From an uncultured Oscillatoriales cyanobacterium (GTDB lineage: Bacteria > Cyanobacteriota > Cyanobacteriia > Cyanobacteriales > Microcoleaceae): DNA of 42,527 nucleotides. The position numbers and the translations under genes were made by a program. Location of the stretch: assembly GCA_903893625.1 (NCBI GenBank), contig CAITND010000033.1, positions 1 through 42,527 of the forward strand. The letters run 5' to 3'. Each line of letters begins with the position of its first letter. Position 1 is the first letter of the stretch. Below the pieces are notes generated by a model that did no database searches, was not told the DNA's origin, and saw only the letters and a program-made list of their open reading frames with translations. Of the stretch, positions 1 through 42,527 are shown piece after piece.

Positions 1-372
1 AATCCTTGACTTCTTTTAAATTTTCTATTAAACTTGTTAGCATCTTTTTTTAGAAAAAAATGGCGATCGCTTTTCATTTTATCAGGCTGCGATCGCCATG
101 ACTTTACTCTTTCTGACCCGACTTTGAAACAGCCCTGCCCCTAACCCCACACCCCACATCCCATACCCTTCTTCACCCCACACCCCATACCCCCCTGATG
201 GGTTACTCCCTGCTCCCCAAATCCTCAAGATCGAGGGAAGATAAAAGCATAAAGAAGTGGTTAAGTCTTATGTACATCTACCTGAACCGCTTCTCGACCG
301 TGCATCGTCCAGAGTGTGATCAGGTTCTAACAACCCTGTGATCCTCTGTTCCGTTCAATTAAAGCATCTATT
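1..372. other. Gene-free left edge with hairpin and C-rich repeat
   Basis: I see no convincing gene in this stretch. It holds a perfect inverted repeat around HIP1 octamers (60-99), half of a dispersed repeat (TTGAAACAGCCCTG, 124-137), and a C-rich tract of short direct repeats of the type CACCCCAC/CATACCC (about 138-200). The remainder, roughly 200-372, is the upstream region of the small secreted peptide and shows no clear promoter match. Confidence 0.5.
60..99. terminator. HIP1-containing hairpin, possible terminator
   Basis: ATGGCGATCGC at 60-70 is exactly complementary to GCGATCGCCAT at 89-99, giving an 11-bp stem with an 18-nt loop. Each arm carries a HIP1 octamer. An A-rich run precedes it (T-rich when read on the minus strand), so it could end a minus-strand or left-hand transcript, but no gene is visible beside it to confirm that. 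Confidence 0.4.
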
Positions 373-396
373 TTGATCACCATCAGGGGCCATTTG

Positions 397-594
397 ATGA
401 AAAATATTATTCTTGTTTTAGGACTGGTTGCGTCTACAAGTTTCACCGTGTTCTCGGTTGCTTCTGCTCATGCAGTCCCGTCCAAATCTGAGGTTAATCA
501 AACCCAACTAGACCGTTGGACAACACTGAATGATTACACAGGAAATAACGAGGATGGAGATACAGAGAAGATCGAGACTAAAAAATCTAAATAA
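397..594 (+). CDS. Small secreted peptide, function unknown
   Basis: This encodes a 65-residue protein with a lysine at position 2, a hydrophobic stretch (about residues 3-24) and an Ala-His-Ala-type region that fits a signal peptide cleavage site. The mature part is short, polar and acidic, and ends in a Lys-rich tail. I chose ATG 397 over an upstream in-frame TTG at 373 because AGGGGC lies about eight bases upstream and the signal peptide then starts properly. There is no recognisable domain. It is not obviously part of an operon: the next gene is convergent on the minus strand. It could be an exported peptide or a spurious short ORF with a signal-like start; the signal peptide favours the former. 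Confidence 0.5.
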   Translation: MKNIILVLGLVASTSFTVFSVASAHAVPSKSEVNQTQLDRWTTLNDYTGNNEDGDTEKIETKKSK

Positions 595-611
595 ACCCTG
601 TTAACGTCTTG

Positions 612-1652
612 CTAACGCCAATGGACTCCCACACCAATGCGATCGCCACCTTGCTGTTTAGCCTCCTGTAGAGCTTCTTCGGCAACGGTAATCAAAGGAT
701 GTGGGGGTAATTCCGGCACGGGAATAGCTGTTGCTACCCCTAAACTCAGAGTTAGATAGGGACTGATCTCAGATTTAGGGTGAGGAATTTCCAATTGTTT
801 AATTTTAGCTCTAATTAACTTAGCAACTTCTATCGCCCCAGCCCTAGCCGTATGGGGTAACAAAATTGCAAATTTTTCCCCACTATAACGCCCAACTAAA
901 TCGGCCGGACGTTTAATACAATTGCCCATAGTTTGAGCAATATTTTGTAAACAGATATCTCCTTGATCATATCCATAAACTTCATTATAACCTTGAAACC
1001 CATCCACATCTGCAATAATTAAGGATAAATATATTCTTTCCCTGGCTAAACGTTGCCATTCTCTCAATAAATATTCATCGAAATAAAGACGATTTGCTAA
1101 TTGAGTTAAGGGGTCAAGCCGACTCAAATGGGTTAACTGTTCTGTTGTCGTTTGTAACTTTTGGCTGATTTGTTCAAGTTGATATTCAGCCTTTTGGCGA
1201 GCCACAACCTCCTGCTCTAACTGAATTAGGGATTCTGCTACGGCTTTCTTACTTTGATGATAATGCCGGATATTTTGAACTCTTAAAATAATTTCTTCAG
1301 GATAAAACGGTTTTCTAATATAGTCACAATGAAAGTCATTCTCCAAGGAAATCGAACAGCGATGCTCTGGAAATGAAATCAAGAAAAAAATAGTAATATT
1401 CTGTTCTTTCGTCCGGCAAAAGTTGAAAAAAAAGTCAAAATCAAAGTCGTGATTTTGGGGTTCTGAGCAATCCCAAAAAATAATATCAGGAACCTGGAAA
1501 TGTAATTCTTTTAAAGCTACAGACCCATTAAAAGCGGTTCTAATCTGATAATCTTGTTTACCTAAAATTCGAGATAAAATTTGTACATCCTGCTCATGAG
1601 AATCAACAATTAAGCAATCTAATACCGGAGGCACTTCGGGAGGCAAAATCAT
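612..1652 (-). CDS. Response regulator with degenerate GGDEF domain
   Basis: The protein has 346 residues. The N-terminal receiver domain (about 10-130) has the acidic start (VDSHE), the phosphoacceptor Asp61 in FWDCSEP and a conserved Lys in RKPF. A coiled-coil linker (about 133-175) leads to a diguanylate-cyclase-type domain starting at LDPLTQLANR. The signature reads SGEKF instead of GG(D/E)EF, so the first Gly is Ser and the fourth residue, normally Glu, is Lys. An RxxD product-binding site (RPAD) is intact five residues before the signature. Some families tolerate Ser at position 1, but Lys at position 4 makes cyclic-di-GMP synthesis doubtful. The protein may instead bind the nucleotide. 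It ends only 17 bases from the convergent small peptide gene. Confidence 0.88.
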   Translation of the reverse strand: MILPPEVPPVLDCLIVDSHEQDVQILSRILGKQDYQIRTAFNGSVALKELHFQVPDIIFWDCSEPQNHDFDFDFFFNFCRTKEQNITIFFLISFPEHRCSISLENDFHCDYIRKPFYPEEIILRVQNIRHYHQSKKAVAESLIQLEQEVVARQKAEYQLEQISQKLQTTTEQLTHLSRLDPLTQLANRLYFDEYLLREWQRLARERIYLSLIIADVDGFQGYNEVYGYDQGDICLQNIAQTMGNCIKRPADLVGRYSGEKFAILLPHTARAGAIEVAKLIRAKIKQLEIPHPKSEISPYLTLSLGVATAIPVPELPPHPLITVAEEALQEAKQQGGDRIGVGVHWR

Positions 1653-1903
1653 AGGTTTAATCAGATGGAATAGAGTTCAAAAACAGCAGTGTTGTGATTC
1701 AGCAAATGCCTGATCTTTAATGCTCATGAACTCATCGATAATCCAGAACTCCCTGATTGACCCTTAAGATTACACCCACGAACTCAGGATCAGGGAAAAT
1801 ATTAAAGCCGATCTTGATTTTATCCTTTTCGGGATCAGACAAATACAAAACCTCTGGTTGCTGCTAATCTAACGGGACATAGTGTGTATGAGGAAGTTAG
1901 AGA

Positions 1904-3190
1904 GTGACCGTCAAAATTCTGTCTTTGAGTAATGGTCATGGGGAAGATGCGATCGCTGTTCGGATTTTGCGAGAACTCCAACACCAACCCCAACCCCCAG
2001 AATTAGCAGCTTTACCCTTAGTGGGACTGGGACAAGCTTATCGTCAACTGGACAATGTTCCGATTATTGGTCAGGTAAAATCCCTACCCTCCGGGGGATT
2101 TATTTATATGGATAAACACCAACTCTGGCGGGATCTACAAGGGGGATTATTTCCCTTAATTATACAGCAATATCAAACAATTCGTCAATGGGTAAAACAA
2201 GGAGGGATAATTCTCGCCGTCGGGGATATTGTGCCTTTATTTTTAGCTTGGTTAAGCGGGGGAAATTATGCTTTTATCGGAACAGCAAAATCCGACTATT
2301 ATCTCAGGGATGAACAGGGAAAATTACCCTTAACCGGAATGTGGAAATGGTATAAATATTCTGATTCAATTTATTTTCCTTGGGAACGTTGGTTAATGAA
2401 TAATTCTCGGTGTTTAGGAGTATTTCCTAGGGATACTATAACAACTCAAACCCTACAAAAATATGGAATTCCAGCAATTGATTTAGGAAATCCCATGATG
2501 GATAATTTAGAACCCAATATTTATAATTATACTATTGATCAACTCCAGATTGAAACACAGCGATCGCTATTTATAACATTATTACCCGGTTCTCGCTCTC
2601 CCGAAGTTAATCGGAATTGGGATATAATCTTAAAAGGAGTAGATACAATTATTCAAAGCTCGATCCGATCAACAGAAAATCCGATCCCTAACTATCAAAA
2701 TTTGGTATTTTTAGCTGCGATCGCCTCTAGTTTAGATATACAACAATTTTGTCAATCTCTGTCGCTTCACCAATGGCAAGAAGCCCCAGATTTAAGATTA
2801 CCTAATATTAACTTTCCTTGGGGTCACGGAGAATTAATTTTTTCTCAAAAAAATGCTATATTAATCTTGACAAATCAAGCATTTAGTGATTGTTTAGCTT
2901 TAGGGAATATTGCGATCGCTATGGCCGGAACTGCAACAGAACAATTTGTCGGTTTAGGGAAACCAGCGATCGCAATTCCGGGCGAGGGGCCACAATTTAC
3001 CCCCACCTTTGCTAATAATCAACAACGTCTATTAGGGCGGTCATTAATTATAGTAGAAAATCCCACAGAAATTCCTGAAATATTGCGATCGCTGCTTAAT
3101 TCCGATCAATTAAAATTAATAGCAGAAAACGGAAAACGTCGCCTCGGACAACCAGGTGCGAGTCGTCGCATTGCCCAATATCTACCGTAG
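1904..3190 (+). CDS. Lipid-A-disaccharide synthase-related protein
   Basis: This 428-residue protein resembles the cyanobacterial LpxB-related family (glycosyltransferase-B-like fold). The N-terminus reads SNGHGEDAIAVRI, typical of the first Rossmann domain. The C-terminal nucleotide-sugar-binding region includes LLPGSRSPEV near residue 227 and a later MAGTATEQFVGLGKPAIAIPGEGPQFTP-type segment. In this family the reaction is not established, and true LpxB activity should not be assumed. The start is GTG at 1904, with GAGGAAG about 10 bases upstream; the next in-frame ATG lies well inside the conserved part. The stop codon (3188-3190) sits inside the left arm of a MITE-like inverted repeat, so the element has supplied or replaced the natural 3' end. 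It stands alone between a minus-strand gene and the repeat-rich region. Confidence 0.8.
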   Translation: MTVKILSLSNGHGEDAIAVRILRELQHQPQPPELAALPLVGLGQAYRQLDNVPIIGQVKSLPSGGFIYMDKHQLWRDLQGGLFPLIIQQYQTIRQWVKQGGIILAVGDIVPLFLAWLSGGNYAFIGTAKSDYYLRDEQGKLPLTGMWKWYKYSDSIYFPWERWLMNNSRCLGVFPRDTITTQTLQKYGIPAIDLGNPMMDNLEPNIYNYTIDQLQIETQRSLFITLLPGSRSPEVNRNWDIILKGVDTIIQSSIRSTENPIPNYQNLVFLAAIASSLDIQQFCQSLSLHQWQEAPDLRLPNINFPWGHGELIFSQKNAILILTNQAFSDCLALGNIAIAMAGTATEQFVGLGKPAIAIPGEGPQFTPTFANNQQRLLGRSLIIVENPTEIPEILRSLLNSDQLKLIAENGKRRLGQPGASRRIAQYLP

Positions 3191-3277
3191 TAAGCCCTTC
3201 AGGGCTTAATCCATATTTGCTGGTAAATTTATTACTCATAATTAGGATTGATGAGTCAGCCCTGAAGGGCTTACTAC
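3187..3277. repeat. MITE-like element with 20-bp terminal inverted repeats
   Basis: GTAGTAAGCCCTTCAGGGCT at 3187-3206 is perfectly repeated in reverse complement at 3258-3277, making a 91-bp element. A third copy of the same 20-mer stands at 39190-39209, so this is a dispersed family. The left arm covers the stop codon of the preceding LpxB-related gene and the right arm abuts a NACHT-like gene fragment. It is too short to encode anything and was presumably mobilised in trans. Confidence 0.8.
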
Positions 3278-3519
3278 AAATAGGTAATAATCCCCAATAT
3301 ATCGCAGAAATCTGGCTCAAACAAACAGGTAAAAGCCTCACGATTGACGAACTCACCCAACAGAAAGAACGGATTTGGTTATTGTTGGATGGGTTGGATG
3401 AAATGACATCAAGGGTGGAAATGCGCCATGTTTCGACACTGTTGGGGGGATGGGTGGTAGAGCAAGTTGAGTTATTTATCCGTCGTTCGTTTGGGGAAGA
3501 TAACCGCGATCGCCCCTGA
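3278..3519 (+). pseudogene. NACHT-type NTPase fragment (Walker B region only)
   Basis: An open frame of about 80 codons reads out of the MITE-like repeat. It contains ERIWLLLDGLDEM, a typical NACHT/STAND Walker B motif, preceded by a short helix-rich stretch. No Walker A, sensor or C-terminal repeat region is present and no proper start exists, because the only ATG in frame lies inside the repeat at 3217. A full protein of this class is several hundred residues long, so this is an internal remnant. A complete relative (a membrane NACHT protein) lies 700 bases away on the other strand, but the two Walker B segments differ enough that this need not be a copy of it. Confidence 0.6.
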
Positions 3520-3567
3520 AACGACTAAAATAGAATCACAGAATTACAGACTAAGGCTAACTGTTCT

Positions 3568-3771
3568 ATGCCCGAAATTATCGAAATTCCCCTAGAACTG
3601 ACTCGCTTTCAACTGTCGCCAGCAGTTCAATCCCGTTTGCAATTTCTCTTAGATCGTCAGGATGAAGGCTACACCCTATCTCAAGCAGAACGACAGGAAG
3701 CCGAGGGTCTGGTTGAATTGGTAGAATTTTTATCATTGCTACAGTTACGTTCAACACGAGTGAGCCAGTAA
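3568..3771 (+). CDS. Small hypothetical protein upstream of HNH endonuclease
   Basis: A 67-residue, acidic, helical protein rich in Gln, Glu and Leu with no recognised domain. It ends six bases before the ATG of an HNH endonuclease, which implies cotranscription. Small helical partners of this kind are common upstream of stand-alone HNH genes in cyanobacteria and may act as antitoxin- or immunity-like proteins, but nothing in the sequence proves that. ATG 3568 has no strong ribosome-binding site (ACTAAGGC lies about 12 bases upstream). An opposite-strand open frame over the same bases lacks any protein-like signature, so I prefer this strand. Confidence 0.6.
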   Translation: MPEIIEIPLELTRFQLSPAVQSRLQFLLDRQDEGYTLSQAERQEAEGLVELVEFLSLLQLRSTRVSQ

Positions 3772-3777
3772 TTATCA

Positions 3778-4221
3778 ATGACAACGATTCCAGCCACTCT
3801 CCGTCGATGGGTGATTCAACGAGCTAATAATCGCTGTGAATATTGTGGCATATCTCAGATCGGTCAAGTCGCTACATTTCACATCGACCATGTTATTCCT
3901 GTTGTTGCGGGTGGCGAAACGACAGCAGAAAATTTAGCACTTGCCTGTGTTTCTTGTTCGCTTCGGAAGGGCGCACGGCAGAAAATTGAAGATGCAGAAA
4001 CGGGTGAAGTTGTCTATATTTTTAATCCTCGTCAACAGAGATGGAATGCTCACTTTGCTTGGAATGGCGTGGAAATGATCGGGTTAACGGCGATCGGTCG
4101 AGCAACGGTGCAAGCTCTTGATTTGAATCGGTCAACTATGTTGGCAATTCGGGCAGAAGAGGAATTACGGGGTCGTCATCCACCCCCAGAAGATATCAAT
4201 CCCGTAGACCCTAACTTGTAG
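3778..4221 (+). CDS. HNH endonuclease
   Basis: The protein has 147 residues. The N-terminal HNH domain spans about 18-65 with zinc-type pairs C20-x2-C23 and C57-x2-C60, the catalytic-type motif IDHVIP (His38), and Asn52 in TTAENLALAC. HNH proteins are metal-dependent nucleases; this one is of the small stand-alone type (McrA/5-methylcytosine-like or homing-like), and its DNA target cannot be told from sequence. The C-terminal 80 residues (FNPRQQRWNAHF onward) are typical of the cyanobacterial version. It follows the small protein at 3568 by six bases. It could be part of a defence or toxin module given the neighbouring NACHT and toxin genes, or simply a solitary HNH gene. Confidence 0.85.
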   Translation: MTTIPATLRRWVIQRANNRCEYCGISQIGQVATFHIDHVIPVVAGGETTAENLALACVSCSLRKGARQKIEDAETGEVVYIFNPRQQRWNAHFAWNGVEMIGLTAIGRATVQALDLNRSTMLAIRAEEELRGRHPPPEDINPVDPNL

Positions 4222-4254
4222 GTAATTATTGAAGAACTTCTGCATTTTATTTAT

Positions 4255-6384
4255 TTACTCGTTGGATTCTAATGAGGCAAAATGGTCTAACAGCAGTCGA
4301 TGGATGAAAATGTAGCCGCCGCCGACTTTATGTAAAAACATACGTTCAGTAGCATAGTTAAGAAAACGAGCATAGTTCCAAGGAATGTATCCACGTAAGC
4401 AAAAAATCAATCTCAAAGATAAGTGCTGAATGCAACCAGGAAGACCTTGTAATAAGCCAAATGTTAAACCAAGTAACCCTGCTTTTAGTAGAGGAATATT
4501 AGTAATTGTTGCAAAAGCAATCATTCCTGCAAACCCTATACCAGAGAGTAATAATCCGTTTGTAAGAGACTGCCATATACCTTGATTGACTGTTAGAGTT
4601 CTATCCAAATTACTACCAGATGAGCCGACTACAAAAAATATAGCATAAGTTATAATTGATAATACAAATCCCTGAAATAAACCTATCATTATACTTGAAA
4701 CTGTAAATAAAAAAGCTCCTGCAATTGTGATGCTATAAAAATATTTTCTTGATTTCTTTATTGACCATTGAATAGTTTCCAAACTTTGTATCTGTTGATT
4801 GTGTATTCCCCAAGTGAAACCAGTAAGTATAGAAATCAATAAAAATGCTATTATTATATCTTTTGAGAATCCCGCAATCATACTAAGAATTAATGACATA
4901 ATTACACCCATAGATAGACCATGAAGCATTGCATATATGATTCTATCCATTTGGCTATTCGTATGACTAATATTGATTCTTTCAACTAGAAATATAGTGT
5001 TAGATTCTTTGCGAAGTTGCTTTGCTAACCAGACCAACCAACGAATAATTTGTTCTTTTGAATATTTACAATTCTGTTGACGACGCTCAAGCATTTTTTG
5101 TATATATTTATCGAATAAATGTTTGCGTTTCTGTTTTAAAGGCATTTGCAGCAACTCTGCAACGGATATTTGATCATAAGCAATTGCAATGACTGAAAGC
5201 ATCAAAGGAGTTTGAGTCAATTTTTGCAGCACATTATCATTTATCCACGCTGCTTTTAAGCCTTGCAAATTATTGCCAGCCTTTTCAAAATAATCATTAA
5301 TTTGTTCTGGCGTTAAGTCTTCAATAAAAATAGCTCCTTGAAATTGGAACCGATTGGAAAGAGCTTCGTAATCTTTGATCCGACTACAAACAATCATTTG
5401 GGTAATGCCATGCGATTGTTTAAAATTATTGATAGCAATTGCACAATCGTTGCGTCGTTCTTCGCCAACCTCATCTAAACCATCTAAAAGCAACAATAAT
5501 TCTTCGTTTTTAATCCAATTATAACCTATTTTCTGAGGAATTTGATATCTACTATCCAGTTCTTCTACCAGCCATTCAGCAATAGTTTGCTTTTTCGTCG
5601 CAGCCCAAGAAGAGAGGTTGAAAACCACAGGGATAGGAAGAGTAATATCTTGTGCAGCACGGTCAATTAACTCGCTGGCTATTTCTAGTAAAGTGGTAGT
5701 TTTGCCAGCACCAGGAGCGCCTAAAATTAGTAACGTGCAAGCTTTCCCCATTTTGTCGAATTGATCGATCGCCTTTGTACCCTTGGGCAAACTTCTTCGA
5801 GGCTGTTCGGGAGTCTCCCAATCTAACTGCACTGCGTCCAATCGTTCTTCTAAGCCTAATTCAATTCGCGCCCGATTAGATAATGAACCTTCCAAGACAC
5901 CTTTAACCCAGTAATTTTTTACCTTATTGAGTAACGCTTGACGATTCTTGTACTCTTGGGGGCTTAGTCCTGTTATAGTATTAGCAGGTATGGCGATGTT
6001 GGTTTGCCGCATTTTCAAGAAAGCCATTAGCGTTGGCAGCAATGTTCCCATCACAAACAACAATAAAGAAGCGTAGCCTACATACTGAGACAATTCGCTC
6101 GGCAAATGACTGCCCTTGAGCAATCCAAAAAGTACAACACTGCCAATAACAGGCGGTAAGCCAACCACCCAATCGCGGTTAGTCGTTTCTGAACTTCTCT
6201 GAGTTCCACTAGACTGAGTGCTAAAAAAAGCAATTCCCGCTACAGACCCTACTGTTACCCAAAAAAACGCTTCTTGCGGAATAGGCAGGTCAGATTTTCC
6301 GGGCATTTGATTAATTCCCCAACACATCAGACCATTTAGGGCTGTGGTCGCTAGGGCTGGTAGGCAAGCAATCAGCTTTTGCAT
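4255..6384 (-). CDS. Membrane-anchored NACHT-domain NTPase (STAND family)
   Basis: The protein has 709 residues. The N-terminal 125 residues hold about four membrane segments. The NACHT domain has Walker A GAPGAGKTT (222-230), Walker B LLLLLDGLDE (296-305), a sensor-like segment IVCSR (331-335) and the LTPEQINDYF region. From about 480 to 670 there are several further hydrophobic segments, and the protein ends in a short soluble tail. NACHT/STAND ATPases oligomerise on sensing a ligand and trigger an effector; several bacterial members are anti-phage. Here the effector could be the membrane region itself, which is inference. Recognisable sensor repeats (LRR, WD40 or TPR) are absent. It sits alone on the minus strand and starts at ATG 6384, within 30 bases of a broken plus-strand gene. 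Confidence 0.82.
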   Translation of the reverse strand: MQKLIACLPALATTALNGLMCWGINQMPGKSDLPIPQEAFFWVTVGSVAGIAFFSTQSSGTQRSSETTNRDWVVGLPPVIGSVVLFGLLKGSHLPSELSQYVGYASLLLFVMGTLLPTLMAFLKMRQTNIAIPANTITGLSPQEYKNRQALLNKVKNYWVKGVLEGSLSNRARIELGLEERLDAVQLDWETPEQPRRSLPKGTKAIDQFDKMGKACTLLILGAPGAGKTTTLLEIASELIDRAAQDITLPIPVVFNLSSWAATKKQTIAEWLVEELDSRYQIPQKIGYNWIKNEELLLLLDGLDEVGEERRNDCAIAINNFKQSHGITQMIVCSRIKDYEALSNRFQFQGAIFIEDLTPEQINDYFEKAGNNLQGLKAAWINDNVLQKLTQTPLMLSVIAIAYDQISVAELLQMPLKQKRKHLFDKYIQKMLERRQQNCKYSKEQIIRWLVWLAKQLRKESNTIFLVERINISHTNSQMDRIIYAMLHGLSMGVIMSLILSMIAGFSKDIIIAFLLISILTGFTWGIHNQQIQSLETIQWSIKKSRKYFYSITIAGAFLFTVSSIMIGLFQGFVLSIITYAIFFVVGSSGSNLDRTLTVNQGIWQSLTNGLLLSGIGFAGMIAFATITNIPLLKAGLLGLTFGLLQGLPGCIQHLSLRLIFCLRGYIPWNYARFLNYATERMFLHKVGGGYIFIHRLLLDHFASLESNE

Positions 6385-6408
6385 AAGTGCCAGAGGACTA
6401 CTGAGTGA

Positions 6409-6897
6409 TCTTTTTCATGCTACAACAACAAAGCAGAAAAGCGAAGCCTAACTACGGCCCCCATCAACCTCGCCCAACTCCCCCAACTCCTGCAAACCCA
6501 ACTCACCGAAACCAACCTCCACCAAACCCTCCAACTCCTCTGCATCGACGGCAGCAAATTCGATAACCGCGATCACCCCGCCACCGACATCTACCTGCAA
6601 CTCGTCAAAAAACACCACTGTCCCAAATCCACTGAAGGCACACCCCGCACCCTCACCGAACTCAAAATCTACTGGCAACTCCTAGACTGGGAAAAACACC
6701 CCATCCTCATTTTCTACGAAGAGGCGAAACCCCAAGGTTTTAGCCCAACTTTTCTCGATTCTCTCACTCGCTTCGACGCTACAATCTGCGTTATTACCGA
6801 CTCACCCTATCCCACCATTCCCACTTTTTCACCCCAAGACCCGCACCTGATTCAAACTATTATTACTTGGTTGCAACGGACTATTTTAGAAACGTGA
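6409..6897 (+). pseudogene. 5'-truncated gene, copy 1 of a duplicated fragment
   Basis: The frame is open from just after TGA (6406-6408) to TGA at 6895-6897 but has no ATG, GTG or TTG near its beginning. The deduced C-terminal 145 residues are protein-like: a helical Leu/Gln-rich start, then DWEKHPILIFYEE, FSPTFLDSLTRFDATICVITD and a C-terminal helix ending WLQRTILET. I do not recognise the domain; the alternation of hydrophobic strands with short helices suggests a small alpha/beta domain. The last 243 bases are duplicated without any indel at 7440-7682. Its 5' end stops next to the start of the divergent NACHT gene, so the missing part may have been lost when that gene arrived. Confidence 0.6.
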
Positions 6898-6940
6898 AGC
6901 TGTAACTAAGCTAGAATATAAGTAACCTCAAAAAAAAGCC

Positions 6941-7150
6941 ATGACTGAAATTACCCTAGACGAAACTAAACTCAAAGAATTGCTCAAAACAGCTATTTTT
7001 GAGTTGGTGCAAGAAGAAAAAGAAGTATTTTCCGAACTTTTTGCCGAAGTCCTACAAGATATCGGAATGGAAAATGCGATTAAAGAAGGCGAAAATACTG
7101 AAGTAGTCAGCCGCGAGGAAATTTTCAAAATTCTGCATAGAAAACCATGA
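6941..7150 (+). CDS. Antitoxin of a RelE/ParE-type toxin-antitoxin pair
   Basis: A 69-residue acidic helical protein (many Glu, with segments KLKELLKTAIFEL and EEIFKILHRK). Its stop overlaps the ATG of the downstream toxin by four bases (ATGA), the usual translational coupling of type II toxin-antitoxin operons. The sequence is like the small cyanobacterial antitoxins that precede RelE/ParE toxins; no classical RHH or HTH DNA-binding domain is evident, so autoregulation cannot be inferred. Start ATG 6941 is the only good one. The pair lies exactly between two copies of a broken gene, which points to insertion or duplication. Confidence 0.75.
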   Translation: MTEITLDETKLKELLKTAIFELVQEEKEVFSELFAEVLQDIGMENAIKEGENTEVVSREEIFKILHRKP

Positions 7151-7413
7151 ATATTGAATTTAGAAAGAGTTTTGAAAAGGATTTGAGCGAGATTCTTGAT
7201 CCCAACTTGTTGCCAAGAATTCAGGAAGTTATTGAACGGGTTGAGCAAGCAGAAAAATTGAGTGAAGTTAGCAATCTAAAAAAACTAAAAGGTGAGGCAG
7301 ACTACTATCGCATTAGAGTAGGGGATTACCGAATCGGTATTAAATTTAATGATAGTGTCGTCTCTTTCATCAGGGTATTGCATCGGAAAGAGATTTACAG
7401 ATACTTTCCCTAA
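7147..7413 (+). CDS. RelE/ParE-family toxin
   Basis: An 88-residue basic protein with the RelE/ParE fold pattern: FRKSFEKDLSEI at the start, a central helical stretch, then LKGEADYYRIRVGDYRIGIKF and a C-terminal VLHRKEIYRYFP. The family contains ribosome-dependent mRNA interferases (RelE) and gyrase poisons (ParE). The terminal H-R-K-x-x-Y-R segment and the RIRVGDYRIGI core are closest to the RelE-like cyanobacterial group, but the target cannot be fixed from sequence. The start overlaps the antitoxin stop by four bases. Length and motifs are complete, so the toxin is probably intact. Confidence 0.82.
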   Translation: MNIEFRKSFEKDLSEILDPNLLPRIQEVIERVEQAEKLSEVSNLKKLKGEADYYRIRVGDYRIGIKFNDSVVSFIRVLHRKEIYRYFP

Positions 7414-7433
7414 TGGGCATCTCGAAAAATTAA

Positions 7434-7682
7434 GATATTACCGACCTCAAAATCTACTCTTCACTCCTAGACTGGGAAAAACACCCCATCCTCATTTTCT
7501 ACGAAGATGCGAAACCCCAAGGTTTTAGCCCAATTTTTCTTGATTCTCTCACTCGCTTCGACGCTACAATTTGCGTTATCACCGACTCACCCCATCCCAC
7601 CATTCCCACTTTCTCACCCCAAGATCCGCACCTGATTCAAAATATTATGACTTGGCTACAACGGACTATATTAGAGGCATAA
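7434..7682 (+). pseudogene. Copy 2 of the duplicated gene fragment
   Basis: Bases 7440-7682 repeat 6655-6897 at a constant offset of 785 with no indels and roughly 90 percent identity by eye. The stop codon changed from TGA to TAA. Most differences are silent or conservative (for example EEAKPQ to EDAKPQ), suggesting that the copies diverged while still under, or soon after, coding constraint. The frame is open only from 7434 and has no start. The block between the copies contains the toxin-antitoxin pair. Confidence 0.7.
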
Positions 7683-7742
7683 AACCATCCTCAATCCAAA
7701 AATTTAAGATAAAATATCGGAAAACCCTAAGCGTAACGAACA

Positions 7743-7899
7743 ATGACTCCAGCCAGCTATCAACTTTCCCTGAACTTTGAGCAAGTTTTAGCCTTGGTCA
7801 AACAACTGCCATATCCAGAAAAATTGCTGTTAAGCCAAGAACTTGAAAAAGAAGTATTAAATAGCCAATTAACAGCCCTTTTAGAGTCTTTCAAAACTA
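7743..7899 (+). pseudogene. N-terminal remnant of a cyanobacterial antitoxin
   Basis: The first 52 codons from ATG 7743 resemble the N-terminus of small cyanobacterial type II antitoxins (SLNFEQVLALVKQLPYPEKLLLSQEL then a Leu-rich helix). After about codon 52 the frame continues to 8051, but that part is antisense to a VapB-like remnant and has no protein character. The natural C-terminus and any toxin partner are missing. The junction lies around 7888-7899. Confidence 0.5.
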
Positions 7900-7993
7900 A
7901 AGCAAAATCAATCAGTTCTTTTTCTGTCTTGAAATTGGTTAAACTGAATGCTTCTTTAACCAATTCTTCGTTAAGTTCAATGGAAGTTTTCAT
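7888..7993 (-). pseudogene. VapB-type antitoxin N-terminal remnant
   Basis: Read from ATG 7993, the first 35 residues (MKTSIELNEELVKEAFSLTN then FKTEKELIDFALVLK) match the ribbon-helix-helix VapB/DUF2191 antitoxin pattern: beta strand, EELVKEA helix, T-x-K-T-E-x-E-L turn, and AL helix. Beyond that the frame reads antisense through the convergent antitoxin remnant. No VapC toxin gene follows. A deletion has therefore joined the front halves of two different antitoxin genes head to head. Confidence 0.55.
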
Positions 7994-8037
7994 AGTTAAC
8001 GACTCATTTTTTCATGCTCTGATTAATTATGGCGTAA

Positions 8038-8334
8038 ATGGCAAAGCATGAGGAATGTTGGCAAAAACTCCGTTTTCTTATAGCTTATTCTACAGATGTT
8101 TCAAAAAAAAGTAGAAACGATTTCTCCCTTTTAAATACAGGATTATCCCTAGATTTACCTCTGTTTACTCCCGACCAAGTACAGGAATTAGCCGGACGTT
8201 ATGGACTTTATTTTTCCGATATAGAGATAAAAAATTTAATCAACTCACTAGGAGGACATCCCTACCAAGTACAATTAGCCTTTTATCAGATTCAGAAGGA
8301 AAAAATAACGTTTAATACTTTACTAAATGTCTAA
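8038..8334 (+). pseudogene. AAA_35-type ATPase fragment (C-terminal part)
   Basis: The 98-residue frame matches the C-terminal section of cyanobacterial AAA-like (AAA_35) proteins: WQKLRFLIAYSTDVS, then LDLPLFTPDQVQELAGRYGL, and the conserved SLGGHPYQVQLAFYQI. Walker A and B, which lie upstream in full proteins, are absent, and the frame stops right after the TLL segment where the family normally continues. It is a remnant with both ends lost. Full members often carry winged-helix or CHAT/TIR-like partners and are thought to act in signalling or defence. Confidence 0.65.
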
Positions 8335-8373
8335 TTAACCTCATGAAAAATTTATACCTAATTCATGGATATC

Positions 8374-8847
8374 TTAAAAATATTGAATGATTAAAGGTTT
8401 TTCGGGAATAAATCGAGATTGAAACGGTTCTTTTTTACCCACTCCTTTAAAATTAGAAATATTCACAGCAGTTTCTAAGGGTTTGAGGTCGGTTACTTCC
8501 CAAAAAATAGCACAATTTGGAGAATCATTTGCGGCTGTTGCTGGGCGATATTTCATCCCTTGGGGATGGCGACCTCGGCGCGAGTCCAAATGACCAATAT
8601 ATAATCCTTGCCAGGTTACTTTAGGAATAAAGGAACGATTTTCTTGCAGAGTTGCATAGATAAAAACCTTGACTGCACGATCATTTCGGTCTTGGTCAAG
8701 TTTACGAAAAACTTCAAATTCTTGACTACCAAACGCTACTTTTCCTTCCTGTTCACATACATCTTGACCGGAAAGTAAATGAATTTCAGGTACAGGTACA
8801 AGCAGCGAAAAATTACGGGTGATCAATTTTACGGTAGAATCGTTCAT
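8374..8847 (-). CDS. Conserved hypothetical protein
   Basis: A soluble 157-residue protein when started at ATG 8847, which has AGGG six bases upstream; a TTG at 8862 would add five residues. It is rich in beta-strand-like segments (KVFIYATLQENRSF, TWQGLYIGHLDSRRG) and has no signal peptide, membrane segment or recognised catalytic motif. The paired Arg/His cluster RRGRHPQGMKYRP in the middle is the most distinctive part. It points the same way as the SulP gene upstream, 73 bases away, so it might be the last gene of the persulfide-dioxygenase/rhodanese/SulP operon, but nothing in its sequence ties it to sulfur. Confidence 0.55.
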   Translation of the reverse strand: MNDSTVKLITRNFSLLVPVPEIHLLSGQDVCEQEGKVAFGSQEFEVFRKLDQDRNDRAVKVFIYATLQENRSFIPKVTWQGLYIGHLDSRRGRHPQGMKYRPATAANDSPNCAIFWEVTDLKPLETAVNISNFKGVGKKEPFQSRFIPEKPLIIQYF

Positions 8848-8934
8848 CAGAATCCCTATCAATACAGGATACTTAAATTATCCCATCTTTAGGTAAGAAA
8901 TAACGGGGAACGGTAATATTAAATGAATTAAGGG

Positions 8935-10656
8935 TTAAAGGGAAACCCGTTGAGATAATTCTTTTATGGCTTGGTCTGTACTTAAAAAAGTGCGATCGCG
9001 TCCTAATTTATCGACAAACCCAACTTTTTCTAATTGATCAAAAACCGGGCCTTTAACTTCACAGAGATAAAACTCAATTCCCATCTGGTGTAAATCTTCT
9101 ATCAGACGTTGTAGGGTTTCTAAAGCACTACCATCAATAGAGTTAATTCCACTACAGACTAATAGTAAATATTCAACTTCTTTCTGTTCTGTCACCAGTT
9201 TTAATAAATAGTCTTCTAAATATTTGGTATTGACAAAATACAAACTTTCATCTACTCGCACTGCCAAAATATGGGGGCTAGTTGTCACCGGATGGCGTAA
9301 AATATTGCGAAAATGTTCTGTATTTCCTACCCGTCCCACAATCGCAATATGGGGTTTACTGGTGCGAGCTAAATGTAAAAGCAGAGAAATCAACACCCCA
9401 ATAATAATTCCTTGTTGTGCACTGGTGAACAGAACAGAAACAAACGTACTGCACCAAGTAATAGCATCCAGTTTATTATATTGCCATAGCCGTTTTAGGG
9501 TAGAAAAGTCGAGGAGATTGCCAACGGCTACTAAAATAATCGCGGCTAAACTGGTTTGAGGTAAATAATAGAATAACGGAGTGAAAAGCACAACCGTTAA
9601 CATCAGAAATAACGCTGTAATTACTGATGCTAATCCTGTGTTTGCCCCGGCTGAAAAGTTGACAACGGAACGACTTAACCCCCCAGTTACAGGATAACCT
9701 CCGGTGAATGAGGCGGTTATATTTGAGGCTCCCAGGGCAATTAATTCTTGATTCGCTTCAACTTTTTTTCGTTTTTTACTGGCTAAAAATTGACCCACAG
9801 AAAAGGCTTCCATGAAGCCGACTAAACTAATGGCTAAGGCAGAAGTCCCTAATAATTGAATACTGTTTAAATCAAAATTAGGTAGGGTAAAAGGTGGAAA
9901 TCCTTTCGGGATATCTCCAACCACTTTCACCCCAAAGAATTGATCTAAATGAAATAATCCCACAACTAGGGAACTACCAATCACCAATATTAATGGCCCA
10001 CTTTTGGTAATGGTAATAATCAAAGATTCCCGAATCTTTTTAGATTGGAGATATTTTCCTAAACCCAGATTAAAATATAATAAGATTCCTAAACTGATTA
10101 TCCCTAATGTTAAGGTTATCCCATTGAGATGAGGACTTTCTTTAAAAATAGCTGTAACTGTACTTAAAAAAGATTCCGTTTGAGGAATTTTAATTCCCAA
10201 AAGATGCTTAACTTGGCTAAATCCAATCAGAATTGCTGCCGCACTAATAAACCCAGAAATCACCGCTTGACTGAGGAAATTTGCTACAAATCCTAACCGG
10301 AAAATCCCGATCAAGAGTTCAATAATACCCACCATTAAGGCTAAGGTTAACGCATATCCCCAATATTCCGGCGTGTTTTCTGAAGCGATCGCACTAACGG
10401 CCGTTGCGACCATCAAAGAATCGACCGCTACCGGAGCCACAGACAGCATGGAAGCGGTTCCTAAACACGCATAAACAATCTGAGGAAAAATGCTGGCATA
10501 GAGTCCCACTTCAGGAGGTAAACCTGCCAACATTGCATAGGCCATACCTTGGGGAATTAACAAACTAGCGACAATAATTCCGGCGGTTAAATCTCCGGCT
10601 AAATCTTCTCGTTTGTAATTGCATCCCCAGTTTAAAATTGGAAAATATTCTCTCAT
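8935..10656 (-). CDS. SulP/SLC26 family anion transporter with STAS domain
   Basis: The protein has 573 residues. The membrane part (about 15-430) begins with the family segment AGIIVASLLIPQGMAYAMLAGLPPEVGLYASIFP-type sequence and includes GGYPVTGGLSRSVVN. A C-terminal STAS domain (about 450-565) contains CSGINSIDGSALETLQRL. SulP proteins carry sulfate, bicarbonate and other anions. It lies 10 bases after a rhodanese-DUF2892 gene and in the same operon as a persulfide dioxygenase, so I infer transport of sulfate or sulfite produced by sulfide oxidation. A BicA-like bicarbonate role is the main alternative. Residues alone do not settle direction or substrate. Confidence 0.88.
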   Translation of the reverse strand: MREYFPILNWGCNYKREDLAGDLTAGIIVASLLIPQGMAYAMLAGLPPEVGLYASIFPQIVYACLGTASMLSVAPVAVDSLMVATAVSAIASENTPEYWGYALTLALMVGIIELLIGIFRLGFVANFLSQAVISGFISAAAILIGFSQVKHLLGIKIPQTESFLSTVTAIFKESPHLNGITLTLGIISLGILLYFNLGLGKYLQSKKIRESLIITITKSGPLILVIGSSLVVGLFHLDQFFGVKVVGDIPKGFPPFTLPNFDLNSIQLLGTSALAISLVGFMEAFSVGQFLASKKRKKVEANQELIALGASNITASFTGGYPVTGGLSRSVVNFSAGANTGLASVITALFLMLTVVLFTPLFYYLPQTSLAAIILVAVGNLLDFSTLKRLWQYNKLDAITWCSTFVSVLFTSAQQGIIIGVLISLLLHLARTSKPHIAIVGRVGNTEHFRNILRHPVTTSPHILAVRVDESLYFVNTKYLEDYLLKLVTEQKEVEYLLLVCSGINSIDGSALETLQRLIEDLHQMGIEFYLCEVKGPVFDQLEKVGFVDKLGRDRTFLSTDQAIKELSQRVSL

Positions 10657-10666
10657 TTATCCTCAG

Positions 10667-11260
10667 TTAAAAACGCTGATTATAGGGTAATTTTGCCAAT
10701 AATTGTGCCATAGCGCAAGTATTAGTAATCCCCGCAAACAGCAATCCTGCTCCTACAAATCCACTTAAAAACAGAAACTTTGGAGAAACAAATACTCCGA
10801 GTAAAGTTCCAATTAAAACTAATGATCCAGCAACCATTTGCACCTGGCGCATAATACTAATAGGAGCATTTTTATTAACAATTGTGGAATATCCCGCTTG
10901 TTTCCAAGCGTTTATTCCTCCTTGTAGGTGCATAATTTCTTCAAACCCAGCCGCTAACAATTTTTGAGCCGCTTGACCACTGCGGTTGCTGGTTTGACAG
11001 TAAAGAACAACGGGTTTTGAGCCGTTAACAGGTAAATTTACAGGATCAAAGGTAGATAAGGGTTTTAAAATTGACCCTGGAATATTTTCTCCGGCGTGTT
11101 CAGAAGGTTCACGGACATCAATTAGTGTAATTTGGTCTTGATCCAGCCATTGTTTTAAGGTTTTGGCATCAATAGCTTTCAATCGATCTGTGAGAGAGTT
11201 AATCATATTTTTGAGATTGTAATTGAATCGGGAATAATCAATATTAATGCTTTCGATCAT
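10667..11260 (-). CDS. Rhodanese domain fused to DUF2892 membrane pair
   Basis: The protein has 197 residues. The rhodanese domain (about 28-128) has IDVREPSEH and the active-site loop YCQTSNRS with Cys88, expected to carry a persulfide. Residues about 137-185 form two membrane helices (DUF2892), the architecture of E. coli YgaP. It likely takes sulfane sulfur from glutathione persulfide or a similar carrier at the membrane. It sits between the persulfide dioxygenase (156 bases upstream) and SulP (10 bases downstream), all on one strand. ATG 11260 is used; ATG 11206 (residue 19) is an alternative that would trim a tail of no recognisable function. Neither has a strong ribosome-binding site. 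Confidence 0.88.
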   Translation of the reverse strand: MIESINIDYSRFNYNLKNMINSLTDRLKAIDAKTLKQWLDQDQITLIDVREPSEHAGENIPGSILKPLSTFDPVNLPVNGSKPVVLYCQTSNRSGQAAQKLLAAGFEEIMHLQGGINAWKQAGYSTIVNKNAPISIMRQVQMVAGSLVLIGTLLGVFVSPKFLFLSGFVGAGLLFAGITNTCAMAQLLAKLPYNQRF

Positions 11261-11416
11261 AGCCTGTTAACTGGGGAGAGATCTAAGGCAGATTCAGCCG
11301 AAGTTTTAAACAGGGGAATAGCAGCGATCAAACTAATATTGACTGCTGCTATTTTTCGGAATCCTTTCTGATTTAAGCTGGTGCATTTAAAATTTTGCTT
11401 CACCCCGACCGTAGCT

Positions 11417-12106
11417 TTAGGCTTTATTTCCACAAAGTTGATTAGCAGGAACGGCTTCGGCAATTTTTTTAGGATTGGGTAAATTGAGATTACCCATCAT
11501 TTCAATAAAGCTATCTCGATTATACCCGACAAAACGGGGATTAAATTGTTTTTCTTCGGCAATGGTGGAAACCGTTCGTCCTTTATAGTCATGACCGGGA
11601 TAGACTGCGGTTTGATCGGGAAGGGTAAATAATTTTTGAGTAATATTATCGTAGAGTAACCCGGCATTTCCACTTTGGAAATCGGTGCGTCCACAGCCTC
11701 GAATTAATAAAGAATCCCCGGTTAAAATGCGATCGCCATTGACTAAATAAGCGGCATGACTATCCGTATGTCCCCAGGTTGTGATCGCTTTAATTTTAAC
11801 ATCCCCGATCTCTAGGATTTCTCCATCTTTAATAAAGCGATCAGCACAATTAACAATAGCGTTTTCGGGAACAACTCCCAAACATTTAGTTAGTTGTCGT
11901 AGTTTCCCAGTTCCGGTAACGTGATCCGCGTGAATATGGGTTTCCAAACAATAGCGCAATGTCAGCCCCAACTCTTGCAATAGAGTCAAATCTCGTTCCA
12001 CTTGCTCTAATACGGGATCAACTAAAACCGCCTCTTTGGTGGTTTCGTCTGCAATCAGATAAGTATAGGTACTGGTTTCTGGGTCGAAAAGTTGGCGAAA
12101 GAGCAT
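11417..12106 (-). CDS. Persulfide dioxygenase, ETHE1-like metallo-beta-lactamase fold
   Basis: A 229-residue protein that oxidises glutathione persulfide to sulfite in characterised relatives. Signature HIHADH gives His57, His59, Asp61 and His62; His113 (WGHTDSH) and Asp131 (LTGDSL) complete the metal site. His57, His113 and Asp131 correspond to the mononuclear iron ligands of human ETHE1. The family segment RGCGRTDFQSG is present. There is no fused rhodanese; separate rhodanese genes lie downstream and across the divergent promoter. The start has AAAGGA nine bases upstream. It is divergent from the Rieske gene across 252 bases that hold two AT-rich operator-like sites. It heads the rhodanese-SulP operon. 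Confidence 0.92.
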   Translation of the reverse strand: MLFRQLFDPETSTYTYLIADETTKEAVLVDPVLEQVERDLTLLQELGLTLRYCLETHIHADHVTGTGKLRQLTKCLGVVPENAIVNCADRFIKDGEILEIGDVKIKAITTWGHTDSHAAYLVNGDRILTGDSLLIRGCGRTDFQSGNAGLLYDNITQKLFTLPDQTAVYPGHDYKGRTVSTIAEEKQFNPRFVGYNRDSFIEMMGNLNLPNPKKIAEAVPANQLCGNKA

Positions 12107-12358
12107 GGTTTTTTAATCCTTTAGCGATAGGGATCAGCAATAACACTATTCTACCATATAGTTTTATAAAAATATAGATGTATGAGAAAATCATAAAATA
12201 GCTTGACAACCATATAACTAAATGGCAATATATAAGTACCTGCATATTTATTTTTCAACTTCTAGGACTTACATACGGCTTCAGCCGAGAAAGTACGTCC
12301 AGAAATTCATCCCTCGCAGGTTTCAGCACTTATAAATATAGTCTCTAACTTAAATAGA
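12107..12358. promoter_or_regulatory. Divergent promoter region of persulfide dioxygenase and Rieske genes
   Basis: A plausible plus-strand promoter is TTGACA (12203-12208), a 17-base spacer and CAATAT (12226-12231), or TATATA a few bases later. Two related AT-rich motifs lie here: ACCATATAGTTTTATA (12153-12168), near the minus-strand start side, and AACCATATAACTAAATGG (12208-12225), inside the plus-strand spacer. They match the palindromic site before the sHdr operon at 14/16 and 15/18 positions. A repressor bound there would block the plus-strand promoter directly. The regulator itself is not in the window. Confidence 0.55.
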
Positions 12359-12892
12359 ATGGAAAATATCCTCCCTCTCGAAAGTCCGTCTCTGTCTCGT
12401 CGTCAACTGCTGAATTTTCTGACAGGTGCTGCTGTGGCGGCAACGGCTGGAAGTGTCCTTTATCCCGTTTCTAAATATTTTCTCGGCCCCGTAGAAAGCG
12501 GAGAAGGTGGAGCAATTTTAGCCAAAGATATCTTGGGAAATCCGATTCCTGCCAGCCAAATTTTAGCAGAAGTCCCTGGAAGCCGTGCTTTAGTTGCCGG
12601 GTTAGCTGGAGATCCGACTTATTTAATCGTTGAAGAAAATAGCATCTTAAGTCCGATTGGAATTGTGGATAATTGCACCCATTTAGGTTGTACCTTTCCT
12701 TGGAATCCGGTTGACCAACAATTTCAATGTCCTTGTCATGGTTCCCGTTATAGCGCTGATGGTTCCGTATTGCGAGGGCCGGCACCTTTGCCTTTGAAAT
12801 TAGTTCATGTTGCGATTAAAGATAATCGGATTTGGCTTTCTCCTTGGACAGAATTAGACCCGCGTACAGAAGCAAAACCTTGGTGGGTTTGA
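12359..12892 (+). CDS. Rieske [2Fe-2S] protein, PetC-like, Tat-exported
   Basis: The protein has 177 residues. The N-terminus has the twin-arginine motif SRRQLLNF followed by one hydrophobic helix (about 18-40). Cluster ligands are Cys106 and His108 in CTHLGC and Cys124 and His127 in CPCHGSRY; Cys111 and Cys126 can form the family disulfide. Ser and Tyr near the second box are features of high-potential Rieske centres. The length matches PetC of the cytochrome b6f complex, but no petA or petB is adjacent; the gene instead starts a sulfur-oxidation series. I infer an alternative Rieske subunit that adapts b6f, or a separate carrier, to sulfide-derived electrons. The DUF442 gene follows after 24 bases. 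ATG 12359 has no strong ribosome-binding site. Confidence 0.88.
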   Translation: MENILPLESPSLSRRQLLNFLTGAAVAATAGSVLYPVSKYFLGPVESGEGGAILAKDILGNPIPASQILAEVPGSRALVAGLAGDPTYLIVEENSILSPIGIVDNCTHLGCTFPWNPVDQQFQCPCHGSRYSADGSVLRGPAPLPLKLVHVAIKDNRIWLSPWTELDPRTEAKPWWV

Positions 12893-12916
12893 CAACAATA
12901 ACAACGGCTTAAAATT

Positions 12917-13339
12917 ATGTTTCAAAGTGTGACAGAATCCCTAGCGATTGGGAATTTATCTTCTCCAGAAGAACTGCAAGAAATTGCTCAAAAAGGGTAC
13001 AGTACCTTGATTGATTTATGTACTGCAACCGAAGGCACAAAATTGAATGCTGAGGAGGTTCAAAAACTAGGATTCAATTATATTAGTATTCCGGTTTCTC
13101 CCCAAAACCTCAACTCAGAAGTGTTGAAAACGTTTAGTGAAACGGTAAATACAGCATCTCAACCTGTTTATATCCGTTGTGCATCAGGTTTACGCGCAGG
13201 AGTATTCACCTTGCTAACCTTAGCTGATCAACAAAATTGGACTAAACAGGAATATTTACAACGTCACCAAGAGTTGGGATTAGAACACAAACCGAACTGT
13301 CCAATTAAAGCATTTTCGGAAGAAAATTTCGCAGGTTGA
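12917..13339 (+). CDS. DUF442 (Blh-type) phosphatase-like protein
   Basis: A 140-residue protein of the beta-lactamase-hydrolase-like/DUF442 family, a dual-specificity-phosphatase-like fold. The loop RCASGLRAG contains Cys88 and Arg93, the C-x4-R arrangement of this family; the usual preceding His is Arg here. DUF442 proteins are repeatedly linked to persulfide dioxygenases and rhodaneses in sulfide-detoxification operons, often fused to them. The reaction is unsettled (phosphatase or sulfurtransferase-like). It follows the Rieske gene by 24 bases and is followed by a stem-loop (13361-13413), so it may close that transcript. Confidence 0.8.
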   Translation: MFQSVTESLAIGNLSSPEELQEIAQKGYSTLIDLCTATEGTKLNAEEVQKLGFNYISIPVSPQNLNSEVLKTFSETVNTASQPVYIRCASGLRAGVFTLLTLADQQNWTKQEYLQRHQELGLEHKPNCPIKAFSEENFAG

Positions 13340-13360
13340 AAATCTGAATCAACCTAGAAA

Positions 13361-13413
13361 TAGAGGCAATTTATAAGCAACATTTTGTGGAAGCTTATCA
13401 CAAATTGCCTCTA
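13361..13413 (+). terminator. Long stem-loop after the DUF442 gene
   Basis: TAGAGGCAATTT and ATAAGC on the left pair with GCTTAT and AAATTGCCTCTA on the right. This gives a stem of about 18 bp, with three unpaired bases on the right arm and a 14-base loop. It lies 21 bases after the stop codon and is followed by AAAATGCTTAATTTTT. The stem is strong but the U-run is late, so it could terminate or merely attenuate readthrough into the rhodanese and SQR genes. Confidence 0.55.
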
Positions 13414-13530
13414 AAATGCTTAATTTTTGGGGATTTAATGGATCTGCTGAACCGATTATTTTGATCAAAATCCGGTGATATGCAGTTGAGTCCAAATTGA
13501 TATTTTATGTGGGATACTTTAGGCAAAACT

Positions 13531-13983
13531 ATGCGAAAATTTTTTTTATTATTTTTGCTAATTTGGCTGTTAATTTCTCCAGTATTACTTTTCAAACCTC
13601 TGCCAGTATTAGCAGCAAATTTTAATCCGTCGATCACTGAATTTCTGCAAGGGATTCCGCCCGGATATTACGCCCTGATGAAAATTGAGGATCTCCAAAG
13701 CCTAATGCAAGAGGATGATCCGGTCTTAATTGATGTTCGAGAACCTTCTGAATATGCTGTCGGTCATATTCCGACTGCTATCAATATTCCCTTAAGATCT
13801 TTAACTCAAAATCTCGATAAAATTCCTCAAGATCGTCCGGTCATTCTGTATTGTACAACGGGTTATCGGACAGCAATGGGAGTCATGGCTTTAGAACTAT
13901 TAGGATATCAGAATGTACGCGGATTTCCGCCCAGTATTCAAGGATGGAAAGCAGCAGGACAACCTTTAGAAATAGGGCTTTAA
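13531..13983 (+). CDS. Exported single-domain rhodanese
   Basis: A 150-residue protein. A basic-hydrophobic signal peptide (MRKFF then about 20 hydrophobic residues) ends near VLAA, so the enzyme should act in the periplasm or thylakoid lumen. The rhodanese domain holds IDVREPSEYAVGHIPTAINI and the loop YCTTGYRT with Cys108. ATG 13531 is preferred to ATG 13507 because it starts the signal peptide directly. Single-domain rhodaneses move sulfane sulfur between persulfide carriers. It lies 62 bases before SQR, which releases polysulfide or persulfide at the membrane, so accepting that sulfur is a reasonable inferred role. Confidence 0.85.
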   Translation: MRKFFLLFLLIWLLISPVLLFKPLPVLAANFNPSITEFLQGIPPGYYALMKIEDLQSLMQEDDPVLIDVREPSEYAVGHIPTAINIPLRSLTQNLDKIPQDRPVILYCTTGYRTAMGVMALELLGYQNVRGFPPSIQGWKAAGQPLEIGL

Positions 13984-14045
13984 TCCAGGTCGGATAGACT
14001 ATCTTTTAATCCAAGAATAATCCTTCTCACACAACAACACTAGAC

Positions 14046-15362
14046 ATGATCACTTCAACTGTAGAATCGGCTCAAATCTCGAATGCGATCGCAACTCCAA
14101 CTGTTACCCAAACACGGCATTATCAAATCGTAATTATCGGAGCAGGTGCAGCCGGAATTACTACGGCTTCTCTGCTATTCAATAATAATCATTCTCTCGA
14201 TATTGCCATTATTGATCCTTCCGATAAACACTATTATCAACCGGGTTGGACATTAACCGGAGGCGGTGTATTTCAGATTCAAGATACCGTTAGAAATCAA
14301 CGGGATGTTATTCCTAAAGATGCCACTTGGATTCAAGATAAAGTGATTCACTTAGATCCCGATCAAAATCGGGTTTTAACTCGATCAGGTATCCAGGTTG
14401 AATATGATTATTTAATTGTTTGTCCTGGGATTCAGATTGATTGGCATCTAATTGAAGGACTCAAAGAATCTTTAGGGAAAGAGGGTGTTACAACTAATTA
14501 TTCTCCTCGTTATGCACCCTATACTTGGGAACTAATTCGCAATTTTCAAGGCGGAAATGCTCTATTTACGTTTCCGAATACGCCGATTAAATGTGGTGGT
14601 GCGCCTCAAAAAGTTATGTACATGGCCGATGACATTTTCCGCATTAAATGGGGAGTTCGTCAACGCACAAATGTCATGTTTCTTTCCTCTTTAAATAAGC
14701 TGTTTACTGTGCCTGAATATTCTAATCTTTTAGATAATGTTGTTCAGGAAAGAAATATTCAAGTTAAGTTTCGGCATAACTTAAAAGCCATTAAAGCTGA
14801 AACAAAAACAGCAATTTTTGATATTTTAGATAACAATTGCAACGTTATTGATCAAGTCAGCTATTCCTATGATATGATTCACGTTGCTCCTCCTCAAAGT
14901 GCCCCAGACTTTATTAAACACAGTCCCTTAGCTGTACCTAATAATCTCTATGGTTGGGTTGATGTTAATGCGGATACCCTCCAACATAAGCGATATCCTA
15001 ATATTTTTAGTTTAGGAGATGCCTCATCTTTACCAACCTCTAAAACGTCTGCTGCTATTCGCAAACAAGCACCCGTTGTCGCTAAAAATTTACTTTCTTT
15101 AATGGCATCAAAACCTTTATTAAGTCAATATGATGGTTATACTTGTTGCCCGTTAATTACTGGTTATAACCGAACAATTATGGCAGAATTTAATGGTTAT
15201 AATGGCAAACCCTTATCCAGTTTTCCCCTAAATCCGATCAAGGAACGAGCAATTATGTGGACAATGAAAGTAACTGTTTTACCCTGGATTTATTGGAATC
15301 GAATGCTCAAAGGAGAACGATTTGAGGGGGAGTATATTAAATTCATGCAGTGGAAACCCTAA
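14046..15362 (+). CDS. sqr: Sulfide:quinone oxidoreductase, type II-like
   Basis: A 438-residue flavoprotein that oxidises sulfide and reduces quinone at the membrane. The FAD-binding motif IIGAGAAG is at about 30-37. YYQPGWTLTGGG is typical of the type II (SQOR-like) group, as are Cys183 in IKCGGAPQK and the C-terminal LGDASSLPTSKTSAA. The second redox Cys known in human SQOR (in GDC) is Ala here, as I recall for other bacterial type II enzymes; Cys367 and Cys368 in YTCCPL are other candidates. The C-terminus has amphipathic aromatic stretches suited to membrane attachment. It lies downstream of the exported rhodanese and upstream of the sHdr operon, but a separate promoter precedes the latter. 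Confidence 0.92.
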   Translation: MITSTVESAQISNAIATPTVTQTRHYQIVIIGAGAAGITTASLLFNNNHSLDIAIIDPSDKHYYQPGWTLTGGGVFQIQDTVRNQRDVIPKDATWIQDKVIHLDPDQNRVLTRSGIQVEYDYLIVCPGIQIDWHLIEGLKESLGKEGVTTNYSPRYAPYTWELIRNFQGGNALFTFPNTPIKCGGAPQKVMYMADDIFRIKWGVRQRTNVMFLSSLNKLFTVPEYSNLLDNVVQERNIQVKFRHNLKAIKAETKTAIFDILDNNCNVIDQVSYSYDMIHVAPPQSAPDFIKHSPLAVPNNLYGWVDVNADTLQHKRYPNIFSLGDASSLPTSKTSAAIRKQAPVVAKNLLSLMASKPLLSQYDGYTCCPLITGYNRTIMAEFNGYNGKPLSSFPLNPIKERAIMWTMKVTVLPWIYWNRMLKGERFEGEYIKFMQWKP

Positions 15363-15374
15363 CTGTTCTTTGTC

Positions 15375-15403
15375 GGGTGGGTAAGCCTAAGCATACACAC
15401 CCT
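15375..15403 (+). terminator. Imperfect stem-loop after SQR
   Basis: GGGTGGGT (15375-15382) pairs with ACACACCC (15396-15403) at seven of eight positions, 13 bases after the SQR stop, and is followed by TTTATTTC. A related sequence ending in ACGCACC occurs after the ADO gene at 32445-32471, so this appears to be a recurring cyanobacterial terminator-like repeat. Confidence 0.5.
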
Positions 15404-15749
15404 TTATTTCTATTTCATAGATTTATGAACACTACAAGCGATCTCTTTTTTGCAGATAATTTGTAGTTAAAATTGTTGTGGAAAATCTAACTCAATTACA
15501 AGATTTTTTTGAGATCTTACTATTGACAAAATAACGATATTATAATAAGATTAATTATCGGGTCTCAAAACCGACTTCAGTTGTCAATGATTGATCTGAT
15601 TCGTCTTAAGAAGTGTTCTATTCCTAAAATCATTGTGTAGGAGCAGGTTGATCTTAGTCCCTGGTTATGCCATATCTCATTGATATTGATAAATCTACTC
15701 CTACCTACCTTCACTTCTGAATTAAGTACATTTACCGATTGACTTTTTG

Positions 15750-15779
15750 TATAATCTATATAACCATATAATTATATAG
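15750..15779 (+). promoter_or_regulatory. -10 box and palindromic operator of the sHdr operon
   Basis: A perfect TATAAT (15750-15755) is immediately followed by CTATATAA (15756-15763), eight bases, and TTATATAG (15772-15779), a perfect inverted repeat. ATATAATTATAT (15766-15777) is itself a 12-bp palindrome. Transcription from this -10 would begin inside the palindrome, the usual geometry for a repressor. No good -35 is present at 17 bases, so an activator or the upstream TTGACT (15739-15744) may help. Related motifs occur at 12153, 12208 and 26984. Confidence 0.6.
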
Positions 15780-15828
15780 ATAAAAAACTAATAAGTAGAC
15801 ACGATACTAAAATCGGAGGGGTTGACCA

Positions 15829-16533
15829 ATGGGCAAGTTAGTTAACGAACTTAAACGAGATATTCAATATCAACACGGGATGAATGCCTGCCTGAACTGT
15901 GGCATTTGTACTGCGGTTTGTCCAGCAGCCGAAGTTTATGATTACTCTCCGAGAGAGGTGATGAACATTTGTCACACGGAAGATGAAGACTGGCTGGTGG
16001 AGTTACTTAAATCCGACAAAATCTGGTTTTGCGGACAATGTTTTTCCTGTAAACCCAGATGTCCAAGAGGTAACAGCACCGCCGACGTGATTCTGGCCTT
16101 GCGTCGCCTTTCCGTTCGTCACGGTTACTTTGCTGAGTCAGAAAAAGGCAGACAGCAATTGTTCGCCAAGCGGGTATTTGGGGAAAATATGCTCAAACGA
16201 GGTTATACCTTACTAGCAGAAAATATCACCCCTGAGCATTTCCCAGAACTCGGAGAAAACTGGGAATACTATTATGAACATAGAGAGGAAATGCGGGAAT
16301 GGTGGGGTGTTCCAATGGACTTAGAAAATAGCGCAGGTTCCCATCGAGTAATTCCCGAAAAAGACATGGATGAATTGCGGGCAATTTATCAAGCAACCGG
16401 GGCAATTGAGTTAATGAATGCTGTAGAAAAAGGCATGGAAAAGAAACTCGGTAGCAAAAAAGAAGTTGAAAAGTTTTGGGATAATTGGGTAGAAACTGCT
16501 GATAGCAGAAACTACGAAATGGGAGATCGGTAA
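15829..16533 (+). CDS. HdrC1-like iron-sulfur subunit of an sHdr-type complex
   Basis: The protein has 234 residues. Two [4Fe-4S] sites are complete: Cys21, 24, 27, 31 (CLNCGICTAVCP) and Cys68, 71, 74, 78 (CGQCFSCKPRCP). This is the heterodisulfide-reductase subunit C fold that wires electrons between HdrA and HdrB. A longer C-terminal helical tail (about 110-234) is typical of the first HdrC of sulfur-oxidising (sHdr) clusters rather than methanogen HdrC. A strong ribosome-binding site GGAGG lies nine bases before ATG. It is first of five Hdr genes in the order C1-B1-A-C2-B2, which matches sHdr clusters except that the small hypothetical gene usually between A and C2 is missing. Confidence 0.88.
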   Translation: MGKLVNELKRDIQYQHGMNACLNCGICTAVCPAAEVYDYSPREVMNICHTEDEDWLVELLKSDKIWFCGQCFSCKPRCPRGNSTADVILALRRLSVRHGYFAESEKGRQQLFAKRVFGENMLKRGYTLLAENITPEHFPELGENWEYYYEHREEMREWWGVPMDLENSAGSHRVIPEKDMDELRAIYQATGAIELMNAVEKGMEKKLGSKKEVEKFWDNWVETADSRNYEMGDR

Positions 16534-16607
16534 TTTTCGGGGTTAATTCCTGAATTAGCATCAATCAAAAATTCCAAATTAACATCAATAAATAAGGAAA
16601 AAACACA

Positions 16608-17654
16608 ATGAAAGTAGCCAGAGAAAATATAGTTTGGGAAAAACACCAAAAGCACGTTCCAACTATAGACGAACCCGGTGGTAAATTATGGGGTTCCTTC
16701 CGCAGTTGTTTTTTGCAAAGTGCCTCTCCTTATACCGAAGGTATTGCCTATAAAATCTTAAAAAATGACCTGGGTATCGATTTGAGAGAATCACCTGGAC
16801 ATACTTCTTGTGGGGCAATTGGCTATCATGGAGATGTCACAAACCTCGAAACCCAAATGGTAATAGCCGCGCGAAATTTTTCCATAGCTCATCATGAATT
16901 AGGTGTTGATAATCTGTTTTCATTTTGTGTGACTTCCTTTGCGAATTACACAGAAATGATTAAACTCTGGGAAGAAGAACCAGAGTTACGAGAATACACC
17001 GAAAAAACATTAAAAGAAACCACAGGTCGTGAGTTTTGGGTTCCCCATGTTTCCGGGGGACGGCCATCTGTAGTTCATGCTTCCGATGTGTTCTATGCTA
17101 ATCGATATAAATTAGCAGAAAAAGCTAAATATAGCCTGAAGGGAATTAAAGCAGTTGATCATATTGGCTGTCATTATGGAAAAATCTTTCCCGGTGAGTG
17201 TATGGGTGGAACAGAATTTCCCCAAGTTTTAGTCGGGTTATTAGAAGCTTTTGGTGCGGAAATTGTTGATTATCCAGAACGTCGGCATTGCTGCGGAATG
17301 GGTTTCCGTCAAGGTGCATTTCCTGAAAACCGGGGTTACACCGCTAGTAGCGTTTATAAGAAAATGAAAAGTCTTAAAGAAACGCAGCCCGATTGCAATT
17401 TAATTCTCACAAATTGCCCGGGTTGTACGGTATTTTTGGATGCTGAACAAGGAACGATTAAAGAAGTCATGGAAGAAGAGTTTAATGTCAATATTATCGA
17501 TTACGCGCAATTGACCGGGTTAATGTTAGGCTATGACCCGTTTAAAGATTGCGGATTGAATGCAAAAGTAGTGGAAGTCGAGCCTTTGCTAGATAAAATC
17601 GGCATTCCCTACGATAAATCTAAAACGGCAGAAGAACGTAGAAGACCGTTTTAG
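16608..17654 (+). CDS. HdrB1-like subunit with degenerate first CCG domain
   Basis: A 348-residue protein made of two CCG domains. The second is complete: Cys188, Cys228-Cys229 (HCCGMG), Cys270 and Cys273 (NCPGC), suited to a noncubane [4Fe-4S] cluster. The first has Cys34, a single Cys68 where CCG would be (SCGAIG) and Cys107-x2-Ser110 where CxxC would be, so it probably cannot hold a full cluster. This asymmetry fits the B1 type of sulfur-oxidising Hdr. In that system the complex is thought to oxidise carrier-bound sulfane sulfur to sulfite. AAGGA lies about ten bases before ATG. A paralogue of roughly 85-90 percent identity by eye lies at 27080. It is separated from HdrA by a repeat element. 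Confidence 0.88.
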   Translation: MKVARENIVWEKHQKHVPTIDEPGGKLWGSFRSCFLQSASPYTEGIAYKILKNDLGIDLRESPGHTSCGAIGYHGDVTNLETQMVIAARNFSIAHHELGVDNLFSFCVTSFANYTEMIKLWEEEPELREYTEKTLKETTGREFWVPHVSGGRPSVVHASDVFYANRYKLAEKAKYSLKGIKAVDHIGCHYGKIFPGECMGGTEFPQVLVGLLEAFGAEIVDYPERRHCCGMGFRQGAFPENRGYTASSVYKKMKSLKETQPDCNLILTNCPGCTVFLDAEQGTIKEVMEEEFNVNIIDYAQLTGLMLGYDPFKDCGLNAKVVEVEPLLDKIGIPYDKSKTAEERRRPF

Positions 17655-17820
17655 ATCCCCCTTAAAAGGGAGATGAAGATCCCCCCTAGCCCCCTTAAAA
17701 AAGGGGGAAAAGACACTCAAAGCCCTGCTTAAAAAATGGGGGAAAGACACTCAAAGTCCCCCTTATTAAGGGGGATTTAGGGGGATCTCTTAAGACTTAG
17801 GTATAACCTTAGAAAAGTAA
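17655..17820. repeat. Inverted/direct repeat element inside the sHdr operon
   Basis: Between HdrB1 and HdrA lie arms GATCCCCCCTAGCCCCCTTA (17678-17697) and their near-complement TAAGGGGGATTTAGGGGGATC-type sequence (17767-17787). Inside is a direct repeat, GGGGGAAAAGACACTCAAAG, near 17703 and again near 17739 (one A shorter). The structure is typical of non-coding dispersed cyanobacterial repeats. RNA hairpins formed here could adjust expression of HdrA onward relative to C1 and B1, or affect mRNA stability. Confidence 0.75.
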
Positions 17821-17841
17821 AAAAATTAAAAGGTAAAAGAA

Positions 17842-18912
17842 ATGAACAAACAAGTATTAGTAATTGGTGGTGGGCCTGCGGGACTGGCGGCAGCAGGAAA
17901 ACTTCAAGACTTTGGTTATGATGTCGTTTTAATTGAGAAACAAGCGGAAATTGGCGGGCATTTAAACAAGTGGTATAAAGTCTTTCCTGACTTTACCGAT
18001 GCTTCAGAAATTACCGCCAATCTCAAAGCAGGTTTGGGGAATACCAGAATTTTAAATAATACGACAGTGACAGAAATTAAAGGTTCTGCCCCTAATTTTC
18101 AAGTCACTACATCGACGGGAGAACAAATTGAAGCGGCGGCGATTTTAGTTTCTACTGGATATAAGCATTTTGATGCAACTTTAAAAGAAGAATACGGCTA
18201 TGGAATTTATGATAATTGCATCAATTCATTAGAACTCGATGCCATGTTGAAGGCAAAAAATGTAAAAACCAGATATGGGAAAGTGCCGAAAAAAGTAGCG
18301 ATGATTCACTGTGTTGGTTCTCGTGATGAGAAGGTGAATAATAATTACTGTTCACGGGTTTGCTGTACCAATGCAATTAAAGTTGCAATTGAGGTGAAAG
18401 AACAAAATCCCGATTGTGAAATTTACTGCCTTTATATGGATATTCGGGTATTTGGTCGTGGTTATGAGGAACTATACCGCACCTCTCAGCAAGAGTTTGG
18501 AGTCCAGTTTCTTCGAGGTCGGCTTTCTGAAGCCAGCGAGAAAAAAGATGGCAGTTTATTACTGCGATTAGAAGATACTTTAACCGCAAAACCGATGCGA
18601 TTGAGTGTTGATTTGTTAGTTTTAATGGTGGGAATGGAAGGCAATCCAGAGTTAGCAGAAATTGCGGGTTTAAGCTTGGGTTGCGATCGCTTTTATGCCA
18701 CTGCTCATCTGCAATATTCTAACAATCATTCTGCTCGATCAGGTATTTTTCTAGCAGGGGCAGCAACGGGGCCAAAAGCCATTATGGAATCCATTACCGA
18801 TGGCCGATCTGCGGCGGCAGAAATAGCCAGTTTTGTAGCGAGTAATCCAGCCAATTTTGAATCAAATCTCAATGGACAATCTGTAACAGAAATGGCAGCA
18901 TCCCTGAAGTAA
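17842..18912 (+). CDS. HdrA-like FAD/iron-sulfur subunit of an sHdr-type complex
   Basis: The protein has 356 residues, the short length typical of sHdrA (methanogen HdrA is far longer with extra ferredoxin domains). The N-terminal dinucleotide motif VIGGGPAGLAAAG (about 7-19) is followed by IEKQAEIGGHL. The cluster-binding region has Cys157 (HCVGS) and Cys170-x3-Cys174-Cys175 (CSRVCC), with Cys126 nearby. A second FAD contact, GIFLAGAATGPKAIMESI, lies near the C-terminus. HdrA is the flavin hub that would pass electrons to or from HdrC. AAGGT precedes the ATG by ten bases. HdrC2 follows after 14 bases, leaving no room for the small sHdr hypothetical subunit. Confidence 0.9.
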   Translation: MNKQVLVIGGGPAGLAAAGKLQDFGYDVVLIEKQAEIGGHLNKWYKVFPDFTDASEITANLKAGLGNTRILNNTTVTEIKGSAPNFQVTTSTGEQIEAAAILVSTGYKHFDATLKEEYGYGIYDNCINSLELDAMLKAKNVKTRYGKVPKKVAMIHCVGSRDEKVNNNYCSRVCCTNAIKVAIEVKEQNPDCEIYCLYMDIRVFGRGYEELYRTSQQEFGVQFLRGRLSEASEKKDGSLLLRLEDTLTAKPMRLSVDLLVLMVGMEGNPELAEIAGLSLGCDRFYATAHLQYSNNHSARSGIFLAGAATGPKAIMESITDGRSAAAEIASFVASNPANFESNLNGQSVTEMAASLK

Positions 18913-18926
18913 ATGAGGTAAAAACA

Positions 18927-19532
18927 ATGGCAACAAAATCAACAAAATCAACAAAATCGAAAAAATTTGTATTTGGTCTGAAAGTTGATCGTCAACTCGA
19001 TGGCGATAAAATGAACTCCGATTTTATTAAGAAAGTTCTGGCTGAAGGTGGAAAGGGTGCGGCGATCGCAGCCTGTATGCAGTGTGGTACTTGTAGCGGT
19101 GGCTGTACCAATATTGACCTGATGGATATGTCCCCCCGAACCCTAATTTTAATGGTGCAAAGAGGGGAATGGGAAAAGGTACTTAAAAGCAATGCTTTAT
19201 GGATGTGTAGTTCTTGTTATATTTGTACCTCTCGATGTCCTCGTGGGGTGCGTCCTTCTGATGTCATTGAAGCGGTAAAAGCGATCGCAATTCGTCAAGG
19301 AATCGAAAATGATGCGACTCGTTTTAATGAAATATTTGTCGAGTTAGTTCAGAAACGAGGCATTCTTTTTGAACCCGAATTAATGCAGAAATATGGCGGT
19401 TTACCAGCCATGATCGAACAAGCAGAATTGGGAATTAAATTAGCTTTAAAAGGCAAAATGTCGCCATTTCCTGAAAAAGTAAAAGACCCTAAAAAATTTA
19501 GTGAAGCATTAGAAAAGGCAAAAAAACCATGA
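18927..19532 (+). CDS. HdrC2-like iron-sulfur subunit
   Basis: The protein has 201 residues. Two [4Fe-4S] sites: Cys50, 53, 56, 60 (CMQCGTCSGGC) and Cys94, 97, 100, 104 (CSSCYICTSRC). The N-terminus starts with a Thr-Lys-Ser repeat (about residues 2-13), an unusual basic leader not seen in HdrC1. The second box is followed by PRGVRPSDVIEA, family-typical. It overlaps the HdrB2 start by four bases (ATGA), so C2 and B2 are translationally coupled, as expected for tight partners. It likely connects HdrA to HdrB2. Confidence 0.9.
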   Translation: MATKSTKSTKSKKFVFGLKVDRQLDGDKMNSDFIKKVLAEGGKGAAIAACMQCGTCSGGCTNIDLMDMSPRTLILMVQRGEWEKVLKSNALWMCSSCYICTSRCPRGVRPSDVIEAVKAIAIRQGIENDATRFNEIFVELVQKRGILFEPELMQKYGGLPAMIEQAELGIKLALKGKMSPFPEKVKDPKKFSEALEKAKKP

Positions 19533-20398
19533 AGAAATATTCTTACTATCCCGGATGTAGCCTGCATACCACAGCCAAAGAGTTTGATATCTCAACGAGA
19601 GTGGTAATGCAGGAATTAGGAATTGAACTAGAAGATCTCAAAGATTGGTCTTGTTGTGGCGGCTCAATTGCGGCGAGTGTTTCTCACGATGTTGGGATGG
19701 CAATGGCGGCGAGAAATGTCGCTTTAGCTCAAAAACAAGATCTCGATTTATTAGCCTCTTGTTCGGGGTGTTACAACAAGTCAGCCAGAGCACTTAAGGC
19801 ATTAAAAGAACCCACCGAAAAAGATAGAATTATGGCTATTATGTCGGAAATGGGGATCGATGTTTCTGACTATAATATTCAGGTCAGAAATGTAGTAGAT
19901 GTGTTAGTAAATGATATCGATCTTGCCCCCCGAATTAAAAAGCCATTAACGGGTTTAAAAGTCGCCTGTTATTATGGGTGTTTGTTAACTCGACCCGCAG
20001 ATATAACAGGTTGGGATTCGCCCATGTTCCCGACATCAATGGATAGATTATCTGAAATTTGTGGCGCGGAAGTCGTTGATTTTCGGTCAAAAACCAAATG
20101 CTGCGGTGGCCCAATTTTAGTCTCTCAAAAAGATGTCGCTTTTGATTTGACTAAACAACTATTAGATGAGGCACAATCTCTGGGTGCAGATTGTATTGTT
20201 TTAGCTTGTCCCTTATGTGATACTAACCTGGAACTGCGCCAGTCTGATATTGAGAAGAAATACAATGTTTCTTATAATCTGCCCATTCTCTATATCACGG
20301 AAATCATCGGATTAGCTTTGGGAATGAAACCCGGAAAATTGGGAATGAATAAGCATATTGTTTCACCACAACCCGTCCTCAAAAAATTGGGTTTATAA
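19529..20398 (+). CDS. HdrB2-like subunit with two complete CCG domains
   Basis: A 289-residue protein. First CCG domain: Cys10, Cys42-Cys43, Cys78, Cys81. Second: Cys147 (with Cys151), Cys191-Cys192, Cys227, Cys230. Both can hold noncubane [4Fe-4S] clusters of the disulfide-reducing or sulfur-oxidising active site, unlike HdrB1. The length and YPGCSLHTTAKE start are standard for HdrB. It is the last Hdr subunit of the set; a small DUF4405 membrane gene follows after nine bases. It probably forms a catalytic half-complex with HdrC2 and HdrA. Confidence 0.92.
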   Translation: MKKYSYYPGCSLHTTAKEFDISTRVVMQELGIELEDLKDWSCCGGSIAASVSHDVGMAMAARNVALAQKQDLDLLASCSGCYNKSARALKALKEPTEKDRIMAIMSEMGIDVSDYNIQVRNVVDVLVNDIDLAPRIKKPLTGLKVACYYGCLLTRPADITGWDSPMFPTSMDRLSEICGAEVVDFRSKTKCCGGPILVSQKDVAFDLTKQLLDEAQSLGADCIVLACPLCDTNLELRQSDIEKKYNVSYNLPILYITEIIGLALGMKPGKLGMNKHIVSPQPVLKKLGL

Positions 20399-20407
20399 AC
20401 CCTAAAA

Positions 20408-20716
20408 ATGAAACGTAAACAGAAAATCAATTTCAGGCTTTATCTTCGAGCAATTGTGACTTTAGGACTTTTAAGTGCTTGGAGTTTAGTTACATTCACC
20501 GGATTTCTGTTATGGTTTATTCCCAGGGGTCAAAAGGTAGGTCATGGCTTTCTATTTTGGGGACTAACCAGACATGGATGGGGTGATATTCATTTCATCA
20601 TTAGCTTGGTTGCCTTCAGTTTGACCGTGATTCATATTATCCTGTATTGGCGATCTTTAAGCCAATTGGTTCGATATTTAATCACGGTTCATACTCCTCT
20701 CAAACTTCGATCTTGA
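20408..20716 (+). CDS. DUF4405-like small membrane cytochrome b-type protein
   Basis: A 102-residue membrane protein. Hydrophobic helices are at about 13-37 and 61-81, with the motif TGFLLWFIPRG between them and WGDIHFIISL at the start of the second. His56, His62 and His76 are spaced so that a helix bundle or dimer could ligate heme, as proposed for DUF4405 and related cytochrome b-like proteins; His46 is also available. It starts nine bases after HdrB2, so it is probably cotranscribed. Canonical soluble sHdr systems have no such subunit, whereas membrane-linked Hdr/Qmo complexes do. I infer an electron link between the Hdr-like complex and quinone. Heme binding is unproven. Confidence 0.72.
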   Translation: MKRKQKINFRLYLRAIVTLGLLSAWSLVTFTGFLLWFIPRGQKVGHGFLFWGLTRHGWGDIHFIISLVAFSLTVIHIILYWRSLSQLVRYLITVHTPLKLRS

Positions 20717-20723
20717 CACTTTT

Positions 20724-21275
20724 ATGAACATCTACAAACTCCCTAAAAGCAATCCTAGTACAGTTGTAAAGTGGGTTGTAGACGCAATTATCATTAGTAA
20801 TGGTATCGTTTTTTTATGTTTTTTTCCAGTAAAAGCACTGCCTCAAACATCCTTAGATTCTAATACCCAACAGGCGATGATTGATTCAATTAATGATGAA
20901 TATCGCGCCAGAGCATTTTATCAAGCTGTCATCGAAAAATTTGGGTCAGTTCGCCCTTTTAGCAATATTGTTCAATCAGAAAATAATCATATTAATCTTT
21001 GGATGAATATATTTGCTAAGTACGGAATAGCTGTACCTACTGATTCTTTTGCGGGTAATATTTCGGTTCCTGATACCTTAAAAGATGCCTGTAAAATGGG
21101 AGTTACAGTAGAAATTGATAACGTTGAAATGTATGATCGCTTTTTGGGTTTTGTTACCCAACCCGATTTAAAGGCTGCTTTTACTCAACTACGTCAAATC
21201 TCTGAAGAAAGGCATTTACCAGCCTTTGAGCGCTGTCAAACTCAACCGATTGGAGGTCAAGGGGGCTTTTTTTAA
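20724..21275 (+). CDS. DUF2202 ferritin-like protein, membrane-tethered or exported
   Basis: A 183-residue protein. A hydrophobic segment (about 17-37) near the N-terminus fits a signal peptide or anchor. The ferritin-like part has the expected Glu/His helices: DEYRARAFYQAVIEKFG, IVQSENNHINLWMNIF, VEIDNVEMYDRFL and ISEERHLPAFERC. These can form a dimetal site. DUF2202 function is unknown; diiron redox or metal-storage roles are guesses. It starts eight bases after the DUF4405 gene, hence the same transcript, and is the last gene before a 186-base gap. Its export would place it on the far side of the membrane from the Hdr subunits. Confidence 0.78.
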   Translation: MNIYKLPKSNPSTVVKWVVDAIIISNGIVFLCFFPVKALPQTSLDSNTQQAMIDSINDEYRARAFYQAVIEKFGSVRPFSNIVQSENNHINLWMNIFAKYGIAVPTDSFAGNISVPDTLKDACKMGVTVEIDNVEMYDRFLGFVTQPDLKAAFTQLRQISEERHLPAFERCQTQPIGGQGGFF

Positions 21276-21461
21276 GCATCAGTGACTTAATTGTTTAACA
21301 GTGATTTTAAGGATGAAAAAACATAAATTCTTGAGTCTAAAGTTGACACTATCCTGAGAAATTGTGCGATCAGCTACTTGAAACGTGAAAAACATTCGGG
21401 TATGATCAATTCTCAAAAGCCAGCATTTTCAAGTCTTGCTCGCTGAATTGAGGGAAATTCG

Positions 21462-24161
21462 ATGAACTCTATGATCGAGTTAACAAGCATCTTCCCCTTG
21501 CCACAACCCATCGATCACGATCCAACAGTTGCGCCGGATGAAGGGAAAATGGCAGAAGATATCCGTTGGCTAGGGAGTCAACCCATCTGGGAAAGCTTGC
21601 CAGAAAGCGCGATGCAAGCAATTTCCCAATTGTTCTATCGCTTCCAAGTCGAAGCCGGAAGCCTGATTTACCTAGAAGGACAAACTCCCATCGGCCTATA
21701 TTTGCTCAAGCTGGGAAAGGTGGAAATCTTCCAACAGTCGCCCATTGGTAAATTGTCGATCCGCGATCGCCACCCTGGAGATTTATTTGGCTATACACTG
21801 GTGGCGAGTTCCGATGAAGGAACGTACCATAGCAGCGCCATCGCCCTGACAGCCAGTGAAATTCTGTTTTTACCCCAGAAGCCGTTTTTGGAACTGGTGA
21901 TAGACTATCCTGCCATTCAACAAGCGATCTATTCCCTGTTGATGCGAGACTTAGATGATTTTGCTAGTCGTATTGCTTGGGAAGAAGAACGCATTCGAGG
22001 CTTGCAACCCTACATCCAAGATCTTCCCACTGGGGAAATAATTCTGGGCTATAGCAAAGCCACCCAAAAACTAACCCAAAAAATCGATGCCGCCGCATCT
22101 GAGCTAACGCCTGTGGTGTTTCAAGCTCAACCGGGTAGCGGAAAAACTTTCTTAGCGGGACTGATCCACCTGCGTTCTCAATTAGCTAACCGACCCTTTG
22201 CTGAATTAGATTGTGCCGAACTCCCCCACACCGCAGATGGCAGACTCAATACCGATGTCTTGTTTGGGAGAATGGGCAACCAACCGGGTATTCTGGAATT
22301 ATTAGAACAGGGAACCCTATTGCTCGATAACGTTCATGTATTGAGCGAAGGCGATCGCACTCGGTTAATTCACTATCTGAAAACAGGGTTAATTATCCCT
22401 AATCATGGCATATTAGACCATCATCAATTATCTCACGAACCGCCTCAACCCGTTCAATCTTGGGTGCGTTTAATCTTTGCCTCTGCCAACAAACTGATTT
22501 TTCCCGATATTGAAACGATTTCAATTAAACTATCTACCCTCCCCCAACGTAAAGCCGATATTCCCGACTTTGCCGAATATTTCCTCAATCAATTTTGTCG
22601 GGAACAAAATCGCCCCCTGCTACAACTGGATCGGGCCGATTTGCGCCGCCTGATCAGCTACGAATATCCCGGCAATTTAGCCGAATTAGCCGAAATATTG
22701 CACCGAGCCGTTATTATGACTCCCATCGGGCAATCTGTGATCCCAGAACAAGCCTTGTGGTCTGTACAATCCACAAAAAATGCCTTTCGGCTTGACTTGC
22801 TCACCCATGTCCCTTTGTTGCGGAAATTTTTGCTGAGTCGCTGGTATCCCCAAGGGATCTGGATCGTGATGATGGTAATTTTCATCCCCGTTACAATTTT
22901 AGGCTTTATCGGTTCCCAATCACGAGACAGCAGTATTACCCTCAACTTATTTTGGGCTTGGTGGTGGCCCGGTTATCTATTTTTATTCGCCTTCGTGGGC
23001 CGATTTTGGTGTGCAGTCTGCCCGTTTATGATTGTGGGTGAATGGATGCGCCAGATTTCCCTGTGGCTATTTCCCCGTCAACAACTTACTTGGAAAACCC
23101 AATGGCTAAACCGTTGGGGTGCATGGATATTATTTGCCGGGTTTGTAATAATTTACCTGTGGGAAAAACTGTGGGATTTGCCCCACCATGCCTATCTTTC
23201 GGCTTGGTTATTATTAGCAATTACTGCCGGGGCGGTGATTTTTAGTTTAATTTATGAACGTCGGCTGTGGTGTCGCTATCTCTGTCCTATTGGTGGCATG
23301 AATGGGATGTTTGCCAAACTATCAATAACAGAATTGCGATCAACTCAGCAAGTCTGTGGGAGTCAGTGTAGTACCTTTGGCTGTTATAAAGGCAGTACGG
23401 AAACTCCACTTAACTTTGTTGATGCCTTACCCAATGAAGGACAAGCCAGTCAAGGTTGTCCGCTTTACTCCCATCCCGCCCAATTGCAAGATAACCGCGA
23501 TTGTATGCTTTGTATGGATTGTTTGAAAGCTTGTCCGAATCGCTCAGGACAGTTAAATTTACGCTTTCCTGCATCGGATTTATTAGATGATCATCAAGGT
23601 TTTTGGGCAGAAGTGGCGCTGTTGTTACTATTATTTGGCGGTGTTTTTATGCACCATTCCCAGACTATTTTAGGTTGGTTGGGATGGGAAAATGTACCTA
23701 TAGATGCCGATCATTTTCTAACCAGTTTACCGATCACTTTAGCATTACTCAGTATTCCAGCTATTTTAACATATCTCACTCATGCGATCGCTCGCTTTTT
23801 TGATTCCGAACAACCGGATTATTTAACGATTATTTACGCCTATCTTCCCTTTGTTTTAGCCGCTAATCTAGCCCATTACGTTCCGGCTTTTATTACCGAA
23901 GCCGGACAAATTCTCCCCGTATTAGCTCGTTCTTTAGGATATAGTGGGGCAGGATTACCCACCCTAACGTGGAGTTTAGATGTCGCTCAATTTTTGCAAG
24001 GCATAACCCTACTTTCCGCAATGGTTTTTAGCCCTTACCCTCTATTGAGAATTACTAAACAAGGTGACGAAGTAACGGGGATGCAAAGACTGATGAGTAA
24101 CCTGCCTCATTTGTTATTCATGGCTGGATTGACCGTTTTACTATTCAAGTTAATGATTTGA
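21462..24161 (+). CDS. Fusion: cNMP-binding, degenerate sigma-54-type AAA+, NapH-like Fe-S membrane protein
   Basis: A protein of 899 residues. Order: a cyclic-nucleotide-binding-like domain (about 40-160, with GSLIYLEGQTPIGLYLL and HPGDLFGYTL); an AAA+ domain resembling sigma-54 activators (about 190-430); then a polytopic NapH/NosR-like part (about 460-899) with CAVCP (517, 520), CRYLCP (604, 608) and a [4Fe-4S] motif Cys681, 684, 687, 691. The Walker A is AQPGSGKT, losing the first Gly; Walker B is LLLDNV, with Asn where Glu should be; the GAFTGA loop and a DNA-binding HTH are absent. Cyanobacteria lack sigma-54, so it is unlikely to be a normal activator. More likely it is a membrane redox protein with a sensory front end. 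GAGGGA precedes ATG by nine bases. Confidence 0.85.
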   Translation: MNSMIELTSIFPLPQPIDHDPTVAPDEGKMAEDIRWLGSQPIWESLPESAMQAISQLFYRFQVEAGSLIYLEGQTPIGLYLLKLGKVEIFQQSPIGKLSIRDRHPGDLFGYTLVASSDEGTYHSSAIALTASEILFLPQKPFLELVIDYPAIQQAIYSLLMRDLDDFASRIAWEEERIRGLQPYIQDLPTGEIILGYSKATQKLTQKIDAAASELTPVVFQAQPGSGKTFLAGLIHLRSQLANRPFAELDCAELPHTADGRLNTDVLFGRMGNQPGILELLEQGTLLLDNVHVLSEGDRTRLIHYLKTGLIIPNHGILDHHQLSHEPPQPVQSWVRLIFASANKLIFPDIETISIKLSTLPQRKADIPDFAEYFLNQFCREQNRPLLQLDRADLRRLISYEYPGNLAELAEILHRAVIMTPIGQSVIPEQALWSVQSTKNAFRLDLLTHVPLLRKFLLSRWYPQGIWIVMMVIFIPVTILGFIGSQSRDSSITLNLFWAWWWPGYLFLFAFVGRFWCAVCPFMIVGEWMRQISLWLFPRQQLTWKTQWLNRWGAWILFAGFVIIYLWEKLWDLPHHAYLSAWLLLAITAGAVIFSLIYERRLWCRYLCPIGGMNGMFAKLSITELRSTQQVCGSQCSTFGCYKGSTETPLNFVDALPNEGQASQGCPLYSHPAQLQDNRDCMLCMDCLKACPNRSGQLNLRFPASDLLDDHQGFWAEVALLLLLFGGVFMHHSQTILGWLGWENVPIDADHFLTSLPITLALLSIPAILTYLTHAIARFFDSEQPDYLTIIYAYLPFVLAANLAHYVPAFITEAGQILPVLARSLGYSGAGLPTLTWSLDVAQFLQGITLLSAMVFSPYPLLRITKQGDEVTGMQRLMSNLPHLLFMAGLTVLLFKLMI

Positions 24162-24487
24162 ATTTGTTGTCCTTAGCGTAACTTTAATGGGTAGCGCTAT
24201 ATTTATCAGAAAAACCCGTCCGTTTACGGCGGGGAGGATGTCAATATTCCCCCTTCCCTGGGCAGGGCTGTTTCATTCTCAGGGAAACCAGGGTTTTGTA
24301 GGGGTAGTGTCCCCGTGCCTACCCTCCCCATCCACGATTTGCAGGCGTTTCAGGGATTGGGGCTACCACGGGGGGATTGCCCCTACAAAGAATGAAACAG
24401 CCCTGCTTACCTGGGAGGGAAGGGGCTGGGGGGTTAGGTCATACAATTTATCAGGGAGAATGAAACAGTCAGGGAATTCTCATCAAC
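24162..24487. other. Gene-free repeat region between fusion gene and PEP-CTERM gene
   Basis: I see no credible gene here. An open frame from 24187 to 24561 crosses the repeat and the antisense of the PEP-CTERM gene and is not protein-like. The region holds a hairpin at 24215-24234 (CCCGTCCG, four bases, CGGCGGGG) followed by GAGGATGTCAA, which resembles the right end of IS200/IS605 elements, and the MITE-like element at 24263-24405. A further partial GAATGAAACAG copy lies at about 24460-24470. Confidence 0.55.
24263..24405. repeat. MITE-like element with 17-bp terminal inverted repeats
   Basis: CAGGGCTGTTTCATTCT (24263-24279) is perfectly complementary to AGAATGAAACAGCCCTG (24389-24405). Nested inside, TTTTGTAGGGG pairs with CCCCTACAAA and CCCCGTG with CACGGGG, so much of the 143-base element can fold. 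The end sequence CAGGGCTGTTTCA recurs at 36494 and in reverse at 36543, and TGAAACAGCCCTG recurs at 125-137. Confidence 0.8.
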
Positions 24488-25327
24488 CTATGATTTCCCT
24501 TGACGACGGCGACGCCCGAATCCAACTAAACCAGCAATACCCATCAGTGCTGCTGCGCTAGAGGGTTCTGGGACTGATACACCAGGAATATCCCGTGCAT
24601 TACCTTTACCAAAGTCAATGGCAAACACCACATCGTTATAGTCTTTGTCGCCACCGCCCCATAAATCTTCATATCCAAAAATCAGCAAATCTTTGTAATA
24701 GTAAGCCATAACGTGTTGCAGTCTGTCTGGGTTTGTCTTTTCGTTAACACCGAAGACTCCTGTGAGACCCTTACCAGGAATACCACCGTTAATGGCGTTG
24801 GAAACTAAGCGGAAGTCGAATACAGTGCCCGCTTTAAAATTGCCAAGTTCAGCAAAGTCACCCACATTTAAAGGACTGTCTTGTCGGCTTTTATCCTTTA
24901 AAGGATCGTTGGGATTAGCACAGAAATTATTATAGTTGAGTAGGGTCTTTTGTTGAGCCTTGCTGCAAGAGGTATCTCCAAAAATTTTAGTTTGATTTTG
25001 CAGAACCTTGCCATCTTTCCAAGTAATGAAGTCTAATTCATTCCGATATCCTCCGGCTGTCTCCCCTATAAAATAAACGTTAACATTATGGTCATACTTC
25101 AGTTTGATTGAGTCTAAATCAATCGTCTGTGCTCCAATTGTTTCCGGTGCTAGATACCGAGCTTCTTTGCCCACAAAATCTTTCAATTCTGGCAAGATAT
25201 TCTGAATGTTAACAGGGGCTTCACTTCTGCCTTTAATGGTAAATGCAGAAGCAGATTCAGCGCCTAAGAATAAACCTGTAAAAGCTGTTGTGGCGGTTAA
25301 TAATGCCATCAAAATTCTAGTTTTCAT
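24488..25327 (-). CDS. PEP-CTERM exported protein with DUF4114-like domain
   Basis: The protein has 279 residues. A signal peptide (about 1-28, ending ASA) leads a secreted domain. A DUF4114-like C-terminal segment, LIFGYEDLWGGGDKDYNDVVF, contains the acidic G-x-D-x-D-Y-N-D loop likely to bind calcium. The C-terminus is a sorting signal: VPEPSS, a short hydrophobic helix, then an Arg-rich tail (RRRRQ). Such proteins are cut and sorted by exosortase and are usually surface or matrix proteins. It stands alone, flanked by gene-free stretches, and has no evident link to the sulfur genes. AGGAGA lies about ten bases before the ATG. Confidence 0.88.
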   Translation of the reverse strand: MKTRILMALLTATTAFTGLFLGAESASAFTIKGRSEAPVNIQNILPELKDFVGKEARYLAPETIGAQTIDLDSIKLKYDHNVNVYFIGETAGGYRNELDFITWKDGKVLQNQTKIFGDTSCSKAQQKTLLNYNNFCANPNDPLKDKSRQDSPLNVGDFAELGNFKAGTVFDFRLVSNAINGGIPGKGLTGVFGVNEKTNPDRLQHVMAYYYKDLLIFGYEDLWGGGDKDYNDVVFAIDFGKGNARDIPGVSVPEPSSAAALMGIAGLVGFGRRRRQGKS

Positions 25328-25718
25328 CGCAATTCTCCTCTAATAATCTTAGAAATTCCAGAATGAATAATACAAATGTAGATTGCCGGGCACCTGTAGG
25401 GTTTTGATTGACGTATAAATAGGTAGATGAAATATTTATACCGTTTTTGGAGTGAGGGTTTTTTAATCTTGAGTTCATCTTTAATTGAAGATAACAGCTT
25501 AATTTGAAGAAATCAATCAAGATATTGTAAAAAAAAATCCTAACTGTAAAGTAATTGTAAAAACCTTCGTATTGCTCTATTTATTACGGACTATTAAGTA
25601 AGCTAGAGCTTACAGAGAATTAGATTTCATATTACTTTTAGTAAAAATTTATCAACCAGAGGGCATTCATGCCCTCATTGCCACACTGAATTAGATCATG
25701 ATATAAAGCCCGACTCGC
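25328..25718. other. 391-base intergenic region
   Basis: This is the upstream region of the PEP-CTERM gene and the downstream region of the flavoprotein gene, both on the minus strand. I see no RNA gene or protein-coding signature. It is AT-rich with repeated short GTAA/TTGTAAAAA words near 25520-25560, but no clear operator or terminator. Confidence 0.5.
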
Positions 25719-26813
25719 TTAACTCACTAACTCCGCCATCAACTCAGCCACAGGCATAATCCGTTGGCTGCGTCCGGCATTGCTCCCCGAAAACACTAAA
25801 CCATTTTCCACATCTCCCCGCGCGGCTTTATCCAACGCCCGAACAATACAGTAAAGTTCTCCTGTTTCTCGGTGACGACAAACCTGGAGACAATTCAACA
25901 GACAGCGTTTTTCAACGGTCGCAGCACCGGAGATTACCTTTTCTATAAACGGATTTCGCAGCGCTCGTCCCGGTAATCCCACCGGGCTAGAAACCACCAC
26001 CACATCTTCGGGTTGGGCGTTTAGATGAAATTCTTTATAACGAATATCGGCATCACACTCGTCTGTAGTAATAAAGCGAGTGCCAATTTGTACCCCTTTT
26101 GCTCCTAACTCTAGCATTCTGACAATATCTGAGTGATCCCAAACGCCCCCAGCCGCAATCACCGGAATTGGTTGTTTGAGTTCCGTTTCTAAATAATTGA
26201 CCAATTCAGGAATCACCTGCTCTGCATTCAATGCCGGGTCGTTGAGTTCCTCATACTTAGCCCCCAGGTGTCCCCCTGCGGTATTGGGATTTTCCACCAC
26301 AAAGGCGTCCGGTAGCCGTTTATATTGGCGTTCCCATTTCCGACAAATCACCTTAGCCGCGCGAGCGCTGGAAATGATGGGTACGAGCGCCACTTCTGGA
26401 TAGTCTGCGGTGTATTCCGGTAAATGCAGAGGCAAACCTGCACCGGAAATGATCAGGTTAATGCCCTGCTCCGCCGCCGTGCGAACCAGAGTTTCATAAT
26501 CTTGTGCCACCACCATCAGATTGACACCGATAATCCCATCGGGACTGAGTTGACGAGCTTTTTTAATTTCATCAATCAGTGCTAATCGATTCGCCTCGAA
26601 AAACTGTTCTCGTCGGAGTCCGACCTTGGGTTGGGTGATGTCAAAATAGGGAGAGTTTAGCCCTAAACCCACGCCGGAGATGATTCCAATTCCCCCAGCA
26701 TTGGCAACGGCCGCCGCGAGATTCGCTCCAGAAATACGGATACCCATGCCTCCCTGGATAATGGGGTAACGGGCGATGTGTTGACCAATTTGTAGTGAAG
26801 GTAATGTTTCCAT
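25719..26813 (-). CDS. Nitronate monooxygenase-like flavoprotein
   Basis: A 364-residue FMN-dependent TIM-barrel protein of the nitronate monooxygenase/enoyl-ACP-reductase-II (FabK-like) group. It has QGGMGIRISGANLAAAVANAGG at the start, NTAGGHLGAKYEE mid-way, AAGGVWDHSDIVRMLELGAKGVQIGTRF for the FMN phosphate and GLPGRALRNP. The C-terminal part has a cysteine-rich insert (CLLNCLQVCRH then YCI) followed by GLVFSGSNAGR, a subgroup feature whose role is unknown. It is divergent from the second HdrB1 gene, sharing a 266-base promoter region with two ACTAAATAG words, so a redox role tied to sulfur metabolism is possible. Substrate unknown. Confidence 0.82.
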   Translation of the reverse strand: METLPSLQIGQHIARYPIIQGGMGIRISGANLAAAVANAGGIGIISGVGLGLNSPYFDITQPKVGLRREQFFEANRLALIDEIKKARQLSPDGIIGVNLMVVAQDYETLVRTAAEQGINLIISGAGLPLHLPEYTADYPEVALVPIISSARAAKVICRKWERQYKRLPDAFVVENPNTAGGHLGAKYEELNDPALNAEQVIPELVNYLETELKQPIPVIAAGGVWDHSDIVRMLELGAKGVQIGTRFITTDECDADIRYKEFHLNAQPEDVVVVSSPVGLPGRALRNPFIEKVISGAATVEKRCLLNCLQVCRHRETGELYCIVRALDKAARGDVENGLVFSGSNAGRSQRIMPVAELMAELVS

Positions 26814-27079
26814 AGGTTCCTGCTGTTGAGAAGATTTTCCTAATTCAGGCAGTTTGAGTATAAATACTTTATATGATTTTACAACTAAATAGTCAAATAG
26901 TGATTTAGTCAGTGTTTTTGAGCTAGATCTTAAGCAGGATAAGTATAATTACTGATTGCAAAAGATTTTCAATAAGCTATACTACTAAATAGCAATATAA
27001 TCATACAATCCAATTAGCCCAGAAATAGATACAGTTTCACAGAATCAATCCTGTGGAACGAGATTTAGGAGAAAACTTG
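26814..27079. promoter_or_regulatory. Divergent promoter region, flavoprotein and second HdrB1
   Basis: Plus-strand promoter: TTGCAA (26956-26961), 16 bases, TATACT (26978-26983). Directly after it is ACTAAATAGCAATATA (26984-26999), which matches 15 of 16 bases of the block at 12217-12232 in the Rieske promoter. A second palindrome, ACTAAAT at 26884-26890 and ATTTAGT at 26903-26909, lies nearer the minus-strand gene. The position right after the -10 box matches the operator geometry before the sHdr operon, consistent with a shared repressor. Confidence 0.55.
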
Positions 27080-28123
27080 ATGAAACTAGCAGGAAAAAAC
27101 AAGGCTTGGGAAAAACACCAGAAAGCCATTCCCAGCATTGATGACCAAGGTGGAAAATTGTGGGGTTGCTTCCGTAGCTGTTTCCTCCAAAGTACCGCCC
27201 CTTACTCAGAAGGCGTGGCTTATAAAATATTGAAAGATGATCTCGGTATAGAATTGCGGGAAGCACCCGGACATACATCCTGTGGAGCAATTGGCTATCA
27301 CGGAGATGTTACAAATATCGAAACCCAAATGGTGATCGCCGCCCGCAACTTTTCCCTGGCTCATTATGAACAAGGTGTTGATAATCTTTTCTCCTTCTGT
27401 GTCACCTCTTTTGCCAACTACACCGAAATGATCAAACTCTGGGAAGAACCAGAATTGCGAGAATACACGGAAAACACCTTAAAAGAAACCACTGGACGGG
27501 AGTTTTGGATTCCTCACGTTTCTGGTGGCCGACCTTCTATTGTCCATGCTTCTGATGTTTTCTTTGCTAATCGCCATAAATTAGCAGCAAAGGCAAAATA
27601 TAGCCTCAAGGGAATTAAAGCAACCGATCACGTTGGATGTCATTATGGAAAGATTTTTCCAGGGGAAGCAATGGGGGGTACGGAATTCCCTCAAGTCTTA
27701 GTGGGGTTGCTGGAAGCCTTTGGTGCGGAAGTGGTGGACTACCCAGAGCGTAGACATTGCTGTGGTATGGGGTTTCGGCAGTGTGCTTTCCCAGAAAACC
27801 GAGATTATACGGCCAGTAGTGTCTACAAGAAATTAAAAAGTCTCAAAGAAATACACCCAGACTGCAAGCTGATGCTCACGAATTGTCCGGGGTGTACGGT
27901 GTTCCTCGATGCGGAACAGGGAACCATCAAGGAGGTTATGGAAGAAGAATTTAATGTCAGCATTCTGGACTACGCACAACTGACCGGGTTGCTGTTAGGG
28001 TATGACCCCTTTAAAGATTGTGGCATGAATGTTAAAGCGGTTGACATTGAGCCTTTGCTGGATCAAATTGGCATTCCTTATGACCAATCCAAAACACCGG
28101 AAGAACGCCGAAGACCCTTTTAA
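27080..28123 (+). CDS. Second HdrB1-like subunit (paralogue)
   Basis: A 347-residue CCG protein very similar along its whole length to the HdrB1 at 16608. The second CCG domain is intact (GCHYGK, HCCGMG, NCPGC). The first again lacks CCG (SCGAIG) and CxxC (CVTS). It gains a Cys in WGCFRSC and another in FRQCAFPEN compared with its paralogue. ATG 27080 follows AGGAG by about nine bases and is preferred to an upstream GTG at 27053. There are no HdrA or HdrC genes beside it, so it either exchanges with HdrB1 in the complex or acts alone. The similarity suggests a duplication followed by purifying selection, not decay. Confidence 0.88.
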   Translation: MKLAGKNKAWEKHQKAIPSIDDQGGKLWGCFRSCFLQSTAPYSEGVAYKILKDDLGIELREAPGHTSCGAIGYHGDVTNIETQMVIAARNFSLAHYEQGVDNLFSFCVTSFANYTEMIKLWEEPELREYTENTLKETTGREFWIPHVSGGRPSIVHASDVFFANRHKLAAKAKYSLKGIKATDHVGCHYGKIFPGEAMGGTEFPQVLVGLLEAFGAEVVDYPERRHCCGMGFRQCAFPENRDYTASSVYKKLKSLKEIHPDCKLMLTNCPGCTVFLDAEQGTIKEVMEEEFNVSILDYAQLTGLLLGYDPFKDCGMNVKAVDIEPLLDQIGIPYDQSKTPEERRRPF

Positions 28124-28190
28124 TCTTCAGTCATCAGGAGAATTTAAACAAATCTTAAGGTCATTCATGACTAATTAGGTATATACTCAT

Positions 28191-28212
28191 GGAGTCGGAC
28201 AATTTCGACTCC
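28191..28212 (+). terminator. Stem-loop between second HdrB1 and DUF2892 gene
   Basis: GGAGTCG (28191-28197) and CGACTCC (28206-28212) form a 7-bp stem with an 8-base loop. It lies 68 bases after the HdrB1 paralogue and 43 before the next ATG. A T-run (CTTTTTCC) comes about 18 bases later. It could terminate the HdrB1 mRNA or stabilise the leader of the following gene. Confidence 0.4.
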
Positions 28213-28254
28213 CGCAACGAAATCTGTTCTTTTTCCTAGGATTAGGAGTGTTCA

Positions 28255-28461
28255 ATGTTAAGTAATGTCGGAAACTTAGATCGAGTTATTCGCTTCTTAT
28301 TAGCAGCAATTTTCCTTTATGGCGGTTTGAGTATCTACTCAGGTACAGCCTTGGGAATTGGATTAGATGTTGCTTCAGCGTTGCTAATCATCAGTGGTTT
28401 AATCGGTTTTTGCGGGATCTATCGTTTGCTAGGGATTAACACTCGCAACCCTCAAAATTAG
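28255..28461 (+). CDS. DUF2892 small membrane protein
   Basis: A 68-residue protein with two hydrophobic helices (about 11-27 and 32-55) and the family pattern NVGNLDRVIRFLLAA then LIGFCGIYRLLGINT. It is the stand-alone version of the membrane tail found on the rhodanese at 10667; in YgaP this part anchors a rhodanese. A rhodanese gene (29071) lies two genes downstream, so the pair may work together. Cys53 in GFCGIY is well placed at the membrane end and could contact sulfur, which is speculative. ATG 28255 follows a GGAG motif (TTAGGAGTG) by about seven bases. Confidence 0.85.
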   Translation: MLSNVGNLDRVIRFLLAAIFLYGGLSIYSGTALGIGLDVASALLIISGLIGFCGIYRLLGINTRNPQN

Positions 28462-28555
28462 TGGCTCTCAAACGGAAGTCAAAAATCAAGGCTACAAAAA
28501 TATTTTCTCAACCGAGAAAATCCAATTAACTGTACTCTAAATCGGAGAATTTACC

Positions 28556-29026
28556 ATGAAAATTGCTGTCGCCAGTCAAAATAAAACATCCATTACTGAA
28601 CATAGCGGACATTGCCGTAAGTTTTGGATTTACGATATTAACGAGGGTGAAATTCTGGGCAAGAACCTGTTAGAATTATCTGCTGAACAATCTTTTCATA
28701 ATAGTTCTTGCAACGAACCCCATCCTTTAGATGATGTGCAAGTTTTGATTTCTGGAGGCATGGGACAAGGTTTAGTGCGACGGTTGGAAGGAAAAAAAAT
28801 TGAAGCGATTGTCACCAAAGAAACTGATTTAGACAAAGCGGTGAATGCTTATCTGGATGGTTCTTTGATCAGAGAAAAAGCCGAATGTCACGATCATGAT
28901 CATGAGCATGAACATGAACATAAACATCAAAACAAACATGAAAATAAGCATCAACACAAACATGAAAATAAGCATCAACACAAACATGAAAATAAGCATC
29001 AATGTGAATTAGAAAGTAGCAATTAA
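28556..29026 (+). CDS. NifX/NifB-like domain protein with His-rich tail
   Basis: A 156-residue protein. Residues 1-110 form the dinitrogenase iron-molybdenum-cofactor-binding domain: MKIAVAS, HSGHCRKFWIYD, VLISGGMGQGLVRRLEGKKIEAIVT. The tail (about 117-150) is made of His/Glu/Lys/Asn units, with HKHENKHQ repeated and encoded by a 24-base tandem repeat at roughly 28920-29005. The domain binds metal or Fe-S clusters in NifX, NafY and related proteins; the tail should bind nickel, zinc or other ions. No nif genes are nearby, so a metal- or cluster-handling role in the sulfur cluster is more likely. The repeat number may vary between strains. Confidence 0.85.
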   Translation: MKIAVASQNKTSITEHSGHCRKFWIYDINEGEILGKNLLELSAEQSFHNSSCNEPHPLDDVQVLISGGMGQGLVRRLEGKKIEAIVTKETDLDKAVNAYLDGSLIREKAECHDHDHEHEHEHKHQNKHENKHQHKHENKHQHKHENKHQCELESSN

Positions 29027-29070
29027 AAAGGTCAAAACCAGGGTTGTGAATTCAAACTCAAGCATTTTCT

Positions 29071-29451
29071 ATGGCATCTATATCTTCAGTGAAACCCAGT
29101 CTAGTTAATCTATCTCCTCTGGAATTCACTCAGTTATCTCATCCCCCTTTACTGATTGATGTTCGCAGTCAGTTAGAGTATGTCACAGGTCATGTTCCTA
29201 ATGCCATCAATCTGAGTTTACCTCGACTATTGATGGCAAGAATTCCTGGACTTCGTAACTGGATTTTACCTCAATGGTTTCGAGATTTATCCCCTGATCA
29301 ACCGATTGCTGTTATTTGTTTAACATCTCACCGCAGTCCTATAGCGGGCGATTGTCTAATTCAGTTAGGATTTACAGACATATTCAACATTACAGGTGGG
29401 ATAGTAGAATGGCAACAATGGAAACTAGAAATAGTCAAGGGTAAACCTTAA
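29071..29451 (+). CDS. Cytoplasmic single-domain rhodanese
   Basis: A 126-residue rhodanese without a signal peptide. IDVRSQLEYVTGHVPNAINL marks the first half and VICLTSHRSP the active-site loop with Cys83. A short insert (LMARIPGLRNWILPQWFRD) between the two is amphipathic and may touch the membrane or a partner. It lies downstream of the His-rich protein and upstream of DUF2214 in a run of same-strand genes with gaps under 60 bases. It likely carries persulfide for the second sulfur cluster. Confidence 0.85.
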   Translation: MASISSVKPSLVNLSPLEFTQLSHPPLLIDVRSQLEYVTGHVPNAINLSLPRLLMARIPGLRNWILPQWFRDLSPDQPIAVICLTSHRSPIAGDCLIQLGFTDIFNITGGIVEWQQWKLEIVKGKP

Positions 29452-29508
29452 GTATTAAATTATGGGGGATATTTTATCTCCCCATAAACTCAAACTCTTT
29501 ATAGAATT

Positions 29509-29964
29509 ATGTGGACAAGTTCAATTACAGCTTATTTCCATTACTTAGGCTTTATGTTAGCGTTTGCGGCTCTCACCGTAGAGGTTTTCAACTTAAAAAA
29601 AGAAATGACCTTTGATGAAGCCCAAAAAGTTGCCTCTGCTGATGCTGTTTATGGAATAGCTGCTACGATAATTTTGATTACAGGAATATTAAGAGTGATC
29701 TACTTTGGGAAAGGCAGCGATTACTACTTAAACAATCCCTTTTTTCAGGCTAAAATGGGTGTATTTATCCTAGTTAGTCTATTTTCATTGTATCCAACAT
29801 TTACGTTTATTTTGTGGTTTAAAGACTTACAAAAAGGTCAAATTCCTAGCCTAGAAATTGCCAAATTTAATCGACTTACTTGGCTGATAAAAGGGGAGTT
29901 AATCTGTTTTACTGTCTTGCCACTATTAGCCGCCGTAATGGCGAGAATGAACGGATGGAGTTAA
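29509..29964 (+). CDS. DUF2214 integral membrane protein
   Basis: A 151-residue protein with four membrane helices (about 7-25, 46-66, 81-102, 127-147). The family signature AYFHYLGFMLAFAALTVE and the segment ADAVYGIAATIILITGILRVIYFGKG are clear. The conserved His11 at the start of helix 1, together with other polar residues, suggests a cofactor such as heme, but this is not established. It ends nine bases before the methyltransferase gene, so they share a transcript. Function unknown. Confidence 0.82.
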   Translation: MWTSSITAYFHYLGFMLAFAALTVEVFNLKKEMTFDEAQKVASADAVYGIAATIILITGILRVIYFGKGSDYYLNNPFFQAKMGVFILVSLFSLYPTFTFILWFKDLQKGQIPSLEIAKFNRLTWLIKGELICFTVLPLLAAVMARMNGWS

Positions 29965-29973
29965 ATAAAAAAA

Positions 29974-30654
29974 ATGAAATTTTCCAACTTATCTCAAATT
30001 CAAAAACGTCTATTTGCCTGGGGAATGTCAAAAGCAAATGCCGCCGATGGTAGCGCGATAGAACTGATTGACTGCCCTGATTATTCCACCTTGGCAGAAC
30101 TCAAACAAGGGCTGTTAGGATCTTTAGAAGGAAAAGTATTAGAAATTGGCCCTGGTGCTGGCTCGAACCTCTCCTATTACCCAAAAGATATTGATTGGAT
30201 AGGGGTTGAACCTAATCTTTTTATGCACCAGTATCTCGAACAAGAAGCAGATAGTCAAGGATTAAAAAAGATCAGATTATCCCCAGGAAGTGCTGAAAAA
30301 TTACCCGTTGAAAATAATAGTATTGATAGTGTAGTCAGTACCCATGTTCTCTGTTCCGTCAGCAATATTGATCACAGTTTACAAGAAATTAAACGCATTC
30401 TCAAACCAGGCGGAAGTTTCATTTTTTTAGAACACGTTGCCGCCGAGTGTTGCACTTGGACACGCCGAACTCAGGATAGCATTGAACCCTTATGGAAAGT
30501 TTTATTTGATAACTGCCATCCTAACCGAAACACTTGGAATGCCTTAGAAAATGCTGGATTTGAGTCAGTCAATTATCAGCAATTTAGCCTGTCAATTCCC
30601 ATAGTCAGTCCTCACATTGCCGGAGTAGCTAAGAAGGCGAAAACCCTTGATTAA
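29974..30654 (+). CDS. METTL7/TMT1-like SAM-dependent methyltransferase
   Basis: The protein has 226 residues. The SAM-binding motif VLEIGPGAGSNLSYYP is at 55-70, with the acidic loop GVEPN at 77-81. Motif THVLCSVSN and the segment EHVAAECCTW (153-162) followed by EPLWKVLFDNCHPNRNTWNALE closely match the METTL7 (TMT1) family. Animal members methylate hydrogen sulfide and other thiols to methyl sulfides. Its location in a sulfide/persulfide gene cluster supports a thiol or sulfide substrate here; lipid or ubiquinone-type substrates remain possible. There is no N-terminal membrane anchor as in the animal proteins. It follows DUF2214 by nine bases. Confidence 0.82.
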   Translation: MKFSNLSQIQKRLFAWGMSKANAADGSAIELIDCPDYSTLAELKQGLLGSLEGKVLEIGPGAGSNLSYYPKDIDWIGVEPNLFMHQYLEQEADSQGLKKIRLSPGSAEKLPVENNSIDSVVSTHVLCSVSNIDHSLQEIKRILKPGGSFIFLEHVAAECCTWTRRTQDSIEPLWKVLFDNCHPNRNTWNALENAGFESVNYQQFSLSIPIVSPHIAGVAKKAKTLD

Positions 30655-30680
30655 TCAATAATTTAAATGGAGTAAAAATT

Positions 30681-31688
30681 ATGCAGCTTTCCAAAAATAA
30701 TCTCCAAGAAAAAGTAGATCAAGTCTACGATGTAATTTTGATTGGGGGCGGTGCGGGAGGACTTTCGGCGGGTATTTATTTACAACGCTATCGCCTTTCC
30801 AGCTTAATTATTGATAAAGGTAAAGCTCGATCTTTTTGGATGCAAGAATTACACAATTATTTAGGTTTACCACCCGATACTCCGGGGCGAGTTTTACTAC
30901 AACGGGGAAAAGAACATTACGCCAGTTTAGATGGGGATTTTCTGAATGGTTTTGTTGAAGAAGTTGTAGACGAGGGAGACACCTTTGCGGTTAAGGTTAA
31001 AGTGGGGCGACAGAATAGTATTGAGGTGGTATTTCGCTCAAAATATTTAATTGCTGCGAGTGGAATTATTGATTATTTACCGCCTTTAGATGATATGCGG
31101 AATGTTTATGATTATGCGGGTTATAACTTGCACGTTTGTATGGTCTGTGACGGCTATGAAATGACGGATAAAAAATGCGGTTTCTTTGCAGGTAGCGAAG
31201 CCGCTATTGAAGAAATGGTGTTTAATTTAAGTTGGTTTACCCCCTATATTACGATTTTTACTCATGGCGTATTTACCGTCAGCGAACCCCTGAAAACTAA
31301 ACTGCGAGAACACGGTTATCCCCTGATAGAAACACCCATTCAACAATTTCTTGGTAAAAATCACCAAATGACAGGAGTTGAATTAACAGATGGATCAATT
31401 ATAGAGTTAGAAACGGGCTTAATTTCAATGGGTTCTCGCTATCACAACACCTATCTTAAAGGAATTAACCTAGAACTCCAAGGTAACAATTTAGTCACGG
31501 ATAAAATGTGCCGGACTTCTCACCCCAGAATTTTTGCCATTGGTGATTTAAAATTGGGGTTAAATCAAGTTATAATAGCAGCAGGAGATGGCGCTTTAGC
31601 CGCTACGGCTATTTGGCGAGAAATCCGTCGGGCAGCCGGAGCAAAACCTTGGGTAGAAAATCTGCCTAATTCTGCTATTAAATACTGA
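30681..31688 (+). CDS. Thioredoxin-reductase-like flavoprotein
   Basis: The protein has 335 residues. The FAD motif ILIGGGAGGLSAG starts at about residue 19. The redox pair sits in HVCMVCDGYE (Cys153, Cys156), the place of CATC in thioredoxin reductase, followed by a degenerate NAD(P)H-binding segment (FFAGSEAAIEE, lacking a clean GxGxxA). The C-terminal IFAIGDLKLGLNQVIIAAGDGALAATAIW is standard. Thioredoxin reductases reduce thioredoxin, but this subgroup may use ferredoxin or another donor because of the weak NADPH motif. GGAG lies about 11 bases before ATG. It could recycle persulfide or disulfide carriers in the cluster. Confidence 0.82.
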   Translation: MQLSKNNLQEKVDQVYDVILIGGGAGGLSAGIYLQRYRLSSLIIDKGKARSFWMQELHNYLGLPPDTPGRVLLQRGKEHYASLDGDFLNGFVEEVVDEGDTFAVKVKVGRQNSIEVVFRSKYLIAASGIIDYLPPLDDMRNVYDYAGYNLHVCMVCDGYEMTDKKCGFFAGSEAAIEEMVFNLSWFTPYITIFTHGVFTVSEPLKTKLREHGYPLIETPIQQFLGKNHQMTGVELTDGSIIELETGLISMGSRYHNTYLKGINLELQGNNLVTDKMCRTSHPRIFAIGDLKLGLNQVIIAAGDGALAATAIWREIRRAAGAKPWVENLPNSAIKY

Positions 31689-31735
31689 TTTAGTTATTTG
31701 TTAAACCCAGTACATCATCAGGAGATTCATTGAAT

Positions 31736-32428
31736 ATGTCTCAATCTTTAACAACCAAAAATCTTGACTATTCTAGCGACACTTACCGGGATAGTTTCAG
31801 CCGTATTAATGGAATTGTGATTGAAGGAGAACAGGAAGCATATAATAATTTTATGAGTTTGGCTGAACTGTTACCCGAATTTGCTGAAGAATTAATTCAG
31901 TTAGGTAAAATGGAACGGGGTCATCGCAAAAGTTTTGAAGCTTGTGGAAAAAACCTCGATGTTATTCCTGATTTGGAGAGGGCGAGAGACTTTTTTGCCG
32001 ATTTGCGTCAACTGTTTCAAACGGCTGCAACCCATCAGAAAGTGCCAACTTGTTTATTAATTCAATCCTTAGTGATTGAATGTTTTGCGATCGCAGCTTA
32101 CCATAATTATATTCCCGTTGCTGATAATTTTGCTCGGAAAATTACTCAATCTGTTGTTAAAGATGAATACAGTCACCTCAACTTTGGCAGCCTGTGGTTA
32201 AAACAACATTTTGCCGAAGTCAAAACTGAAATAGAAACGGCAAATCGTCAAATTCTCCCGATGATTTTGCGGATGCTAAATCAAGTTGAATCTGATGTTA
32301 AAGTCCTGGGAATGAACAAACTTGAAATAGTCGAAGAATTCATGGTTCACTATGGGGAAGCCTTACATCAAATGGGCTTCAAAACAACCGAAATTCTCCG
32401 GTTATCTAGCCAAGCTTTAACCGCTTAA
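31736..32428 (+). CDS. Aldehyde-deformylating oxygenase (ADO) family protein
   Basis: A 230-residue all-helical diiron protein. Counting from ATG 31736, the ligands fall at Glu32, Glu60, His63, Glu115, Glu144 and His147, exactly the numbering of the characterised Synechococcus elongatus ADO, which supports this start over a TTG six bases upstream. ADO turns fatty aldehyde into alkane plus formate. The usual partner, acyl-ACP reductase, is not beside it; the gene instead ends the second sulfur cluster. Sequence divergence in the N-terminal third (for example [22 protein letters not shown]) hints at a paralogue. It may serve another aldehyde, or the housekeeping copy may lie elsewhere. A terminator-like hairpin follows. 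Confidence 0.88.
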
Positions 32429-32444
32429 AAATCAACCCCTGTCG

Positions 32445-32471
32445 GGTGCGTAAGCGATCAGCCCACGCACC
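32445..32471. terminator. Stem-loop between convergent ADO and flotillin genes
   Basis: GGTGCGT (32445-32451) and ACGCACC (32465-32471) form a 7-bp stem with a 13-base loop. It lies 17 bases past the ADO stop and 26 before the flotillin stop on the other strand, so it may end both transcripts. The sequence resembles the stem-loop after SQR. Confidence 0.5.
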
Positions 32472-32496
32472 ACTTCAATAAACTATAAAAACAGAA

Positions 32497-33813
32497 TTAG
32501 GTTTCTGAACCGGGTTCAGAGGAATTTTGGGGAACGGATTTTAACGATTTAGGAAGAATCGGAGAAATGGCTGGAGATGGGGAATGATTATGACTCATTG
32601 TTTCAATGGTTTCTGCTAGATCAATTCCCGTTGTTTGTTTCAATTCTGCTAAAAATGCCGCTAATTTTGTCGCGCTTCCTCCCTGTTGACTATTGACAAC
32701 GGTAACATTATCCACTTCAATTTGAGGAACAGTTGCCACCATTGTTTTTAATAATACTTCTAATTTTTGATACAGGAAAATCTCCCTCGCATTTGACCCG
32801 GCTAACTTCCAAGATTCAGCTAATCGTTTAGCAGCTTCCGCTTGAGCTTTTCCAGCTTCTAATATTTGAGAAGCATTTCCTTTTGCTTCAGCAAAGGCTC
32901 GTTTACATTGAGCTTCCGCAGGCGCTACAACATCCGCTTGTAACTGTTGTTCGACTTGCTTAATTCGAGCTTTCTGAACTAACACTTCAGCTTGAGTTTT
33001 TGCTACTTGTGAAGCCGTTTCTGATTCGGATTCCGCGATAACCGCCTGTCGTTTTGTAATGGCATCTTTAACCCGTCGTTCTGCTTCTGCTTTCGCCACT
33101 TCAATATCCGTTTCTAACTTTTTCAAGGACGTATTTTTGCCGTTTTCTGCGGTTTGAATGATAGATTCTGCATGAGCTTTTGCTTCCGCAATTCGAGAAT
33201 CTCGGAATAGGTCTGCCCGTTGTTTTCGACCAATAGAATCCAAATATCCGACTTCATCAAAAATATTTTGAACTTGCAACGTATCTAACACTAACCCCAA
33301 TTTTTCTAAATCATCTTCTGCTTCTTCTAATAAACTTTTAGCAAAGGCTAATTTATCCCCATTCACCTGTTCTGGCGTTAAACTTGCTAATACCCCGCGC
33401 AAATTTCCTTCTAAAGTTTCTTTCGCTAATTGTTCAATTTCCTTGCGACTTTTCCCTAATAACCGTTCAATTGCATTATGAATTGTCGGTTCTTCCCCGG
33501 CAATTTTAATATTAGCGACCCCTTCAACCGTTAACGGAATTCCTCCTTTGGAATAGGCATTAGACACTTTTAACTCAATAATCATATTGGTTAAATCCAT
33601 GCGAAAAGCGTGTTCTAATAAAGGAATTCTAATGCTACTTCCACCTTTAACTAAACGATAGCCAACATCTTGTCCCCCTTCAACGGGACGACGACTTCCG
33701 GCAAAAATTAACACTTCACTGGGTTGACAAATATAGTACAGGTTGCGAATCATTAAAAATCCTGCCCCGGTTCCTAATCCTAAAACACCTAATAAGGCAA
33801 TGATAATTTCCAT
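32497..33813 (-). CDS. Flotillin-like SPFH-domain protein
   Basis: The protein has 438 residues. One N-terminal membrane helix (about 2-22) is followed by the SPFH/band-7 domain (about 30-200, with SNAYSKGGIPLTVEGVANIKI and AKETLEGNLRGVLASLTPEQV). A long Ala/Glu-rich coiled coil (about 200-350) has AEAKAHAESIIQTAE-type repeats. The C-terminus is short and Pro/Ser-rich. Flotillins form membrane microdomain scaffolds. It follows a paralogue by 70 bases and an NfeD-like gene upstream, the normal flotillin/NfeD arrangement. GGAG stands about 11 bases before ATG. Confidence 0.9.
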   Translation of the reverse strand: MEIIIALLGVLGLGTGAGFLMIRNLYYICQPSEVLIFAGSRRPVEGGQDVGYRLVKGGSSIRIPLLEHAFRMDLTNMIIELKVSNAYSKGGIPLTVEGVANIKIAGEEPTIHNAIERLLGKSRKEIEQLAKETLEGNLRGVLASLTPEQVNGDKLAFAKSLLEEAEDDLEKLGLVLDTLQVQNIFDEVGYLDSIGRKQRADLFRDSRIAEAKAHAESIIQTAENGKNTSLKKLETDIEVAKAEAERRVKDAITKRQAVIAESESETASQVAKTQAEVLVQKARIKQVEQQLQADVVAPAEAQCKRAFAEAKGNASQILEAGKAQAEAAKRLAESWKLAGSNAREIFLYQKLEVLLKTMVATVPQIEVDNVTVVNSQQGGSATKLAAFLAELKQTTGIDLAETIETMSHNHSPSPAISPILPKSLKSVPQNSSEPGSET

Positions 33814-33883
33814 GTTTAAAATCTCCTAAAATTTGTGGTTGCGTTAAGCGCAATTTTGAGAGTTCAAGACCAATAACGAGGTG

Positions 33884-35215
33884 TTATTTTCCTGATAATT
33901 TAACTCCTAATGTTTGTTCAACGGTTGCTAAAAATTGCCGAAAAATTTCAGGATAGGCATTAACAACACCCGCAATCGATTTACCATCTCCATTGTCAAT
34001 CACATTAATTTTTTGTAAGTCCACACGGGTCGGAACTTTAGCGGCTTCAGTCAGAATCATTTCAATTTGTTGTAAATAGAATAATTGTGAAGCCTCCGCC
34101 CCAGCTTCCTGCCAAACTTGATTTAATAAATCCGTCACCGTTGCACCAGCTAAGGCATTTTCAGTTAAAGATGCTGCTTCTCCTCTTGCTCTTAATTCCT
34201 GGGCTTGGCGTTGAGCATCCGCAGGTAAAACTTCATCTGATTCTAACCGTAACCGTTCCAATTCTGCCCGGACAGTTTGTAATAATTGTTCGGCTTTTGC
34301 CCTGGCTTCTTTGCCGGCTGCGATGGTTCTTTCTTCTTCTGAACGCGCTTGTTGTTCTAATTCGGCTTTGATTTTTCTGAGTTCATTTCCTTTCTGTAAA
34401 ACAACAGTTTGAGCCTGGGTTTTTGCCACTTCTGCTTGTCGCCGACAGTCAGCTTCCGTTTGTTCAGCTTCCGCTAGTGCATTTGATTCAGCAATTTCCG
34501 CATCTCGAACAATTAAGGCAATTTGACGGCGACCAATGGAGTTGAGATAATCCACATCATCGGATACACTTTGAATTTTTAATGTGTCTAATTGTAGGCC
34601 TAATTTTGATAAATCCCGTGATACATCTTCAGCAATGCGTTCCGCAAATTGGAGACGATCTTCGTTTAATTGTTCCGGGGTTAAAGTTCCGACAACACCG
34701 CGTAAATTCCCTTCTAAGGTTTCTTTTGCAACACGAGAAATTTCTGAACGATCTCGCTCTAAAAATCGTTCAATCGCATTTCCCACAATAGCCCGATCAT
34801 TAGAGATTTTAACATTAGCGATCGCTTGAATATTTAACGGGGTTCCTCCTTTTGAATACGCATTTTTGATTTCCACACGCACAGGCATTGTCCGTAAATC
34901 CATCGTTTTAACGGTTTCTAAAATCGGAATGCAAAGGGTACGTCCGCCAAAAATTACCCGATATCCGACTTCTTGACCGTCTTTATTGCGACGTTTACGA
35001 CCGGATAAAATTAAGATTTCATTGGGTTTACAAATTTGCAGAAAGGTATTGAGAAACCACAGGAGAAGAACCACACCAAAAATAGATAAGGCAATGGGTA
35101 AAGCCGTTCCAATACTGTTAGATGTGTTGTTAGGTAAATTATCAGGGCTGGGAGCTTGGGCAACTTCTATGATTACGGGTATGTTCTGTTCCTGGGGAAT
35201 GGAATCTTGCATCAT
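33884..35215 (-). CDS. Flotillin-like SPFH-domain protein (paralogue)
   Basis: The protein has 443 residues. An N-terminal membrane helix (about 35-60) follows a Pro/Asn-rich leader. The SPFH domain (about 65-240) contains KNAYSKGGTPLNIQAIANVKI and AKETLEGNLRGVVGTLTPEQL, and a coiled coil rich in AEAEQ/QAQ words runs to about 380. It shares core motifs with its downstream neighbour but differs in the N- and C-termini, so the two likely form a hetero-oligomeric scaffold. A strong ribosome-binding site, AGGAGG, precedes two adjacent ATG codons; the first is used. Confidence 0.9.
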   Translation of the reverse strand: MMQDSIPQEQNIPVIIEVAQAPSPDNLPNNTSNSIGTALPIALSIFGVVLLLWFLNTFLQICKPNEILILSGRKRRNKDGQEVGYRVIFGGRTLCIPILETVKTMDLRTMPVRVEIKNAYSKGGTPLNIQAIANVKISNDRAIVGNAIERFLERDRSEISRVAKETLEGNLRGVVGTLTPEQLNEDRLQFAERIAEDVSRDLSKLGLQLDTLKIQSVSDDVDYLNSIGRRQIALIVRDAEIAESNALAEAEQTEADCRRQAEVAKTQAQTVVLQKGNELRKIKAELEQQARSEEERTIAAGKEARAKAEQLLQTVRAELERLRLESDEVLPADAQRQAQELRARGEAASLTENALAGATVTDLLNQVWQEAGAEASQLFYLQQIEMILTEAAKVPTRVDLQKINVIDNGDGKSIAGVVNAYPEIFRQFLATVEQTLGVKLSGK

Positions 35216-35310
35216 TTTTCCTCCTATTAATAAAATGAATAATCCTGATTAGGTCTATTATCTGTGATCTTTTATAAATCTTCCCCTATCTTAATCCTTA
35301 ATTCTTAATT

Positions 35311-35910
35311 TTAGTTTAAGGCTTCTTCTGGAATCACTAAGACTTTATGATGATTTCTTCCGACTACAAAAACTTTATCTCCTTTTTTAAAGCTTCGATC
35401 ATCCTCTGTAATAGCGACAACATCGACCATTGATTCTTTCAGATATAATCGCACTGTCCCTTTGCAGTTTTGATCAAATGGGATTTCAACGGTTCCTGAT
35501 AATCCAATTAGATCTTCAGATAAAATTAAACTATTGGCTTCTTGTTGGTGAAGTCGTCGTAAAATTCCAACAAGGGTGGTTCCAAAGCTGACCCCAACCC
35601 CAAGGGAAATCGCAAAAATTAGGCCGGGGGGAAACAGAAGATTAAGTTTTGTTAAAACAAATCCGGTTAAACCAAAAAAACAACTCCCAAATGTCCAAAA
35701 TCGGAAACTGAAAAACGGAAGGTGAAACCGACGTTGACGGGGTTTGTGGTTTTTTCGGGTGGGGAGGGTTTCTGTATCCTTTGGAGGTTCAGACAGTTCT
35801 ACATCCATCTCAAAATGGGGATCAAAATCGATGCCATCAAGTCCAGCAAAGGCGGATAGAATCACAAAACCCCCACCAATTGTCAGACAGAATAGATACA
35901 GCGTCAGCAT
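35311..35910 (-). CDS. NfeD-like membrane protein
   Basis: The protein has 199 residues. Membrane helices are at about 2-22 and two more between 70 and 112. A polar cytosolic segment (about 30-65) separates them. The C-terminal 70 residues form the OB-fold of NfeD/YuaF proteins (LIGLSGTVEIPFDQNCKGTVRL then GDKVFVVGRNHHKVLVIP). Such proteins partner flotillins. It is 95 bases upstream of the first flotillin gene and leads that minus-strand operon. There is no serine-protease domain, so it is the short form. Confidence 0.85.
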   Translation of the reverse strand: MLTLYLFCLTIGGGFVILSAFAGLDGIDFDPHFEMDVELSEPPKDTETLPTRKNHKPRQRRFHLPFFSFRFWTFGSCFFGLTGFVLTKLNLLFPPGLIFAISLGVGVSFGTTLVGILRRLHQQEANSLILSEDLIGLSGTVEIPFDQNCKGTVRLYLKESMVDVVAITEDDRSFKKGDKVFVVGRNHHKVLVIPEEALN

Positions 35911-36044
35911 AATGGGGTTCTTAAGTGGGGAATAACCATTGAAATGCTTCTATTGTGACAAATCTCGGAACCGATGTAACTGCTTTTGTTAAGAAAGTTT
36001 GCGTTTTGATGCGGATAAATTTACAGGTTTTGTCTAAAATTGAC

Positions 36045-36073
36045 TGGTCAACGGCTAAAAGTTTTAGTATAAT
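36045..36073 (+). promoter_or_regulatory. Candidate promoter of the short helical protein gene
   Basis: TGGTCA (36045-36050), a 17-base spacer and a perfect TATAAT (36068-36073) form a sigma-70-type promoter. Transcription would start near 36080, leaving a leader of about 120 bases that contains the structured region at 36129-36180. Confidence 0.45.
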
Positions 36074-36128
36074 TGCTTAAGAAATTAACCTCTCCTAATT
36101 TTACCCGGACAAACCTGTTTTTTTCCTT

Positions 36129-36180
36129 AGAAAGCAGTATATTCCGCCCTGCTTTCTCTCCATCCTCAATTGAGATGGGG
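36129..36180 (+). promoter_or_regulatory. Structured leader before the short helical protein
   Basis: AGAAAGCAG (36129-36137) pairs perfectly with CTGCTTTCT (36149-36157). A second hairpin, CATCCTCAATTGAGATG at about 36161-36177 with one bulged base, follows directly. Together they occupy the leader just upstream of ATG 36202. They may be an attenuator, an mRNA-stability element, or the terminator of an unseen transcript. Confidence 0.35.
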
Positions 36181-36201
36181 CCTTTAGCGGTTTCTTAACT
36201 C

Positions 36202-36471
36202 ATGAACAATGATTTTATCAACGAATACCAAAAACAGTTAGTTGATTGGCAAAAACAACTGTTTGACACTTGGCTAGAAAATCTCAAAGCAACTCCCAAT
36301 TCCTTGAATCCTCAAGAAGCTTATGAAAAAACCCTAAGCTACCAAGAAGAACTGGTACAAACAGGCTTCAAAGTTCAAGAAGTTACGAATCAAGCAGTAA
36401 TGGAATCTCAAAAACAATTTTGGGATAATTATTTTGAATTCATGAAAAAAACCGCTACTCCGGCGGCGTAA
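36202..36471 (+). CDS. Short helical protein, phasin-like, unknown function
   Basis: An 89-residue Gln/Lys/Glu-rich protein predicted to be mostly amphipathic helix (NEYQKQLVDWQKQLFDTWLE, then EELVQTGFKVQEVTNQAV, then QKQFWDNYFEFMKKT). The pattern of aromatic residues on long helices recalls phasins and related granule-coating proteins, but I cannot assign it to a family. The upstream -10 box and structured leader suggest it is really expressed. It stands alone, with NfeD divergent on one side and repeats on the other. Confidence 0.65.
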   Translation: MNNDFINEYQKQLVDWQKQLFDTWLENLKATPNSLNPQEAYEKTLSYQEELVQTGFKVQEVTNQAVMESQKQFWDNYFEFMKKTATPAA

Positions 36472-36714
36472 TACCTCCTCTATCTCCCCCCCCCAGGGCT
36501 GTTTCATTTTCGATCATAAGGTCATGTCTTAAGATTTAGAAGTGAAACAGCCCTGTTTCATTTTTCCAGTTTCCTGTTCCCTGCTATAGCGCTACGAATT
36601 ACAGTTGTACAGACGCGCCATGGCGCGTCTCTACTAAATCCTGAAACTCATTCACTGCTTACTGTTCCCTGTTCCCTGTTCCCTAGCGCGTAGCGCTATA
36701 TCAAACAATTGAAT
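36472..36714. repeat. Cluster of dispersed palindromic repeats
   Basis: Three structures lie here. (1) CAGGGCTGTTTCA (36494-36506) and TGAAACAGCCCTG (36543-36555), a short member of the MITE family at 24263. (2) A perfect 20-bp palindrome AGACGCGCCATGGCGCGTCT (36611-36630). (3) TATAGCGCTACG (36585-36596) and its complement CGTAGCGCTATA (36689-36700), enclosing the second. Tandem GTTCCCT words occur around 36663-36683. No gene is seen. Confidence 0.75.
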
Positions 36715-37644
36715 TTACCCGTCTTGATTAATTTGCGTAATTAATTCCTGTAAGATTTGAGCAGCTTGATCATTATTAATTTGGCAAGTCCCAGCATTTT
36801 GATGACCGCCACCGCCATACTTTAACATCAACTCTCCAATATTAGTTTTAGAGGTTTTGTTAAAAATCGATTTACCCACCGCAAACACCGTATTTTGTTG
36901 TTTAACGCCCCATAAAACATGAATAGAAATATTGCATTCGGGGAATAAAGCATAAATCATAAACCGATTTCCCGCATAAATAACCTCTTCAGACCGTAAA
37001 TCTAAAATGACTAAATTCCCATGTAATTGAGAACAGCGTTTAATTTGATCCTTAAAATTCTCCTCATGTTCAAAATAAATTTCCACCCGTTCTTTAACAT
37101 CCGGTAGTTGTAAAATATCAGAAATTGGATGATTTTTACAATAACTAATTAACTCCATCATCAGTTGATAATTAGAAATCCGAAAATCCCGAAATCGTCC
37201 TAACCCTGTGCGAGCATCCATGAGGAAATTCAATAAAACCCAGCCTTCAGGATTTAAGACTTCTTCTTGATTAAATTGGGCAGAATCTCCTTTATCTACT
37301 GCCTCCATCATTTCCTCAGAAATCGTCGGGAATTTAGCTTTTCCCCCATAATAATTGTATAAAACCCTAGCCGCAGAAGGTGCTTTGGGATCAATAATAT
37401 AATTACTATTAACTGAGGGGTTGCGAAGGGTTTCACTTAAATGGTGATCAAACGCCAAATGCACCCCTTGAACATAAGGTAAATTAGTAGTAATATCCTG
37501 ATTTGTGATTTCTATTTTGCCATCCTGCATATCTTTAGGATGCACAAATTTAATTTCACCAATGATATCTAAGTCTCTTAAAAGAACCGCACAGACTAAA
37601 CCATCGAAATCGCTACGAGTTACCAGTCTATATTTTTCAGCCAT
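36715..37644 (-). CDS. DHH-family phosphoesterase
   Basis: The protein has 309 residues. N-terminal motifs RSDFDGLVCA (Asp12 and Asp14 as metal ligands) and AFDHHLSE match the DHH domain. The C-terminal DHHA1 part has LKYGGGGHQNAGTCQI, which binds substrate. Family members include exopolyphosphatases, oligoribonucleases (NrnA) and cyclic-dinucleotide phosphodiesterases. This one has neither membrane nor GGDEF parts and its substrate is uncertain. The ATG at 37644 is preceded by AAGGAAAAA. It lies 67 bases downstream of DUF3370 on the same strand, but a functional link is not evident. Confidence 0.85.
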   Translation of the reverse strand: MAEKYRLVTRSDFDGLVCAVLLRDLDIIGEIKFVHPKDMQDGKIEITNQDITTNLPYVQGVHLAFDHHLSETLRNPSVNSNYIIDPKAPSAARVLYNYYGGKAKFPTISEEMMEAVDKGDSAQFNQEEVLNPEGWVLLNFLMDARTGLGRFRDFRISNYQLMMELISYCKNHPISDILQLPDVKERVEIYFEHEENFKDQIKRCSQLHGNLVILDLRSEEVIYAGNRFMIYALFPECNISIHVLWGVKQQNTVFAVGKSIFNKTSKTNIGELMLKYGGGGHQNAGTCQINNDQAAQILQELITQINQDG

Positions 37645-37711
37645 TGTTTTTTCCTTGGGATTGACAATTTAATAGGATATTATACTTTTCAATTTTAGAA
37701 CCCAATTAGCC

Positions 37712-39118
37712 TTAGTTTCCACCAGACTCCAGAGTTTTCACCGTTAATACTTGGGGAGGAGTCGCATCGGGGGGATAAATAAACTCCACTCCCACAGAAC
37801 GAGATCCTCCTGGGGGTAAAGTTAAAGTAATTAATGATTCCCCTTGCTGTCCTTGACGTTGGACTAAGTGAAAATAACGCTGTTGAGTTTGCCCCAAATC
37901 ATCGGTGTATGTAAACCGAACTGTTCCTCGGAAAAACACCTGTCCTTGGGGGGGGTCAATAAAGGTTAATCGATTAGAAGCCACATTTTGTTTAAACGGG
38001 GTTTGAATTGATAAACTCACCCTTTGGGATTGGCGGGTAGAGTTGTATAACGGTAGGGTCAGACGATATTGTACGCCATAATTTCCATTCGCACGAGTCG
38101 CCGTATCGGGATAACGGGCTAACAACGGCGCACTTTGAATTTGCTGAGTCCCCAAAGTGGCGGTGGAAACGGTACTCAAGGGATAGGAAAAAGCATACCC
38201 CCGATAGGGAATGGTTAGATAATTCATCCCTGGACGGTCTACCACTGTCCCCGTCCATTCGGAACCCACCGAAACCCCCGCCACACGGCCATAGACTTTT
38301 TCTCCCTGATAGGCATTTTCCCCTAACGTGGGAATCACATCTCTAGGTTCTGCCAGTCTACCCGTATTTAAGAAATTTTGCCATTGCCCTAATATTGGCA
38401 TTTGTTGACCAGAAACGGAGGATAGGGGGAAACCGAAGATATTCGGAAGGGAGGGAACACTCCCAGGCGTCGCAAACCGAACTAAATTCGCCAGATGTAC
38501 AGGGCCATTGCTTTGTAACCGCAGGAAGGTTGAACGCGCACTCGCCGTTGGAATTGGTAAACTAAACAACATCTGGGTTTGTTGCGGCGGAATCATGATT
38601 TGTTCAGGAAAGGTGCGTTGATGGCGTCCTCGCAGAATATCCCCCATCAACCGTGACCCCGGCCCCGAAAATACCCGACCTTGGGGGTCTTCCACCATTG
38701 GCGGCAATTCCACAAACGGCGCGTCCGGTGAGGTGACATAACTCATTCCTTGGAGAATATTTAAAGTAACCGGTTGAGAACTGGGATTATAAATTAACAC
38801 TCCTTGATATAAGGTTTGTTGTTTATTAATCGGACGAGCAATATGATGGGAAAAAAAGTCAAACTGTCCGCTTATGGGAATATTAAGATGGGCATTAGGG
38901 AATTTTTTTGCTGTTTGGGGAAAAGTCGATAATAATATCCCTTCTCCTTTCACCACTTCAGGACTATTACTATTAAAAACCGGAGTTTCATTCAATTGTC
39001 CGGGTAACGGCCGAATTTCCTGCGTTTGGGTAATATATCGTTTCCCAGAGGTTGGGGGTGGAATCGTAATCACTTCAGCTAAAAAAAACGCAGGAACAAA
39101 AGGAAACATAAACAACAA
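37712..39118 (-). CDS. DUF3370 protein
   Basis: A 468-residue, mostly beta, probably secreted protein. The N-terminus is hydrophobic (about residues 1-16) but short for a signal peptide. Conserved DUF3370 stretches include EIRPLPGQLNETPVFNSNSP, FDFFSHHIARP and an Arg/Gly-rich middle. Start codon is uncertain: TTG 39118 or ATG 39109. No longer start exists before a stretch that runs toward the MITE-like repeat at 39190, so the original 5' end may have been disturbed by that repeat. Function unknown; the family is almost confined to cyanobacteria. Confidence 0.75.
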   Translation of the reverse strand: MLFMFPFVPAFFLAEVITIPPPTSGKRYITQTQEIRPLPGQLNETPVFNSNSPEVVKGEGILLSTFPQTAKKFPNAHLNIPISGQFDFFSHHIARPINKQQTLYQGVLIYNPSSQPVTLNILQGMSYVTSPDAPFVELPPMVEDPQGRVFSGPGSRLMGDILRGRHQRTFPEQIMIPPQQTQMLFSLPIPTASARSTFLRLQSNGPVHLANLVRFATPGSVPSLPNIFGFPLSSVSGQQMPILGQWQNFLNTGRLAEPRDVIPTLGENAYQGEKVYGRVAGVSVGSEWTGTVVDRPGMNYLTIPYRGYAFSYPLSTVSTATLGTQQIQSAPLLARYPDTATRANGNYGVQYRLTLPLYNSTRQSQRVSLSIQTPFKQNVASNRLTFIDPPQGQVFFRGTVRFTYTDDLGQTQQRYFHLVQRQGQQGESLITLTLPPGGSRSVGVEFIYPPDATPPQVLTVKTLESGGN

Positions 39119-39189
39119 TTTACTCTCTGGAATCGCAAGTTTAACTCTGTTGTTAAGATGGCTTTTTTGGGAACATTTGTCAACCCTTC

Positions 39190-39270
39190 GTAGTAAGCCC
39201 TTCAGGGCTTTGAGACCTAAACACCTGACTACAAAGTCAACTTACGCCCTGAACTTGCATTTCGGGCGTA
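39190..39270. repeat. MITE family member, one arm plus degenerate hairpin
   Basis: GTAGTAAGCCCTTCAGGGCT at 39190-39209 is identical to the arms of the 91-bp element at 3187. The matching right arm is degenerate: ACGCCCTGAA and TTTCGGGCGT, near 39244-39270, form their own imperfect hairpin. The gap from 39119 to 39414 (296 bases) between divergent genes has no other feature that I can support. Confidence 0.65.
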
Positions 39271-39414
39271 GGTGAAATTAATTTCAAGGCTTTTAGATTT
39301 CAATAATTCCTAAAAATATCAAATTTTCGTTCATTAAAGATTGATATGATATTCTGCTGAATAAGAGAAAATGCGATCGCCCAAACTCTTAAACTCCAGA
39401 CTTCCCCTAAACCC

Positions 39415-41520
39415 ATGAAAGCCAGAGAAGTTTTAAACCGATATGCAGAGGGTCAGCGAGATTTCCGACGGGTTAATCTTAGAGGTGAGTCCTTTCGAGA
39501 AAAAGACCTATCAGGAGCAGATTTTAGTGAAGCAGATATTCGCGGAACGAACTTTCGGGGAGCCATTCTGCACGGGACAAAGTTTATCGCAGCCAAGGCA
39601 GGACTTCAGAAACGTTGGGTTATAGGATTGTTAATCGTTTGTTTTTTGTTACTACTGATAGCTGGATTATGTATTGGGGTTGTAGGCGCTTTTGTATTAT
39701 CTATATTTGATACTTCTCATCAAGATAGTCAAGTAGCTGGCTGGGTCATTTTAATCATCCTCATTTCGTTTTGGAGCTTCATCATTCGTCAAGGTATTGA
39801 AGCCGGAACCCTCGTCGTAGCCATAGCCTTCCCCCTAGTCTTCGTCTTCTCCTTACCCTTGGTCTTAGCCTTCGTCTTAGCCATAGCCTTCGCCGTAGCC
39901 GGAGCCGTAGCCGGAGCCGTAGCCGTAGCCGTAGCCTTCGCCGTAGCCTTCGTCTTAGCCGTAGCTGTAGCCGTAGCCATAGCCGAATCCCTCGTCGGAG
40001 CCGGAGCCGTAGTCATAGCTGGGGCCGGAGCCGTAACTTTAATCAATCTGGGGCTATGTTTTTACATAAGCTGGCGAGCGATACAAGGTGATGAGAAAGA
40101 CAGATTAATCCGTAGTATAGCCGTTGCAATGGCTGCCTTTGGAGGAACTTGTTTTCGGGATGCTGAATTAATCGATGCTAATTTTACTAAAGCTACCCTA
40201 AAAAGTACCGATTTCCGAGGGGCAACTTTAACTCAAACCTGTTGGAAAAATGCCCTAAAATTAGACCAAGTTCGACCTGGAAAAACCTATTTGAGTGATG
40301 CTCAAGTTCGAGAACTGGTAAGAACAGGTCAAGGGGAAAACCAAAACTTTGATCGTAAAAATCTGCAAGGAGTTTATCTTCAGGGAGCCAATTTAGTCGG
40401 AGCGAGTTTCATTGAAGCGAATCTCAATCATGCTAATTTACAAGAGGCTGACCTCTCCAGAGCGAAGTTAGTGGGTGCTTTACTCGATCAAACTGACTTA
40501 ACCGGAGCCACGTTAACAGGGGCATTTATTGAAGATTGGAATATTACACTAGAAACCAAGCTGAATGGGATTCTATGTGATTATATTTTTATGCGGCTTC
40601 CTCCCGAAAAACGACCTTCTTTTTTACCTTTACCGCCTGAAGAAAGCCTTAATCAAAATCCACGTCGCAAACCCGATGATTGGGATAGAAATTTTGAGGA
40701 AGGGGAATTTGCTGATTTTATTAAGCCAATGATGAAAACCCTTGATCTTTATCACAACAAAAAATTTGATCCCCTTGTGTTTTCAGTGGCGTTTGATGAA
40801 ATTCGAGAAAATCATCCAGAGGCAGAACTAGAAATTATTTCTATAGAACGGCGAGGTGAAGACCATCAAGGAACTTTAATTCGAGTAGAAACTATACCCC
40901 AAGCCGATCATTCTCAGTTACACGCTGAATATTTTAACCGCTATGATCAATTACAGGCTCTCTCTCCCGAACAGTTTCAACACTTGTTAGCGGAGAAAGA
41001 TAGCCAAATTCGTCGTTTAGAAGCCTGGGTTGATACGGTTATTAATCGTCCCAGTATTCATGCAGAACATTATCATCAGCAAGGAGATACGATGTCAGAC
41101 AATCGAGGAAATGTTGAAATTGGCAGTGTTGGCGGAAATATTAGTGGTTTTGCCGTTGCTGGAGGCAGCATGGCAGGAGTTGCAGGGGGCGATATTAGTG
41201 GAACTGTGACTGCTTCTATTAATGAATTACCCGCCACTTCCGAACCTGAAAAACCGGGAATTAAGGAATTATTAACACAGTTACAAGCTGCTATTGAAGC
41301 GGAATCTAGTTTAAGTAAAGAAGATAAAGAAGAAGCTTTAAAACAAGTCAAAACCTTAGCCGAAGCAGGTCAAAATCCTCAAGAAGGAGCAATGCAAAAA
41401 ATGGCAAAAGATGCACTGCGATTTCTCAAAGGATTGTTAACAGAATTACCAACTGCTGTGGCATTAGTTGAAAAATGCAAGGAATTATTACCTACAATTG
41501 CAGGGCTCTTTGGGTTTTAG
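39415..41520 (+). CDS. Pentapeptide-repeat membrane protein with low-complexity helix region
   Basis: The protein has 701 residues. Short pentapeptide-repeat blocks (about 15-60 and 245-385, A(D/N)LxxA type such as ANLNHANLQEADLSRAKL) flank a membrane region (about 68-225). That region includes a long run of alternating Ala, Val and Phe encoded by a near-perfect GTAGCC hexamer repeat (about 39810-40030). The last 200 residues hold a soluble part with a Gly/Ser-rich segment (about 560-610: GNVEIGSVGGNISGFAVAGG) and a terminal helical domain. Pentapeptide repeats form right-handed beta helices, often in scaffolds. The hexamer tract should expand or contract by slippage without changing frame. 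Function unknown. ATG 39415 lies after a weak ribosome-binding site. Confidence 0.82.
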   Translation: MKAREVLNRYAEGQRDFRRVNLRGESFREKDLSGADFSEADIRGTNFRGAILHGTKFIAAKAGLQKRWVIGLLIVCFLLLLIAGLCIGVVGAFVLSIFDTSHQDSQVAGWVILIILISFWSFIIRQGIEAGTLVVAIAFPLVFVFSLPLVLAFVLAIAFAVAGAVAGAVAVAVAFAVAFVLAVAVAVAIAESLVGAGAVVIAGAGAVTLINLGLCFYISWRAIQGDEKDRLIRSIAVAMAAFGGTCFRDAELIDANFTKATLKSTDFRGATLTQTCWKNALKLDQVRPGKTYLSDAQVRELVRTGQGENQNFDRKNLQGVYLQGANLVGASFIEANLNHANLQEADLSRAKLVGALLDQTDLTGATLTGAFIEDWNITLETKLNGILCDYIFMRLPPEKRPSFLPLPPEESLNQNPRRKPDDWDRNFEEGEFADFIKPMMKTLDLYHNKKFDPLVFSVAFDEIRENHPEAELEIISIERRGEDHQGTLIRVETIPQADHSQLHAEYFNRYDQLQALSPEQFQHLLAEKDSQIRRLEAWVDTVINRPSIHAEHYHQQGDTMSDNRGNVEIGSVGGNISGFAVAGGSMAGVAGGDISGTVTASINELPATSEPEKPGIKELLTQLQAAIEAESSLSKEDKEEALKQVKTLAEAGQNPQEGAMQKMAKDALRFLKGLLTELPTAVALVEKCKELLPTIAGLFGF

Positions 41521-41618
41521 ACATAAATCTTTGATTAACATTAAATTTCTTGAAATTTCAGCAAGAATGAATTATCCTAAAATTTGTCAAAAGCAGTCTA
41601 TCTCAGGGATTGACACTC
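41521..41618 (-). other. Possible right end of an IS200/IS605-type element
   Basis: This gap lies downstream of TnpB. It contains the palindrome TGAAATTTCA (41551-41560) inside a larger hairpin-prone stretch. In IS200/IS605 elements the right end and the guide (omega) RNA overlap and extend beyond the tnpB 3' end, so both could lie here. The exact element boundary is not visible and no transposase tnpA is in the window. Confidence 0.35.
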
Positions 41619-42527
41619 TCAGGTCTGAAGACACTGAGATTCTGTACTCAACGTCAACACTTGCTCAACCAGGGTTCCCCCAAGAAGAGTAGAGGCATCA
41701 ACTCCTACAGCGTTACTTCGGGATTGCCCATCCCTAGTTTGTTTACCAAGATTAAGAATATTAATAGCTGCATTTGTATCTCGATGCAACTCACATCCAC
41801 AAGTACAAATATGGGTGCGGGTTGATAGAGATTTTTTCACAATTACCCCACAATTACTGCATTTTTGGGAAGTGTAATGGGGTGCAACCGGAATTGCTAA
41901 TTTATCAAATTTAACTGCAAAATATTCTATCCATTTCCGAAACAAATACCAACTGGCATCACTAATTGATTTAGCCAAACAATGGTTTTTAACCAAATTT
42001 CTAACACTTAAATCTTCATAGGCTACTACATCGTTTGATGTGCATACGTTACGCGCAATTCTCTTGGCGTGTTCATTCCGTTGTCTACTTACTTTTAAGT
42101 GTTTTTTGCTGTAAACTTTTCTGGCTTTTCGTCTATCCGATGAACCTTTAACCTTTTTATAAATTTGTCTCTGAGATTGTTTAATTGATTGTTCCGCCTT
42201 TCTCAGAAACTTGGGATTGGGTTCTTGATGCCCGTTAGAGTCTGTATAAAACGACTCAATGCCAACATCAAGTCCGATTTCTTTACCAGTTTTCGGTTGA
42301 ACATCTGTGACGGTAATATTCAGACAAAATTGGGTGTAATATCCATCGGCACGACGAATTAAACGCACCCGTTTGATCTCTTTAACATCATAAGTTTGGA
42401 TATCCCATTTACCCAATAATTTAAGTTTACCCCCCCCCAGCCCCCCGTGCACGGGGGGGTGGGGGGGCACCGTTTTTATCGGTAAAGGTAATGTGTCGTT
42501 TGGTTGGGTGTAATTTCCATCCCGATG
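41619..42527 (-). pseudogene. tnpB: TnpB (IS200/IS605 OrfB), frameshifted and cut by window edge
   Basis: The reading frame up to about 42428 encodes the RuvC-like part of TnpB, the RNA-guided nuclease of IS200/IS605 elements: EIGLDVGIESF (first Asp), VAYEDLSV (Glu), ELHRDTNAA (last Asp), and a zinc finger CSNCG then CTCGC. Upstream, the segment at 42472-42525 reads as a good TnpB N-terminal frame (GWKLHPTKRHITFTDKN), but the two lie in different frames. Between them, 43 bases (42429-42471) are C/G-rich and contain the palindrome CCCCCCGTGCACGGGGGG (42441-42458). This insert shifts the frame and the upstream frame hits a stop just inside. The gene continues beyond the window, so more of it is unseen. 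Confidence 0.82.
42429..42471. repeat. C/G-rich palindromic insert in tnpB
   Basis: The core CCCCCCGTGCACGGGGGG is a perfect 18-bp palindrome (42441-42458), extended on both sides by C and G runs. It separates two well-conserved TnpB segments and is 43 bases long, not a multiple of three. It is most simply a small dispersed repeat that inserted into tnpB. Confidence 0.7.

Follow-up and report, generated by a model that had tools for sequence, protein, structure and literature searches.

Results

The window, that is, the whole stretch of DNA that was analysed, comprises 42,527 nt from an uncultured Oscillatoriales cyanobacterium (Microcoleaceae; GCA_903893625.1, contig CAITND010000033.1). Five heterodisulfide reductase (Hdr) genes are located at 15829-20398 in the order hdrC1-B1-A-C2-B2, all of them intact ORFs as the initial annotation had described (Table 1). 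NCBIfam and Pfam called the five ORFs, in order, HdrC, HdrB (CCG), HdrA, HdrC and HdrB. The C2 and B2 genes overlap by 4 bases. The short HdrA was confirmed from its ORF, and a motif check agreed that HdrB1 has one degenerate CCG domain and HdrB2 two intact ones. The comparison of Rfam with the window gave no match. A second hdrB1-type gene, which had been overlooked earlier, is also present in the window.

The identities proposed for the neighbouring genes, namely sulfide:quinone reductase (SQR), persulfide dioxygenase, three rhodaneses and a SulP permease, were confirmed. The sulfide setting of the cluster was also backed. SQR is encoded in 15 of the 15 cluster genomes. The type II-like SQR was found in 9/12 cluster genomes versus 33/374 others, as counts uncorrected for kinship. 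A rhodanese is close to the cluster in eight of the 15 genomes and not close to it in seven; for persulfide dioxygenase the numbers are six and nine.

Table 1. Hdr genes and sulfur-related genes of the window
Feature	Position	Strand	Description
SulP-family permease	8935..10656	-	with STAS domain
Rhodanese	10667..11260	-	with YgaP-like transmembrane segment
Persulfide dioxygenase	11417..12106	-	ETHE1-like
Rieske protein	12359..12892	+	PetC-type
Rhodanese	13507..13983	+	
SQR	14046..15362	+	type II-like (mitochondrial type)
hdrC1	15829..16533	+	234 aa; two [4Fe-4S] motifs; sister to sHdrC1
hdrB1	16608..17654	+	348 aa; CCG site N-terminal degenerate, C-terminal intact
hdrA	17842..18912	+	356 aa (short); FAD domain; C157/C170/C174/C175
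hdrC2	18927..19532	+	201 aa; two [4Fe-4S] motifs
hdrB2	19529..20398	+	289 aa; both CCG sites intact
Second hdrB1-type gene	27053..28123	+	stands alone; 85% identical to hdrB1
Rhodanese	29071..29451	+	

The cluster was found in 12 of 386 genomes of the phylum and in five of ten congeners. The five-gene block is conserved in cyanobacteria. Among the 15 cyanobacterial genomes fetched, 14 have the genes in one cluster in the order C1-B1-A-C2-B2, A being followed directly by C2. Therefore, the arrangement in the window is not due to chance. The fifteenth genome (G129) has an internal deletion in the cluster. The five-subunit set is laterally spread. In Picosynechococcus PCC 7003 it is located on plasmid NZ_CP016476. 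A near-identity plasmid search returned a single match, a methyltransferase in Stanieria. A scan for relatives outside cyanobacteria was carried out with two peptide patterns, one of which was too loose. It confirmed at least 18 loci, is uninformative on absence elsewhere, and was the source of the named sHdr references (L090-L093).

The missing small subunit, sHdrH, had been noted from the 14 bases between A and C2, and this observation was borne out. The gap ranges from -67 to 236 bp in 14 cyanobacterial loci versus 860-893 bp in four sHdr loci. In a genome-wide search with an sHdrH query, none of the 15 cluster genomes gave a match and all three sHdr genomes did, one of them being the query's own. 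Neither sHdrH nor the lipoate-binding protein LbpA was found within the window. The earlier remark on LbpA also held genome by genome, as a second GcvH-like protein was found in none of the 15 genomes. One full-length GCV_H match per genome was obtained in 15/15 cluster genomes and in 5/5 cluster-free genomes; two additional matches, in G078 and G019, were partial and weak. Identity to the GcvH of G000 was 80% in the cluster-free G391 and 71-72% in the cluster genomes G390 and G392 (plus-strand loci read in frame). With an LbpA profile, no match above 12 bits was obtained in the stretches of the 15 cyanobacterial genomes, and 17 of 20 sHdr loci were positive. As a positive control, four of 12 Chloroflexota loci were positive in the first stretches, and a wider flank, taken for seven of the other eight, added six more. 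LbpA is thus near ten of the 12 Chloroflexota clusters, those without it being L155 (4.3-kb contig) and G739 (32-kb contig), and near seven of eight Pseudomonadota clusters, where the contig of L092 stops inside B2. DsrE_2-family sulfurtransferases were found in none of the 15 cluster genomes.

The N-terminal HdrB1 ligands are lost alike in 15/15 cyanobacterial and 20/20 sHdr rows of the alignment. At the C-terminal site, all 15 cyanobacterial rows have CxxC with C270, versus DxxC in all 20 sHdrB1 rows. The cyanobacterial HdrB1 type thus combines SC/CxxS at its N-terminal site and CCG and CxxC at its C-terminal one. The combination of a degenerate N-terminal site and a C-terminal DxxC is a pattern taken from the 20 sHdr rows of this analysis; the cyanobacterial rows share its N-terminal part with type I sHdr and not its C-terminal part.

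Trees were built with sHdr references from two phyla, Pseudomonadota and Chloroflexota. The cyanobacterial B1 is sister to sHdr B1 (support 97/90) and C1 to sHdr C1 (97/85). With the Chloroflexota references added, the sHdr clades leave out the cyanobacterial A, B1 and C1. The identity of B1 between cyanobacteria and sHdr is about 28%, and that between the sHdr phyla is 54%. The kinship of B2 with its sHdr counterpart was backed against four references, and in one tree behind hdrB2 the bootstrap had not settled. The C2 trees gave no resolved position. Eleven "sHdrB2_Chlf" rows of the B tree are crude cuts of fusions of about 430 aa on a branch of 4.67 and are to be disregarded. Rows left out of the B tree were the chimeric B2 of G129 as well as G119, G392 and the B2 of G157 (thinning). 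The C tree was built without G119, G392, L053 C2, L106, two Qmo-like rows and the Chloroflexota C2 fusions. The HdrA tree was built without G157 (split at a fetch border), the G129 chimera, G119 and G392 (thinning), second long-HdrA copies, L106, L155 and the fragments of L152, L158 and L167.

With few references, HdrA was placed weakly beside sHdrA (80/59 and 75/58), and AU tests gave p values of 0.07 for a position with methanogen HdrA and 0.28 with long HdrA. HdrA was dropped as a lone marker; once Chloroflexota are added, sHdrA closes without the cyanobacterial HdrA. In the fuller tree, the AU p values were 0.43 for the methanogen-like place and 0.65 for the long-HdrA place, so neither is rejected, and the tree constrained with long HdrA even exceeded the unconstrained one by 2.5 log units. 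Mean identity was 39.8% to methanogen HdrA versus 34-36% to sHdrA. Three Qmo-like HdrA rows, labelled so in this analysis from their neighbour genes, are apart from the cyanobacterial HdrA (100/97). An HdrA grouping with sHdr rather than with methanogen-like or Qmo-like sequences had been expected; the separation from Qmo was found, yet HdrA is not inside sHdr.

Discussion

The initial annotation regarded the locus as a complete sHdr-type set. Its gene order and the kinship of B1 and C1 agree with this view, but sHdrH and LbpA are absent and A, B1 and C1 are outside the sHdr clades. Type I sHdr, as in Hyphomicrobium denitrificans and Thioalkalivibrio, consists of shdrC1B1A-H-C2B2 with lbpA, and the syntenic shdrC1B1AHC2B2 is the type I criterion in the cited part of PMC11582611. 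LbpA is reported to accompany hdr-like clusters "in all cases" (PMC6067878). The cyanobacterial set has in common with it the order and pairing of C1, B1, A, C2 and B2, the short HdrA, the N-terminal loss in HdrB1 and the sister relation of B1 and C1. In contrast, it has none of sHdrH, LbpA and DsrE_2 proteins, and C270 stands where type I sHdrB1 has D. Type II sHdr, shdrC1B1A-H-B3 with etfAB, which the Chloroflexota loci L154-L165 look like, also has counterparts of C1, B1 and A. However, C2 and B2 are separate ORFs in cyanobacteria and a fusion (HdrB3) in type II, and LbpA is near ten of the 12 Chloroflexota clusters and none of the cyanobacterial ones. The likeness to methanogen HdrABC is in the inner domain of HdrA and in HdrB2 with both sites. 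The cyanobacterial HdrA matches the inner domains of solved methanogen-type chains. Because it has 356 aa versus 643-671 aa, the extra methanogen domains are missing, and the B1/B2 and C1/C2 genes are paired, unlike those of methanogens.

We propose a third, LbpA-independent Hdr branch whose substrate is persulfide supplied by SQR and which probably converts it in the direction of sulfite; this direction is putative, and we hold the reading with about even confidence. SQR would oxidise sulfide, and the resulting sulfane sulfur would be taken up as a low-molecular persulfide or as the persulfide of a rhodanese. The persulfide would bind at a non-cubane [4Fe-4S] site, either the C-terminal site of HdrB1, the sites of HdrB2 or both, and would be oxidised towards sulfite. 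In the predicted complex, HdrC1/HdrC2 would carry the electrons to HdrA, with its FAD and [4Fe-4S], from where they would reach a cellular acceptor, which may be NAD(P), ferredoxin or plastoquinone. Sulfide-exposed cyanobacteria would thereby be able to oxidise sulfur past S0 without O2, alongside the O2-dependent persulfide dioxygenase. According to the cited section of PMC6067878, the sHdr systems studied cannot do without LbpA. Therefore, its absence may mean other chemistry.

The same proteins could work reductively, with NAD(P)H, ferredoxin or quinol reducing persulfides, polysulfides or mixed disulfides; they would then keep thiols in balance during sulfide stress instead of oxidising sulfur. 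The mean identity of HdrA nearer to methanogen HdrA and the canonical C-terminal ligands of HdrB1, absent from sHdrB1, are consistent with this, and sulfite could already come from the persulfide dioxygenase next to the cluster of the window. However, the sisters of B1 and C1 are subunits of the sulfite-forming sHdr, and the N-terminal HdrB1 site is lost as in sHdr, so that a reductive role is rather unlikely. A canonical sHdr using the single housekeeping GcvH as lipoate carrier is improbable. In its favour, all 15 genomes encode a single GcvH-family protein, and the cited part of PMC6067878 describes LbpA as a relative of GcvH. Against it, cluster-free genomes have the same number, the same source reports that GcvH functions could not replace LbpA in the systems studied, sHdrH and DsrE_2 are absent too, and the subunits are outside the sHdr clades. 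Equally improbable is a sulfur-independent module for flavin-based bifurcation or general electron transfer, as proposed for hdrB of the Lake Fryxell mats in the cited portion of PMC7153904 and compatible with an HdrA placed with methanogen or long HdrA, given the missing extra domains of HdrA and the strong association with SQR.

The LbpA-independent oxidising branch may extend to an evolutionary proposal, which we put forward more tentatively, at somewhat less than even confidence. It would be a third LbpA- and sHdrH-independent sulfur-oxidising Hdr type, found in oxygenic phototrophs, which split before LbpA and sHdrH joined sHdr and may retain a simpler chemistry, in which HdrB1 has a working non-cubane cluster and the substrate is the persulfide of a small molecule or of a rhodanese.

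The genes may already be present in published data. A MAG of Phormidium pseudopriestleyi, a sulfide-exposed benthic cyanobacterium, has hdrA2/B2/C2, listed under KEGG names as methanogen-type (PMC8002359). They are probably the same genes, although the cited part of that publication speaks neither of a five-gene cluster nor of a connection to sHdr or of LbpA. In the Phormidium-dominated mats of Lake Fryxell, hdrB tracked psbA with r of 0.983 (table) or 0.897 (text), a signal ascribed to sulfate reducers in the cited portion of PMC7153904. The cyanobacterial cluster may explain this tracking. KEGG naming puts such hdr genes under methanogenesis, and surveys demanding sHdrH in the cluster would overlook the cyanobacterial set.

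While sHdr-type Hdr systems were already known, the cyanobacterial variant without LbpA and sHdrH is new. The sHdr pathway has been described as inseparable from LbpA, and the set of these 15 genomes is without LbpA, sHdrH and DsrE_2. Such a set makes it possible to ask which components the chemistry requires and how the system originated. For SQR-bearing cyanobacteria it would be a possible route past elemental sulfur, which bears on sulfidic mats and Proterozoic-type settings.

Results

The window, a complete contig of 42,527 bp, belongs to a 5.8-Mb genome with a completeness rating of 99.8%. The five hdr open reading frames lie exactly where the initial annotation had placed them, and profile searches returned HdrC, HdrB, HdrA, HdrC and HdrB in that order. 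Residues 3–335 of HdrA (356 aa) align to Hyphomicrobium sHdrA (6tjr, E 1e-63), and the inner part of methanogen HdrA matches domains of the same protein (best E 7e-69). Against four pseudomonadotal clusters, the best match of each subunit was its positional counterpart.

Coordinates of the hdr cluster and of other features discussed
Feature	Record	Position	Remark
hdrC1-B1-A-C2-B2	window	15829-20398	
ETHE1-like persulfide dioxygenase	window	11417-12106	
PetC-type Rieske protein	window	12359-12892	beside SQR
SQR	window	14046-15362	type II-like
DUF2202 match	window	20724-21275	weak, separate
899-aa fusion	window	21462-24161	cyclic-nucleotide-binding, sigma-54-type AAA and NapH-like membrane iron-sulfur parts
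Second HdrB1	window	27053-28123	stands alone; 85% identity to first HdrB1
Aldehyde-deformylating oxygenase	window	31730-32428	TIGR04059, 340 bits, above cut-off; adjoins TrxR-like gene of sulfur island
DUF2202 gene	L064 (congener)	9738-10580	between C1 and B1
HdrB2 end fused in frame to HdrA	L055 (genome G129)	11071-12255	C2 absent
Lone CCG protein	L052 (Acidithiobacillus ferrooxidans plasmid pACF1, NZ_AP025161.1)	3150-4490	near gene annotated as glycine cleavage H protein

The N-terminal site of HdrB1 is lost identically in all 15 cyanobacterial and all 20 sHdr rows: S-C replaces C-C, and CxxS replaces CxxC. On sequence grounds, this common loss is the best evidence outside the trees for a common origin with sHdr. 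At the C-terminal site, cyanobacterial HdrB1 retains C188, C228-C229 and C270xxC273, whereas sHdrB1 carries D at the position of C270 (20/20 rows). All ten HdrB2 ligands are retained in 11/11 cyanobacterial rows and in seven of eight sHdrB2, the eighth (reference L092) ending at the contig end. HdrA C157, C170, C174 and C175 are retained in all groups compared.

Membership in sHdr was examined with Chloroflexota and more Pseudomonadota clusters added as references, using IQ-TREE with the C20 mixture; the sHdr references came from these two phyla only. The sHdrA of both phyla formed one clade (99/99) without cyanobacterial HdrA, which was placed with sHdr at just 74/76. Constraining it to group with methanogen HdrA gave an AU p of 0.43; with long HdrA the value was 0.65, and there the constrained tree outscored the unconstrained one by 2.5 log units. 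Cyanobacterial B1 was sister (97/90) to an sHdrB1 clade (100/99), and C1 was sister (97/85) to an sHdrC1 clade (100/99). Cyanobacterial B2 joined sHdrB2 in the smaller B tree (99/90); in the larger one, two HdrB of other pseudomonadotal operons joined ahead of it. The position of C2 was not settled in its tree. The mean identities agree with the trees: for B1, 54% between the two sHdr phyla and 28–29% between cyanobacteria and either; for HdrA, 41% between the sHdr phyla, with the cyanobacterial protein at 34–36% against sHdrA and 39.8% against methanogens. Of the proposed sHdr affiliation, the kinship of B1 and C1 as sisters survived, and a place for A, B1 and C1 within the sHdr clades did not. 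The cyanobacterial set would be a 'third branch' relative to the two sHdr phyla sampled (Pseudomonadota and Chloroflexota).

Two loci of a sampled Chloroflexota genome (L152 and L153, G736) hold HdrB1-like genes that fall into neither the sHdr branch nor the cyanobacterial one; L153 also has an HdrC1-like gene placed in neither, and an HdrA-like sequence lies beside one of these genes. The lone CCG protein of pACF1 falls inside the sHdrB1 clade.

As far as the excerpted texts go, type I sHdr is recognised by syntenic shdrC1B1AHC2B2 (PMC11582611), LbpA accompanies hdr-like clusters 'in all cases' (PMC6067878), and a later survey has very few clusters without it, probably incomplete assemblies (PMC10332631). 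The absence of both partners, already suspected, was borne out. In 14 cyanobacterial loci, A and C2 are –67 to 236 bp apart with no gene between them, versus 860–893 bp in four sHdr loci. The sHdrH query found nothing in 15 cyanobacterial genomes, where a diverged copy elsewhere could escape at about 30% identity between systems; it was positive in 3/3 sHdr genomes, one being the query's own. The GCV_H profile, which detects LbpA (113.5 bits), gave a single full-length match per genome in 15/15 cluster and 5/5 cluster-free genomes, with extra partial matches in G078 (22.1 bits, over the cut-off with frame neighbours) and G019 (21.6 bits). An LbpA profile located LbpA near 17/20 sHdr clusters and gave just one match on the cyanobacterial stretches (11.9 bits, in L051). 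DsrE_2 proteins were found in 0/18 cyanobacterial and 3/3 sHdr genomes. TusA is present in one copy in 17/18 cyanobacterial genomes, whether they have the cluster or lack it, and in two copies in G390. The label 'complete sHdr' was therefore abandoned, as two defining features (sHdrH and LbpA) and clade membership are wanting.

The flavoprotein adjacent to the cluster, annotated as SQR, is type II-like (types I and II in their usual sense); in G083, G078 and G129 the SQR near the cluster is instead type I-like, that of G083 having been compared with solved structures. The stretches fetched from 15 genomes (10.5 to 42.5 kb) contain SQR in 11, rhodanese in 8, ETHE1-like dioxygenase in 6 and PetC-type Rieske protein in 6. 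Type II-like SQR occurs in 9/12 cluster genomes versus 33/374 others (Fisher 1.6e-7, kinship between genomes uncorrected), and in 7/10 without the window genome and its sister G157 (7.6e-6). SQR of either type occurs in 15/15 cluster genomes, G388, G390 and G392 among them; against 43 hand-picked cluster-free genomes covered by both searches, the counts are 12/12 versus 14/43 (p 2e-5, kinship uncorrected). The Rieske protein could pass sulfide electrons into a b6f variant. The 899-aa fusion also lies near the cluster in G157, G390 and G392; cyanobacteria are not known to have sigma-54.

The HdrB1 query found a close copy in 12/386 genomes sampled across the phylum and in 5/10 of the genus, 83–94% identical with the window itself aside (the PCC 7003 copy 82% by tblastn). 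Every other match was a second copy of HdrB1, an HdrB2 or a generic CCG protein (24–30% identity). Fifteen cluster genomes were fetched, namely the 12 of the phylum sample and 3 further of the genus, G083 through a named plasmid record. The gene order is unbroken in 14; the exception, G129, carries a copy that has suffered an internal deletion. Picosynechococcus PCC 7003 has its cluster on a plasmid of 253 kb, which was typed as mobilizable. No close relative was found among 400 Chloroflexota and 398 Pseudomonadota genomes (best HdrB1 match 33% identity). The DUF2202 gene lies between C1 and B1 in 4/5 cluster-bearing congeners (also L054, L065 and L066); the window spacing there is only 74 bp. 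Sister genome G157 also has a second HdrB1. In the tree, the second HdrB1 of the window clusters with HdrB1 from other families (L060, L062 and L051) rather than with the first one of the window, and therefore looks like a transferred copy rather than a fresh duplicate.

Discussion

In the portions available, earlier reports listed hdrA2/B2/C2 of a Phormidium pseudopriestleyi MAG among methanogen-typical genes (PMC8002359), found that in Lake Fryxell mats hdrB tracks both psbA and rbcL (PMC7153904), and described cyanobacterial MAGs of a mat as encoding SQR only (PMC13384644). A search of the open PMC literature, seen in part, gave no description of the five-gene cyanobacterial cluster or of its missing LbpA. 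The patchy occurrence, the high identity across families and the plasmid carriage suggest that the cluster spread laterally.

Of the proposed mechanism, the components, ligands, absences and SQR association are observed. The complex would receive the sulfane sulfur from SQR in the form of either a low-molecular persulfide or a rhodanese persulfide, bind it at the non-cubane clusters and pass electrons through HdrC to the HdrA flavin. A serious rival is that the complex runs in the reductive direction, given that HdrA, like the C-terminal site of HdrB1, has a more methanogen-like look. Oxidation to sulfite would still be the favoured direction because of the kinship with a proven sulfite-forming system, and it is plausible that the cyanobacterial complex 'works like sHdr'.
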